Source of the DNA: Ptychodera flava
Lineage: Eukaryota > Hemichordata > Enteropneusta > Ptychoderidae
Reading direction: 5' to 3'
Assembly: GCF_041260155.1 (NCBI RefSeq)
Contig: NC_091946.1
Span: 21,120,353-21,184,352, forward strand
Length of the DNA stretch: 64,000 bases
In this document: in pieces, positions 1-64,000 of the stretch
How positions within the stretch are numbered: the first letter of the stretch is position 1
How the letters are laid out: each line of letters begins with the position of its first letter
Notes under the pieces: generated by a model
The model's input: only the letters and a program-made list of their open reading frames with translations
Told to the model about the DNA's origin: nothing
Database searches by the model: none
Program-made: the position numbers and the translations under genes

Positions 1-2150
1 TAATTGCTCACGTTAATATCTACCCATAATTAATTAATCAATAAATGAAATATATCCACGTATGCAAAATTGAAATTGACTTACATTCATACAGTATGGC
101 AGCCAATATTAGTGAATATTTTTATCAAAAGAAATGCAGTTTGCTAAACATGTAAACACAATTGATTGGTAGATTTCAAACGTGACAAATTGCAAAGAAG
201 TGTACGACTAGTTTTGAAACCCTTTTTCGAATCTGTTCTTCAGGTAAAATAAATGGTTGCCTTCATTGCACCTTCGTCTCTTGTTCATCATTTGAAGGTG
301 ACGTGCAGGTATAAATGGTCATATACGGCATGGCAACGAAGGCTTCATTGTTTACAGATTGCGTTGCCAGAACTCATGACATTCAACACACTGCCATATC
401 ATCGCGTGTGGGTCGAACTCGAAACAACCTTTTAATACTGAACACTCACGTTGGAAGAGTATAAAAATATGATATCCATTAACCTGATAAACTCCTCAAA
501 TTAATGCATTGTAATAAGACCCTAAGGTCATGTTTTAAAACCGAAGACTATGAAGTGATTATTCTCTGATCCAGTTAATGTTCTCGACACAGTGCACAGA
601 GGAGACTCGTAGCTACAGTACAACGTAATGCGCATCAAAGGCCATTAAACTTCACCCTACGTCGGAAAAGAAGGGCGACAATCGCCTGTGTGGTTAGGTA
701 CACGGCGGACGGCCCCTGTATTCCGGAAAAAAATTAGAGGGGCAGTCCGCCGTGTACCTATAACCACTGGAGACGCTGTGAGAAAGACATACAACATGCA
801 CGTTCGGACAACTCGTTTTTACGGGTTTTTGACACCACTCACCCGGGGGAGTCTTTTCCTTGCCGTCAGGTTCTCCTCTTTCCCGTGAAACCACGGACGA
901 ACACGTATCGAATTCGCTCTGCTCGCCGTATGTCATCCTAGCCATGCGTATTTTGTGTGAGCTCGAGCCACAGCCCATAATTGCAGTTGCTTTAATATAA
1001 AAAAAAGTCGTGTGGAGGTGATGAAGAACCAGGTCAGTCTAGCCAGTGGTGATGCGATCTGTCAAACGATGACGAATACGATCAAAGCGATGGATGGATT
1101 TCCTTGCCTTTGATGAAGAGAAAAATGAATGCAATCAACACATAATGGTCATCTCTGCATACTTTGAGAAGCCACACAGCTTTGAATGATAACGCTGTTC
1201 CATGCGAAACATGCACGATATAAACCACCTCATCAAAGTGAGCGATGACATCCTCCCCACAACTCCCGGCGACAGTATCCCAAGCTATAGTGTCGGTAAC
1301 CCGCCGTGGCAGCCAAATATATCTCGAAAGTCCACATTCGATCAGGATTCACAACAAGCAACAGTTTGAGGCCTCCATAATGGCTGGAGAAAATCCACTG
1401 CGGATACAAATGTTAGCGGATGGACACTTCCTCGCCGTCTGCGCAAGCCGTAACCACTGCGTATGAAACCGAGATGAACAGAACTATAGAGTAATGATTT
1501 TCAGGAGTCCCCAGTGCGGCGTTTCTGTAACCCAAATACGGCGACACACATGCCGTGCGCGGCCTATTATTATATCGTCACCCCCGATCGAGATCCGACA
1601 GGCATCCGACAGCCGATGAGTGCATTCGATAACCTCGCAAAAACGTGACGTTCAACAGAGAAATCTCAACATGCTCTCGCTCAGCCAATAGTTGACATGC
1701 ACCAGAAGGGCAGCGTCGAGTATCGAAAGTAGGATTTCACAGGTACAGAGCAGTATGACATCGTCAGCGGCGAGGCCATACAGATATTACGCTCCACACA
1801 GTCCACAGGGCTGTTCAATCAGAACATTTCGTAAGAGGCGTACTCTCGGAGGAGTCGCGGAGGCTACTGTTGTCCTGGTAACTGATTAGTTTCCGCTTCG
1901 ATGCTACGCTACTGTATGTAGTCATCTGCGAATCACAAGGCGTGTTATTTTTTTGTTCCTTGTAACCTTCTAATTGTTTCACAATATGTTCCTTTTCCAG
2001 GAATCGCCTTCCACATCTTGTTCTATTGTCACCCAGTCGAAGCTATTAAAAATCGAAATTTCATGAGTTAACTAACCTCCTTGATAGTTGAAGCTTTGCG
2101 AAATTTGATCGCGACGAACGGTACATTTGACCTAGTACTTTGTCGGCAAA
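1..2150. other. No recognisable gene, 5' flank
   Basis: Several open frames of 60-95 codons occur on both strands, but none shows a domain, codon pattern or splice context that I recognise. One strong hairpin (692-764) is listed separately. Between about 1000 and 1890 the base composition is more GC-rich than its surroundings and short frames overlap on the plus strand; this may be an old element relic, but nothing in the translations identifies it. Confidence 0.5.
692..764. repeat. Short perfect-arm hairpin (foldback)
   Basis: Two arms of about 27 nt face each other. The left arm reads GGTTAGGTACACGGCGGAC and continues to GCCCCT; the right arm is its reverse complement with a few mismatches. 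The loop is about 20 nt. The arms are much more GC-rich than the neighbourhood. It may be a very small foldback MITE or the stem of a larger relic; no target duplication was found. Confidence 0.7.
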
Positions 2151-2154
2151 AAGG

Positions 2155-2420
2155 GTAATTGATGATAGTGATAATGAAGATGATGCGGATGACGATTGTG
2201 GTGATAGCGGCGATGATGATAATGATGATGATGAAGATGATGATTATGATGATGGTGGTGGTGGTGATGGTGGTGGTGATTGTGTGGTTGTGATTGAGAT
2301 GATGTTGCGGTGATCGCGGCAGATAGAGGAGGAATAAAGACAACCGTAACGTATATATAAATAGCGAAAGATAAATAGAGAGAGAAGCATATAGATAGAT
2401 AGACAGAGAGAGAGACGGAC
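2155..2420. repeat. Compound microsatellite (GAT/GGT, then AGAT/AGAG)
   Basis: Imperfect trinucleotide GAT/GGT units run through roughly 2160-2290 and are followed by ATAG/GATA and GAGA units near 2375-2420. The open frames rich in His or Ile on the minus strand here are products of the repeat, not genes. Confidence 0.85.
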
Positions 2421-2916
2421 ACTTTTAGTTCAAATCACAATGATTACGCATAACGTTCTGATTATCTCACATCAGTTGCGGCTCAGCGCATTTATTAATT
2501 ACCCTTAATCGCTAAACAGGGACAAAATGTTGCTCAACGCAGGGGTGCGATTGTTGTCATGATTCACTAAATAAATATACCGTTGAACGGTTTGTTTGTC
2601 TGTGAAAAACAGACTAAAGTTGCCCTTTAGGCCTCATTAAGCATGCAAATGAGGTAGGTTAAGAAATTCGGTTGCCAAGGTAACCGTACGTGAATCGTGA
2701 GCAGTCTGCTGCAATTTGCTTCATGTTGACAGTTCTGACATGTTACGTTGTTGATGCCTTGCGCATGCATGTAGCATCTGTGAAAGGTTTGCTATTGGTA
2801 TCTTTGTTGACGATAGATAAAACTTCATTTGACAGAGACATTTTAATCAGAACTTTACAGATAAGCCTTACGTCTTTCTGAAATCTTCATTCAGATGGTG
2901 TGTTTATATGGTAGTG

Positions 2917-2921
<5 letters not shown>

Positions 2922-3010
<89 letters not shown>
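2922..3010. repeat. (GA)n microsatellite
   Basis: About 44 uninterrupted GA dinucleotides. Apparent Arg-Glu and Ser-Leu repeat proteins on the two strands are repeat translations. Confidence 0.98.
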
Positions 3011-3012
<2 letters not shown>

Positions 3013-3680
3013 TTGTGACGGGTAATTATGGGCCATGCATTTGCATCTGGATACGGAGATGTGACACGATCGTACTTGATTACGTATGGTGGGAGCGTTA
3101 GCATGTTTATATGGCTGTGGTAGCAAAAATATGAATTCAATCTGAACTGAGGTAATCTTTCTTTTCTTGCACTGAACAACCTTTGTTTACTCTTGTGTCT
3201 GAGTTTCATTTACACAGACGGTGGAGAAATCTTTATTACAATATTTACGACCCAAAGCACAAATATTATCGCCGTGCAGCATATGCTGAGAGAAGGAGGC
3301 TCATAAAGCAAGTTGATATTAAAATCTGCAGAAATACCCTTTGCCCAAACGTGTTTTGTGACAAGCAATGCTGTCTTGGCACGCATTGTTTTGCTTACTG
3401 TATTTGCTTGCTATACGAAATGCTGTTAGTGGATCATTCATTCGTAAACAGCCAACTGAAGTCGAATGGTTGCCTGGAGACGAACGCGTCTGTGTTGCGT
3501 CATCTGGCCAATGGTGATTATTGTTTTTTAGGATATACTTTCAATATTTGAGGGAAGAATAACTGGTCAGGGCGAGGTGAGAAGTGAAAAGGGGCGAAAA
3601 TCAACCACATTTGAAGTGAATGCACGCCTCGATCTATGCTTTGTTTTTTCTTATCTATTAAAAGCGAAATGAACTGGTGT
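3011..3680. other. Unassigned stretch with one 122-codon open frame
   Basis: A plus-strand frame runs from 3183 to 3551 and encodes a basic, Cys-rich peptide without any family signature I know. It lies between a microsatellite and a LINE relic and has no convincing splice partners. I do not call it a gene. Confidence 0.3.
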
Positions 3681-3689
3681 AAATGTTAA

Positions 3690-5925
3690 CTTTAAATTGT
3701 TAAAAGTGTGTGCTCCTGTAATTTCTGATATTCCCACTTACCTGTACAATTTGAGCTTGCGGTTTTCTGTCTTTCCTAACGTTTTCAAGTGTGCGAGAGT
3801 TGTTCCTTTATACAAAGGGGGAGGTAATGTCAGTAACATGTTAAATTACCGGCCGATTTCAGTTTTACCGGCCCTTTCTAAAATTTTTGAGAGATATTAA
3901 CATAATCACCTTTAATTATTTGATACGTACAAACTTGCTTATTGACATACAGTCTGGTTTTAGAAAAAACTTCTCCTGTCAAACGGCGTAAATACGTCTC
4001 ACGGATGAAATCTTGCAGAATATGGACAAGGGGTATATGAACAGTCTTCTTTTACTTGATTTATCTAAGGCTTTTGACCTTATCAACCACAATATTTTAT
4101 TACAGAAACTGTCTTGTTATGGTTTAGCAGAAACTGTTGTTGCCTGGTTCACGTCTTACCTTTCTAATCGCCAGCAATTAGTCAGTTATCTAGGTTGTTC
4201 ATCAGAGAAACGTAATATTACAGCTGCTGTACCACAAGGGTCAATCCTAGGTCCGTTGTTATTTTTGCTTTTTATCAATGATTTATCATTATATGCCGAT
4301 ACTTCAACTTTAAACATGTATGCTGATGATCAAAATTTACTGGCAAGTGGAAAATCTATCGAGGTTGTTATTGAAAAAATGAATAATTCAGTTTTGCCAA
4401 TTTCCAATTGGATAACGGCAAATTCAATGCGCATTAATTAAAGTATCTTCTGGTAACGACTTCTCACAAGTTGAATTGTTTAAAAGAGTCAAACAAATCG
4501 TTGTCTATTTGTATTAAAGGGCCATTATTTGTAACTATTGACCATTTTTTACCTCGGAAAATTCCATGTTGGAGGCTCATATTTGTTGCAAAATGTTGCT
4601 TTACGAAGAAACAAACATTATTAGTGATGTTATAGCACATAAAACTGCTAATTTTTGTTCAAACGTGTTGCCCTTCCGAGTTCGTTTGTTGACGTCTGGC
4701 ATGCTCAGCGTGCTGGGGAGAACGCAGATATGGTGACGCCGCGATCACGCGAGATGTACAAGTTCACGTTTATTGTGGGATCAAAATAACATTGCGACGT
4801 GGATTTCCAGACATCTGGCTACGCAACGTGCTCGGACGATGGACTACGACGTAAGTACCGGGCATAAGTAATGAATATTTATTTTGAAAATGCTGTAAAT
4901 GGTTCGCGCAGGTGCAGCGAAGAATGCCTACGTTGCAATCCGCGTGTCAACAGAGTTTGTATTTCTGTCCGGACAAAAATTGAAATTTTCGTTGTAAAAT
5001 CACATGTTATTTAGTTGTAGGGCACGTAATGTTTCCGAATAATATGCGATTCTCTGTTATTTGACAGGCTATTCAACATGAGCCAGTGATCATTTCAATC
5101 AAAACTAACGGAAAAATCGCCAGAAGATACAGCTAATGGAACTTTAAAGAATATCAAGTTAAACTGAAATTTTTCGTAGCAATCACGGAAAAATATTAGT
5201 AGTGACTATTGATGAATGCTTATCATGGAACGACCATATAGAATTTTTTTGTAAGACTATTAGTAAGAGAATAAGTCTTTTGTTAAGATTACATCCTTTT
5301 ATTCCGATGAACCATCGTCTTGTTTTGTATAATGGATTAATTCAAAGCACAATTGACTATTGTTGTGTTGTATGGGGAAATACCACAGCAAAAAATTTTG
5401 ACAAAATTTTCATATTACAAAAGAGAGCGTTACGTATTCTGTTTGAATTGCCTAATGATTACCCTTCAGTCAATTTGTTACCCTTCAGTCATGTCTGTTA
5501 GCCAAAGAATTGTATACTTTATAGCAGTGTTAACTTTCAGGTGTATGACTGGCAGTGCTCCACATTATCTGTCGAATTTATTTGTTTTTCAGAGTAATGT
5601 CCATTATTATCAAACGCGCTCGATTTCTCGACAGGATTGTTATATTCCGAAATCTGCTTTAAATATTGGACAACGGAGTTGTCATTATCGTGCAACTAAA
5701 TTATGGAATTCACTGCCAAATGATATTAGATTAGCTTCGACAATTGGAAATTCCAAGGTGCTTCTGAAAGAATATATAACAAAGAACATTCCGCTGTAAT
5801 CTTATTTATTTATTCTTACCAGTTTTGTGACTTGTTAATTATCGAGCCCCGGTGAAAATTACTCATTTGAGTAACTCGGACGCTCATTAAAAGTGTAAAT
5901 AAATAAATAACTAAATAAATGCTAA
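3690..5925 (+). mobile_element. 5'-truncated CR1/L2/Jockey-like LINE, decayed
   Basis: Three separated open stretches give successive parts of a non-LTR reverse transcriptase. 3697-3900 holds the fingers motif LNYRPISVLPALSKIFERY. 4013-4441 holds DLSKAFDLINHNILL, the PQGSILGPLLF motif and the catalytic YADD box (as MYADDQN). 5202-5799 holds the thumb and C-terminal part (DECLSWNDHI, YNGLIQSTIDYCCVVWG, KLWNSLPNDIR). Stops and frame changes separate the parts, so the copy is dead. No endonuclease domain is present, so the element is 5'-truncated. It ends near 5925 with a TAAATAAATAAAT tail, as in CR1/L2-type elements with microsatellite tails. A TTAA-flanked MITE (4518-5143) interrupts it between the palm and thumb regions. 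Confidence 0.9.
4518..5143. mobile_element. TTAA-flanked MITE inserted in LINE
   Basis: A 626-bp insertion flanked by TTAA on both sides (4514-4517 and 5144-5147). The termini are short and imperfect: AGGGCCATTA at the left against AGTTCCATTA read inward from the right. The TTAA target duplication fits a non-autonomous piggyBac- or Kolobok-type element. The surrounding LINE reading resumes after it, which supports the boundaries. There is no coding capacity. Confidence 0.7.
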
Positions 5926-6234
5926 ATTGAGTTCGGGATTAATATTGTGTATGTTCATTTTTCCCATTAAACAATAATACATATGTGGTAAATATGTTCG
6001 TATACTGAATACACATCTATGCAATACATGTGTTGATAATGATAGAGGTACCTTTATAATCTTGTCAGGGAATGAAGGGCAGCGCTAGCGACCTCTCTTT
6101 CAGCCTCTGTGGGTGCATCGCTTGGTCCTCCACCAATGTCCTTTACGGGCTTTTCACATTCTCTCCTTTCGTGTCAAAATTGCATTATAACCTGCATTTT
6201 TCTGTATTTCTGTATGTGAGTATTTCTTTATTTC

Positions 6235-6237
<3 letters not shown>

Positions 6238-6266
<29 letters not shown>

Positions 6267-6288
6267 TGTATGTATGTATGTATGTATG
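6238..6288. repeat. (GTAT)n microsatellite
   Basis: About a dozen tandem TATG units. The Met-Tyr-Val-Cys repeat peptides read from it are artefacts. Confidence 0.95.
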
Positions 6289-6998
6289 ATCGAGCAATTT
6301 GTGGGTAAAGAGTTTTTGAAGGGTATACGACAGGACCACAACTTCGTGCAGATTTTGTCCGCTATTAACAAAAAAAGACTGTATACAACGTCCAAATTAC
6401 CGGGACAAATAATATTTGACAGTATCGGAATAATTTTGGGGTGTTACTATGTTGATGCGCTAAGACGAGCTGTTAGACCAGCTCAAAATGCATTGAGATA
6501 TTTTTGTTCTTTTGAAGAACAAAGGGTTAAAGCTACATCATGAAATTAAACATTCGTGCTGTCTTAGGGGGCCTTCCGACAGTTTTGTGAATCAACTGAA
6601 TCTCCTGAGACGATTTCGTAGAAATTCTTCGAACTGGGTCCAGTAGTTGTACATTTTGCAAACCTAACTTTCTCAATCCTGTTGCGACGTATATCTTTAA
6701 GTAATTTTCTAAGTAGTCCATTTTCGCCTCTATAATATGACATGCGCCTCTGATGCATAAAAAATGGCAATAGGCAAATATGTCTGACCAATATGAAAAT
6801 GCATCTCTCAACTTGTCAAAAAAATCGTACAATACGAACGTAATTTAGCTTGTTGAACAAGTAAGCTCTGCAAGTTGCTAATAACAACCCGCCAGGTATA
6901 ATGCATTATCCAGTCAAATCTTTCGTGCTCTTTTTTTAAATTACCAGTAATAAAATGACAAAGATTAGTGTAACATAAACGGTCAGATTCATATAAAA

Positions 6999-7000
<2 letters not shown>

Positions 7001-7045
<45 letters not shown>
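7001..7045. repeat. (CT)n microsatellite
   Basis: About 22 CT dinucleotides in an AT-rich, otherwise featureless stretch. Confidence 0.95.
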
Positions 7046-7049
<4 letters not shown>

Positions 7050-7217
7050 AGTGGTTTCCTATCGTTTCTAAATGCCAGTAGCAAGACAAAGATGTGAAAT
7101 TTGAGTAACAACCATATCAGAGTAATTAAAGCGTTTATGTTTAATATCTATTCACATACAGCTCTGCGATACCGCATTGAGCACCGTATTCTCCTTGGAA
7201 GACTCACAAACCTTAGT

Positions 7218-7290
7218 GAATGTGTCTGTCTGTATGTCTGTCTGTATGTATTATGTATGTATTTATGTTTTGTCTGTCTGTATGTATGCC
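7218..7290. repeat. Imperfect TCTG/TATG microsatellite
   Basis: Mixed tetranucleotide units TCTG and TATG with interruptions. Confidence 0.85.
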
Positions 7291-7299
7291 CCCGAGTCA

Positions 7300-10200
7300 T
7301 CATGATTCACACATGGCATTTTGATCCCATGATACTATGTGTGAAATATCCCATTCACTGGTTGTTTTTCTTGTTTATGTTGTTGTAAAATAGAAGGAAG
7401 AGTGCCTTCTTTCGCCCGGTAGTGCAATCTTGAAGGACGCCTGTTGTTGACAACAGACAACAAGCCGGGACTATGGGAGTCACCCCATGGTGGCGCTGTG
7501 TACCCGACTACTGGGTCGTGTTAACCAAAAATGCTCGCAACGCAGTTTTGCTTTCAATACGTGTCAGTAAGAGTTTATACTGAGTATGTGGATAGATTTA
7601 CCTCTAAATCAATTTTTTAGTGAAGATACTTCAAGAAAATCATTTATAACAGACACAATAAACAGCTAATGGTGTATGGTTAGATTTACTTGCCTCAAAG
7701 GATTCTGATCGCAACCATCATGTTTTAGTGATATCATTGATGTTCTTGTGGCGTCATTCCATGCGTATAAACTAGAGTGACCTATCGTTTCGTCAACGTG
7801 CAGTACGTATTTTTTAGATAATATATGGTGATGAAAGTGCCCAATCTTAACGCAGTGAAGCCAAAAGTGTCCTGTTGTCGATGATGTTAATGTGATTGAT
7901 TCAGGTAATCGAGATCAAAATCGCTTTTGTAAATCAATTTTGTAGATGCCGTTGGAATTGCCTTTGGCTTTGCAACAAACGTGTTCTGGTTCTGTTTTTC
8001 AAAGACCTTTCCGGTTGAAATGTATTCCTATACGATGGAATGGGCCTCGGGGACAGATATTTTGACTCTCAACTTTTTTTCAATACTTTTCTGGTAGGCT
8101 GCTTGTATGGAATCATTTTAAAACTCTTGAGCAAGAAAAAAATTTCACCGCCTCAGTCTTCCGAAAATCGAAAATTTTCTTTTCCCATAGACTTAACCTG
8201 GAGAGCGGCCATTTGAGTTTTACATATTGGTAACTGATTTACGAAACATTGCACGGTGACCCCAGATTTTATCGTTGATTTGATAGTAAAAGTTGAAAGT
8301 TTCACTGTGGAAAGTTTGAGCGGAAGTTCATGTCTTTCACTTCTGAGGACCAATCCACAAATACCATTACTCGATGAATATGCAATGCGTGACAACATCG
8401 GTTTTAACTGACTCCCATCATGCAACCTTGCCGACAAAAAGTAAAATTACATATTTTCTGCCATATTGTTACATTCACTTACAGTCGAAAGGCACTGGGA
8501 ATAATAGCAAATCGTTTTATTTTTTGCAAAATATTTGCATGTTGTTGACATAAACTGAAACAAAATTTATAGTGGCAAATACCTCTCCAAGAATTACCCG
8601 GCTAAAGGAAACATTTTCAATGATACGACCTTATAATAACCTTGTTTCAACTCATTTTTCAACACAATCCATTTTTCTTTTACTTCAAATAAATCATGTT
8701 AGACCGGGAAGAGAATGAAAATACATGAGTAAATCCTATGGTGTCCTGAAATCCAAACTGGCAAAAGTTAACTCAGTAGTTATGTTCTCGTAACGAGTTC
8801 ACTTTTGCAAAATGCAATGTACCATCCGAGAACTGTTGGCGCCGAATGCCGTCACCAGTCAACCAGTTGTTGGTGCTCCTTATGGGGCAGCAGAAGATTG
8901 AGTACCTGGCTAGTACGATTTAGGTTTGAACTCTCTCACCCTAAAGCTTTTGTAGATCATCAAATTTTTTTCAACGGATATGTTCGCCTGAAAGGCATTG
9001 GAGTTCTCTCAGTCATGAAAGTTATCTACCCTGGGCTATTTCTAAAACACATACGACATAAAATTTACTTTTGGCTATTAAAATGTTACACCAACAATTT
9101 AGTGTTAAACATATCACTATCTGTAGTTTTTAATGTACATGCATACTGAGAATCAAACGATGATGCTTTTAAAAAGGCGTAGTTCTTTGAGCAGATATAA
9201 ACTGGTATATCACAGAGTCTCAGAAATAGATTTCAGTAGGGGAAATGCTAAAAAATAAATAAATTTAAGCTTTTAATCCTTGATTATATAATGTACATAA
9301 ATAGAAGGAATGATTGTGGCTTAAAAAATGTTTCGCTCTTTGCGCTTTGGGCTTTAATGCCCATGACCATCCATACTAATATATTTAGATCAGTAAGTAT
9401 GGTGTAATGAAACTGACTGGTTGGCTTGATTGAACTTAAAGGGGCAGTCATCAATCCCTGGTTCTAACATCAACAGTTGTTTACATTGATTGTTAATGTG
9501 ATTTTGGTTCTTTGTTCTGATACAAAACTTGCCTCTTTAACAAATTTTTGAACCCAGTGATATCCCTGCATGAAGCTTTTGAAAGCAAATTCTGTTCAAA
9601 GCGACAGATATTATTGGTATACAAAGTAAGCACTTCTACAAAAACTTGATTTTCTGGACCAAAATGTCAATGTGGACTGCAAAAGACGAAAAGTGGTTAC
9701 ACGTCTTCCTCTCCCAAAAAACAGCCCTGTCTTCAAAATTTGCCAATGGCACAAGGTACATGCAACCTCAGTACAAAACTGTGAACAGGACAATTTATAA
9801 ATGCCATTTGTGGGTCCAGTTCATTCAGAAGCTGCCATTACTGAAAGGATACACATTTGACAGAACAAAATTGTTTTTCTTTGAATATATGACACTTTTT
9901 CACTATCCGAACAAAAAAATTGAGTCTCGTCATCTAACGTATATTGCAACTTGCCCTTCTTGGTGAAAAGTAAATTTGTGTAATCAACGCATGTATTTGA
10001 TTCAGACCATGCTTGCAGAAGATACATTTCATGTGGTACTAGAGTTTGATTGTAACTCCTGATGTATCTCAGATACTGCTGATAAGTCAACTTTCTCTAC
10101 CATAGACTATGGGATTGAGGAAACCCAATATCAAGGAGCATTGTGGGTAGCTTGAAGGCAATCTTAATATGGTAGAGACCCTGGAGCTATATCTGATGCA

Positions 10201-10510
10201 TATATTAGATTGCTGAACCAGTGATCCCCTCCAGTGATGTATTTAACCGGTAATTCTGTGCAATCAGGCACATTCAAAATTCATCAATAATGTGTACATA
10301 GTAAATAAGGCCCGTGTTTTGGGTTTCTCTTACAGAATGTCACCCTTATACCATCTGTGCTTAAGTTCAACCCAATCATTTCCAACAGAGCTGTCGGATG
10401 CAAACATTTGTAAATAGGGGTGACTGGATCTATTGTAAGCAAGGTGTGTGAGTTCAATGATTTTCAAATGGTGCCAACTTGAAAGGCTTTCTACATTTCA
10501 TCTCTTTGCT
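7300..10510. other. Intergenic stretch, 3' side of RHBDD1-like gene
   Basis: No gene recognised. Open frames of 60-115 codons at 8153-8437, 8805-9149 and 9646-10090 show no family motifs and lack consistent splice sites. The right end of this stretch is the expected 3' UTR and downstream flank of the minus-strand RHBDD1-like gene; no unambiguous polyadenylation signal was identified by eye. Confidence 0.4.
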
Positions 10511-10583
10511 TGTCTTGTCACCTAGGCTACCGGTCTTGTCTTGTCACCTAGGCTCCCTGTCGTCTTGTCACCGTGGCTACCTG
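10511..10583. repeat. 24-26 bp tandem repeat abutting the RHBDD1 stop codon
   Basis: Three units with a core CTTGTCACCTAGGCTACC (third unit CACCGTGGCTACC) run up to and across the stop codon of the minus-strand gene (10577-10579). The last one or two codons and the first part of the 3' UTR therefore belong to a minisatellite. Confidence 0.85.
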
Positions 10584-13500
10584 TCAAATCTTGCAAGTCT
10601 TCGTCTTCTAAGCTCATCATGGTCAAGCACTCCAGAACTAGGGGGTCCTCTGTTGTATGGGTCGGTGAACCCATAACCAGGGGGTTGTTCATTATACATG
10701 TCTGGTTCAGGCGGGGGTGCACTGGGTGCTACAGGTGGGTAGGCACTGCCTTGCTGAGGGGGGTCTGTCGGGTAAGGGGGATTGCCCATTCTCTGATCAT
10801 TGGTAGGGAGATCTGGATACAGCTGGTTGTAAGATGGTGGGGAGCTGGGTCTGTGATTTGGTCCACCATCTGAAAAGCAAGTTGATATGTCATCAGCACA
10901 AAAAGAAAACTACCTCACTTGCAAAAAACTAGACGCTTTTGTAACAAGACAAGAAACCCCTTTTTGGAATTTACAGTGTCACAAGTCTCAGAAATTGTTA
11001 GTGCTAATAAGATATGCACTGAACCTACAAGTCTCACTTGTTTCCAATATCAAAATTCTGTTTTGCCTACCTTTAGTCATGTTTGAAAACATGGAAATCA
11101 AACGACGAAGTCTGCACTTGCAATGATGCAGGCATTAGCAGATGATAAAATGATTATACATGATCCCCATAAATATTAGAGACTGTGGCTGCATCAAGGA
11201 CAAGCGATTCCCTGAGCAGCTACTGTCCCTCTGAGCTGTGGGTGAGCAGGAATATGGGGAACCACTAGTCCCTGATGTAGTCACACCACTGAGGAACACA
11301 GGGATTATATATTGATCAGCACATTCATAGACCAAATGTTGATCTTAGATTCCTGGTGGCAACAGAATTTTTATTTCTACTCAGTAGCCTGCAAAAAGCT
11401 TATGAACTGCTTCTTTGATGTGTTTGTGGGTTTACTTGTGTTTTTTACTTTGATTAGCAATAAATTGCTTAATTTCTTCACCACTGACATTTTTGTGGCA
11501 CTGCTATTTTGTGTTGTATGTTTGATCATAAACTGTGACAGCAAACTTAAATTTTCCCTGCCAACACACGAAAGTTCTTGTATCATTTGAATTTTCTATT
11601 GCTATACATGTATTTTTTTACATCTGTATTTCCCTATGCTTAAGTGCCCAGTAAATTTTTAAATGTTTTGAAAACCAGTTCTGAACAGCTGGTTGTTTGT
11701 TTACACAGAATGTAATCCTGGTCCTGAAAACCCCACATGTGTGCACTGCAGATTCACTGATGTCATATACTCATGGTGTGATGTCACACTGTAGGAATAA
11801 CTGAGTTGATATATTTGACAACACAGATTACATCATGCCAGTATATTGGTGGTGCAAATACAGCAATCCAATTGGTTGAGAAATGAAGATAAGTGTTATA
11901 TTTACGATATAGCATAGTTGGAACACACAGCTCTCAGGTAGAGAAAATTCCTTTTTGAAATTTCATGCCAGAATTTCAAGATTTTGTCATAAACAGCAAT
12001 AAAGCACCTAAGCAACGAATGTACCACTCAATGTTGACCAGTTCACAACATATATGCGCTTGCTAAGTACTGCTTATGCATTTACATCCTGAACCGGTCA
12101 AAATCTTGTGGTAAACCCATCGCTGGAGAGGTTTACTGCTTAAATGTTACATGTACAGTGTTTGTCTTACCTGTTTGTAAACTATCGTTCAGAGCTTGCT
12201 GCAGTTGATCATCCTCAGACATGCCTCCAGTGTACAGAGACTCATTGTACCGTCTAGCAGTATTGTTGGGATAGTACGGGGTACCATTCTGTGGATACGG
12301 AGGCTGTGCTCTCCCTTGCCGTTGTCCACTGCGGCCTCCTCCAAAGAAACGACTTCCCCAGCCAGTGTTACGAGGTCTATGGGAAGGATGGGCTCCTGAT
12401 ATACTTTCTGTGCAGAGGAATTTGTATAACGAATTTTAGAATTAATATGCTTTATTACATGCTTCGTATATCGAATGTTGCGCACTTTATAGGATTCAAT
12501 GAGTTGTTGATGACGTTCCGGGCCACATAGTCATCATTTGACTGAAAGTGAACCAGAACTTTTTGCAACTTGACAACTTTTGGATGTAAAAATTTTAAAA
12601 TTACATGTTTTACATGGGAAATCCAGTTTTTGCAAAATTATGCATGAAATTCAATAAACTGCATAACAGCAATTCAAATATATCAATGTGCCATTTGACG
12701 ATGAAAAAAGTGCTATTTTTTTAGGATTTCATTTAACATGAAAATAAAGCAGATGATTGTCATTTGCAACTAAACTTAAAAAAATTTGGGGTGAAAATTT
12801 TAGAGTATAAGAGAGGAGTGTAATAAAAATGTTTGTAACCCAAACAAAGGACTATGTATCCTAAAGGCAGGAGACCATTTGCCATCAAGACGTCATGCAA
12901 ATGGTCACCTACAGTTGAGCACAGAATCCCTTATTTGGGCTATAATAATACTAAGAGAACTGATGAACTATTTGGTGTGTTTTACGCCAATGAATATACT
13001 CTAAAGATTATAAATCATGGTCACTCGATTTGAAATGTGAACAATACTTCTTAATAAATTTAGCATAAATGAAGTCTATATTTGTTTACGGTTTTGGTCA
13101 TTTGAAGTCACTGTGTTGGACATTAGAACCTTGGATATACTTGTGAGAAATAGTTTAAGCTGCAGTGCCATCGTACATTGTACTCACTTTCAATTAAATT
13201 CGCCCAAACTGTTGTGATCCGTAAATGTAATGATAATACAAGTCTGTAGTCAAAAACTGTGAATCAGTTTACCTGGGGTCATGAGCGTGTCCATGATGCC
13301 CTTGAGGGGTCCTTTCACATAGGCTAGTCCCACCAAGATGCCGGCTAAGTGACCCGCAAATGATGCATTGGGCACCAATATGGAGATGAGGAATAACTCT
13401 ACCCAGCATGCAAAGCGTGAGTTGACAGGGATAAATCCCATGACCCACTGCGTTCCCGGTGGCAGATAATGAGTTGTCACCATTTTTATAGCAAACAGGA

Positions 13501-14631
13501 CACCTGTAATTGAAAACGGCAATAATAAATATGGATCACTACAATCCCTACTTCCTGGTTACATCAGAGTGGTGGATGAAGATTCCATTCCTAAGGATGG
13601 CACTCCAGAACAAGGTTCTTGAAGTGTACGGTGACCAGTTCTGAGCACATATGACCTGGACTAGGACAGACTGATGGTCACTCCTTTCAATTCAAATTCC
13701 AAATGGGAGAAACTTACACAATTTCTGAAGTTTTTGCATTTGCACAAAATTTACTACGTCTTTCGACTTCTGCCCCAGTTCTCTTGACTTCTCTATCAGA
13801 CTGATTAACTTTCATCACTTTCTCTGAGTGCCCTTCTACCTTCATCCCGCCGAAGCATTGATGGGTCGCACAACCTTTCCTGGATAGTACTAGTGCTTAT
13901 GACCGAATACAAATTTTTGCGAACAAAAAACTCATTGAATATCAGTTAATGCAGGTTTAAAGTAATTTATTTTCTAAGGTAGGATATTCAACAAAACCAA
14001 CTCTTATATCCTGATTCTAAACCCCTCCAAAAGTTATATTTAATGTGCTTCTTCCAAGGAAAGTCCGCGATTAAAGTTATTTCCAGGGTTTGGGGCCTAA
14101 AGGAACTCTTGCCAGTAAAAGTATATCATGAATGTAATATATCTTCCTGATATTTCTCCACTTACCGGAAAATCCAACAGCACATGAATGTATGTAAGAC
14201 GCATTGTCGAAAAACTCGGCAGCAAGAAAATTGAGTCCGACAAGTACAGCGCCCGTCAGCATACAGAAAGCCGCTATCATGTAGGCGAAGTATTTACTTC
14301 CAAGCCTTTTCTCCAGAGAAATCCCCTTCCAGAGAAAAGACACCATGTTGAAATAGAGATGCATGTCGCTGCCATGGAACCAGGGCGCCATGAACAACCT
14401 CGCCCAGTCACCCTCATACCACACAGCAGCTGAACTGATGCAAATATCCCTGACCCTGGGGACTTTCAAAATACGCAGGAAAATGGCAGTGTTTGCGGCA
14501 AGTGTTGCAAGGGTCACCGGAGGGATGTTGTCCAGCCCAACGCGCATCACCTGCAGGGCCAGCAGGAATAATCCGATTCCAGCGGCGCGCTGGTGACCGC
14601 GGAAAAGGCCTCCACGTCTGCGGCCGATCAT
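10577..14631 (-). CDS. RHBDD1: Rhomboid-related protease 4 (RHBDD1/RHBDL4-like), 4 exons
   Basis: Intramembrane serine protease of the ER. In vertebrates RHBDL4 cleaves membrane substrates and couples ubiquitinated clients to p97/VCP in ER-associated degradation. Coding exons on the minus strand are 14631-14166, 13503-13273, 12407-12171 and 10869-10577, all with GT-AG junctions and all introns in phase 1, giving 408 residues (human about 315). The N-terminus carries NIPPVTLATLA, then HLYFNM and the LEKRLGSKYFAY stretch typical of RHBDD1. The catalytic serine is in AVGFSG (Ser155, at the exon 1/2 junction) and the catalytic histidine in SFAGHLAGILVG (His207). Exon 3 ends with a ubiquitin-interacting motif, EDDQLQQALNDSLQ (about 297-310). 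The protein ends in LRRRRLARFDR, matching the VCP-binding motif of human RHBDD1. The Pro/Gly/Tyr-rich linker between the rhomboid core and the C-terminal motifs is longer than in vertebrates. The start is fixed by homology to the short N-terminus and an upstream promoter-like region. All key residues are present, so the gene looks functional. Confidence 0.96.
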
Positions 14632-14880
14632 GCTTTACTTTGGTTGAGCGAGCGAGGCAGGTTCGTGCCTCCTTTGGTATATATTTGGCAAACAAAGTGG
14701 AGATCCTATTTCAGCAAAACTGAAAATTCGTGTGGGTAAAATAACTGCGTTCCTTCAAACACGGGACCGTGCTTCAAAAGAGTCCACGACCGACGCGACC
14801 AACTAGGATGTGTACTGTTGAGCACTATGTTGTGAGTGGTCCATGTAAGCGAACTTCCGGGTCCCTTTAAAACGCTTTCG
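14632..14880 (-). promoter_or_regulatory. Candidate TATA-less promoter of RHBDD1-like gene
   Basis: Immediately upstream of the start codon. It contains ACTTCCGG (14853-14860), the reverse complement of the ETS/GABP core CCGGAAGT, in a more GC-rich stretch with no TATA box, as in many housekeeping promoters. The assignment rests on position and one motif only. Confidence 0.4.
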
Positions 14881-15211
14881 GCTCACAAATTTTGACAGTT
14901 CAGTACGACGCGCTGAAATTGTCTATTTGTACCATGTTAAGGACACGTCATCTTAAACGACTGTGTCATGCTCAAAACTGGCGCGATGAGGTGACGAAAT
15001 ATGGTGATGACTCAGCTTGTGGCACAGTGTTCTTCTGGTCTGCAATACCAAAACGACGCACAGACAACAACGAAACACAGTTGGCGCATGCGCTCTCATG
15101 TTTGTTGCTCCTCGACAGCTCGAAGGGAATGCCCTGTTTGACGGGGCAGCTCCGTACTATCGGCTGTCACTATACGGCTCTTTTCCCACATTTATATTGA
15201 AAAGTGTTGTA

Positions 15212-15305
15212 ATGGATTCTCAAGGTCTTTCCCCCTTTCATACACCTTGTCAAATTGCCCTTTTTCTTCAATTAATTTACTTCAACTTGACCGCCACATC
15301 CACAG
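15212..15305 (+). CDS. Possible first coding exon of an unidentified membrane or secreted protein
   Basis: An ATG opens 31 codons (MDSQGLSPFHTPCQIALF, then a hydrophobic run LQLIYFNL) and ends at a good donor, CACAG followed by GTGAGC. It could be a signal peptide or membrane segment exon in a head-to-head arrangement with RHBDD1, whose start lies about 580 bp away on the other strand. I found no downstream exon on the plus strand before the LINE relic. Chance is quite possible. Confidence 0.18.
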
Positions 15306-15829
15306 GTGAGCTTACGGTGATGTGTGTTGTGATAAATTTTAAAGACCATTTATGACCATAAACCTTGTCACATCCTCTTTTTTCCAGATACGCCTGGCAA
15401 CCATGTAACTATGATTCTACAAATACTTACAGTGGTGTGCTTTGAGCTTGCAGTCTGACCTGACCGTCAAACTTAAAGTGAAGGTTAAAAAAATGATAAA
15501 TACAATTAAGCTATATGGTAAGGAAACACTGCGATTTATAAAAAAAATGTTACGTGAGAAAAAGACTGAAAATTAGTTTTCGTTGTCACTAATCGAGTTC
15601 AGCCTCATACACATAATTAGATTGATCTTATTCCATGATATCACAAAAAAAGTGAAACCATAAAAAAATTGATGCAGCAAGCAAGAGGACACAGATGTTG
15701 CTAAATTTGCCGAGAGGTCACAAATAATAAGAAATCAAAGAACAGGAAATGCCAGGAAAATGTGATACATATTACAATGAGAACTACCCCTGAAAGTTTT
15801 GGTCAAAAACAGCAAAGCTACAACGGACG
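15306..15829. other. AT-rich stretch without recognised features
   Basis: No gene, RNA or repeat structure that I can support. Confidence 0.4.
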
Positions 15830-16905
15830 ACTTTTCAGTCCTTGTTTAAACCTATATCTCGAGGAAATGTCGTTGATGTATAATATCTTCTGGAATATTG
15901 TTCCATACCGAAGTACCAGTAAATTTAATAGAGGTTTCCCTAAACTGGTTCTGCATTTCGGTGGATGGAGAACATTTTTTTTTCTTCGGATCGACAACTG
16001 TATGTATGATCAATTGAGGAAAAGTGGTATTTGAAATGCATTGGAAGTTTTTATCATGAAGTACATAATACACGAAAATTGCGACCTGACGCTTGAATTG
16101 TTCATACACATCAAGAATTTTAAGTTTCTTAAATAAAGGGGCACTATGAGCAACAGAACTACCTGATATAATACGCACAATTCTTTTTTGAATGACAGTA
16201 ATATCAAAAATTTATGATTTGAACGTACCCCAATGTAAGTAAAATTATTTGCGGGACCATAAATCTCAACATATACGAGTTAACCCTTTGAGTGCTGTAA
16301 TTTTTCCCACCAAAATTATTGTGTGCTACATTTTACCACATTCGTGAGTTTTTCTGTATTTTTTTCGACAATTTTGGACCAAATGAACATTACATTTTAT
16401 TGGCTTCAGGTTTTTATCAAAATTTTAACAAAAATTAGAAAAAACCCCGACTGGTGTATATTTTGATATAGGTGACAAATATTGACTTTGGCGCTCAAAG
16501 GGTTAATCTACATTTTTCAAACCAAAAACATTTTGTTTCCCCATGATGCAATTGATTGTCCATTGTGACCCCCAAAAATAAGTACAATCAACTTCATTTG
16601 AGGTAATATCCTTCAAATAAAGTGAACCTTTGCTTTTCCTAAGATTTCCTTGCCTCCAATTACCAGATAAACTGTCTTATCAGCATTTAAAGTTAATTCG
16701 TTACAGTCACACCAATTTACAACCTTTTGAAATTCTAACTTCTAACATCAGCAAGAGGAATGGTATTCGAACTGTTGTGGATAGAATGGAACAGATTAGA
16801 ATCATCAGCATAAAGCCTAAAATTGAAAAAGGCAGAAGAGTTTGGTATGTCATTTATAAACATTAAAAAGTGTAGGGCCAAGTATTGAACCCTAGGTCAG
16901 TTATA
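15830..16905 (-). mobile_element. Decayed CR1/L2-like LINE fragment
   Basis: Minus-strand translations give, in order, GSILGPTLF, then INDIPNSSAFFNF, the catalytic box RLYADDSNLFHS, a thumb segment (ELIVNADKT-like in a neighbouring frame) and the C-terminal SAPLFKKLKILDVYEQF ... FTGTSVWNNIPEDI. Frame changes and stops separate these parts. Both the 5' end and the endonuclease are missing. A TTAA-flanked MITE (16284-16502) interrupts it. It is a different copy from the 3.7-5.9 kb LINE and lies in the opposite orientation. Confidence 0.8.
16284..16502. mobile_element. 219-bp TTAA MITE inserted in LINE
   Basis: Perfect terminal core CCCTTTGAG at both ends in inverted orientation, flanked by TTAA (16280-16283 and 16503-16506). 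The interior is AT-rich and non-coding. It fits a piggyBac/Kolobok-type non-autonomous element. Confidence 0.85.
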
Positions 16906-17051
16906 GGTTGATATGTGCTCCTGTTTGTGGAAAATGAATACCTTGTTCTCAAGTGGCTTGTTTTGACAATTTGCGTGAAGTCGTTGTCAGTAACGTATAT
17001 AATCTCAAGACGGACCAAGACTCGAAGAATATCCTGCAGGTGTATGTTTAA

Positions 17052-17289
17052 AGGGAGGCAGTCGTCGGAACTCTGCTCAAAGGTTGCCAGGGACCCCTAC
17101 GATCGATGTAAACACTGTATCTAGGGCACGTTAGTGATTGATGAAAGTTAAAACATGTTTGTTAAAAAAGGATATCGTAAAATTTAAATGTTGCAGCTAT
17201 GTTGACTTGATGCATCTAGATATCACGCGTGAAATAGATTTGTTTAAACACGAAAGTCGCACAGGCGCAGTTCCGACAACTGCTTCCCT
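17052..17289. mobile_element. 238-bp TTAA MITE with 21-bp TIRs
   Basis: The left end reads AGGGAGGCAGTCGTCGGAAC and the right end is its inverted copy with two differences. TTAA flanks lie at 17048-17051 and 17290-17293. It has the same target type as the MITEs at 4.5 and 16.3 kb but a different TIR, so it is a separate family. Confidence 0.9.
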
Positions 17290-18934
<1,645 letters not shown>

Positions 18935-20641
18935 GTTAATTTTGACCTAACAGTTCGTAAAATAAGCGTCATCATGATTGTGTAGGCATCTTGTATCTTG
19001 ACGAGCAACATTACGGATATGGAAAAGCCTATCCGTGCCTATGGGATCACTGCAAGATCATTGTACTGGCTGTGACTTTCATTTGATAGGATACACTATT
19101 TTGAATCACCAAGATTTGTATTTAAAAGGAATAGGAAGAGACGTTTCATCCTTAAAGAAGAAGCTTCTCCCGACAAAGAATACTCAAATTTGCTTGTATA
19201 CGTATTAAATATGCGGTGACATTCGGTGCGATAGCGTTAAAAAAGCATAGAGAAAAAAAAAACATCGGTGGCTGAAACTGATTGTCCTGGAACACAGATG
19301 GTTTCAACTTTGTCAAGTAACTTCTTTGGAATCATTCAAAAACTGTTTGGAAGATAAATGGAACTTCTAAGATATTCCGAATATTCTGCCAAGAGTTACA
19401 AACACTTCACTAAAAATCAACTGGTAGTAAAATTGGAAGGGAGATTGTACTTGCCAGTGAAGAAAATATTTTCACGAGTCCATCGCTCGAGGGCGCTCCC
19501 TACATTTCCCTGCTCTGTCGACTGTGCCATGTGACCATAATGTGACACATGAATGATAGCTTAGACCCACCCATATGTACCCTGCTTTTACATGATTAGG
19601 CTATAGAGAGAGCTTTCTGAGGAGTCACCGCTTTGCGCTGGAAAGGTGTTCTGACTTCGCTGATTGCATCAGGGCATGCATAATATAATTAAATGAACAG
19701 TGTTCTCCACTGATAATTATTATTATCATACAATTTGCATTTTCGAACTTTCATCATTAATATGCTTTGCATAAATGAATAAACTACGTTACATTTCAAC
19801 AGTCGATGGAGAAAAATTGAACGAAAGCGAAGAGTTCAATTCGCAACCATAAAAAATGAATAGATGATAATAAAATCTGTACAATAGAAGAACCTTCCAT
19901 TGACTCTTTGGCAAACCGAGACCATTTCTAACTTGCCCTTTAAGGTTGAAACCATGTTCTTCTCGTGTGTTAGGTGCAGTAACTATGAGGTTGCTTAGGT
20001 ATGGTTCCCGGTTACGACAGAATTAGAGTATTTTTGCTTATTGAAATCATTTTCTGTTTCTATCGTTGCTGATGTCGTCAGGTATGTCCACTTGTTACAT
20101 GCACGTCTAGTGTCGCTTAGTGTTTTTATCATGGGACATCACCTGTCCTCACCTATCCATATGTAGCCCAGATAATTCGTCTAATACGCCCAGGTATATA
20201 AATCTTACTGAGCTTATGTACTGACCTCTTCCATATAATTTCTTCAATGTCTTCATTCCGACTACTTAACACCGAGATTCTTGATTCAATAAACGCATGA
20301 GCATAACTCTTGTTGGTATTTTTTTCCGAACGAAACATTGAACCCCGCCTCTTCTATATCAGCACATCGGTAACGGCCACCAGTCAGTATTGATACCATA
20401 CTTTGTGCTCTACAAGCTCTACAGCTATAAGTATGCAAGTGTTGGCAAGGGGTCAGTTTCCACAGATAAGGAGTTCCATTCTGAGAAATGTTTATCGGGC
20501 CGCTTGCCAAGAAGGGCCTGTTCACTGCGCCAGTAGTACAAACCTATAAACAGTGCCTCGACAACTAAATCGCAGCCAAGGCACTCAAGATCGCGCTGAG
20601 AGCGCCTCAACAACTAAAACAGCATTGTATTTGCCTAAAAC

Positions 20642-20948
20642 ATGAACACGCAATCGGGTCGCATTTCCACCTTGAATGCCGCGATAGGCTCGACGCCGAA
20701 GTCGGAGCAAGGCAACAGCCAACGCTGGCATAATCCGAATATTTTCAAGATCGCCATCGCGTTGGTCATAGCACTGTCAATATGGGCCTCAATACTGAGC
20801 GTTGTGGTTTTCACCATGCAAAACGAAATGGCAAGCGGTCGTCGCCAGATTCTGCAACTGTCGAGTGAATTTTTGGAGTTACGGGAGAAGTGTTGCACAG
20901 CTGACCTTACATCGAGGCCATTGAAGTTCTCTGTTGAGACTGACTATG
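20642..20948 (+). CDS. EDA-like copy 1, exon 1 (5' part): cytoplasmic tail, TM, stalk
   Basis: Residues 1-33 are a polar cytoplasmic tail. Residues 37-59 ([20 protein letters not shown] and on) form the single signal-anchor helix. The stalk follows, with adjacent cysteines (EKCCTADL). The exon is colinear with copy 2 exon 1 (57451-57768) with about seven residue differences. It is cut after GACTATG by the 4.3 kb element; reading straight into the element meets a stop nine codons later. The remaining exon end, CGCTTGAAAAG and its donor, lies at 25260-25270. Confidence 0.93.
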
Positions 20949-23900
20949 TAGTCAGGCAGCCAGTGGGGTAAACTTGCTTTGTGGTCTTAAGTTTTTTTCT
21001 TGGTGGATTTCGTTTGTCAAGACCACCACGAAAAGAAATATAATTACTGGCCCTCTGTCAGCATTGAGCAATTTGAGAAAATTAGCATAATCAAAATGGC
21101 CGCCAGCTTATTGCACTTTGTATGAGAAAGAAGACTCAAATGGCTTCATACATAGTGTTACTTTGTTTTTCTCGTTCAATCACCAAGCAGGTGCTAACGG
21201 CAAACTGGAACATAAATGTTGGCATATATTATTTGAGTGACATGCTAATTTGCATAATTTCAAAATGGCGGCAAGCTGTAAACAATTCTTTGTTAAGCGT
21301 AACTCTACATTATTATCATTTACTGTACTTCGTGCAGTTATTTTAACACAGCACGTACATAAACTTCTTTTTCTGTTGCAAATTTATGTTCATAATCAGA
21401 CATGTAAGCAGCCGAATAGTTAAGCCTTCGCCCATTTTCGAGTACTTGTCTGTTTACTTGTAAAAAGATATAACTGATGCCGACAGTGTTCTGGTAATTG
21501 TTTTTCACTCTGCCAAGAGCCTCCGTTATGTTTCTAAGTAAGTTAGTGATCTTTATGCCTTTGCTGAAACCAACCTGAGTTGTGATTTTCTAACCCGAAT
21601 CAATGATTAAGTAAGGTGGGAACTTTTTCCTAGCTCGACTATCACTGCATTTTATGTACATTTAAAAAAAAACGTTGTGATTTACACTACTTTCGAGGTT
21701 GATATGGAATCTGCTGACGTCACATTGAATCCATGATTAGTCACACTTTGTGTATCAGAAAAATACTACGGGTTTGGAGTACAATAACTTATACTGTAGA
21801 AGATATTTCCAAAGTTACTCGGGTTCTCTAAAGGTGAAAGGGAAGGTGGCTCAACGCACCATACTATTTTTGAGGATGTTCAGTTTTTTCGTATGTTACT
21901 CTAAATATGTGTATTTTTTTTGGGGGGGGGGTTTAATTTATTTTTGGATGTACTATGACGTCGTTCGGTCTGTAGTGTCAAAATCATTTGTGATCCATTC
22001 AACATGCATTTCGAAACTCTTAAATGTGAGTTCTTCTTCAGTCTCTTAATATTGTTATCCTTATTTTGTTCGTGTATGACCTCTAGAATTACATTTGTTC
22101 ATTTAGTAACGAAACTATTATTGATATATTTGGATCTGAATCCAATCCAGTGTGAGATTGTATATTTGTATTGTCTGTGTATGGCCTGTTTTCCTTTGGA
22201 TGTTGTTGAACTTTTTTGTTCTTTACTTAATGTGTTTATTTGTTTGTTTTTCTCCTTTTCGTTGATCCTTTGCGTTGATTTTGGCTCTTACTACAAGTAA
22301 TTCATCTTTTAACTTTTGTTTCTCTTGTATGCTATTATTGGTTTTTCAGGGAACAAAAACTGAAGACGTTCATCGCTTTCAATTATTTTCCATTTCATTG
22401 TTAGTGCTTTTATATCGTTTGTTCTAATTTGTGGACTGTATTTGGTTGCGTATGTATATTACTTTTGTTATTTATTGATTTTTTCCTAGTTTGAGGTACG
22501 ATTCGCACTTTGTGTGCCCGACCTCCCTATTTCTGATTGTGCGATTTCTGTGGTCTTATAACCTTGTTTTTGTTTTGTTTTTGTTTTTTGTCGTAAATTC
22601 AACTTTCTTGTCAAAGTCTTGGTTATTATTATATGTTGTTACACGGGCATATCTCAGCAATTTACCTTAATTAAACCAGTAAAAATACCTTTTTGGGTCG
22701 CACGAGTTTCTGGCTAGATATTGAAATGGTCTGTTATTTTGGTGTGAGTTTTTGTGTCGAGAGTTCTCCCTTTATTGTATCGTTGACTTTGTAAATCATT
22801 AATGACACTTTGAGGAGAATACTCTATTGTAAATTTGAAAGTTCAGTGTAACTTATTGATGTTAGCCATAAATTCACATTCAGCTCAGTTTCTGTTCCCG
22901 CATAGATCATGGAACATCATCTCTGAAATCGTTTCCAAAAGGAAGTCTGCTTCTGTGTACTTTAATGACCTCGGTTTCAAGGTTGTAGAATGTTGTACCA
23001 GCGATTTCCGGCGAAACTGGTGAACCCAGGCTACAGCCACAAATCTGTTGGTAGACGTTTCTGTTAAATTCAACCGTGTTATGTTGCAGAATTATTGTTG
23101 GTAATTCTTTAGTGGAACGCTTCGATCTTTTCTTTATATTTTACAGCTGTAATTGATAGTTGATACTGAATCAAGTGCGTTTGTGACAGCTTGCTTCAGT
23201 TTGTGGAGTATTTGTGTACATCGAGATTACATCCAGAGTGACTAGTAATGCATTATGTTGTATTGTTATCTTGCTTAGTTTGTTGGTAAAGTCCGTTGTA
23301 TCTTTAATGTACATTGGCTGGTTTTGTACAATCAGTTTTAAGAAATAGTCTATCTTATGTATTCCGATATTTTGTGTGTTGGGCTAGAGCAGCCACAAAT
23401 AATTGGACCGTGACGACAAATGAATTTTGCTGATGCTGGTGACTTTTTGATATGATATGAGTGGATACTGCGTTGGTGTGCATATTATGTGTATTCAAAG
23501 GATCATGATATTTGAACGTATCATTTGTCTATTTGTTTATTTTAGTACATGTCCGTGTAGTTTTCTGGTCGTGTTGTCGCTGTCATTTACATGCACTTTT
23601 GTATAGTAATCTTTTTGGCTTAAAAGTCTGTGACTTTCGTCAATGTAATCTGTTTAATTTGATATTGCTATTCCATTTCCCCTGCCTTTATCTAATGGTT
23701 TATGATAAATTCCTGGTTCAATTTGATAGTGTTTAAATGGCATTTTTTCTGCCTATGTTATGGTAGATTTGGTTGTGTTGAAATGAATTTCGGAATTTTC
23801 CAGGGATAAATTTTAAGCCTCTATTCAATGTTATTTCAGGAGTTAATAGTTTAACACAATTGGAACTAATTTGGGATAATTGGATGGTGACGTAATGTCG

Positions 23901-26900
23901 ATTTAATCTTCAAATGTAATCTAATCTGCTTTTCTTTTATATTACACACTTGTTTTTATAAGTAATTTGTGATACTGCAACATAAAGCTATATGGCACCG
24001 AACACTTTTCAGAAATTACCAAATATGAAAATCCAGTTATCCCAAATTAGTTCCAATCATGCTGTTCATATTCCGAGAGATATTTTAATACATTTAGAGT
24101 TCTTAGGGATTTGTATTTGGTACGCCTGTGTGTGTCTTATTTTTTGTTTGTTTCTTTAATTAATTCTTTTCTTTTGCTTCCAGTATCAGAGAAGATTTCC
24201 TCAATCTGTTAAATTTTCTCTTATTTTGAATATGATGGCCTGGCCATTGTATTTCAATAGTAGTTCTTTGGCTGAAAAATTTGGTGGCCCTGAAAAAGAG
24301 CCCTTTGGTTTGGTTTGGGGAAGTAGTTTTTTGTACGTAACAACTTATATTTTGAGTTTATATGTAAGTTGTTATTTGACTTCTTCTTCTAAACGTCCGA
24401 GGAGCTTCTTTGCTTGTTGTATTGGTCTCTTTCTGTTAGAGATATTATTCCTTGTAAGACTGTTTTGGTATATTTCATTTGCCAGTTATTGGACCGGTTA
24501 TATTTGTGTTCGGGCACGTGTATAATGTTGAGAGAGGTGTATGAAACACGGAGCCTACTTTTACCTCGTTGTAGACTATGATGTCCCAACACTGCGTCCA
24601 AAATTATAGAAGACGAAAATATTAAACATATTACGAGTAAGATAGGAAAACACTGAATATCCACAAAAATAGTAGGGTGTGTGGAGCTGCCTTCCCCTTT
24701 GCCGCACCAAGTCATTTAGCATTCATTGTAGCTTGTTTATAATCTACTTTGGTACAGTTCAAGCTTTCCTATAAAATATGGTTTATGTGTTAATTATGCA
24801 AATTAGTATTTAAATTTATTCATGTATGATTACTAACCTTATTTTAGTTGAAGCACTAGTAGAAATGTGCTTTTACAAGCAGACTTTAACAATATAAAGC
24901 CTACTTCTACTGCTTCCAATGGTAATTTGTGATAATTTTGTGTTAATTTATGCAAATTAGCATTTAAATTTATTCATATATGATAACTAACCTTTTTAGT
25001 TGAAGCACTAATTAAAACAAATTAAAGCAAAGCAAATTAAAACAGTATAAAGCCTACTTCTACTGCTTCCAATGGTAATTTGTGATAATTTGGCGGCCAT
25101 TTTGTTTATGCTAATTATCTAAAATTGCTCAATACTGACAGAGATCCAGTAACTATTTTTTCACTTTGGTTATCTTGACTAGCAAAATCCGGTTTAAAAA
25201 AACTTAAGACCCTAAAACAAGGTTCAGGACAAAAAGTGGATTTGGCTGCCGGACTAATGCGCTTGAAAAGGTTTGTATATGGTCTCTCCTTTAAATGTAG
25301 CTAAATAATAGTAAAACTAGTACATTGTTTGTTTTCGTAAAATAAAATTTAGCATAGGCGAACTCGACACATTCTTTTAGCGTCATCTTGCAAAAGTCCA
25401 TTGTAAGCATCCTAGTACATGTACTTTTTAAGAATGATAGATGGTTGACCAGAAGCTTTGTTTTGTCTACAGTCTCAACCAGAGTCAAATAACTGGAAAG
25501 ATGGCGATCACGATGACGATGGCCATTTTCGCGAGGTCAAAGGTTACGACCATCGAGCTCAGCTCATTCAGGATCACCGTCAGAAGCGAGAGGAGGGACA
25601 TGCATTGCTCGGCGATACACAGGCCAGTCAAGAGCAACCAACAAACCGTTTTCAAGAAATAATATCGAGAGGCCTAGGCTTTTTTACAAGTAAGTATGTC
25701 AAACTCATATTAGGTGTTTTGCATGAGGGCATGGAGCACGTTCAAATTTAGGGGGACAAGCGGAGGGACAGTGAAAGCTGTTTGCAACTAGTACTGTCCT
25801 TACCAGAATCCTTATGCCGTCCAGCCCACTGATTTTTGTTTTTCCTTTCCTGCCTACCGGAAAAGCTCCCAGTTTCAAAAGCCCCCCACCGCCGTTCTCC
25901 CTCACTACCAAGCTTCTCTGCTCCTCCCCACATGAATTTGCAATACTACACCTCGGTAAACTTTATTCCAAGTTGTCCACTGAGTAAAAGAAATAAAATT
26001 CACCCTTACGATAGAATAGCCATTTCTCGCCCGCAGATAGGAGAAAAAAAATCGCCAATGCTCTCGCCACGAAACCGCTCTTCAAGACAATTTTACACAA
26101 ACAGTTTATTTTCTTGCGCCCGACCCGACCTGACGTCGACCCCGTGCCGCCCTGTACTCGATCCCGAAAAAAAAACGTATGTGTAATCCAGTACGAGGAC
26201 CTCTTACACTTACTCCCGACTTCCCAACCGAAAAGGGGGCTTATGAAGTGTGGTGTAACTGCGAAGTTCGAAAACATTCCTCTCCGTTTTAAATGATATG
26301 ATTATTATGGTTCCAAATACTTACATAATCTCATCGTAAACCTTCTCACCTCGAATATTGCGTCATCAGTCGTATCATTTTGGCCTTTGCTTTTGATGTA
26401 TTTTCTAGTATTTTTGTTTTGTCTGTCTGTCATGTTCTACTGAGTCTCACGTTTAAATGTCTAATGTGTAACTCTGTCAACACAACCTGTATGTGTGCAA
26501 TACCAAATATAATTGTTGGCACGTGAATTTAGTTAGGACAAGATCACTTCATCAGCAATGACAATGCAAATGTACCTGTTTTTTAGAAATTCAGTAAAGT
26601 TTCGATCGTATTCGAACTTGCAACCAAAGTCTGTCACAACGTATGACCACCCAGTCACCTAGCGAAGACATCACAGTCAAAACAGTATAACGGCAATATT
26701 ATCCACAGCCGTATGGGCAGTTGCCCGTATCCTATAACTATCTAAAATATTTCTATTCCACAGCTATTAGAGAGAAGAGTGTGGGACCAAATATTGAACG
26801 ACAGAAAGAAAACAGAACAGGTTAGTATTGAAAATCAGTTAGAATTCATCTCGACATTTTAGTAGCATCTTGTAGAGAGATAAACTTTTGCAACATATCA

Positions 26901-27773
26901 ATAAAGGTTGTTCAGTTTCGTGTTCGTTTTTAGCTTAAAAAATAACACGTGGTATTCCATTATTTACGGATATTAGTTTTCGTGTGATCAGTTCCCTGAA
27001 ACATGTGAAACAGTTAATAACGCTCTTTTCTTTCTGTCATATCTTCACCCTACAGGCGTAACATTCAAATCATGGAAAGAAAACTGTTCCGGTATGTATA
27101 TATACCTAGGTCCATAGTCGGTCAAGTTATTACAATTCGATTAAACGTCTCCAGTATTCAGATTATATGATGTGCACCATAAGGCCCCCAAAAAAGAAAT
27201 GTTTCTGGTCAGGTCTTTCTTTAAAAAATGGTGCGGCGACGCGAATTTTTTTTTTAATTTTTTTCCCTCAAGGGAGGGAGGAGGGTCAGACTCAGTTTTA
27301 TAGTTTTATCAATATAGTCACATATATACTGTTCACGCAGTCACTGATCATGCACCCCAAAGAATTTTCTCTTTCTCTTCAGCCGTTTTGCTTTGGTGTC
27401 ATAGCAATCAGTACGTAGTTTGCCGCGGCCGCCGGCCACAAAACCGGAAAAAGAGGTGACGCGCTGTTGTTCAGGTGACGCGCGCGCTGATCAGAAACAT
27501 TTCTTTTTTTTTTGGCCTAACATATGTTTACTCTTGAGAAATCACGTATATGGTCATTTAAAAAAGCACAGAGCCCCCTCCCCCCCCCATATACATTGTA
27601 TATTCAATCTATTTTTGGTCAAATAGCCAATACAACAGCTGTTTCAGTGGTTCTTATATTTGCTTGTGAGCCTGAGGTACTTTACACCAATTCAGTTCTG
27701 TGTACAATCCAATTGTCTTCATCATTTTCAACTCACGTGTTCACACATGTGAGCTAATATCGCAGCGATGTCC

Positions 27774-27810
<37 letters not shown>

Positions 27811-30126
27811 CGCGATATCTCAAGAACGGCTCATCGGATCAGAATGAAATTTGGTACATAGATTATGTATGAAAATGGCAAGAACTGACAAGTTTTTGGA
27901 GGATATGGCTTGCATATTTTATGTTCATTTGCATAATAAATGATTTCAGAAAAATAGACATACTATGCACAGAATTGGATGAGATTTGCTATGTTGATCA
28001 CACAAGGATCTATCAACCATCAAAGACATAAAGGTGCAACATAAAAGTTAATTGCTAATTTGCATATTTGACGAACTTTTCTAATAGGATATGTAATTAC
28101 AATGACTCAATCAAAGTTGACGAAACTTGGTATATTTCGAAGATACTATGATTTAACATTATTGAATTCATTAGCATTTGTACTTCAGTAAATTTCTAGT
28201 TTGCATATTTAATGAACTTTCCTAATTATGATTATATATCTCGATTGACTCGACCAAAGTTGACGGAACTTGCTATGTATATGGAATATACTATAATACA
28301 ACATTATTGAAAGTCACTAAGCATTTTTACCGAAGCCAATTCTTAATTTTCTTAATTAGGTTTATACATCTTGATTGACTCGACCACAGAGGACGAAAAT
28401 TGCTACGTACATTGAAGATACTGTGATACAACATTATTGAAAATCATTGAGCATTTTAACTTAAGCAAATTCCTAATTTGCATATTTAATGAACTTTCCT
28501 AATTAGGGTTATATGTCTTGATTGACTAAACAAAAGTTGACGAAATTTGCTATGTACATGTAAGATACTATGATACAACATTATGTACAGTCATTTAGCA
28601 TTTTCACTTCAGCCAATCCCTACTTTGCATATTTAATGGACTTTCCTAATTAGGCATATATCCCTGAATTAACTAGATCAAAGTTGGCGAAACACGATAT
28701 GTATATTCATGATACAAGGTTACAACAATACTGAAAGTCATTTAGCATTTTAACTTCAGCTAATCACAAATGTGCATATTCAACGAACGTTCCTTATTAC
28801 CGATATATATCTGGATTGGCTTTATCAAAGTTGACAAAACGTGCTATGTACATTGAAGATATTATGATATAACATTACTGAAGTTATTTAGTATTTTTAC
28901 TTTAGATAATTACTAATTTGCGTATTTAACATTTTTTTTAAGTAGGGGATGTATATCTGGATTGACATGACCAAATTACTAATTTACTAATTACTAATTT
29001 GCGTATTTAACATTTTTTTTTAAGTAGGGGATGTATATCTGGATTGACATGACCAAAGCTGACGAAACGTGCTGTGTATATTGTAGATACTACAACATAA
29101 TATTATCAAAAGTCAGTTTTGATTTTGTAAAACATCTTATTACTAATCTGCATATTTAACGAACTTATCTAATTAGGGATATATCTTGCTTGATTTTATC
29201 AAAGTCGATAAAACGTGCTATAGACTTGTATATAAGCTTAAATGGAAGTTGTTTAGCATTTTCACATCAGCAAGGTACTTGCATATTTAACTAACTTTCC
29301 TATATAGGCTGACCTCTTGTGACTGCTCATCAGAGTTTTTTTATTAAATTGTATTGCATTCAACAAAAAGTTTACACAACATAAATATACAAAAGTGCTT
29401 GCAACTTTACATATTCAGTGAACTTTTACAATACCATTTACTCTGTATTAAAAACCTGTAAAACGTCCTCCCACTTTTTCATGTGTTTGTCAAGCTTGCC
29501 TGTAGGTTTGGCTATAAATAACCCTACTTTGTGAATGCCTTAAAGAAAGGATTTAAAATGTGAAAAAATTTAGATTTTTTATCACATCTACAAATATATA
29601 TGCATCTGTTAGCAGTCAATATGAGAAAATTACAGAGAGCTTGGTAAAGTGACATCTCCGTAAAGAACTTGTCCTGCAGTTACCATATGCAAATAAAGAA
29701 TATGAAAATATCTTCCGCATGTATCAAAAACAGTTTGCCAGAAACTAATTATAGCTTCACAGATATATAAGAAATGTACACATTGAAGATGGAACATCAA
29801 CAGGCGTCATGTTATTTAAATAATAATAATTTGTCATGAGAATAGCATGTGTCAACTTGCACTGAAAATTTCTCAGTTTTGTATCCAAGATAGGTTAAAT
29901 GGGAGTCTGAATATTGGTTTTCAATATATGGCCGAAGTAGATTGTGCTTTCGCAGGAATACAATACTTCGAAACTATTGAAGAAGTGATGATTTTAGTTT
30001 TACAATCTTTCAAGCAATATTATCAATAACTGTACATATCCTGATCTTGATTTTCAACATCAAAATTGGACATGTTCTTTCCACTCTTTTGAGAGAGCAT
30101 GAACAATACAACACAATCTAATAAAA

Positions 30127-30185
<59 letters not shown>

Positions 30186-33100
30186 AAGGATATTGTGGAA
30201 GCCTAGTTGCTGAAGTACATGTATTCCAGTTAAGAACTATTCGTCTTCTATGAAATGAAACATAGAAAGATAGAAAAAATCCAGCATCATTAAATTATTT
30301 ATTTATTTAAATTTATTATTTACCTTCTATCCGAATCTGATACTCTGATGGAAAAATGCCTTTTTGCGTAAAACTCCACCCTTTCACTCCCTTCAAGTTT
30401 TTAACATGCTCATTTAAGTCTGATATTTCAAATCAAAATTACACTGAAAAGTGCTCTCCTCCTACTGATTTTAGTTTCTTTGTCAAAGATAGTTTCAAAA
30501 GGTGTAACACTTCATTGTCGAAACATCTTCGGAGTCAATTGATTCTCTGTGCTTTATAGATTGCATAAATATCAGACATACTTGGGCCGCCATCCTTGAA
30601 ACTACCTACTAAAGTTTTGCGAGAATTTGAACCATTCCTGAAAAGTGTTACATCTTTCATCTTCTGCTCATCAGAGTTACCGAGTTTGGTCAAATCAACA
30701 CGGGAAAGATCAAAATGCAGTTTTGTTTTATTCAACCAAACTATTCGTTCAAGACACACAAAAGATTGTAAACCAAGGGAAAAATCACATAAAACGTACA
30801 AGAATATTTCGAGACGTTAAAGTCTGCTTAAAACATAAGCCATGCACACTCGACCTTTGTCTTTGTTTTACATCTCCTAATACGAGTTCACTCTGTTGTT
30901 GATATCCTTGTTGGGCTGTTACTTCAAATAAGCGCGCCCATCCTACTAACACCTGTATCGGGAAAATCGATCCCACACTCACAGAAACAATCCCACACTG
31001 TGTGTAAACGCGCATACACGAAAGCGGCATATATAACACGAGTTCTGATTGGATAATAAACGGCCTTTCGCTCCATGTGCAAAATATTATCCAATGGCGC
31101 GATGCCCAGAACTACAAAGTAATCAGGTCACAATGCAGAGGCAGACGTCAGCGTTGTCACGATTTTGGATAATGTTGTACTTCGTCAGTGACAGACTCAA
31201 ACAGAATTTGAAAGAGGAATATATTTTTTACAATAACCCTAACGGGATTCGAACCCCCACATACTCACGGCAACGTAACGTCGCCTGGCTGCTAGGCCTC
31301 ACACAAAACCAGGAAGAATCGCCAATATTCCGCTCGTTAGCATAGCGTGTGACCTGATATAAATTTGGGATTATATTTCGTGACGCGGAATAGTATATGG
31401 CAACGAAGTAGGATAGTCACTGTTGATATAATCATTTAGTGTTTCGAGTGTGAATTTAACGCATTTTGTGGTCATGTGAGAAAAAGTATCTCACACACTA
31501 AGGACCTGGAATCAGATTTCTCACACTCGTTGGGGAGAGATATCTGATCCCATGTCTTTGGAGGTTTGAGATTCTATTACTCCCACCGCGGGGGTGCAAA
31601 CTGTGTCCGTATGGTTATTGTTATTTTTCTTTATCTTTGATGACTCATGATGAAACGGAATCGTTCTTGATCCATGGACATTAACTGAACATCGAATAAA
31701 ACAATAGTTTTCTGCTAAGTGACTACAGGCATAGGTATCGTTGGAACTTCATAAAATTGTGTATCTATTCGTCCATCTTTGTATAATGTTTACTTTAGTA
31801 TCCACGTGCTGTCTAAATGAGAAAGAACCATCACCACATACACAACCTTTAAAACAACCATTGCTATTGCTCAAGGTCAACATCAGCAAGTTCACAAACA
31901 ATTTTAAAAACATGGGAACTTGAATGTGAAAGAGTACTTCATACTTATCAACGTAATATGTCTAAACCAAGGTCCTCCAGGTCCCACCGGACCGCCTGGT
32001 CCCGTTGGATTCACTGGTCCCAAGGGGGAGCCCGGAAAAGAGGGTCCAACTGGCTTACCAGGAAGAGATGGAGATCCAGGACCACCCGGTGCACCTGGGG
32101 CGAAAGGGAACTCAGGACCGAAGGGAAAAAAGGGTGAGTCAGATACAGAAGAAAAGGGAGAAGTCTTGGTGTCTGTCACTATGGAAATACTTATTGCACA
32201 CCTTTCATCGTATGATTTTGATTTCAAAACCAAGGACAAAATTCACACAATGAATGAATGAATTGGATTTAACTGAGGTATATAGAGGAACGATTTTCGT
32301 TACATTCATTGTACCAACCATTGGTGTTGTTTCCTACGTTTGTTGGACAAATCAATACATGATTGCGTGATAAGTGCAATTGAAGCTATTTCTGCTCCAT
32401 GAACAATCAATCGGTCAATATCAAATTTGAGGTAGTTGCATACCAATTAAATAAATTACCCCATAAACAGTTTTAGCTCTCTTATAGTATAGAACAAGAA
32501 GCGCACAAGCAATCACAAATTATGGCATTACAATCACTCGAGATAAATATCAGTGTCATAGATAAAGAAGCTATTGTGTGAGCATCGTGCACTTTATAGG
32601 TAATAAGTGCCTCGCGAAATATATCTTTTGATACACACAAACCGAAGGCATTGGAAAGCTTATTTACTCCACCAGCCTTCAAAATGAGGCCACATAAGCA
32701 GCAGGCCGTAAAAATTGTTTAAGTTTTAGTATCCAAAACAACATGTCCGTGGAGTGCATTCTGTTTTAAAGAGAACCCTCACTCATTGACTTATTTTGTC
32801 TACGCTAAGGTTCTCCTGGTCCAGTAGGTCCAGCGGGACCTCCTGGCCGTAGGGGAAAGTCCGGGGGAGCAAGTTTGGGTAAGTCTCTATGGGCTCGTCT
32901 TACAACAGCTTTTACAAGCATAGTAGGTGGGGGGAGCATCTGATCTGATATTGGAAAACTACAATGAGGTCATGCTTTTTTTTAAAATGCTACAGACGGT
33001 CCTTTATTTTAAAAGTCTAGTTTCAGTGTAAAGAATCATTCAAGGAAATAAAGGTGTTTTCATTCTCATAATTCAGTACACTGTGGTCGGAATACAGTCC

Positions 33101-36100
33101 ATGTGCTTTCTGTCTTATAAACTTGTCTTCCTGCTTGTCTTACAATAGCTTTTGCCAGTAAGTAGGCAAGGCACCTTCTTCGCATGCTATGGCTGAACTA
33201 AGGTTTAAGCTATGAGACATGGCATAGCATATACCTTATGCGTGGACCCATATATAAACACGAAACATGTGTGATACTTGACATAACTTTGATTACTTTT
33301 ACTGTTACAGGTGAACCTACTTCAGGAGGTGGAGTAAGTATAGCTCAGTTCACTATTATTTCTCCAAAACCGCCACATCGGTTCTTCTCAAAGGATCGCA
33401 CTGTGGTCACTGAGAACGCAGTCCTACGCTCAATCGCTTGCGTGTTTTCATTTTTAGCTCACATTTGGTGTACCAATGTGAGGTTATCGTATAAGCTGAA
33501 TCAGTTCATTTGCATCTGATTTGCATGTCTGTATGTCTGTATATTTGTGGGTATGTGCGGATGTATGTCCGTCACACACAAAGGCTCCCATACCGCCAAA
33601 GCTACCATCTCAGTATTTGGTGTACAGGTAGATGCAGGGGTTGAGATGTGAATTTGTTCAAATGAACACATCAGTGTCAAAAATGTGCAAATGAGGTAAG
33701 AAAAAGTGAAATCCTGCAAATGTGCAGGAGGCATGCCTGAGTGAGAAACATGCAAACTCCACTGATCTTGAGTCATTTCCTGTCATTGTTTATGAACTGT
33801 TACATATTAACAGACCAGCTGCAACCATAGACAGTAGATGGGGGAAGACCGTTTATACTAAACTAAGAGGGGCTTGTTTCTGCTATGCATGTTGCTAAGT
33901 TGACCTCCAGTACCTAAAGTTAGACCTTAATTACTTTTGTCATTCTTGTTTTTCTGGTTTAAATATTTCTTGTTGTTTTTCTGGTTGTACTGTGCAGAAA
34001 TCATTGCCATAACATCAACATAGAATTTTCCTCCACTGAACAGATAGAAACAACATTTATTCTTGATCATTGGTAACCCATACTGGTATATACCAATTCT
34101 GATCAAATTTGAGCGGTATTTTTAATAGTGTCAATTCTGCATGACGTTTATCATTTTATTGCTTGTTGTTTATTGTTTCGACTTCTGCACTAGACATAAC
34201 TGAATGTGAACCGTGATTGAGTACAAGATAATGAAATTTTCACTTAACAAACGGTTGCCAACTTTGTTCATAGACGTTTGGCAGTACACAAAGTCACAGA
34301 AACAGAGAAAGTCCACAACCAAAACGAGTGACTTCATAAAGTTACATTTTTTGTGTGTGTTTGTTTTTACCAGCTACTCTCTGCCCATTTCGAAGGCGAC
34401 AACGAAGCAGCCGTGCACACCGGCCCACGTGAGTGTCATTCGTGACTCTCAGCTTCACGTCGATTGACTCGTTTTATTCATTTTGTTTCACTAGTTGAGC
34501 ACCGTAGCAGCTCATTTCGTGGGCGATATCGAACTAGGAGGTTCAATACGGATTGAAGGTAAGGGCGCCACAGTTGCCGGACGGTTGGACTGGGTTCTCA
34601 GCTTGTGAAAAGTGTTCATATTTTAAAGAAGCAGTAGCGTTCTTTCTCTACTCCCCAAAGCATGTTGAAACACAAACTAGTTCGTAAACACAGCGCCTAT
34701 GTATGTGTGTACAATGTACTGTCATTGTTTACATTTGAATTCTAGTCCGCCGGACCAGAATCCACTTGTCTCTTAGCTTTGTAGTTCATTATACTTTAGG
34801 GAGGAGAATAATGATGAAAAGTGGTGAAATGTCACCAAAAGTATAGCTGCAGTTTCTATATATTTGTAAAGTTTGACCTAGAGGTAGCATCTTTTCTAAT
34901 ATTCATGTATACTCTGCACGCATTGCGTTGGCAAGATCTGTGGCTCCAACTTAAAACTAACAAATAAGAAGGTAGTCTGTTGCAAAACGATAGGAGAGAG
35001 AGAAAAACAATAGTTTCACCTTTGTTAACTTCCTTGTAAGTTTCACCAACCCATTTCGGAGTAAACAGAATAAAAAAATTGAAAACTAAGCACCATCTGG
35101 TGTCATAAGTAGTTTTAACATATATCTTAAAGTATTATTTGAGAAGTCCAAGATTTTGTTTTAATTTCTACTCACCATATTCCTAGTTCGCAAGCTGTTG
35201 CATAGAGTCTCTATCAAATAACAGATTTCAATTTTGCTATCATTGCTGAATAGCTAGACACATTTAGTCGAATCGCCTCGAGCAATATCTTTTCACACTT
35301 TGCATCAGTGCAACACTAACAATAAAGTTTTGTTTCGCCTTCAGGTTCGGTAGAGCATGTATTAATAGTATGATACAGCTTCACTTTATTATTGGGTAAT
35401 TTCAGTTTTCGATCAACTAATCCTTTGAATTTTGATTTTCCCCCATCAGAAGATGGTACAATTAATTTCTGGAAGTTTGCCGACTGGATGAGTGAATCTG
35501 ACCAGCATAAATTCGCAAAGAATGAAGCCGGAGAAATTACGGTGCAAGAGGGCGGATTGTACTATGTATACAGTCAGGTAAAGGTCATTCAGTGGAATGC
35601 TGAAAATAAATAACTTGTGAATTTTTCCAACTGTGATTCAAGGAGCCCGAAATGTTACTTTTTACAACGTTATCGTTGTTAATGAGTTAATAACAGTTTT
35701 CAGGTCTGCTCCCCAAAATGTTTGAACACCCGACGTTATCATTAGACTATACTTGCAAGATACATTTGAAACTGATAAGCTACTTTCTGTCTGTACTTAA
35801 AGACATTTATCAACCATATCGAGTGCGTTAAAAACAAAGAAAGACGAGACGATTTTACAAGTTTTGTTAGCTAGAACTCCACAGAACATCGTGCTTGGTG
35901 ATGTTCAACATCGTGCTCGGTGATGTTCAACATCGTGCTTGGTGATGTTCTTAACTTACATGTACATATGAGTTAAATTTGACTTTTCAATTCATTCCTG
36001 CAAAAAACAACAACTTACGTTATTTTCTTCTCTTTCCTTTGTCTATTCTTTTAGGTAACGTATAGCGGTAACCATTTTCTGGCCCAGTACATTAAAGTTG

Positions 36101-36771
36101 ATGGTGTGATGATTTTCAGATGTAGTAATTATATCCATGGTTCAGAGCCACAGATCAACTCTTGCCATACGGGAGGCCTTGCCGACCTGGAGACCGAATC
36201 TGAAGTTGAAGTCGTTGTTCATTTCGTGTCTGAAGTTCAACACAGCCCTCAAACGACCTTTTTTGGCCTAATTAAAATTCAGTGATAGGTTCGGAGGAAA
36301 ATACATTTCGTAGAAACGTAGATATAAAAGAAAAAAGCAATAGTTCACTACGTGAAGTGTATGTTGGAGAGAAGTTCTAAGAAAGGCAGCGAGTGAGAAT
36401 TGCCCTTAAAATTTTTAGAGAGAGATAGTATGGTACTTTGCGAAGTGAAAGAGTACACAGATGGAGGCTAAAACATAACAGGCAAAGTTTATCCTAGCCC
36501 AGGAGCCCTAAACATGACAACATGTCTTATCTGCTTCCAGGTGTTATATTACGATGACAAGAATATGAGCCATGCCGTACATATCAATGACGAGCCGTTC
36601 CTGTCCTGTACCCACACTGCCATTTCAGGGGCGAAGTATAACACGTGCTTTACAGGCGGGCTGACCAGATTACAACACGGAAGCAAAGTCAGAGTTTTCA
36701 TACAGTTTCCCAACCGTATCATCAACATGAGCCGCGATAGCACGTTCGTCGGGTTGGTCAAGCTCTCCTGA
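20642..36771 (+). CDS. Ectodysplasin-like TNF ligand, copy 1 (exon 1 interrupted)
   Basis: Type II membrane ligand of the TNF superfamily, EDA type: cytoplasmic tail, one transmembrane segment, stalk with furin site, collagen repeat, C-terminal TNF domain. The ordinary exon set is: 1 (20642-20948 plus 25260-25270, split by an insertion), 2 (25473-25689), 3 (26764-26820), 4 (27056-27091), 5 (31972-32133), 6 (32810-32878), 7 (33311-33333), 8a (34374-34428) or 8b (34495-34558), 9 (35450-35577), 10a (36055-36285) or 10b (36541-36771). Phases agree at every junction. Without the insertion the product would be about 434 residues. An in-frame TAA lies six bases upstream of the ATG. In vertebrates EDA signals through EDAR or XEDAR to NF-kB in ectodermal development; here only ligand identity is supported. 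Because of the exon 1 insertion this copy may be inactive, or may use another first exon. Confidence 0.9.
22000..24600 (-). mobile_element. Penelope-like retroelement relic
   Basis: Minus-strand translations show Penelope-type reverse transcriptase blocks: [12 protein letters not shown] ... [20 protein letters not shown] (around 23600-23740), [10 protein letters not shown] and [14 protein letters not shown] (around 23200-23330), and [20 protein letters not shown] (around 22990-23060). Several breaks make it inactive. The ends are approximate. It is nested inside the 4.3 kb TIR element and itself carries a MITE (23853-24062). Confidence 0.75.
23853..24062. mobile_element. MITE with GGGATAATTGGAT termini
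   Basis: About 210 bp with inverted ends ATTGGAACTAATTTGGGATA. A second family member lies at about 48247-48452 in the upstream flank of copy 2. Both are non-coding. Confidence 0.85.
24783..25090. repeat. 152-bp tandem duplication inside the TIR element
   Basis: Two copies share ATGCAAATTAG, TTTAAATTTATTCAT, GTTGAAGCACTA and a repeated end, CTACTTCTACTGCTTCCAAT. They lie next to the right terminal arm. Confidence 0.85.
25473..25689 (+). CDS. EDA-like copy 1, exon 2: stalk with furin site
   Basis: In-frame exon between CTACAG and GTAAGT. It is acidic and charged ([19 protein letters not shown]) and then contains [13 protein letters not shown] is a furin consensus, placed between the membrane and the collagen repeat as in vertebrate EDA, and would release a soluble ligand. 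The site is conserved in copy 2. It contains one acidic repeat unit where copy 2 has three. Confidence 0.92.
26598..26690 (-). repeat. tRNA-derived SINE-like fragment
   Basis: On the minus strand, GCTAGGTGACTGGGTGGTCA resembles an A box and GCAAGTTCGAATACG a B box, spaced as in tRNA promoters. The homologous sequence sits in copy 2 at 59243-59337, so it predates the duplication. Too degenerate to be a tRNA gene. Confidence 0.55.
26764..26820 (+). CDS. EDA-like copy 1, exon 3
   Basis: A 57-nt exon (phase 1 to phase 1) encoding [18 protein letters not shown], basic and polar, after the furin site. It is nearly identical to copy 2 exon 3 (59388-59444). Acceptor CCACAG, donor GTTAGT. Confidence 0.9.
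27056..27091 (+). CDS. EDA-like copy 1, exon 4 (micro-exon)
   Basis: A 36-nt exon encoding [12 protein letters not shown], found because both it and its splice sites (CTACAG, GTATGT) are conserved in copy 2 (59672-59707). Its phase 1 end joins the collagen exon in frame. Confidence 0.85.
27183..27517. mobile_element. 335-bp Harbinger-like MITE in intron 4
   Basis: Inverted ends GGCC(CC)CAAAAAAGAAATG and AGAAATGTTTCTG, with TAA target duplication (27180-27182, 27518-27520). It is absent at the homologous position in copy 2, so it came in after the duplication or is polymorphic. Confidence 0.85.
27773..27807. repeat. (CTGT)n microsatellite
   Basis: About eight TCTG units directly upstream of the 146-bp satellite. 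Confidence 0.95.
27830..29320. repeat. 146-bp satellite array in intron 4
   Basis: About nine diverged tandem units. Marker AAAGTTGACGAAAC-like sequences near 28112, 28252, 28383, 28529, 28677, 28825, 29052 and 29198 recur at 131-148 bp, except one interval lengthened by a 79-bp internal duplication. Each unit has GCATATTTAATGAAC and CCTAATTAGG-like parts. It is AT-rich and non-coding. Confidence 0.9.
29321..31971. other. Remainder of intron 4
   Basis: No coding exon seen. It contains an (AAAT)n run at 30122-30186, a tRNA-like B box on the minus strand near 31240 (GGGGTTCGAATCCCG), which suggests a SINE at about 31225-31320, and a dispersed repeat at 31433-31545 whose inverted relative is at 60477-60597. 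Confidence 0.6.
31225..31320 (-). repeat. tRNA-derived SINE-like fragment
   Basis: The minus strand carries GGCCTAGCAGCCAGGCGACG (A-box-like) and GGGGTTCGAATCCCG (B box) in tRNA-like order. The acceptor stem does not fold as in a tRNA gene, so a SINE head is more likely. Confidence 0.5.
31972..32133 (+). CDS. EDA-like copy 1, exon 5: collagen repeat
   Basis: A 162-nt exon encoding exactly 18 uninterrupted Gly-X-Y triplets, beginning [18 protein letters not shown] and ending GNSGPKGKK, with splice phase 1 inside the Gly codon at both ends. In EDA the collagen segment trimerises and multimerises the ligand. The unit size is one used by many collagen exons (54 or 108 or 162 nt). Confidence 0.97.
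32810..32878 (+). CDS. EDA-like copy 1, exon 6: collagen repeat end
   Basis: A 69-nt exon continuing the collagen frame with [20 protein letters not shown], then leaving the repeat. Phase 1 to phase 1, donor GTAAGT. Confidence 0.95.
33311..33333 (+). CDS. EDA-like copy 1, exon 7 (23-nt micro-exon)
   Basis: Encodes GEPTSGGG as the linker between collagen and TNF parts. It converts the frame from phase 1 to phase 0, which both versions of exon 8 need. Sites are GTTACAG and GTAAGT. It is short but fully consistent. Confidence 0.8.
34374..34428 (+). CDS. EDA-like copy 1, alternative exon 8a
   Basis: Encodes [18 protein letters not shown]. It begins in phase 0 and ends in phase 1, exactly as exon 8b does. 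It shares AHFxGD with 8b and aligns with the first strand of the TNF domain (VHLQGQ in human EDA). Acceptor with a strong pyrimidine tract (TTTTTACCAG), donor GTGAGT. Using 8a and 8b together would break the frame, so they should be mutually exclusive. Confidence 0.8.
34495..34558 (+). CDS. EDA-like copy 1, alternative exon 8b
   Basis: Encodes [20 protein letters not shown] and E, the alternative start of the TNF domain, phase 0 to phase 1. Only 66 nt separate its acceptor (TTTCACTAG) from the exon 8a donor; a candidate branch sequence (ATTGAC near 34462-34467) would sit too close to that donor for the two exons to be spliced together. Confidence 0.85.
35450..35577 (+). CDS. EDA-like copy 1, exon 9: TNF domain core
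   Basis: Encodes [20 protein letters not shown] and onward through [22 protein letters not shown], corresponding to the human EDA segment that contains LEVLVDGTYFIYSQ. The exon ends in phase 0 after Tyr-Ser-Gln. The donor CAG|GTAAAG is followed by a second GT six bases later (exon end 35583), which would add Val-Lys. Confidence 0.95.
35885..35950. repeat. 22-bp tandem triplet in the intron before exon 10a
   Basis: Three units of AACATCGTGCTTGGTGATGT plus TC, with one difference in the middle unit. Lies about 105 bp upstream of the exon 10a acceptor. Confidence 0.95.
36055..36285 (+). CDS. EDA-like copy 1, alternative terminal exon 10a
   Basis: A 231-nt exon, phase 0, with its own stop: 76 residues starting [17 protein letters not shown], with the paired cysteines of EDA (FRCSNY ... 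NSCHTGG) and ending [10 protein letters not shown]. This is the C-terminal half of the TNF jelly roll, including loops that contact receptors in known TNF complexes. Acceptor CTTTTAG with a long pyrimidine tract. Confidence 0.93.
   Translation, partial: VTYSGNHFLAQYIKVDGVMIFRCSNYIHGSEPQINSCHTGGLADLETESEVEVVVHFVSEVQHSPQTTFFGLIKIQ
36541..36771 (+). CDS. EDA-like copy 1, alternative terminal exon 10b
   Basis: Also 231 nt, phase 0, own stop: [18 protein letters not shown], then [20 protein letters not shown] and [16 protein letters not shown]. It resembles vertebrate EDA more closely than 10a does (human has PFLQC, NYNTCYTAG, INMSKHTTFFGAIRL). Acceptor CTTCCAG. Same length and same cysteine spacing class as 10a point to exon duplication. 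Confidence 0.95.
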   Translation: MLYYDDKNMSHAVHINDEPFLSCTHTAISGAKYNTCFTGGLTRLQHGSKVRVFIQFPNRIINMSRDSTFVGLVKLS

Positions 36772-36823
36772 CAGTTAGGTCACACAAACGTCCCCTACCC
36801 CTACAACTTGACCACAACCCACC

Positions 36824-37322
36824 CCGGTGGTGGCAGTCCCCGGGTTGGTGGGTACCCATGCTTGTTACCCAAGTTTGAAAAGTACCCCCTTTCTTAGGAT
36901 ATTTCTAAGAAAAACACCCCCTATTTGTGGCAAATCTGGGAGAAATTAGCTGTAAAAAACATAGCCTTATTTACGAAATCTAGGAGGTTAGTATGTTGAC
37001 TTCCAGGGTTGACCCTGGAGGTTGACTTTGTATACATGTACATACATCACAAATGTTTGTCCTCACCTGATTTTAGTCACATTCATAGACAATCATCTTC
37101 CTTATCCGTTTGATCTGGAGTTCTCTGCTGGCTCCTGTGTGACAATACACCTCCCATCATCTACTGTCCCTCGTGTTTCTCGGAGGTTACTCTGAAAAAG
37201 TACCCCTTTTTCTCGATTTCACCGACCTAGAATCTCCGAGATGACTGAAGAAAAACATCCCCTTTTCCGTGAATTTGGTAACGCGCATGGGTACCCACCA
37301 ACCTGGGGACTGCCACCACCGG
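36824..37322. mobile_element. ~500-bp MITE with long GC-rich TIRs
   Basis: Left end CCGGTGGTGGCAGTCCCCGG and onward GTTGGTGGGTACCCATG; the right end is its inverted copy. Flanks share AACCCACC, an approximate 8-bp target duplication, hAT-like. It begins 52 bp after the stop of exon 10b and so may lie in its 3' UTR. Confidence 0.8.
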
Positions 37323-37984
37323 GCAACCCACCCGATCAAAATAGGTCAGATGATAAAATACAGGGGCCAAAAACACCTTACTCCTCCTTTTGGTTGTGCC
37401 TTACTTACAGGTGACATATACAAGCCAATCGGCTGGGCCCCTTTTGGTTTCATGGGGGTTTTTAGGGGTCCAAGGCTTGCGGCTTGGGCCCCTATTGTTT
37501 TTACTGGAGTTCAATATTCTTCGTCCTGTCCTTTCTTCTTCTTCTTCTTCTTCTTCTGCTTCTTCAGTGGAGATTTTTCATGCACCTCGCATCTTGCCTT
37601 TTGTCATTAACAAAATTGTGCTTTTTTTTCAGATTTAATTGGTTTCCTTCCCCATGTTGCAAGTGATATAGCTACCTGTTTGCCTTTTCACCAGTTCTCT
37701 CCGTCTCGCTCCAGCATCAGTATCATAGCCATTTTGCAGTTTTTGCTGATGTTTTACAGTCCAATTTTGTTTAGTGTTTTCAGTAATTGACCATCATTTG
37801 CTATAAAGCATTTGTCAGATTTCATTTTTGCTTTTTGTCTCAAAATTTGAATTGTTTTGATATGTACTTGTCTGTACAGGAGACTATTTTTAGTAATAAA
37901 CGTTTATTTGAAAAATCAAAATCTTCTGCTTCTTCTTCTTGTTCTTCTTCTTCTTCTTTGGTAACTTTTTTGTCGACGTAGAAC
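37323..37984. other. Flank with (TTC)n tracts
   Basis: CTT/TTC trinucleotide runs at about 37527-37562 and 37925-37960. No gene seen. Confidence 0.6.
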
Positions 37985-38420
37985 TCAAAAACGACTTACC
38001 TTAAAGTTCTCAAACTTGCAGGGTTAATAGGTACCTATGAGTACTTGTGCCCCCGGGTATATAAAATTTCGATTGGTCACTTGACCTGGCGGCCATATTG
38101 GATTTTCCAAAAACCTAAGATAGCTTCTCCAGATGACCTTTTGGTTTGGGCAGCTTGACTTTAAGAATTTGCAAATAAAATCATGTGCGGTCACATGACA
38201 TTGTCCGCCATATTGGATTTTCGAAAAATAGTAATTGAATCTTCAAAAATCTACTTCTCCAGAGCCAACACACCGGCTGAACTGAAATTTTACAAGTATC
38301 ATCTTAAGTGTGATCTCTTTCAAGTTTGCAATAGGCATTTGGATCGGTCACGTGGTTTAGCCGCCATATTGGATTTTCGAAAAATAACAATTAATCTTTA
38401 AAAATCTTCTTCTCCAGAAC

Positions 38421-39783
38421 CATAGACCCTCGAGAAAAACGGGACAGGCAACTGCGATAGAGAACAAAGGGTCTGTGGGATTAGCAGCGTGCGATCCTAC
38501 TTGGAATAATTAAGATGTGTTAATGGATCGGGGACGGAATGAAGCTGGACCCGATCGACTGCACAACGTCCGGTTCATAGACAGGTGCATGAGGGTATAC
38601 GGTAATAACGTTTTCGGATTACAAATTATTTCGGATTACCCGCAAGTCCATTTTTAGAAAGAAACGTGTTACAACTATTTTGAGAAGAATTCGTCAAAAT
38701 GGTTTTAAAGTACTTTTTACATATTGGTAGCGAGATTCGATGCAACTAGAAGTCTGTAGGGAGTCAATATGTTGCTGTAAAGTGACAAAGTTTTGAGATA
38801 GAAATCCGAAACACATATCACTTCAGTTCCAGACTTCACAGCAGTTGACATCACAGAGTTGTTTACATTCTGCAATCGTCCGTGTATCTCCGAATTTTCC
38901 CTTGTTGTTGCAGTTTTTGAACCGTCGGAATATTCTCTGTGTGAGGAGTGCTCCATGATTCGGCAAAGTATGTATGTTAACTACTGAAATGTTGTTGTTT
39001 GAAAACTGTGAACGGCCAAATTTGCGAGGACAGCGTTATGCTTTGTGTAAGTGCATGTCTACCTTACCGCTTCTGACTCCACCAACCATTGTAGAGTCCC
39101 GATTTATCGCAAAGTTTCGGCTGACAGCAAAAGTCAGTGTTAAAAATGTATTTTCTAGTACTTTGCGGGTGTAGACATGTGTAGCATATCCGAACTTTGG
39201 TGTTTCTTTAGGCTAAAACAGTACCAAAATGTTAGAGGTCGTGTATTTGAGCTCCGATGGAATAGCCATTTTTTGTAAACCCTGATTTTCGTCAAATTTT
39301 GCGTGACAGATGAAATAAAGGTCAGATTTTCGTTTCGCAGGACTGGGGAAGTGTAGACCTGTCTTACTTGTAAATGTTTGTTGTTATCGGAGATTTTTAT
39401 GGTAGGGAATGTAAATTCATATTGTCGATACCTAGCAAGAGTTTTCTGTAGCGTCTATGGCTAAATGTACACTGTTTTTATCGTCTGGTGTTTTCCTGTT
39501 GGTTTCGGCTAGAATCCCAAATGTGATCTTCATCGTAACCAGAACATTCACCATGACTGGTATCAAAAAACCCTCAAACTTCTCTGTGTCATTACTCGGA
39601 ACGTGCCATGCAAGAGCAAAGTGTACATATTCAGAACGTCAGTTTGATCGTTAATGAGATTCAGTGTTAAGTACGAAATACTGTTGTCGGGGACCGCTTG
39701 GCAAACAAAGTTAATATATTCCAAGATAGATCGCATAAAGAAACCTCAGCAGTTGCCTGTCCCGTTTTCCTCGAGGGTCTATG
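38421..39783. mobile_element. 1.36 kb TIR element inserted in the ~160-bp repeat
   Basis: Inverted ends CATAGACCCTCGAG(G)AAAACGGGACAGGCAACTG-type, about 35 bp each, with 7-bp target duplication CCAGAAC (38414-38420 and 39784-39790). The interior has no convincing transposase. The interrupted repeat continues on both sides, confirming the ends. Confidence 0.88.
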
Positions 39784-40158
39784 CCAGAACCAACACACCA
39801 GTTGAACTGAAATTTTACAAGTATCATCTTGAGTGTGATCTGTTTCAAGTTTGGGAAAGGCATCTGGATCGTTCACGTGCTTTGGCAACCATATTGGATT
39901 TCCCTGAAATCTTTATTTGATGTTTGAAAATCTTCTACTCCAGAACCAACACACTGATTGAACTGAAATTTTACACATATCATCCTTAGTGTGAGCAATT
40001 TTAAGTTTGCAAAAGGCATTTGTATCAGTCAAGCAGTTTGGCTGCCATATTGAATTTTGTGAAAACCAAAGATTATTAGGGAAACCTACGGTGGCCCAAA
40101 ACTACGTGTTCTTCGTATGTAGTTATTTCTCCCAGACTTAGAATTTCTCCCTGACTTA

Positions 40159-40312
40159 TGTGTCCGCATAAAAGTCTGCGTCGCATTCAATTGTTTCTCT
40201 CTCACATATGTGTGTCCGCATTCAAAGTCTGCGTCGCATTCAATTGTTTCTCTCTCACATATGTGTCCGCATTCAAAGTCTGCGTCGCATTCAATTGTTT
40301 CTCTCTCCTAGA
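40159..40312. repeat. ~50-bp tandem repeat, 3 units
   Basis: Units contain GTGTCCGCATTCAAAGTCTG, CGTCGCATTCAATTG and TTTCTCTCTC, almost identical between units two and three. Confidence 0.9.
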
Positions 40313-40444
40313 TGGGCGTCGCAGTCAATGATTTTGTCACCAACACATGAGGGTGCTGGCAAGTTTTGGTGAGCAAGACCCTCGCTCCATGACCCATGAT
40401 TGCATCCGGAAAATGTATCACTCTTTCAGTGTTCTTGATCGCGA

Positions 40445-40674
40445 AAGGTAAGTGACAAAGTTATTAATTGTATTGTAAAATTATTGGGTTAATGATCTAG
40501 CCAAGGAGGTATATGCTGCTCACCAGTATGGACGCATTCTATGGGTCCCACATGAGCGTCCGAATGTAAAACGGCAGCCCGTCTCACAACTGCCAATACA
40601 TCCAGGGCTAGACGGTGGCTAGATCATTAACCTCATAAGCTTACAATACAATGAATAACTTTGTCACTTACCTT
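40445..40674. mobile_element. 230-bp foldback element
   Basis: Arms of about 59 nt: AAGGTAAGTGACAAAGTTAT at the left, matched by its inverted copy at the right, continuing to AATGATCTAGCCA. The spacer is non-coding. Confidence 0.85.
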
Positions 40675-40860
40675 AATAACCATTTGGTCCCCCTTGATCT
40701 CAGAAAGTGCTAAACATACACTTCTCAAACTTGCAGGGCTAATAGGTACATACGAGTACTAGTGCATGTTATCCTTAAGTTTAGATTGGTCACGTGACCT
40801 GGCGGCCTGGCGTTCCCAAAAACCTAAAATTGGCTTCTCCAGAAAACGTAGGGTCTAGTA

Positions 40861-42259
40861 AATAGTATATTAATTATTCCTCTGAGTACTTGATACTAGT
40901 ATGCAATGTTCAAAACAATTTGGCAGAATTTACTACCAAAGTGTTTGATATGGACCACTGAATAACAACATCTTGGACAAAGTAATCGTCAAAATAATCA
41001 AGAAACGGGCAATAAAATAGATCATTTATAGTGGTCATTATGAAAGAAATCTTCATGTTTAATAATCAACTTTTCTTCAGAAATTTACAACCTGATTTCT
41101 TCATCACTAGCCTTCCTTAAGGTATGCCACCTGCAGTCCCTGCAAAACATGCTTTTTATGGCCACTTAATTGTAACTCTGAAAAGTTTTGTTGAATCATT
41201 GATTAAATGACCACTGTATTGTTCCTGCAAAGTTTGATAAACTTGTCAGACTGTATATGTCTTAGTGAGTTTAGTGAGTAAGCATGCATGTATATATTGA
41301 AAGGGAGCATGGAAAAAAACCCAGGAAATATGAGGGGGCATAGATTTTCTTCATAATTTACCAGGGGGCCATGGTAAAAAAACACCAGGAAAATAGAAAA
41401 TCCTCCAGCCCCCCCCCCCAGGTAAATTCTGAACACTCCCCAAGAAGTAATGACAACCGTATCAATTCTTCATATTATTATGCTGTTTGGCCATTCAGCT
41501 TCAAGGGAGGGTTTATGGCACACTTTTAAAGCGAACAAGTTAAATATTCAGATGTCAACGCAGGTTTTCACTGTTTGAAGAAGATTTATTTTGAGTTTAA
41601 AATGGCGATGGACGTAAAATGTAGGCTGGAGTGTGTAAAATGAGTGTGTTTTCGTGTTTTGAAAAATACGAAAGTAAAGTTATGAGGCCCACCAAATCGG
41701 GTCAAAATACTCGCGCCCGCGGCAGCGTCCGATTTCGAACTCGATCGAGTATGAGCAGCTGAGAGCAAGCAGCTACATTGATGAATGCACAGTGGATATA
41801 ATACCCGTACCAGTCAGTTTATCTGGAAGAATTGTGCATATCCTCAGACGTCAAATATGCCACATTATATTACCATGCCCTGTCCATCGCATTTTAAATA
41901 GGTCGAGCTGAACCACGTTTACTGCCCACAAATACACAGTAATGGTTTGTTTACATGCCCGTGAATATGAATAATATTGTAAACATAGTAACTTTACAGC
42001 GAAAACGAAAATTGTGATTCGTACAAAGATCATAATCAATCACAAAATAAAATGAAGCAGTTTTTGGCAAAGTTTAGACACGTTTTTTTTTTCAAAAAAT
42101 ATCCGGATTTGCAAACTTTTTACAGCGCGCGCACTACTCACTGACAAATTCTGGGCCCCGTTGTCGTTCGCACGGGAAATTTTCGTAAATTTTGACGGTT
42201 TTTGGGGGGTTCGTTGATAATATAATGGAAGTATTGCATCCTTGGGCAACCTCTATAAA
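40861..42259. other. Intergenic, no gene recognised
   Basis: Short open frames only; C-rich and T-rich tracts near 41410. Nothing with a family signature. Confidence 0.4.
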
Positions 42260-42960
42260 GAATGTTCTTTTTTCATATGGTTTCGGTTATGCCTGGCCTG
42301 CCCAGGAGATAGGCAATAAACAGCAGTTTCTGTAACTTTTTGATACGAGACTTTCAGATGTTTTTAGACAACTTTGGAATGGTAAACTTTCTTTAAAACC
42401 AAAACTCCGTACATACATGCAATTTAAAAGTTTGCTAGAACCTGAAAAATACCTTAAGTTACCATGTACTCGTAGCTTTATACAATTGTTTGCTTGTTTT
42501 CGCCGTTCTACCCTTCCTCTGGCAATAGAGGAAGGGAGAAGGTACGATATCGATGTGACTTTAAAATTTTGTAAATTGTGCTCACAGAGAGATGTAGAAG
42601 ATGAATACCATTTTCTTCTGGAATGCCCGGTTTACACAGAACTTAGAAAACAATACTTATCACGTGCTTATTTTGAGCAACCAAACTTTCATAAATTTTT
42701 AAACTTATGAGCACATCTAAATCTGATGAGCTTCTGAATCTTTGTACTTTTGTTAACAAAGCCTTTAAGCATTGAACGATAGCTTTCTCACATATAGTAA
42801 CTCATGACTGAAACATTACTATTGTACTGTAGATATGTATGCATTGTCTACGTTTTTGTATGTGATTCTAAGATATTTTGTTATCCCATGTATTTAAAAT
42901 CTCTGTAACCCCCTTTCATATGGGCCGGAGGCCTTGAAACGCAATAAACGAATCCGAATC
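42260..42960 (+). mobile_element. 3' end of a second type of LINE
   Basis: The frame 42417-42710 encodes the zinc-binding C-terminus seen in many CR1/L2-like LINEs: KFCKLCSQRDVEDEYHFLLE, then CPVYTELRKQYL. It is followed by a 3' UTR ending GGCCGGAGGCCTTGAAACGC, AATAAACGAATCCGAATC. Only the terminal few hundred base pairs remain. Confidence 0.8.
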
Positions 42961-42974
42961 TGATAATGGGAGTA

Positions 42975-43130
42975 ACAGACACCCCGCTGACCATAAACGT
43001 TATTTTACTGGGCGCGGGCTCGAGGAAAGCCAAAATTAACGGGCTCGGCAAGCCTCGCCCGTTAATTTTTGGCTTTCCTCTCGCCTTTGCCCATAAATAA
43101 ACGTTAATGGTCAGCGCGTCGCCCGTTGTT
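42975..43130. mobile_element. Foldback MITE
   Basis: A near-palindrome: CGCTGACCATAAACGTTATT faces its inverted copy, and inner arms GGAAAGCCAAAATTAACGGGC face GCCCGTTAATTTTTGGCTTTCC (arms given in part). Inserted next to the LINE tail. Confidence 0.8.
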
Positions 43131-43740
43131 TTTATATTTACCACCTGAGAAAGGTATTTGTTAGGAAAAAGTGAAGTGAGTATACTGTAAGCTGTAGCCT
43201 GTAGCGTCGTTACTCGCTCGTGATTTTGTTGCTGCACGAATAAAACATTTTAAAGGTATTTACCTCGTCTGCTCGTATATTTTTGTTACTGGCTTGCGTA
43301 AATAGAACTAAATTTCTTTGAACAACCTAAACGAAGGCTTGACTTTTTCTAGTATCTTACATGTATCCGAAACCCGCACCGGTGCCACCGGACACGATCA
43401 TGACCTGTAAATCTCACTGACAGGTACAAATCGGAAATATAATATGTGCACTTTGTTTGTCGCGAGTATTTTCAGTGTGATTGGATGTTTGTGGCTCATT
43501 TATGGCTGTACACGATGTAAGGGAGCATTCGTTATTTAGTGGGGAGGGGGGCGGTGGAATTTGAGCGACAAATGAAACGTAAAAAGCGACCCCCCTCCAA
43601 ATCAAATTTCTAAAATTTGACCCCCCCTCAATTCATCAATTGTAAAATGTGACCCCCCCCCCCATGAAAAAAAAAATTCATCAGATTTGATTCATTAACC
43701 CTTCGCACCCTGTGGCCCCGGGCTGAAAAAGTTTACTCAC

Positions 43741-44450
43741 ATACTAGAGAATCAACATTTTTGGTGAAATGCCAAAATCAAATTTTTTGCACACACATGA
43801 ACTTGTAATTGCTCTAGTCTAATCAAGTACACTAATATCAATAATCAAGAGTACATAAATACACAGATTTACCTAGTTTTATATTGGAAAAAAATTATTC
43901 ATAGTTTCCATATAGACAAGATAGTGAATCAACATTTCGGTGACATTCCAAAATCAAATTTCTTGCACAAACATCCACTTGTTACCACCCTAGTCTAATC
44001 AAGTAAATTAATATCAATAATCAAGCGTACATAAATACACAGATTTAACTAGTTTTATATTGGAAAAAAATTATTCATAGTTTCCATATAGACAAGATAG
44101 TGAATCAACATTTCGGTGACATTCCAAAATCAAATTTCTTGCACAAACATCCACTTGTTACCACCCTAGTCTAATCAAGTAAATTAATATCAATAATCAA
44201 GCGTACATAAATACACAGATTTAACTAGTTTTATATTGGAAAAAAATTATTCATAGTTTCCTCTGACAAGATAGTGAATTAACAATTCGGTGAAATTCCA
44301 AAATCAAATTTCTTGCTCACACATGCACTGGTAACTACCCTAGTCTTATCAAGTACATTAATATCAATAATCAAGAGTCTATAAATACACAGATTTAGCT
44401 AGTTTTGTATTTAAAAGAAATTACTAATAGCTTCTCATAGATTATGTATG
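43741..44450. repeat. 177-bp tandem array, 4 units
   Basis: Marker GAATCAACATTTCGGTGA-like sequences at 43749, 43926, 44103 and 44277 (177, 177 and 174 bp apart). Units two and three are almost identical, so the array expanded recently. A partial unit (CAACATTTCGGTGAAATTCC) reappears near the right end of the host element at about 47067. Confidence 0.92.
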
Positions 44451-45478
44451 GAGGACCTGTGTATTTTCTATTTTGCCTTGGAGTTCTTGTGTGTTATCAC
44501 TGTATACCTAGGGAGTCCAAGATGGGAACTTTCCAGAGAGTGTTTTACGTTGCATGCTGCACTGGCACTGGAAGGTTTGAGTGTCAGCGTGTGCTTTTTA
44601 AGTCAGATATTTCTCTATTTTGAGTCTTACTCAAGTCAGCAGATATGTAAAGAAACCGGTGAGTGGCAGAGATCGAATTTTATGCGGATCGGACTGTTTA
44701 TTTAAACCCTACGCCATCCTCTACTTTAGTCGATGGAACAAACATTGCTCACACAAGTGAAAGCCGTGCCGTATATTTGCAATATACGCACTGCACGCTA
44801 AGATGATAATATCACCGCAAGTTGAAAGCTGATCTTTCTGCAGCAAATTGTGTGTTAACTGTGAACTTTATTCCGTTTATGAGTTCAGTCAGATGTCTGA
44901 GATTGTCATGAGAACATTATTTATGATCGTTCTACTGAACTTTTGTCGATGCGCGGAATTAGCAGAGGAAGACTTCAGATTAGTTCGGCATGTCCCGAGC
45001 GGAAGTGTAAACAAAGATCTAAGATGGCTGCTCCCGTGGTAGCTGAACTGGACGCTGCTTAGCAGTGCATTGCGTGTGTTGTCGCCGACTTTCATGTGCA
45101 GACATTACACGGGACTTACAATTGTGCTCATCATCGAACATTAGTTAAAGTCGCGTGTGAACTATTTGTGTTTCCCAGCCGCGTGGTCAAGTCTGAGGTA
45201 CCTCTGCGGTAACGTTAAGTTTTCCATAGAAATTGTTAAGCATTTAGAAAAGGTTTGAACAGAGTTTTTGTTCTGAAAGTGTGTTCGACTCCTGCCGTCG
45301 GGAGGTCGATCAGTACGGTTACTGTTACCATGGAGTAATATTTATAGTTTTGAAGTACGGTTTTACTATTTTATATGTAGACCCCGATATTTGACACAAT
45401 ATAGTAATATACAGAAGTTGTTTGTTACATTATATGACTGTGTGTTGGTTCTTCATTTCATGCCCCATGCTGGGTAGT

Positions 45479-46732
45479 ATGGGGGCCCGTTCTGGTCAAA
45501 ATTATGTTTTATTAATTTTAGTATATTAGAATTAATTTTATGTAGACTAGAATTAAATTACTAGCTTCTCGAATTAATTGTATGTTTCTTGTAATTAATT
45601 TTTATAAGCTTTAATTAATTTTGTGTAGTCATGCCGAATTAATTTTATGTGTTCCAATTAATTATTTCTGCTTATCTTTGCTGTAATTAATTTTATGTAG
45701 TCTAGAATTAATTTTGCTGACATTTCAAATTATTTATATGTTTTTTATGTGCATGCCGGAATTAATTTTATGTACTCTAGTTTGAATATCTTAATTCCTT
45801 CAGTTGATTTTGGGTTCAAAATGTTTTCACGTGCTGCAATTAATTTAATGTGTGCTAGAATTAATTTCTACTAGTGTCTTGAATTAATTTTGTGTTCGGT
45901 CGAAGTAATTATGTGAGTTCGCTCGAATTAATTATGTGTTTGCTCGAATTAGTGATATGTGTTCGCTCGAATTAATTATACGTGTTTGCTCGAATTAATT
46001 ATATGAGTTTGCTCGAATTATTTTCGGCCGATCCCACAGTCCTTTGCGCACGCTTTCTTAAATCAATATGGCGGCTCCCGACCGGAGTGGTATTATTCAG
46101 GCGCTCGAACCCTGATCTGTGAAAATGGAAATCAATAAACTGATCACAAAAACTTTTGTAGTGTCTCCTGTCTGAGGGATCGTGTATGTGATTGCCCATA
46201 GAGCGAAGCCCGACCAATTAATTCGAGCAAACACATATAATTAATTCGAGTGAACACATATAATTAATTCGCTCAAACACATAATTAATTCGAGCGAACT
46301 CACATAATTACTTCGACCGAACACAAAATTCATTCAAGACACTAGTAGAAATTAATTCTAGCACACATTAAATTAATTGCAGCATGTGAAAACATTTTGA
46401 ACCCAAAATCAATAGAAGGAATTAAGATATTAAATCTAGAGTACATAAAATTAATTCCGGCACTTAAAAGCATATAAATAATTTGAAATGTCAGCAAAAT
46501 TAATTCTAGACTACATAAAATTAATTACAGCAAAGATAAGCAGAAATAATTAATTGGAACACATAAAATTAATTCGGCATGACTACACAAAATTAATTAA
46601 AGCATATAAAAATTAATTAAAAGAAACATACAATTAATTCAAGGTGCTAATAAATTAATTCCAGTCTACATAAAATTAATTCTAACATACTAAAATTAAT
46701 AAAACATAATTTTGACCAGAACGGGCCCCCAT
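45479..46732. mobile_element. Giant foldback (1.25 kb near-palindrome) rich in AATTAATT
   Basis: Outer ends ATGGGGGCCCGTTCTGGTCA and its inverted copy. The arms are about 540 bp each and are built of many AATTAATT cores at about 25-35 bp spacing, separated by short variable spacers (for example TTCGCTCG). The arms enclose a unique centre of about 150 bp (46040-46195). Some arm mismatches have accumulated. Non-coding. Nested inside the 3.7 kb TIR element. Confidence 0.93.
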
Positions 46733-47259
46733 ATGTGTAGCCCTGTGTACAGGTGTGTGCACGTGTGTTCCCAGCATTATATGGCTCATTTTCTGAAACA
46801 TAACATACTCGACAAGTTGTTTACCCATGGAGATCCCCATTTTGAATCTCGCTGCAGAGACCCCAGTTATCTCCATAGACCTTTGCAGGGCTGTGGTGGA
46901 GGCCGTATACGCCAGGAACACACAGACCTGTACTCAGGGCTACATGCTCTGTTGCTGCTCTAGAAAGGTTAACGCCAGTCTCGGACTTGTTGGCCCTGCT
47001 AGAGAAATAAATTTGGCTGAGCTTCGGTCGGTTATTATTCTGCCGTCTCAAAACATCGGTTACACAAGCAACATTTCGGTGAAATTCCAAAGTCAATTTT
47101 GTTTTCCATAACTCAATACAAACCTTTGTAAAATTTGACCCCCCCTTCAATCATTGATTGTAAAATTTGACCCCCCCTAAAAAGCGGTTTTGTAAAAGTC
47201 AACCCCCCCCCCTGATTTCCACCAGCCCCCCCCTCCCGTAAATAACGAATGCTCCCTAA

Positions 47260-48014
47260 TTCACCACCTGGATACTTAAACTCGTTAACAGGAAACTTGT
47301 CGTATATCGGTTCTTTCATGATGCACTGTCAACAGGCAGGGACCGTAATCTTCAGCAGCGTAGACAAGTTTGGCAGATCGTCTATGTAGCCGACACGAAC
47401 ACGAACTGTGTGGTACCGGCTATCAAATACTACGAAAAATAGTAAAGAATGAGCTACAAAATCAATGTCAGTTTTAAGTTGTTGGTAGAATAAGTCTGTG
47501 ACATTGTATAAAATACAATAAAAATGGTAGAAAGTGAGCAACCAGCTGAAAGTTAGTCGAGGAGACCTTAAACTTGTACACTACGCATACCTTTAGCATC
47601 TCATTGTCGGCTACATAGATCAAACATGGCACCGTATGGGGCCAGCCGTGAATGATGAAAGGTGTCGGGTCGGCAAAACATACAAATTTACAATGCGTTC
47701 GTTTGTATGTTTTTTGTACAACTGTACTTGTACCTTAGTGCAATGGCCGCGAACTTACTGCAAACAACAAAATTTTGACCACAATCACAGTGACGTTTCG
47801 GAGTGTCATAAGTCAGCTGTTTTACATGTACATATGAACATACCAACAGAGGTTACACATACCAGCAAAGGTCACGCTTACGCGTAGCTGTAAGTAGTTC
47901 GGTTATAGTGAAAATATAATTCGTATTTTAACATGTTAAAATACGGGTTCATATTAGTACCGTCTAAAGAAAAGGAGAATGGCAATACAGGCATAGCATG
48001 TATGGAAATTTGTG
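47260..48014. other. Unassigned stretch before the second locus copy
   Basis: A minus-strand frame near 47330-47440 reads YHTVRVRVGYIDDLPNLSTL and on to a TGA, after which the same frame stays open (MKEPIYDKFPVNEFKYPGGE). An inverted pair of about 18 bp (ATCTATGTAGCCGAC type) brackets 47377-47622. No gene can be assigned. Confidence 0.3.
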
Positions 48015-48133
<119 letters not shown>

Positions 48134-48246
48134 TTAGGAAGTGGAAAAGCCTTGGGGATCACTGCAAGATCGTTATACCGGCTGACTTTCATTAGACTGG
48201 ATGCACTATTTTGAATCACTGAGATTTGTATCTAAAAAGGAAAAGA

Positions 48247-48452
48247 ACATGTCAATTTGAACAATTTTGGGATAATTGGATTTTCATATTTTTCAAATTT
48301 CTCAAAAGTGTTAGGTGCCCTATAGCTGAATGTTGCAATATTACAAATTACTCATAAAAAACAAGTAAAAGGACAAGCAGATGAGCTTAAATTTGCATAT
48401 TAAACAGACATTACTTCACCATCCAATTATCCCAAATTAATTCTAATCATGT
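48247..48452. mobile_element. MITE, same family as 23853-24062
   Basis: Inverted ends with TTTGGGATAATTGGAT and ATCCAATTATCCCAAATT; absent from the homologous position in copy 1 (near 19130), which serves as the empty site. Confidence 0.85.
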
Positions 48453-49666
48453 TGATGGAAGAGACGTTTTATCCTCAAAGAACTTGAAGGAACTTCTCCT
48501 GACAAAGAATACTCAAATTTGCTAGTATACGTATTAAATACGTGACATTCGGTGCGATAGAGTTCGAAAAAAAGCATAGAGGAAAATAAACAACATTGGT
48601 GGCTTCAACTGATTTGCTTTGTCCTGGAACAGAGGTAGTTTTTCAAGGAACTTATTTGGAATCATTCAAAAACTATTTGGAAGATAAATTGAACATCTGA
48701 GACATTCCGAATATGCTGCCAAGAGCAAAAAATTCTTCAGTGTATATCAACTGGTAGTAAAATTGGAAGGGAGATTGGACTTGCCAGTGTAATATTTTCA
48801 CGAGTCCCAAGGTAGACTATATTGAAGGTCCATCGCTCGATGGCGCTCCTTACACTCTCCTACTCTGTCGACTGTGCCATGTGACAATAATATAATGTGA
48901 CACATGAATGATAGCTTAGATCCACCCATATGTCACAACAGAGGGGCCGCAGCGCTTTCAAAAGATTAGTCAAACTTCCATTTTGACAAAGAGGGACACA
49001 TTCTTTGGACCGCAAAAATCAGAAAAGGGTTGCTCAAAGTAAAAGTCCCAAGTCGCATACTGAGCTGTTATGGAAGGCTAGGAATGGATCAATACCTTCG
49101 TGGGTGGGCGGTCAAAATTACAACACACTACATTTTCCGCGTTGCTATCTAACAATTTTAACGGATTTTACAAGGCATGGATAGTTTATACCCAAATGTT
49201 CAAATTGTTTTGACTAACCTTAACATGAATATTTTCTATGAAAGTGGTATAGTTGCCAAAATATTTTCGAAGCAAACTTTGCTCTGCAGGGATATATTTT
49301 AGTCTAAATGTATATTCGTTTTTATAAACAATTCAACTGATTATGAAAAGCATAAGTTGTACCCTCCTTTTACTTGATCAAGCTATATAGAGATCTTTCT
49401 ATAGAAATAGTCGCCACTTTGCGCTGGAAAGGTGTTCTGACTTCGCTGATTGCATCAGGGAATACGCAACATATTGAACGAAAGCGAAGTGTTCTATTTG
49501 CAGCCATAAAATCGAATGAATGGCAATAAAATAAGTTGAAATCTGTACTATAGAAGAACCTCCCGTTGACTCTTTGGCAACTCGAGACCATTTCTAACTC
49601 GCCCTCGAAGGTGCAATCTATGTCCTTCTCAGGACTATGAGGAGGTACTAGGTGTTGCCAAACATA

Positions 49667-52600
49667 CACTGTAAAAATAGCGGACGCTAGACGCGTCTTT
49701 ACGCGTTCAAAATGTACATGTCGGTGTTCAAATTTGAACGGCTAGTGTTCATATTTGTAACACTAGTGTTCATAATATTAACAATGATGTTCTAAACCTG
49801 AACACTATGTGTTAACAACGATCTCCTTCAAGTGTGCAAAAACTCAGCATCACAGAAATTTTACAATACTGTGAAACAATTAACAGTCTTTTGTGTTTTT
49901 TACTTTACTATGGCTATATCAAATTTACTATTGCTTCACTGTCCGGTAAACGTACACGGATTTTGGTGTAACGAATTTCACACTAAGTGAAAAATATTTC
50001 CGGCCTACAATTGCTGAAAGCATGTTTTTTCTAAAAAAGAAAGTATACAAAATAATTTTACACGTTTATTACGGGTTGAAAGTTTAAAAATTAGAAAAGA
50101 AAATCAGAAAACCACCATGAACGTTTTAATTTTAACATCGGCGTGCAAGAGGCGTTCTACTTCTAAACACTTGGTGTTCATGTTTGGTGTCTTTTCCTAT
50201 CCCATGATGCATCAAAACGGAAGTTGCGACATTTTTCTTGTAAGCGCACCCTGAAGTCGTGATCGTGCGGAAGCAAGACCAGAAAGGGTAAGTTTCCTCT
50301 CCAAAATAGTAAAAGGTATTAGATTTTTGAAGCGTCTATATTATCGTTCTTTGAAATTAATTGTATTGTACCTTGAAAGAGCTTAACTACGTGGAGAAAC
50401 CTTTTTTCTTTCAGTGGCTGCAATACCAACAGCTAGCTGTGACTACGCAGTGGTACTTTTGGCCATGGCCTATCGATCGATCTCACTCGGGTCAAGGGTC
50501 ATCGCAGCACAACTGTAGCGAAAACCCTTGACCTGAGCGCGATCGATACGCCTTGCATAGTACCGCTGCGTAATCACAGCTAACACATGCCTTTTAGTAA
50601 ACATATCGCATGTAAAATATCAGTTAAACATCGTAGAGTATATAATGTATTGTTTCAGCATATGAGAGTTTGGCTTTTTTATTTTAATCAGTTGCTGACA
50701 AGAATCAGCAAATATTTTGTAACAGTATTGAAGAGAGGCACTGCATATGAAAGTCTCCCCATTTCCTTAACCTAATCAGCCCCTTGTCTTTCATTTAAAG
50801 TCTCATCTCGCCATATTACCTATTGTTGCATTTTTTTCAGGATGTAAAAAGTTGGATTTAACTGAAAATCGAAGAGTTGTTATAGAAGCTGGTGGTACAG
50901 ATAACGAAGAAGATGAGTGTAGCTGTCTGGAAACAAGCTTGAGAACCTCAGTTCATCTCTAATGTAGATTTTAAACTTCCAAGGGCCAGTAACTGAATTT
51001 TGATAAATTTCTGTATTTTTGTTCTGAATTAATCTAAGCTTTGGTAGCATGCTATGATCAACTAAATGTTGCCGGAGAATAAGCTTTCACAGACGTGTAG
51101 TCTCCCTTATTTAAATTAAAGCTGAAAGCGACAGACCATTCAGAATAAAAATGTCCACTCTGAATTACTGACTTTTCTGAAATTTTCACTCTGAATTTTC
51201 TGTCACTTTCTGCTTCAATTTTTTATCCCCCTTGCATCTGATGAAGGAGACTTCACGTCTTTGAAAGCTTATGCCCTTGTAACATTTAGTTGATCATAGC
51301 CTGCTACCAAACCGTAGATTATTTTGTATTGTAGCTCAACACGTCCCCTGTACTTAGCAACTGGTTTTTAGCTTTGGTGTCAGCTAAACAGGTGGATGTG
51401 TAGCATTGTCCTCAAATTTGTACATCCAAAGGTTTTTCTTCAAAGCAACCTGTACGAATCCTTTAATATTTGGATTACAGGTCCCAAGGGATTACCCTAA
51501 TCAGATATGTTAAAATTATGATGAAATATGCAAATTTATATTTTTAGGCTAATTTTGCTATTTTTTGGCAAAAATTTTCTTCTATTTTACTGACGTCTTC
51601 AATATTTGGTAAACATGTCCCTAAAAATGACCTTAGTCAAATTTGTGGTAGTTGTGATGAAATATTCAATTTTTTATATTTCATGGCAATTTTTGTCATA
51701 TTTGGTCAAAAAATCTTTGAAAAGTCTTTTTCAAAACTGCTAATCGAACAGCTTTGATATTTAGGACATAGATCTCTACTGATAGTCTTTTTCAAATTGT
51801 TCAAATTATGCAGAAATTTGCTGCTTTGCATTTTTACGACATTAGGGATTACCAGAATGTGATATATTCAAGTTATGATGAAATGTACATTTTCTCCATT
51901 TTAAGGGTGATTTTTACCATTTTTGGTAAAAAAAAATTGTATAAAAATTAATAGCAGGGTAAACCAGAATTTGATAGGTCTTTATGAATATGTTTTAAAT
52001 TTCTGAGAAGTATATTATTGAAATGTCACCCATTTATTTCAGGGTTTATTTAAATATATATCAAACAAACAAACCTCTTTGTTTATGAAGGACTTTGTTG
52101 GACAAGGAAATAGCTTTTACCCTGCCAAGGACCACCTTTCCCCACTTTCTGCATGTTGTGCTTTACTGTGACACTTTGACAACTTGACATGTTGTGTTTA
52201 CTTTAGTGTTGACAACTATATACCATGTGAACCAGAGAAGCCTTGACTAACTTCTTTTTTCTTCAAAATTTACAATTGTCTATACAAGAGGAAATGTCTT
52301 CAAGAAACCATCTTACAGAAATAGTGTATGCATTTCATACATGTACGTCTTTTCAAGACAATAAGTATGCCAAATTTTGAGCTTTTTCGGATGACTTTTG
52401 TACGTTTTAAACAAGTATGAACATAAAACGTAATCCACAATATGGTGATTTTTATTGCTTATGTTTTTGATAGGAAGGTGTTAACACTGTTGGTTTTTTC
52501 CTCTGACAAACTTTACATACAAATTTGCAATGTTTATTTGCCCATTTTACAGTAAATTATTGTATTTTACTCTAGAAATGTTTCGTGTATTTTTAGAATA

Positions 52601-53015
52601 AAATAATTTTACTGGATATTAATGGTCTGTAATGTTATTTCAAGGCTTGAACACCCCGTGAACGCCCAAAATTAAAGGTGTTCAACAAGCGCGCATCATG
52701 TGTTCTAGCCTTTAACACACTTATCGTTGAACGGCGTCCATGCGTTCAAAAAGTGTTACAGCCCTTTGAACGCGTAAAAGCGTTCAATTTTTTGAACACA
52801 TTTCCTGTGCAACGTGTGTTCAGATATGGAACACCATGGTGTTCAATATAATGTCTGATGAACACGTAGCGTTCAAAATCTGCACACGTGTGTTCAAAAA
52901 TTGAACGTTGGTTGAACACGTAGTGTTAAATTTCTGAACGTCTAGAGGCGTTCAAAAAGTGTTACAAAAAGGCGTTTAATTGGTGTTCTATCCTTGAACA
53001 CTTAACTTTACAGTG
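49667..53015. mobile_element. TIR element A (3.35 kb) with motif-decorated ends
   Basis: Starts CACTGTAAAAATAGCGGACG and ends with TTTACAGTG. The 2-bp target duplication is TA. Both subterminal regions are crowded with GTGTTCAA/TTGAACAC motifs (right end about 52650-53010). The interior has no transposase frame. It contains two hairpin structures: 50430-50585, with GGGTCAAGGGTCATCGC facing CGAAAACCCTTGACC, and about 51035-51320. The homologous site in copy 1 (about 20005-20025) is empty. Confidence 0.9.
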
Positions 53016-53037
53016 TACTTGGTTCCCGGTTACCACA

Positions 53038-56000
53038 CACTGTAAAAATAGCGGACGCCAGACGCGTCTTTACGCGTTCAAAATGTAGATGTCGGTGTTC
53101 AAATTTGAACGGCTAGTGTTCATATTGTTAACACTAGTGTTCATATTTTTAACAATGATGTTCTAGACCTGAACACGTAGTGTTAACAACCATCTCCTTC
53201 AAGTGTTCAAAAACTAAGCATTACAGAAATTTTGCAATACTGTAATACAATTAACAATCTTTAGTGTTTTTTACTTTACAATGGCTATATTAAATCTACT
53301 ACTGCATCGATGTTAGGCAAACGTACACGGATTTTGATGTAGCGAATTTCCCACTAAGTGAAAAATATCTCCGGTCTATAATTACTGAAAGCATGTTTTT
53401 CCTAAAAAAGAAAGTATAAAAAATAATTTTACAGGTTTATTACGGGTTGAAATTTGGAAATTTGGAAAAGAAAATCAGATAACCACCATGAACGTTTTAA
53501 TTTTAACATCGGCGTGCAAGAGGCGTTCTACTCCTTAACACTTGGTGTTCAAGTTTGGTGCCTTTTCTTATCCCGTCATGCATCAAAACGGAAGTTGCGA
53601 CATTTTTCTAGTAAACGCACGCTGAAGTCGTGATCGTGCGGAAGCAAGACCAGAAATGGTAAGTTTTCTCTCCAAAATAGTAAAAGGTGTTGAATTTTGA
53701 AACATCTATATTATTATCCTTTGAAATTATTTGTGTAGTTACTTTGGAATAGCTAAAATACGTGAAGAAACCTTTTTTCTTTCAGTGGCTTGTATACCAT
53801 ACACTAGCTATCAATACGCAGCAGTGTTTTGGGCCATGGCGTATCGATCGCACTCGGGTCAAGGGTCATCACCGCAAAACTGTGGCGATGACCCTTGATC
53901 CAAGCGCGATCGATATGCCACACACCACTGCGTAATCACAGCTAACACATGTCTTCTAGTAAAACATTAGTTAAACATCCCAGAGTGTAAACTCTTTATT
54001 GTTTTAGCATATGAGAGTTGGCCTTTCTTTTACTTTTCATCAGTTGATGACAAGAAGAAGCCAATATTTTGTAACAGTATCGAAAAGAGGCACTGTATAC
54101 TAAAGTCACCCCTTTTCCTGAACCTAATAAGGCCACCTTGTCTTTCATTTAAAGTCTCATGTCGCCATATTACCTATTGTTGCATTATTTTCAGGATGTG
54201 AAAAGTTGGATTTACCTGGTATTCGAAGAGTTATTACAGAAACTGATGGGACAGAAATTGAAGAAGATGAGTATAGAGGTATCTGTCTGGAAACAGGCTT
54301 GAAAACCTCAGTTCATCTTTAATGTAGATTTAAACTTCCAAGGGTGAGTAACTGAATTTTGATAAGTTTCTGTATTTTTGTTCTGAATTTATCTAAGCTT
54401 TGGTAGAACGCTATGATCAACTGAATGTTACTGGAGAATAAGCTTTCAAATACGTGTAGTCTCCCTTATCAGATGCATTGGTGAAATGAAGAATTAAAGC
54501 AGAAAGCGACAGAAAATTCAGAGTGAAAAATGTACACTCTGAATTTCTGAATTTTCTGAAATTTTCACTCTGAATTTTCTGTCGCTCTCTGCTTCAATTC
54601 TTAATTACACCCTTGCATCTGATGAATGAGACGTCACGTCTTTGAAGGCTTATGTTCCAGTAACATTTAGTTGATCATAGCCTGCTACCAAATCTTAGAT
54701 TATTTTGTATTGTAGATCAACACGTCTTTTGTTCTCGATTTGTTACTGTTTTTTGGCTTTGCTTTTAGCGACGCAGAGCTTATCTAATAGGTGAATGTGA
54801 GAGGCATCTTCCTCAAATTTTTACATCCAAAGCTTTTTCTTCAAAACGGCCAGTACGATTCCTTTAATATTTGGAGTACAGGTTCCCAGAGATTACCCTA
54901 ATCATATATGTTCAAGTTATGGTGAAATACGCAAATTTGTATTTTTGAGGCGAATTTTGCTATTTTTTGGCAAAAAATCTTCTTCTGTCTTACTGGTTGT
55001 TCGACGTCTTCAATATTTGGTAAACATGTCCCTAAGAATGACCTTCTTAAAATTTGTGCTAGTTGTGATGAAATATTCAAATTTTTATTTTGCATGGCAA
55101 TTTTTTTCGTTTTTGGTCAAAAAATCTTTAAAAATCTTCTTCAAAACTACTGAATGAACAGCTTTGATATTTTTGACATAAGTCTCTGCGGATAGCTTTT
55201 TCACATTGTTCAAATTATGCAGAAATATGCAAATTTGTATTTGAGAGACATAAAAGATATTTCAGACATTTTTAAGACATAGGGAATCATCAGAATGTGA
55301 TATATTCAAGTTATGATGAAATATGCAAGTTTTTATTTTGGGGCCAATGTATATTTTTTGTCAAAAAATTTGTATCTTAAAAATTACCCGTCTGATAGCT
55401 TTGATATTTGCTACACATGTTTTTTGGATGATCTCAATTTGATATGTCCAAATCATGGTGAAATCTTCAATTGTGTATTTTTTGCAGCTATTTTCCCATT
55501 TTTGGTGAGGCTATCCCGAAGTGAGCTGTCAGAGATCCTTTACATAACACTGCGAGCTCTTTCGACGTCTAAGTCGCTTGTTGTATTGCTATATTGGTGT
55601 TGAAATGGCTAACATTTAGGTTGTTGCCATTGGTTTTAGACTGCAGTTTCCTTTTACAAGTGAATTTTAGTAAGGACTGAAATTTCCAGGTTCAACAGCA
55701 AATACTTATTGATATATAGAACAAAACTTATGAAACGAAGTCAAAATTAGTTAATGTGTTTTTTATTTCTGAGAAGTAGAGTTTTTAAATGTCACTCATT
55801 TATTTCAGAGTTTATTTAAAGGTATTACAAACAAACAAATCTTTTCGTTCATGAAGGACTTTGTTGGACAAGGAAATGGGTTTTACATCTCCAAGGACCC
55901 CTTTACCCACTTTCTGCATGTTGTGTCTTACTGTGACACTTTGTGACAACTTGACATGTTGTGTTTAATTTATGTGGACAACTATATATCATGTGCATCA

Positions 56001-56832
56001 GAGAAGCCTTGACTAACCCTTTTCCCAGTTTGCAATTGTCTATACAAGAGGAAATGTCTTAAACTATCTTACAAAAACGGAGTAAACATTTCATACGAAT
56101 ACGTGTTTTCAACACAATAAGTACGTCAAATTTTTGAGCTTTTACAAAACAGATATTTTTGTACGTTTTTACAAGTATGAACATATAACGTAATCCACAA
56201 TATTGAAGTTAAACCTGTTTCGTCATTACTTTGTTCATATATTTTGAAAACGATCGACAGTGTTTATAAAGATTTTCTTTTGTTTATGTTTTGATAGGAA
56301 GATGTTTACACCGTTGGTGTTTTCCTCTGACAAACTTTACAAAGTGGCCATGCTTATTTTCCCATTTTACACTAAATAATTGTATTTTACTTAACTAATT
56401 TTTGTGTATTTTTAGAATAAAATAATTTTACTGAATATCAGTGGTCCGTTATGTTTCTTCCAGGCTTAAACACCCCCTGAACGCCAATAGTTAATGTGTT
56501 CAACAAGTGCATATCATGTGTTCAATCCTTTAACGCACTTATCGTTGAACGGCATCCATGCGTTCAAAAAGTGTTACAGCCCTTTGAACGCGTAAATGCG
56601 TTCAATTTTTTGAACACATTTCATGTGCAACGTGTGTTCAGATATGGAACACCATGTGTTCAATATAATGTCTGATGAACACATAGTGTTCAAAATCTGC
56701 ACACGTGTGTTCAAAAATTGAACGTTGGTTGAACACATAGTGTTAAATTTCTGAACGTCTGGACGCGTTCAAAAAGTGTTACAAAAAGGCGTTTAATTGG
56801 TGTTCTATCCTTGAACACTCAACTTTACAGTG
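53038..56832. mobile_element. TIR element B (3.8 kb), sibling of A
   Basis: Same ends and same internal order as element A, with a few percent to about ten percent divergence by eye plus extra interior sequence (about 55190-55720). Target duplication CA (53036-53037 and 56833-56834). Internal hairpins at about 53795-53945 and 54395-54700 correspond to those of A. Same orientation as A, only 22 bp of host DNA between them. Non-autonomous. Confidence 0.9.
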
Positions 56833-57450
56833 CAGAATTAGCGTATTTTTACTTATTGAAATCATTTTCTGTTTCTATCTCTGCTGATGTCATCAGGTAT
56901 GTTCACTTGTTACATGCACTTAGTGTTTTTATCATGGGGCATCACCTGTCCTTACCTATCCACATGTTGCCCAGACAATTTTGGTTCTAATACGCCCAGG
57001 GATATTAACCTTACCGAGCTTATATACTGACCTCTTCCATATTATTTCTTCAATGTCTTAAGTCCGACTACTTAACATCGAGATTCTGGATTCGAAAGTA
57101 AACACATGAGCACAACTCTGTTGGTATTTTTTCCGAACGAAACATTGATCCCCGCCTCTTCGATATCAGCACATCGGTAACGGTCGCCAGTCAATATCGA
57201 TGCCATACTTTGTGCTCCACAAGCTCTACAGCTGTAAGTATGCAAGTGTTGGCAGGGGGTCAGTTTCTACAGATAAGGAGTCCCATTCTGAGAAATGTTT
57301 ATCGGACCGCTTGCCAAGAAGTGCCTGTTCACTGCGCCAATAGTACAAACCTAGAAACAGTGCCTCGACAACTAAATCGCAGCCGAGGCATTCAAGATCG
57401 CGCTGAGAGCGCCGCAACAACTTATAACAGCATTGCATTTGCGTAAAAAC

Positions 57451-58956
57451 ATGAACAAGCAATCGGGTCGCATTTCCACCTTGAATGCCGCGATAGGCTC
57501 GACGCCGAAGTCGGAGCAAGGCAACAGCCAACGCTGGCATAATCCAAATATTTTCAAGATCGCCGTCGCGTTGGTCATAGCACTGTCTATATGGGCCTCA
57601 ATACTGAGCGCTGTGGTTTTCACCATGCAAAACGAAATAGCAAGCGGTCGTCGCCAGATTCGGCAGCTGTCTAGTGAATTTTTGGAGTTACGGGAGAAGT
57701 GTTGCACAGCTGACCTTATATCTAGGCCATTGAAGTTCTCTGTTGAGACTGACTATGCACTTGAAAAGGTTTGTATCCCTCCTTTAATTTAGATTATAAC
57801 AGTAAAACCGGTACATTACATATTCTCGAAATGCAAAATTTAGTGTAGGCGAACTCGACACACTTTCTTGGGCATCATATTGCGAAAGTCTAATGTAAGC
57901 AAACTGATAAGCACCCTTTTCAAAGAATGAACCATGGTTGACCAGACGATTTATTTTGTCTACAGCCTCAACTGGTCGGCGATAATGATGACTATGGCGA
58001 TCTTCAGAAGATCAAAGGTTTTGACATGAAAGATGGCGATCTTCGGAAGAGCAAAGGTTTTGACTATGACTTGAATGATGCCAATCGTTATGACGATGGC
58101 GATCCTCGGGAGGTCAAAGGTTACGATCATCGAGCTCAACAAGTTGAGGATCACCGTCAAAAGCGAGAGGATGGACATGAATTGCTCAGCGATACACAGG
58201 CCGGTCAAGAGCCACCAACAAGGCGTTTTCAAGAAATAATATCGAGAGGCGTCTTTACAAGTAAGTAGAGCATACGTTCAAATTTAGAGGAACAACAGTG
58301 AAAGCTGGCTGCAAATAGTACTGTCCTGTACTGTAGATTCCTTACGATTGTAAAATACCGTCCAGCCCACTGATATTGGTTTTTCTTCTCTCCCACCAGC
58401 CCTATCTCAATGTCAAAAGCCCGTCACCGAGGTTCTCCCTCACTACCCAAGCTTCTCACTGCCCCTCCGGTCCCCACATGATTTTGCAATACTACACCTT
58501 GGCAAACTTTATTCCAAGTTGTCCGCTGAGCAAAAGAAATAAAGTTCATCCTCCCTAGCAATATAAAAATAGCCATTTCTCGCCCGCAGATAGGGGGGAA
58601 AAATCGCCCATGTTCTCGCCACGAAACCGCTCTTCAAGATATTTTTACATCAAAAGCTGATTTTCTTGCGCCTGACCCGACCCGACCCCTTGACGCGCTG
58701 TACTCTATCCCGGGAAAAAAAACGTTCGTAGTGATAACTCAGTACAAGGACCTCTTACACTTCCTCCCGAAAAGTGTACTTGTGAAGTGTGACGTCACTG
58801 CAAAGTTACAAAACATTCGATTTCCTCTCCGTTTTAAAGTGATATGATTTTTACACCCCTGGTTCAAAATACTTACAAAATTGCATCGTATCGTTCTCAC
58901 CTCCAATATATGCGTCATCAGTCATATCATTTTGGCCTTTGCTTTTGATTATTTGT

Positions 58957-58987
<31 letters not shown>

Positions 58988-59707
58988 GCCTGTCTGTCTG
59001 CCATGTTCTACTGAGTCTCCAAATCATTCTAAATGACTCGGGTAAAACTCTATCAACACAGCCTGTATGTGTGTCATGCCAAATGTAATTGTTGACACAT
59101 GAATTTTAGGTTGGACAAGATCATTCATCAACAAAGACATTACAAATGTACCGCCACTATGCATTGCATCGATAGGACTGACATCTTGCACTTTAACCTT
59201 TATAGGGAGAAGCATAAGGGAATGTTTGATTTTTAGAAAGTCAGTAATGTTTCGACCTGATTCGAACTCGCAACCAAAGTCTGTATTACAACGTATGACC
59301 ACCCAGTCACCTAGCGAAGACATCACAGTCAAAACAGTATAACGGTTCTTGTATCCTATAACTATCTAAAATATTTCAATTCTACAGCTATTAGAGAGAA
59401 GAGTGTGGGACCAAATATTGAACGACAGAAAGAAAATAGAACAGGTTAGTTTTGAAAACCAGAATTCCTAGACATTTTGGTAGCATCTTCTAGAGTTTAA
59501 CTTTTGCAACATATCAATAAAGATTGTTCAATTTCGTGTTTGTTTATAGTTTCCGAAATAGCACGCAGTTTTCCATTATTTACGGATATTACTTTTCGTG
59601 TTATCGGTTCCCTGAAACATGTGAAACGGTTAATAACACTCTTTTCTTTCTGTCATATCTTCACCCTACAGGCGTAATATTCAAATCGTGGAAAGAAAAC
59701 TGTACCG
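57451..59707 (+). CDS. Ectodysplasin-like TNF ligand, copy 2, exons 1-4 (partial, runs off window)
   Basis: Exons are 57451-57768, 57966-58260, 59388-59444 and 59672-59707, with phases 0, 1, 1, 1 as in copy 1. Exon 1 is whole (106 residues: cytoplasmic tail, signal anchor at about 37-59, stalk ending DYALEK) and ends at a proper donor, unlike copy 1. Exon 2 keeps the furin site RQKR (residues 170-173) but its acidic stalk is longer, with three units of the type GDLRKSKGFD where copy 1 has one. Exons 3 and 4 are nearly identical to those of copy 1. No collagen or TNF exons follow before 64000; in copy 1 intron 4 is 4.9 kb, so they may lie just beyond the edge. The 5' half looks functional. Confidence 0.88.
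58955..59000. repeat. (CTGT)n microsatellite
   Basis: About ten units, one of them CTGC. The same site in copy 1 (about 26418) has only two or three units. Confidence 0.93.
59243..59337 (-). repeat. tRNA-derived SINE-like fragment (copy 2)
   Basis: Homologue of 26598-26690, with a better B box (GCGAGTTCGAATC on the minus strand). Confidence 0.55.
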
Positions 59708-60127
59708 GTATGTATTATATACTTACTATAGGACCTGGTCCATAGTCGGTTGATTTTCGGCGTAGTAAAACTTGTACAGAATTCAGATTATATGACGTGC
59801 ACCATATCATAATTATATTTATTACATGCGTCGATGTGATTGTAAATCAGTGCATTGATTTGAATAGGAACATCCGGGGAGTTAGCGGGCCGGAGAAAGA
59901 TGTACTGACCGGTTACCATGTTTACCCGGTCCAATGAAGCCCTTCGACGTTTTCGATGTCAAAGTAAACGCTTAACGCTAGAAGTAAAATATTCCTGCAC
60001 GCACTGCTATTTTGTCTTTCGTCAAAATCTGTTTGATGCTGGTTGATAACGGTAGAATTGTTAGAAAATGCCCTGCGTATATCTAACTGCCATATAGCGT
60101 TAACTGTGAAGAGGCATGTAATAAAAA

Positions 60128-60247
60128 TATTATTGCCTGAATATATGGATTTATGTGCCCTCGCAAAAGGAGACAATTTGCCCTCCTTGTGTCGAGCAAA
60201 TTGTCACCTGCTGTCGGACAGATAAGCCCATGTATTCAGGCAATAAT
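60128..60247. repeat. Hairpin block
   Basis: Outer arms ATTGCCTGAATA and TATTCAGGCAAT, inner arms GACAATTTGCC-type facing AGCAAATTGTC. It lies inside sequence present in copy 2 but not in copy 1, so it is probably a small foldback insertion. Confidence 0.7.
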
Positions 60248-60476
60248 ATATAATGTTTACTCTTGAGAAATCACGCATATGGTCATTTAAAAAGCACAAC
60301 AAATCCCAGGACAATTGTTTGTTTTGGTCAAATGGCCAATACAACAGCTGTTTCAGCGGTCCTTAAATTTGATTGCGAGGTACTGTACACCCATTTAGTT
60401 CCTTGTAGAATTCAATTGTCTTCATAATTCTTTCGTTTAGAGGCATTTATTTCTTTTTTCACTATCAATACTATAT

Positions 60477-60597
60477 CAACACGAGTTGGGGATATCTCCA
60501 ACCAGTGTGAGAAATCTGATTTCACGTCCTTGATGTTTGAGAATCTTTTTCTTACATGACCATAAATTGTGCTAAATTCACACGGGAAACATTGAAT
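60477..60597 (-). repeat. Dispersed repeat, inverted relative of 31433-31545
   Basis: On the minus strand it shares GTGTGAATTTA, GGTCATGT(A/G)AGAAAAAG and AATCAGATTTCTCACAC with the intron 4 repeat. Confidence 0.75.
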
Positions 60598-60599
60598 GT

Positions 60600-61665
60600 T
60601 TAAAGCGCAGTGGTCGTCGCGCTGCGCATCCTCCTGAGGGGGTCCCCCTCTGTTGTAAACAAATACAAGAATGCCGCACATGTTACGGGTTGATTGTAAT
60701 GTTTGCGATATTGCCGCTTGTTAAAATGGCGGCTGATCTGTCACAAGCATACCAACTATCCAAATGTAACACGCAATAAAAGTTCAATTAATCTAAGTTA
60801 AATATCTGCTGAATATTGAACAATGATTGCACGCTGGATTGAGATCACATTTGCTCATGATTTTCTTGAATCAGTTGAATGGGGCTCGGCTACTGTTATC
60901 GCTCGAGCCATAGAGCTAGACGTACGCATGTATACGCCAACAGACTATCAACCGTCAACGACCGGGCTCTAGTTTTCGACATCGCTAGCAAGGACGAGAG
61001 CTTTCATTTCAAGAGGCCCGACAGGAGTACAAAGACAACAACCCAAACTACAGAAACCTACAGCTCGCAGAGCAATGCCCGCTGCAGCAAGAAGCATCTC
61101 TGCATCTGTTCCGTTCCGTGGTCTGTATGAACGTCCGTGTCAAACCGGGTATATGACGCGCTACACTCGGCTGTTGAGAATCCAACTCAACTACAAAGTT
61201 TACCCCGTTTGGGGGTGCAAACGAGAATTCCGAGTACAGGTATCAAGTCAAACGAAGGACCTTTCATAGGTCTTCTTGTTATGTGGGGGTTATCTCACTT
61301 GAAAGAGGATTCAGACCTACCCGGCAATCAGGAGGTACAACAACGAAGTTTGCCCGGCACCGGTAGGCCTACACCAGGTAGCGGTTGGATCACTGCCATG
61401 ACCTTGCACAGGACCGGGGCACAGGATCTCTCGATACGTCTATGCACGGTCACAGTCCCTCTAGGGGGGGACTGTGGCACGGTGTAGCCGTGCAATTTCC
61501 CTTCCAAATGCCGCGAAAACCCGCTCGTTTTGTTTATTGTTTCCTGTCATTTTACTATTTCTTATCACGTACTACTAGGAGAAGTAATAGTCCGTGGGCT
61601 GGAGGGGCCCACCGTGCACCCCCCCCACATCCCTACTTCTTGGGTATTTTTTTGTTCTTTAGGAC
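60600..61665. other. GC-richer unassigned stretch with overlapping open frames
   Basis: Frames at 60879-61130, 61075-61269, 61137-61487 and 61385-61672 overlap on the plus strand. Composition is more GC-rich than the flanks. The peptides (for example DRALVFDIASKDESFHFKRP) match no family I can name. It may be an element relic or part of an unknown gene. Confidence 0.3.
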
Positions 61666-61670
61666 CTGCT

Positions 61671-62750
61671 GAACAAGAAAAAAGATGTTAACATTGGATA
61701 TTTTGGGATGCACTACCTATCTGGGCTGGTTTTTGATTTGCATGTACCGCAAAAAATGGCCAAAAATGGGTAGGGGTAGGGGGTACTATATCCTCTCCTA
61801 CATTGAGTAAACTAGCATGAAATAACACAAACCATACATTTTTGGAAAGCTGAGATTCTGCTCTTTATGAGAAACACCAACTTTAGCAAAATTAATTTGT
61901 GTACATAGAATAGGACGACTTTAAAATGAATTTTTTTGACAATTTTGAAATTTTTTACCCAAAATACCATGTAACAATTGTGATTTACTTGTTATTAAGC
62001 AAAATTTTGACAGCTTTTTGTGTTTGAATTATTTATTCCCACATATTAAACAAGAAAAAAAGTGTTAACATTAGATATTTAACTATACACTACTTCTCTT
62101 GAGTCAATTTTGAATTGCGTGTATCTGTATGGGGTGTGCAAAAGCTAGGGGTAGGGGTACAACATTCTTTCCTTGATGAAGTAAACTGGCTTGAAATGCC
62201 ATATACCTTATAGTTTTAGAAAGCTTAGATACTGGTCTTTCTAAAATGCATAAAGTTTTAGTGAAAAATATGACGTCATAGAATTGGATAACTTTAAATC
62301 GATTTTTTCTGGTAATTCAGTATTTTTAACAGGAAGAAAATACGATAACTATTGTTTCCTCCTTATGAAGCAAATCAAACATATCTATGGATGTTATTTA
62401 CTAATTGCAACGTGCTGAAGAAGAAAATAAATGTCAAAATTGGGTATTTACCATGCATTATTGTCTGTAGTCACTAAAAAGCAAGTTTTGCTACATTGGT
62501 ATATCGTGAATGGGCATTTTATTGTTATGCAATGAACTAATGCACAGCCTTAAAAGAAGACTCGAAAACGTGCACACATAGTCATATTGCCATTTTCTCC
62601 TTCAAGTAAATAGATTATTGACGACTGTCTATTGTTTATATTCAATTTTAAATATTTTTCTATAAAATAATTTTGTTTAAGGTGTATTTTGAAAATTGTC
62701 TATGCCTCCTTGTCTTACTTAATATACAGCAAGCATTACTAACAATCTAT
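61671..62750. repeat. Tandem array A, period about 370-380 bp
   Basis: About three diverged units: AACAAGAAAAAA followed by GTTAACATT at 61671 and 62050, and a weaker third start near 62417. Each has a GGGTAGGGGTA or CTAGGGGTAGGGG tract and AGTAAACTGGC-like parts. Confidence 0.75.
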
Positions 62751-62754
62751 TAGG

Positions 62755-64000
62755 CCGAGGCTAGAGGGGCGTCTACGTGCACCTCCCCCCTCACCCCACA
62801 GGATAACAAACCTGTAATTTTCAGAAGCCTCAGAAGCCTTGGATCCCTAGAATAAGAAATGGGATTTTAACAGACAAAATATAGGGACTCAATAGCTGTT
62901 ACGGTCATATTTTGAAGGGTACCACAAAATCACGATTTTGTGACCCACGTGGATTTTTGTCAAACCTGTCTTCTTGTACGTGATCTGCTTAGCTTACTGT
63001 TAACATGACCTAGGTATGGGGTATCATTAGAAAGGTAATTCATTCTTCTTGAAAATGGTATATAGCAATATGCAATATCTTCTATAGTTTTCATGAAATA
63101 GGGCCATAATTTACCCCATACCCCAAAGTTTATGTCACAAATTACTGTCAAAACTAATCTAAATTCCACCAATTATTTACCTATACATAATACAAAAGGC
63201 AATACTGTGTATTAACTTTGTCTTATTTGCTACAGGTACATGTTAGAAACTTGGAATAAACTTTTAACAGAAAAAATATTGGGATCCTGTAGCTGTAACA
63301 GTCATATTTTGAAGGGTACCGAAAAATCACAGTATTACTGACTCGCATTCGTTTTGTTAAACCTTTCTTCTTGTAAGTCTTCTGCTGAGCTTATTTTGAA
63401 CATAACGAGGCCAATGGGGTACCATTAGAAAGTTAATTAACTCTTCTTTAAAATGATATGTTGCAATATGCAATATCTTCGATAGTTTTCATGAAATAAG
63501 ATCAAAACTTACCCTATACCCCAACGTTTTATGTCGCAAATTACTATCAAAACTAATCTCAAATTCTACCAATTATTTTCCTAGACACATTACAAAAGGC
63601 AATTCTTTGTATAAAATATATTTTATTTGGTACAGGGACATGTCAAAATATGAGTTAGACTTTAAGAGACAAAATATTGGTATTGAATGACTGTTACTGG
63701 CATGTTTTGAAGGGTACCGTGAAGTCAGAGTATTACCGACTCGCATATGTTTTTGTTAAATGTGTCGTCTTGTAAGTTTTCTGCTGAGCTTACTTTTTAC
63801 CATAGTCTAGATTATGGGCTGCCATTGGAAAGACAATTTATTTGGCTTTAAAATGACATATTGCAATATGCAATATCTTCTATAGTTTTCATGAAATAGG
63901 ACCAAACCTTACCCCATACCCCAAAGTTTTATGTCACAAATTACTGTCAAAACTAATCTTAAATTCTACCAATTATTTACCTAGACATTATACAAAGGGC
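62755..64000. repeat. Tandem array B, period 397 bp, runs off window
   Basis: Marker TTTTGAAGGGTACC at 62911, 63309 and 63706 (398 and 397 bp apart), with TATGCAATATCTTC and TTACCCCATACCCCAAAGTT in each unit. No coding potential. At least three units are visible. Confidence 0.93.

Follow-up and report, generated by a model that had tools for sequence, protein, structure and literature searches.

An ectodysplasin-type ligand gene with candidate alternative exons for two receptor-facing segments of its TNF domain

Organization of the locus

The window, by which we mean the whole 64,000-nucleotide stretch of DNA that was analysed, carries on its plus strand one ectodysplasin-type (EDA-type) gene that extends from exon 1 (20642) to exon 10b (36771) and that we refer to as copy 1. 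For exons 9, 10a, and 10b we kept the numbers of a preliminary description of this DNA, and the numbers 6 and 8 are unused. Splice sites were scored with a PWM built on consensus sequences, and their ranks are given as percentiles among the AGs or GTs of the window. The features of copy 1 are as follows:

20642..20967, plus strand: exon 1 of copy 1, with the ATG, the cytoplasmic part, and the transmembrane segment
25473..25689, plus strand: exon 2, stalk and furin-type site RQKR/E, phase 0 to 1
31972..32133, plus strand: exon 3, collagen Gly-X-Y repeats, phase 1 to 1
32810..32878, plus strand: exon 4, collagen repeats, phase 1 to 1
33311..33333, plus strand: exon 5, 23-nt linker exon, phase 1 to 0
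34374..34428, plus strand: exon 7a, one of two versions of the first TNF strand; 55 nt, phase 0 to 1
34495..34558, plus strand: exon 7b, the other version of the first TNF strand; 64 nt, phase 0 to 1
35450..35577, plus strand: exon 9, TNF core common to all versions; 128 nt, phase 1 to 0
35578..35583, plus strand: possible tandem donor, with a GT six bases past the exon 9 donor
36055..36285, plus strand: exon 10a, terminal TNF half version a, 231 nt including TGA, phase 0
36323..36328, plus strand: weak poly(A) candidate TATAAA after 10a, from a hexamer scan
36541..36771, plus strand: exon 10b, terminal TNF half version b, 231 nt including TGA, phase 0

The transmembrane segment of exon 1 reaches a Kyte-Doolittle maximum of 2.69 over 19 residues (residues 39-57), and we infer a type II orientation with an N-terminal transmembrane segment for the copy 1 product. 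The sequence RQKRE is present in exon 2 of both gene copies at this locus, with cleavage predicted from the motif, while the acceptor of exon 3 is weak (42.8th percentile). From exon 2 onward, full translations of 7a with 10a and of 7b with 10b both stay open to the stop. Assembled from exons 2 to 10b, with 7b, the product matched the Pfam families Collagen (52.2 bits, cut-off 27.2) and TNF (40.7 bits). The transmembrane segment, the RQKR site, the collagen match, and exon 9 bear out the earlier claim of an EDA-type ligand with common membrane, furin, collagen, and TNF-core parts.

Elsewhere in the window, an open frame with a Rhomboid domain lies at 14080-14634 on the minus strand (Pfam Rhomboid, 45.5 bits) and presumably resembles RHBDD1. 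A reverse transcriptase fragment is found at 3992-4438 on the plus strand (Pfam RVT_1, 62.3 bits), and a tandem repeat of about 400 bp occupies 62865-64000, up to the end of the window.

Relationship to ectodysplasin

The TNF domain of copy 1 is homologous to that of EDA, and in a PDB search human EDA-A2 was the best single-domain match for both of its versions. Exons 9 and 10b together matched EDA-A2 at 4.3e-15 (58.9 bits) and EDA-A1 at 4.2e-14, far ahead of the other ligands (Eiger 5e-9, BAFF about 2e-8, TWEAK 3.3e-4), and EDA remained the best single-domain match once 7a or 7b was joined to 9 and 10b. With 10a the margin was narrow, as EDA-A2 (3.2e-10, 43.3 bits) and EDA-A1 (4.6e-9, 39.5 bits) were followed by Eiger (6.5e-9, 39.0 bits) and TWEAK (7.2e-9, 38.9 bits), with BAFF at 4e-7. 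The first line of the PDB tables was taken by 4zch, a chain of three APRIL/BAFF domains that together outscore EDA and singly scored 30-33 bits with 10b and 22-27 bits with 10a.

The intron phases equal those of mammalian EDA at c.742, c.793, c.924 (or the A2 site), and both ends of exon 2, a comparison that is limited to these positions and in which the phase at the start of exon 2 was taken from copy 2. The mammalian positions come from the accessible portions of two papers, which give human EDA exon 6 as c.742_793 (52 nt, phase 0 to phase 1; PMC7010634) and place a 5' splice site at c.924+2 in cattle and exon 2 at r.385_487 in dog (PMC5015951). No relative of 9 and 10b was confirmed in viral contigs (3 pattern matches) or in bacterial and archaeal genomes (25 stretches), as expected for an animal gene.

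Two versions of the terminal exon

The preliminary description had proposed two interchangeable terminal exons, and its coordinates, lengths, and phase proved exact: 10a and 10b are each 231 nt long, stop-terminated, and preceded by strong acceptors, which rank at the 99.6th and 99.4th percentile, respectively, of the 3354 AGs in the window. The 10a acceptor is the highest-scoring of the nine that were scored in the gene. The exon 9 donor (CAG/gtaaag) ranks at the 99.2nd percentile of the 3995 GTs in the window, and both 10a and 10b read in phase 0 after it. Each terminal exon also completes a TNF domain, as had been claimed, with Pfam TNF scores of 52.8 bits for 9 with 10a and 44.4 bits for 9 with 10b (cut-off 23); taken alone, 10a lies above this cut-off (28.1 bits) and 10b slightly under it (21.5 bits). 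The cysteine pair said to be common to both exons was recovered as well, and in both it aligns to C332 and C346 of human EDA.

The length of the open frame was rejected as proof of the two exons. A phase-0 frame of at least 231 nt follows 6 of 67 strong acceptors on both strands, with 10a and 10b counted among the six, so that open length alone is not decisive. The exons are identical at 22 of 74 aligned residues, and their similarity lies beyond neutral expectation: the BLOSUM score of 80 was reached in none of 5000 shuffles and in none of 5000 neutral simulations at equal distance, a simple model with one branch and no indels in which the frame stayed open in 93 of the 5000 runs. A comparison of substitution patterns, which had been suggested as a check, gave identity at 29, 48, and 23 of 75 codons (stop included) for the first, second, and third codon positions. 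The third position is the lowest, as for coding sequence under constraint, and this may be taken as a sign of purifying selection since the two exons diverged. An estimate of dN/dS was tried and dropped; synonymous sites are saturated (pS 0.92, dS undefined; pN 0.47), and therefore only the codon-position pattern and the neutral simulation were used to assess selection. A tblastn search of the window gave no third copy of exon 9, 10a, or 10b, the best other matches being at E 0.031 for 10a (minus strand, 17674-17763), 0.27 for 10b, and 2.0 for exon 9. Judging from their sequences, we consider it likely that both terminal exons are used in splicing.

By sequence, 10b is the more EDA-like version. 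It is identical to EDA-A2 at 26 of 75 aligned residues and 10a at 20 of 75; it has two N-glycosylation sequons at places like those of EDA's two, and 10a has none. The net charge is +3 in 10b and -5 in 10a, with +2 in the corresponding EDA segment. At the 3' side, a hexamer scan found no AATAAA between 10a and 10b, the first after 10b being at 37895. The poly(A) hexamers in or after 10a and upstream of 10b are only weak or overlapping: downstream of the TATAAA at 36323, G+T makes up 63% of both 36343-36372 and 36353-36382, and ATTAAA also occurs at 36271, where it overlaps with the end of the 10a coding sequence.

The missing AATAAA would suit a gene in which a single terminal exon, most likely 10b, is used today and 10a was used formerly or is used rarely while still looking intact, and so would the absence of EDA sequons from 10a and its opposite net charge. 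However, 10a has kept an open frame and both cysteines, its Pfam TNF score alone exceeds that of 10b, its acceptor is the best scored in the gene, and the neutral simulation seldom left the frame open and never produced such similarity. We regard the use of only one terminal exon as unlikely.

Position of the terminal exons on the receptor contact surface

In the accessible portion of a report on the human EDA-A1 complex (PMC9918506), contact with the receptor (EDAR) is described as predominantly electrostatic. The same text names Y310, Y311, K340, T341, and Y343 as contact patch III and Q256, S258, A259, Q261, D265, and D273 as patch II, which is said to give most of the electrostatic contacts in the human complex (PMC9918506). 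The patch III residues named there fall within the terminal exon of the gene described here, where 10b keeps two of the five (Y311, Y343) and 10a one of the five (Y311), and human R289 is E in exon 9. By these comparisons, specific conservation of the EDAR contacts is weak. The terminal half had been put forward as carrying much of the receptor contact surface, and as far as the named residues go this stands in that the half includes human patch III, but it is only part of that surface, since most of patch II belongs to the exon to which 7a/7b correspond. By analogy with the human complex, we infer that isoforms with 10a and with 10b may have different receptors.

The junction between exon 9 and the terminal exons

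The end of exon 9 aligns to Q306 of human EDA and both terminal exons start at V309, so that the intron sits at the two-residue switch between vertebrate EDA-A1 and EDA-A2. The preliminary description had noted that vertebrate EDA instead changes two residues, and the accessible parts of the EDA literature agree, giving these as V307-E308, at the same boundary as the exon 9/10 join here. A second exon 9 donor six bases on (AAG/GTCATT), at only the 90.8th percentile, would insert Val-Lys where human EDA-A1 has Val-Glu. We treat this tandem donor as a lead only for a two-residue switch.

Intron 9 contains, at 35885-35950 upstream of 10a, three near-identical 22-bp units, each of which is an inverted repeat. 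This hairpin array was considered as a splice regulator and rejected, as it folds little better than shuffled sequence (z -0.94; 35 of 200 shuffles as good). Five pairs of inverted repeats were found in 33334-36800, none positioned to suggest a switch, and an Rfam search of the window returned nothing at gathering scores.

A probable second pair of exons

Exons 7a and 7b probably form a second pair of mutually exclusive exons, equivalent to human exon 6. Both run from phase 0 to 1 like human exon 6, and each joins exons 5 and 9 in frame; when the two are joined to each other, the frame shifts and a stop is reached. They are separated by 66 nt, while every other intron from exon 2 to exon 10a is at least 432 nt long, and their splice sites rank at the 97.6th and 99.0th percentile (7a) and the 92.1st and 99.9th percentile (7b). 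The similar core of the two exons spans only about 8 codons (AHFEGDNE in 7a, AHFVGDIE in 7b). The Pfam TNF score did not rise when 7a or 7b was added, and only the last residues of 7a/7b are reached by the PDB alignments with EDA, so position and phase are the main grounds for equating the pair with human exon 6. Residues 248-265 are encoded by human exon 6, among them five of the six patch II residues named in the accessible text (Q256, S258, A259, Q261, and D265), and D273 falls in the next exon.

The pair might also be unreal, with 7a a chance pseudo-exon and only the terminal exons alternating. Of 1611 candidates across the window, one that is unrelated and on the minus strand equals 7a in local protein score against 7b (32), and the score of the 7a-7b alignment was attained by 19 of 5000 shuffled versions of 7a. 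Yet 7a combines a good acceptor and donor with a phase match and adjacency to 7b, no other of the 11 in-frame AG..GT candidates in the intron matches 7b as well (32 for 7a versus 15 for the runner-up), and at the DNA level the match of 7a to 7b was equalled by none of up to 4000 randomly sampled 55-mers, those overlapping 7a or 7b having been skipped. A pseudo-exon is a reading that we doubt while giving it some weight, and we favor a true pair.

Tandem gene copies and the insertion in exon 1

Copy 1 is the left gene of a tandem pair, and the further features at this level are the following:

20949..25257, no strand assigned: 4.3-kb insertion inside the end of copy 1 exon 1, with inverted terminal repeats; exact ends placed by eye
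57451..57768, plus strand: exon 1 of copy 2, uninterrupted, ending in phase 0 at AAG/GTTTGT
57966..58260, plus strand: exon 2 of copy 2, with RQKR furin-type site

The two copies are identical at 96 of 102 residues in exon 1 and at 51 of 70 aligned residues in exon 2, and 20018-20948 is 91% identical to 56833-57757. No TNF exons (tblastn) or collagen exons (Gly-X-Y runs of six or more) of copy 2 were found in the window, and these probably lie beyond its right end. Exon 2 of copy 2 has extra internal residues that are partly repeated. Directly upstream of copy 2, the segments 49663-53015 and 53034-56832 are tandem duplicates of 3.4-3.8 kb, with piecewise identities of 83-90%.

Since 10a and 10b have diverged much further than the two gene copies have, the exon pair is, by sequence, probably older than the gene duplication. 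The tandem duplication of the locus could also be read to mean that 10a and 10b are the last exons of two genes, or of decayed copies, lying side by side. However, the two exons are only 255 nt apart, a second exon 9 was not found in the window, and the identity of 22/74 between 10a and 10b stands against 96/102 (exon 1) and 51/70 (exon 2) between the gene copies. We hold such an origin from two genes to be very improbable, and treat 10a and 10b as alternative exons of one gene.

The match of copy 1 to copy 2 ends at 20948 and picks up again at about 25252, on either side of the insertion. Its inverted repeats (20970-21111 and 25085-25224) are 79% identical, and a 3-bp target duplication (ATG) is possible by eye. 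A minus-strand frame within the insertion (23171-23383) gave no Pfam match and, by eye, presumably resembles a Penelope-type reverse transcriptase. The original end of exon 1 and its donor (CGCTTGAAAAG/GTTTGT, the donor following 25270) are located after the insertion. The frame is kept when the insertion is spliced out between 20967 and each of three right-end AGs that were tried, but the pyrimidine tracts of these three acceptors are poor by eye, and copy 1 may therefore have gained a new intron or have a broken mRNA.

Copy 1 could thus have been broken recently by the insertion, copy 2 being the working gene and the paired exons being inherited and no longer expressed here. The contrast between the uninterrupted exon 1 of copy 2, ending in phase 0, and the inserted 4.3 kb with inverted ends in copy 1 fits such a history, whereas the downstream exons of copy 1 are open and the insertion is removable in frame, albeit with poor tracts. 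Even if it were true, the exon pairs would predate the break and may exist in copy 2. On balance we find a broken copy 1 improbable.

A model of alternative receptor-facing segments

We propose, with reasonable though limited confidence, that this locus encodes an EDA-type ligand in which two receptor-facing TNF segments each exist in two alternative exon versions, so that the isoforms would differ in receptor choice or affinity. From one pre-mRNA, either 7a or 7b would be chosen, with exclusivity enforced by the short gap and the frame, and either 10a or 10b would be chosen by competition between two strong acceptors, each exon having its own stop. Transcripts with 10a would end at the weak poly(A) signal before 10b or carry 10b as 3' untranslated sequence. 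The products would have the anchor, furin site, collagen stalk, and TNF core (exon 9) in common and would differ in their receptor-facing segments. Mapped on the human EDA-EDAR complex, as far as its accessible description goes, the 7 pair would cover most of the named patch II residues and the 10 pair patch III, and for this reason the isoforms should differ in receptor choice or affinity. The model predicts that both junctions are used and regulated, and the human complex is what suggests receptor switching. Due to the 4.3-kb insertion in exon 1, the copy 1 mRNA is possibly not made as drawn.

A more elaborate version, which we find conceivable but somewhat doubtful, is a combinatorial 2 x 2 ligand with separate exchange of the two main contact patches, a possible further two-residue switch at the exon 9 donor like that of vertebrate EDA, and a tandem copy that may multiply the set. 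Ligands addressed to different receptors would then be built on a single anchor, stalk, and trimer core.

If the model is true, whole-exon alternatives at the intron of the vertebrate switch, along with a second pair over the other contact patch, would suggest that this intron is an old site of receptor switching, and the locus would offer natural patch swaps with which to locate the part of a TNF ligand that determines receptor choice. A search of the open-access literature with few terms, judged by titles and the starts of abstracts, found no EDA gene or other TNF ligand described as having paired terminal exons, which is weak evidence of absence. In the accessible parts of the literature on EDA that was examined, no paired exons are described for vertebrate EDA.

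Comparison with known systems

Eiger, BAFF, APRIL, and TWEAK share with the product described here a TNF domain and PDB matches, but their single-domain scores are below that of EDA, clearly so with 10b and narrowly with 10a. To our knowledge, Drosophila Eiger and vertebrate BAFF, APRIL, and TWEAK have no collagen stalk.

Mutually exclusive exon cassettes are known from Dscam, para, and tropomyosin. Like these, 7a and 7b are adjacent, similar, and of equal phase, with a very short intron between them and a frameshift on double inclusion. In contrast to these cassettes, which are internal, 10a and 10b are alternative last exons, and no regulatory RNA pairing stood out at this locus among the 5 inverted repeat pairs.

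The vertebrate EDA switch, in which two residues decide between two receptors, is a classic case of splicing redirecting a ligand. The gene described here resembles vertebrate EDA in encoding a predicted type II membrane protein with a furin site, a collagen stalk, and a TNF domain, in the intron phases that were checked, and, according to the accessible EDA literature, in the residue boundary (Q306/V309) at which alternative splicing would take place. Vertebrate EDA changes two residues (V307-E308) at this boundary, whereas here the whole terminal exon is present in two versions, and the exon for the first TNF strand seemingly is as well.
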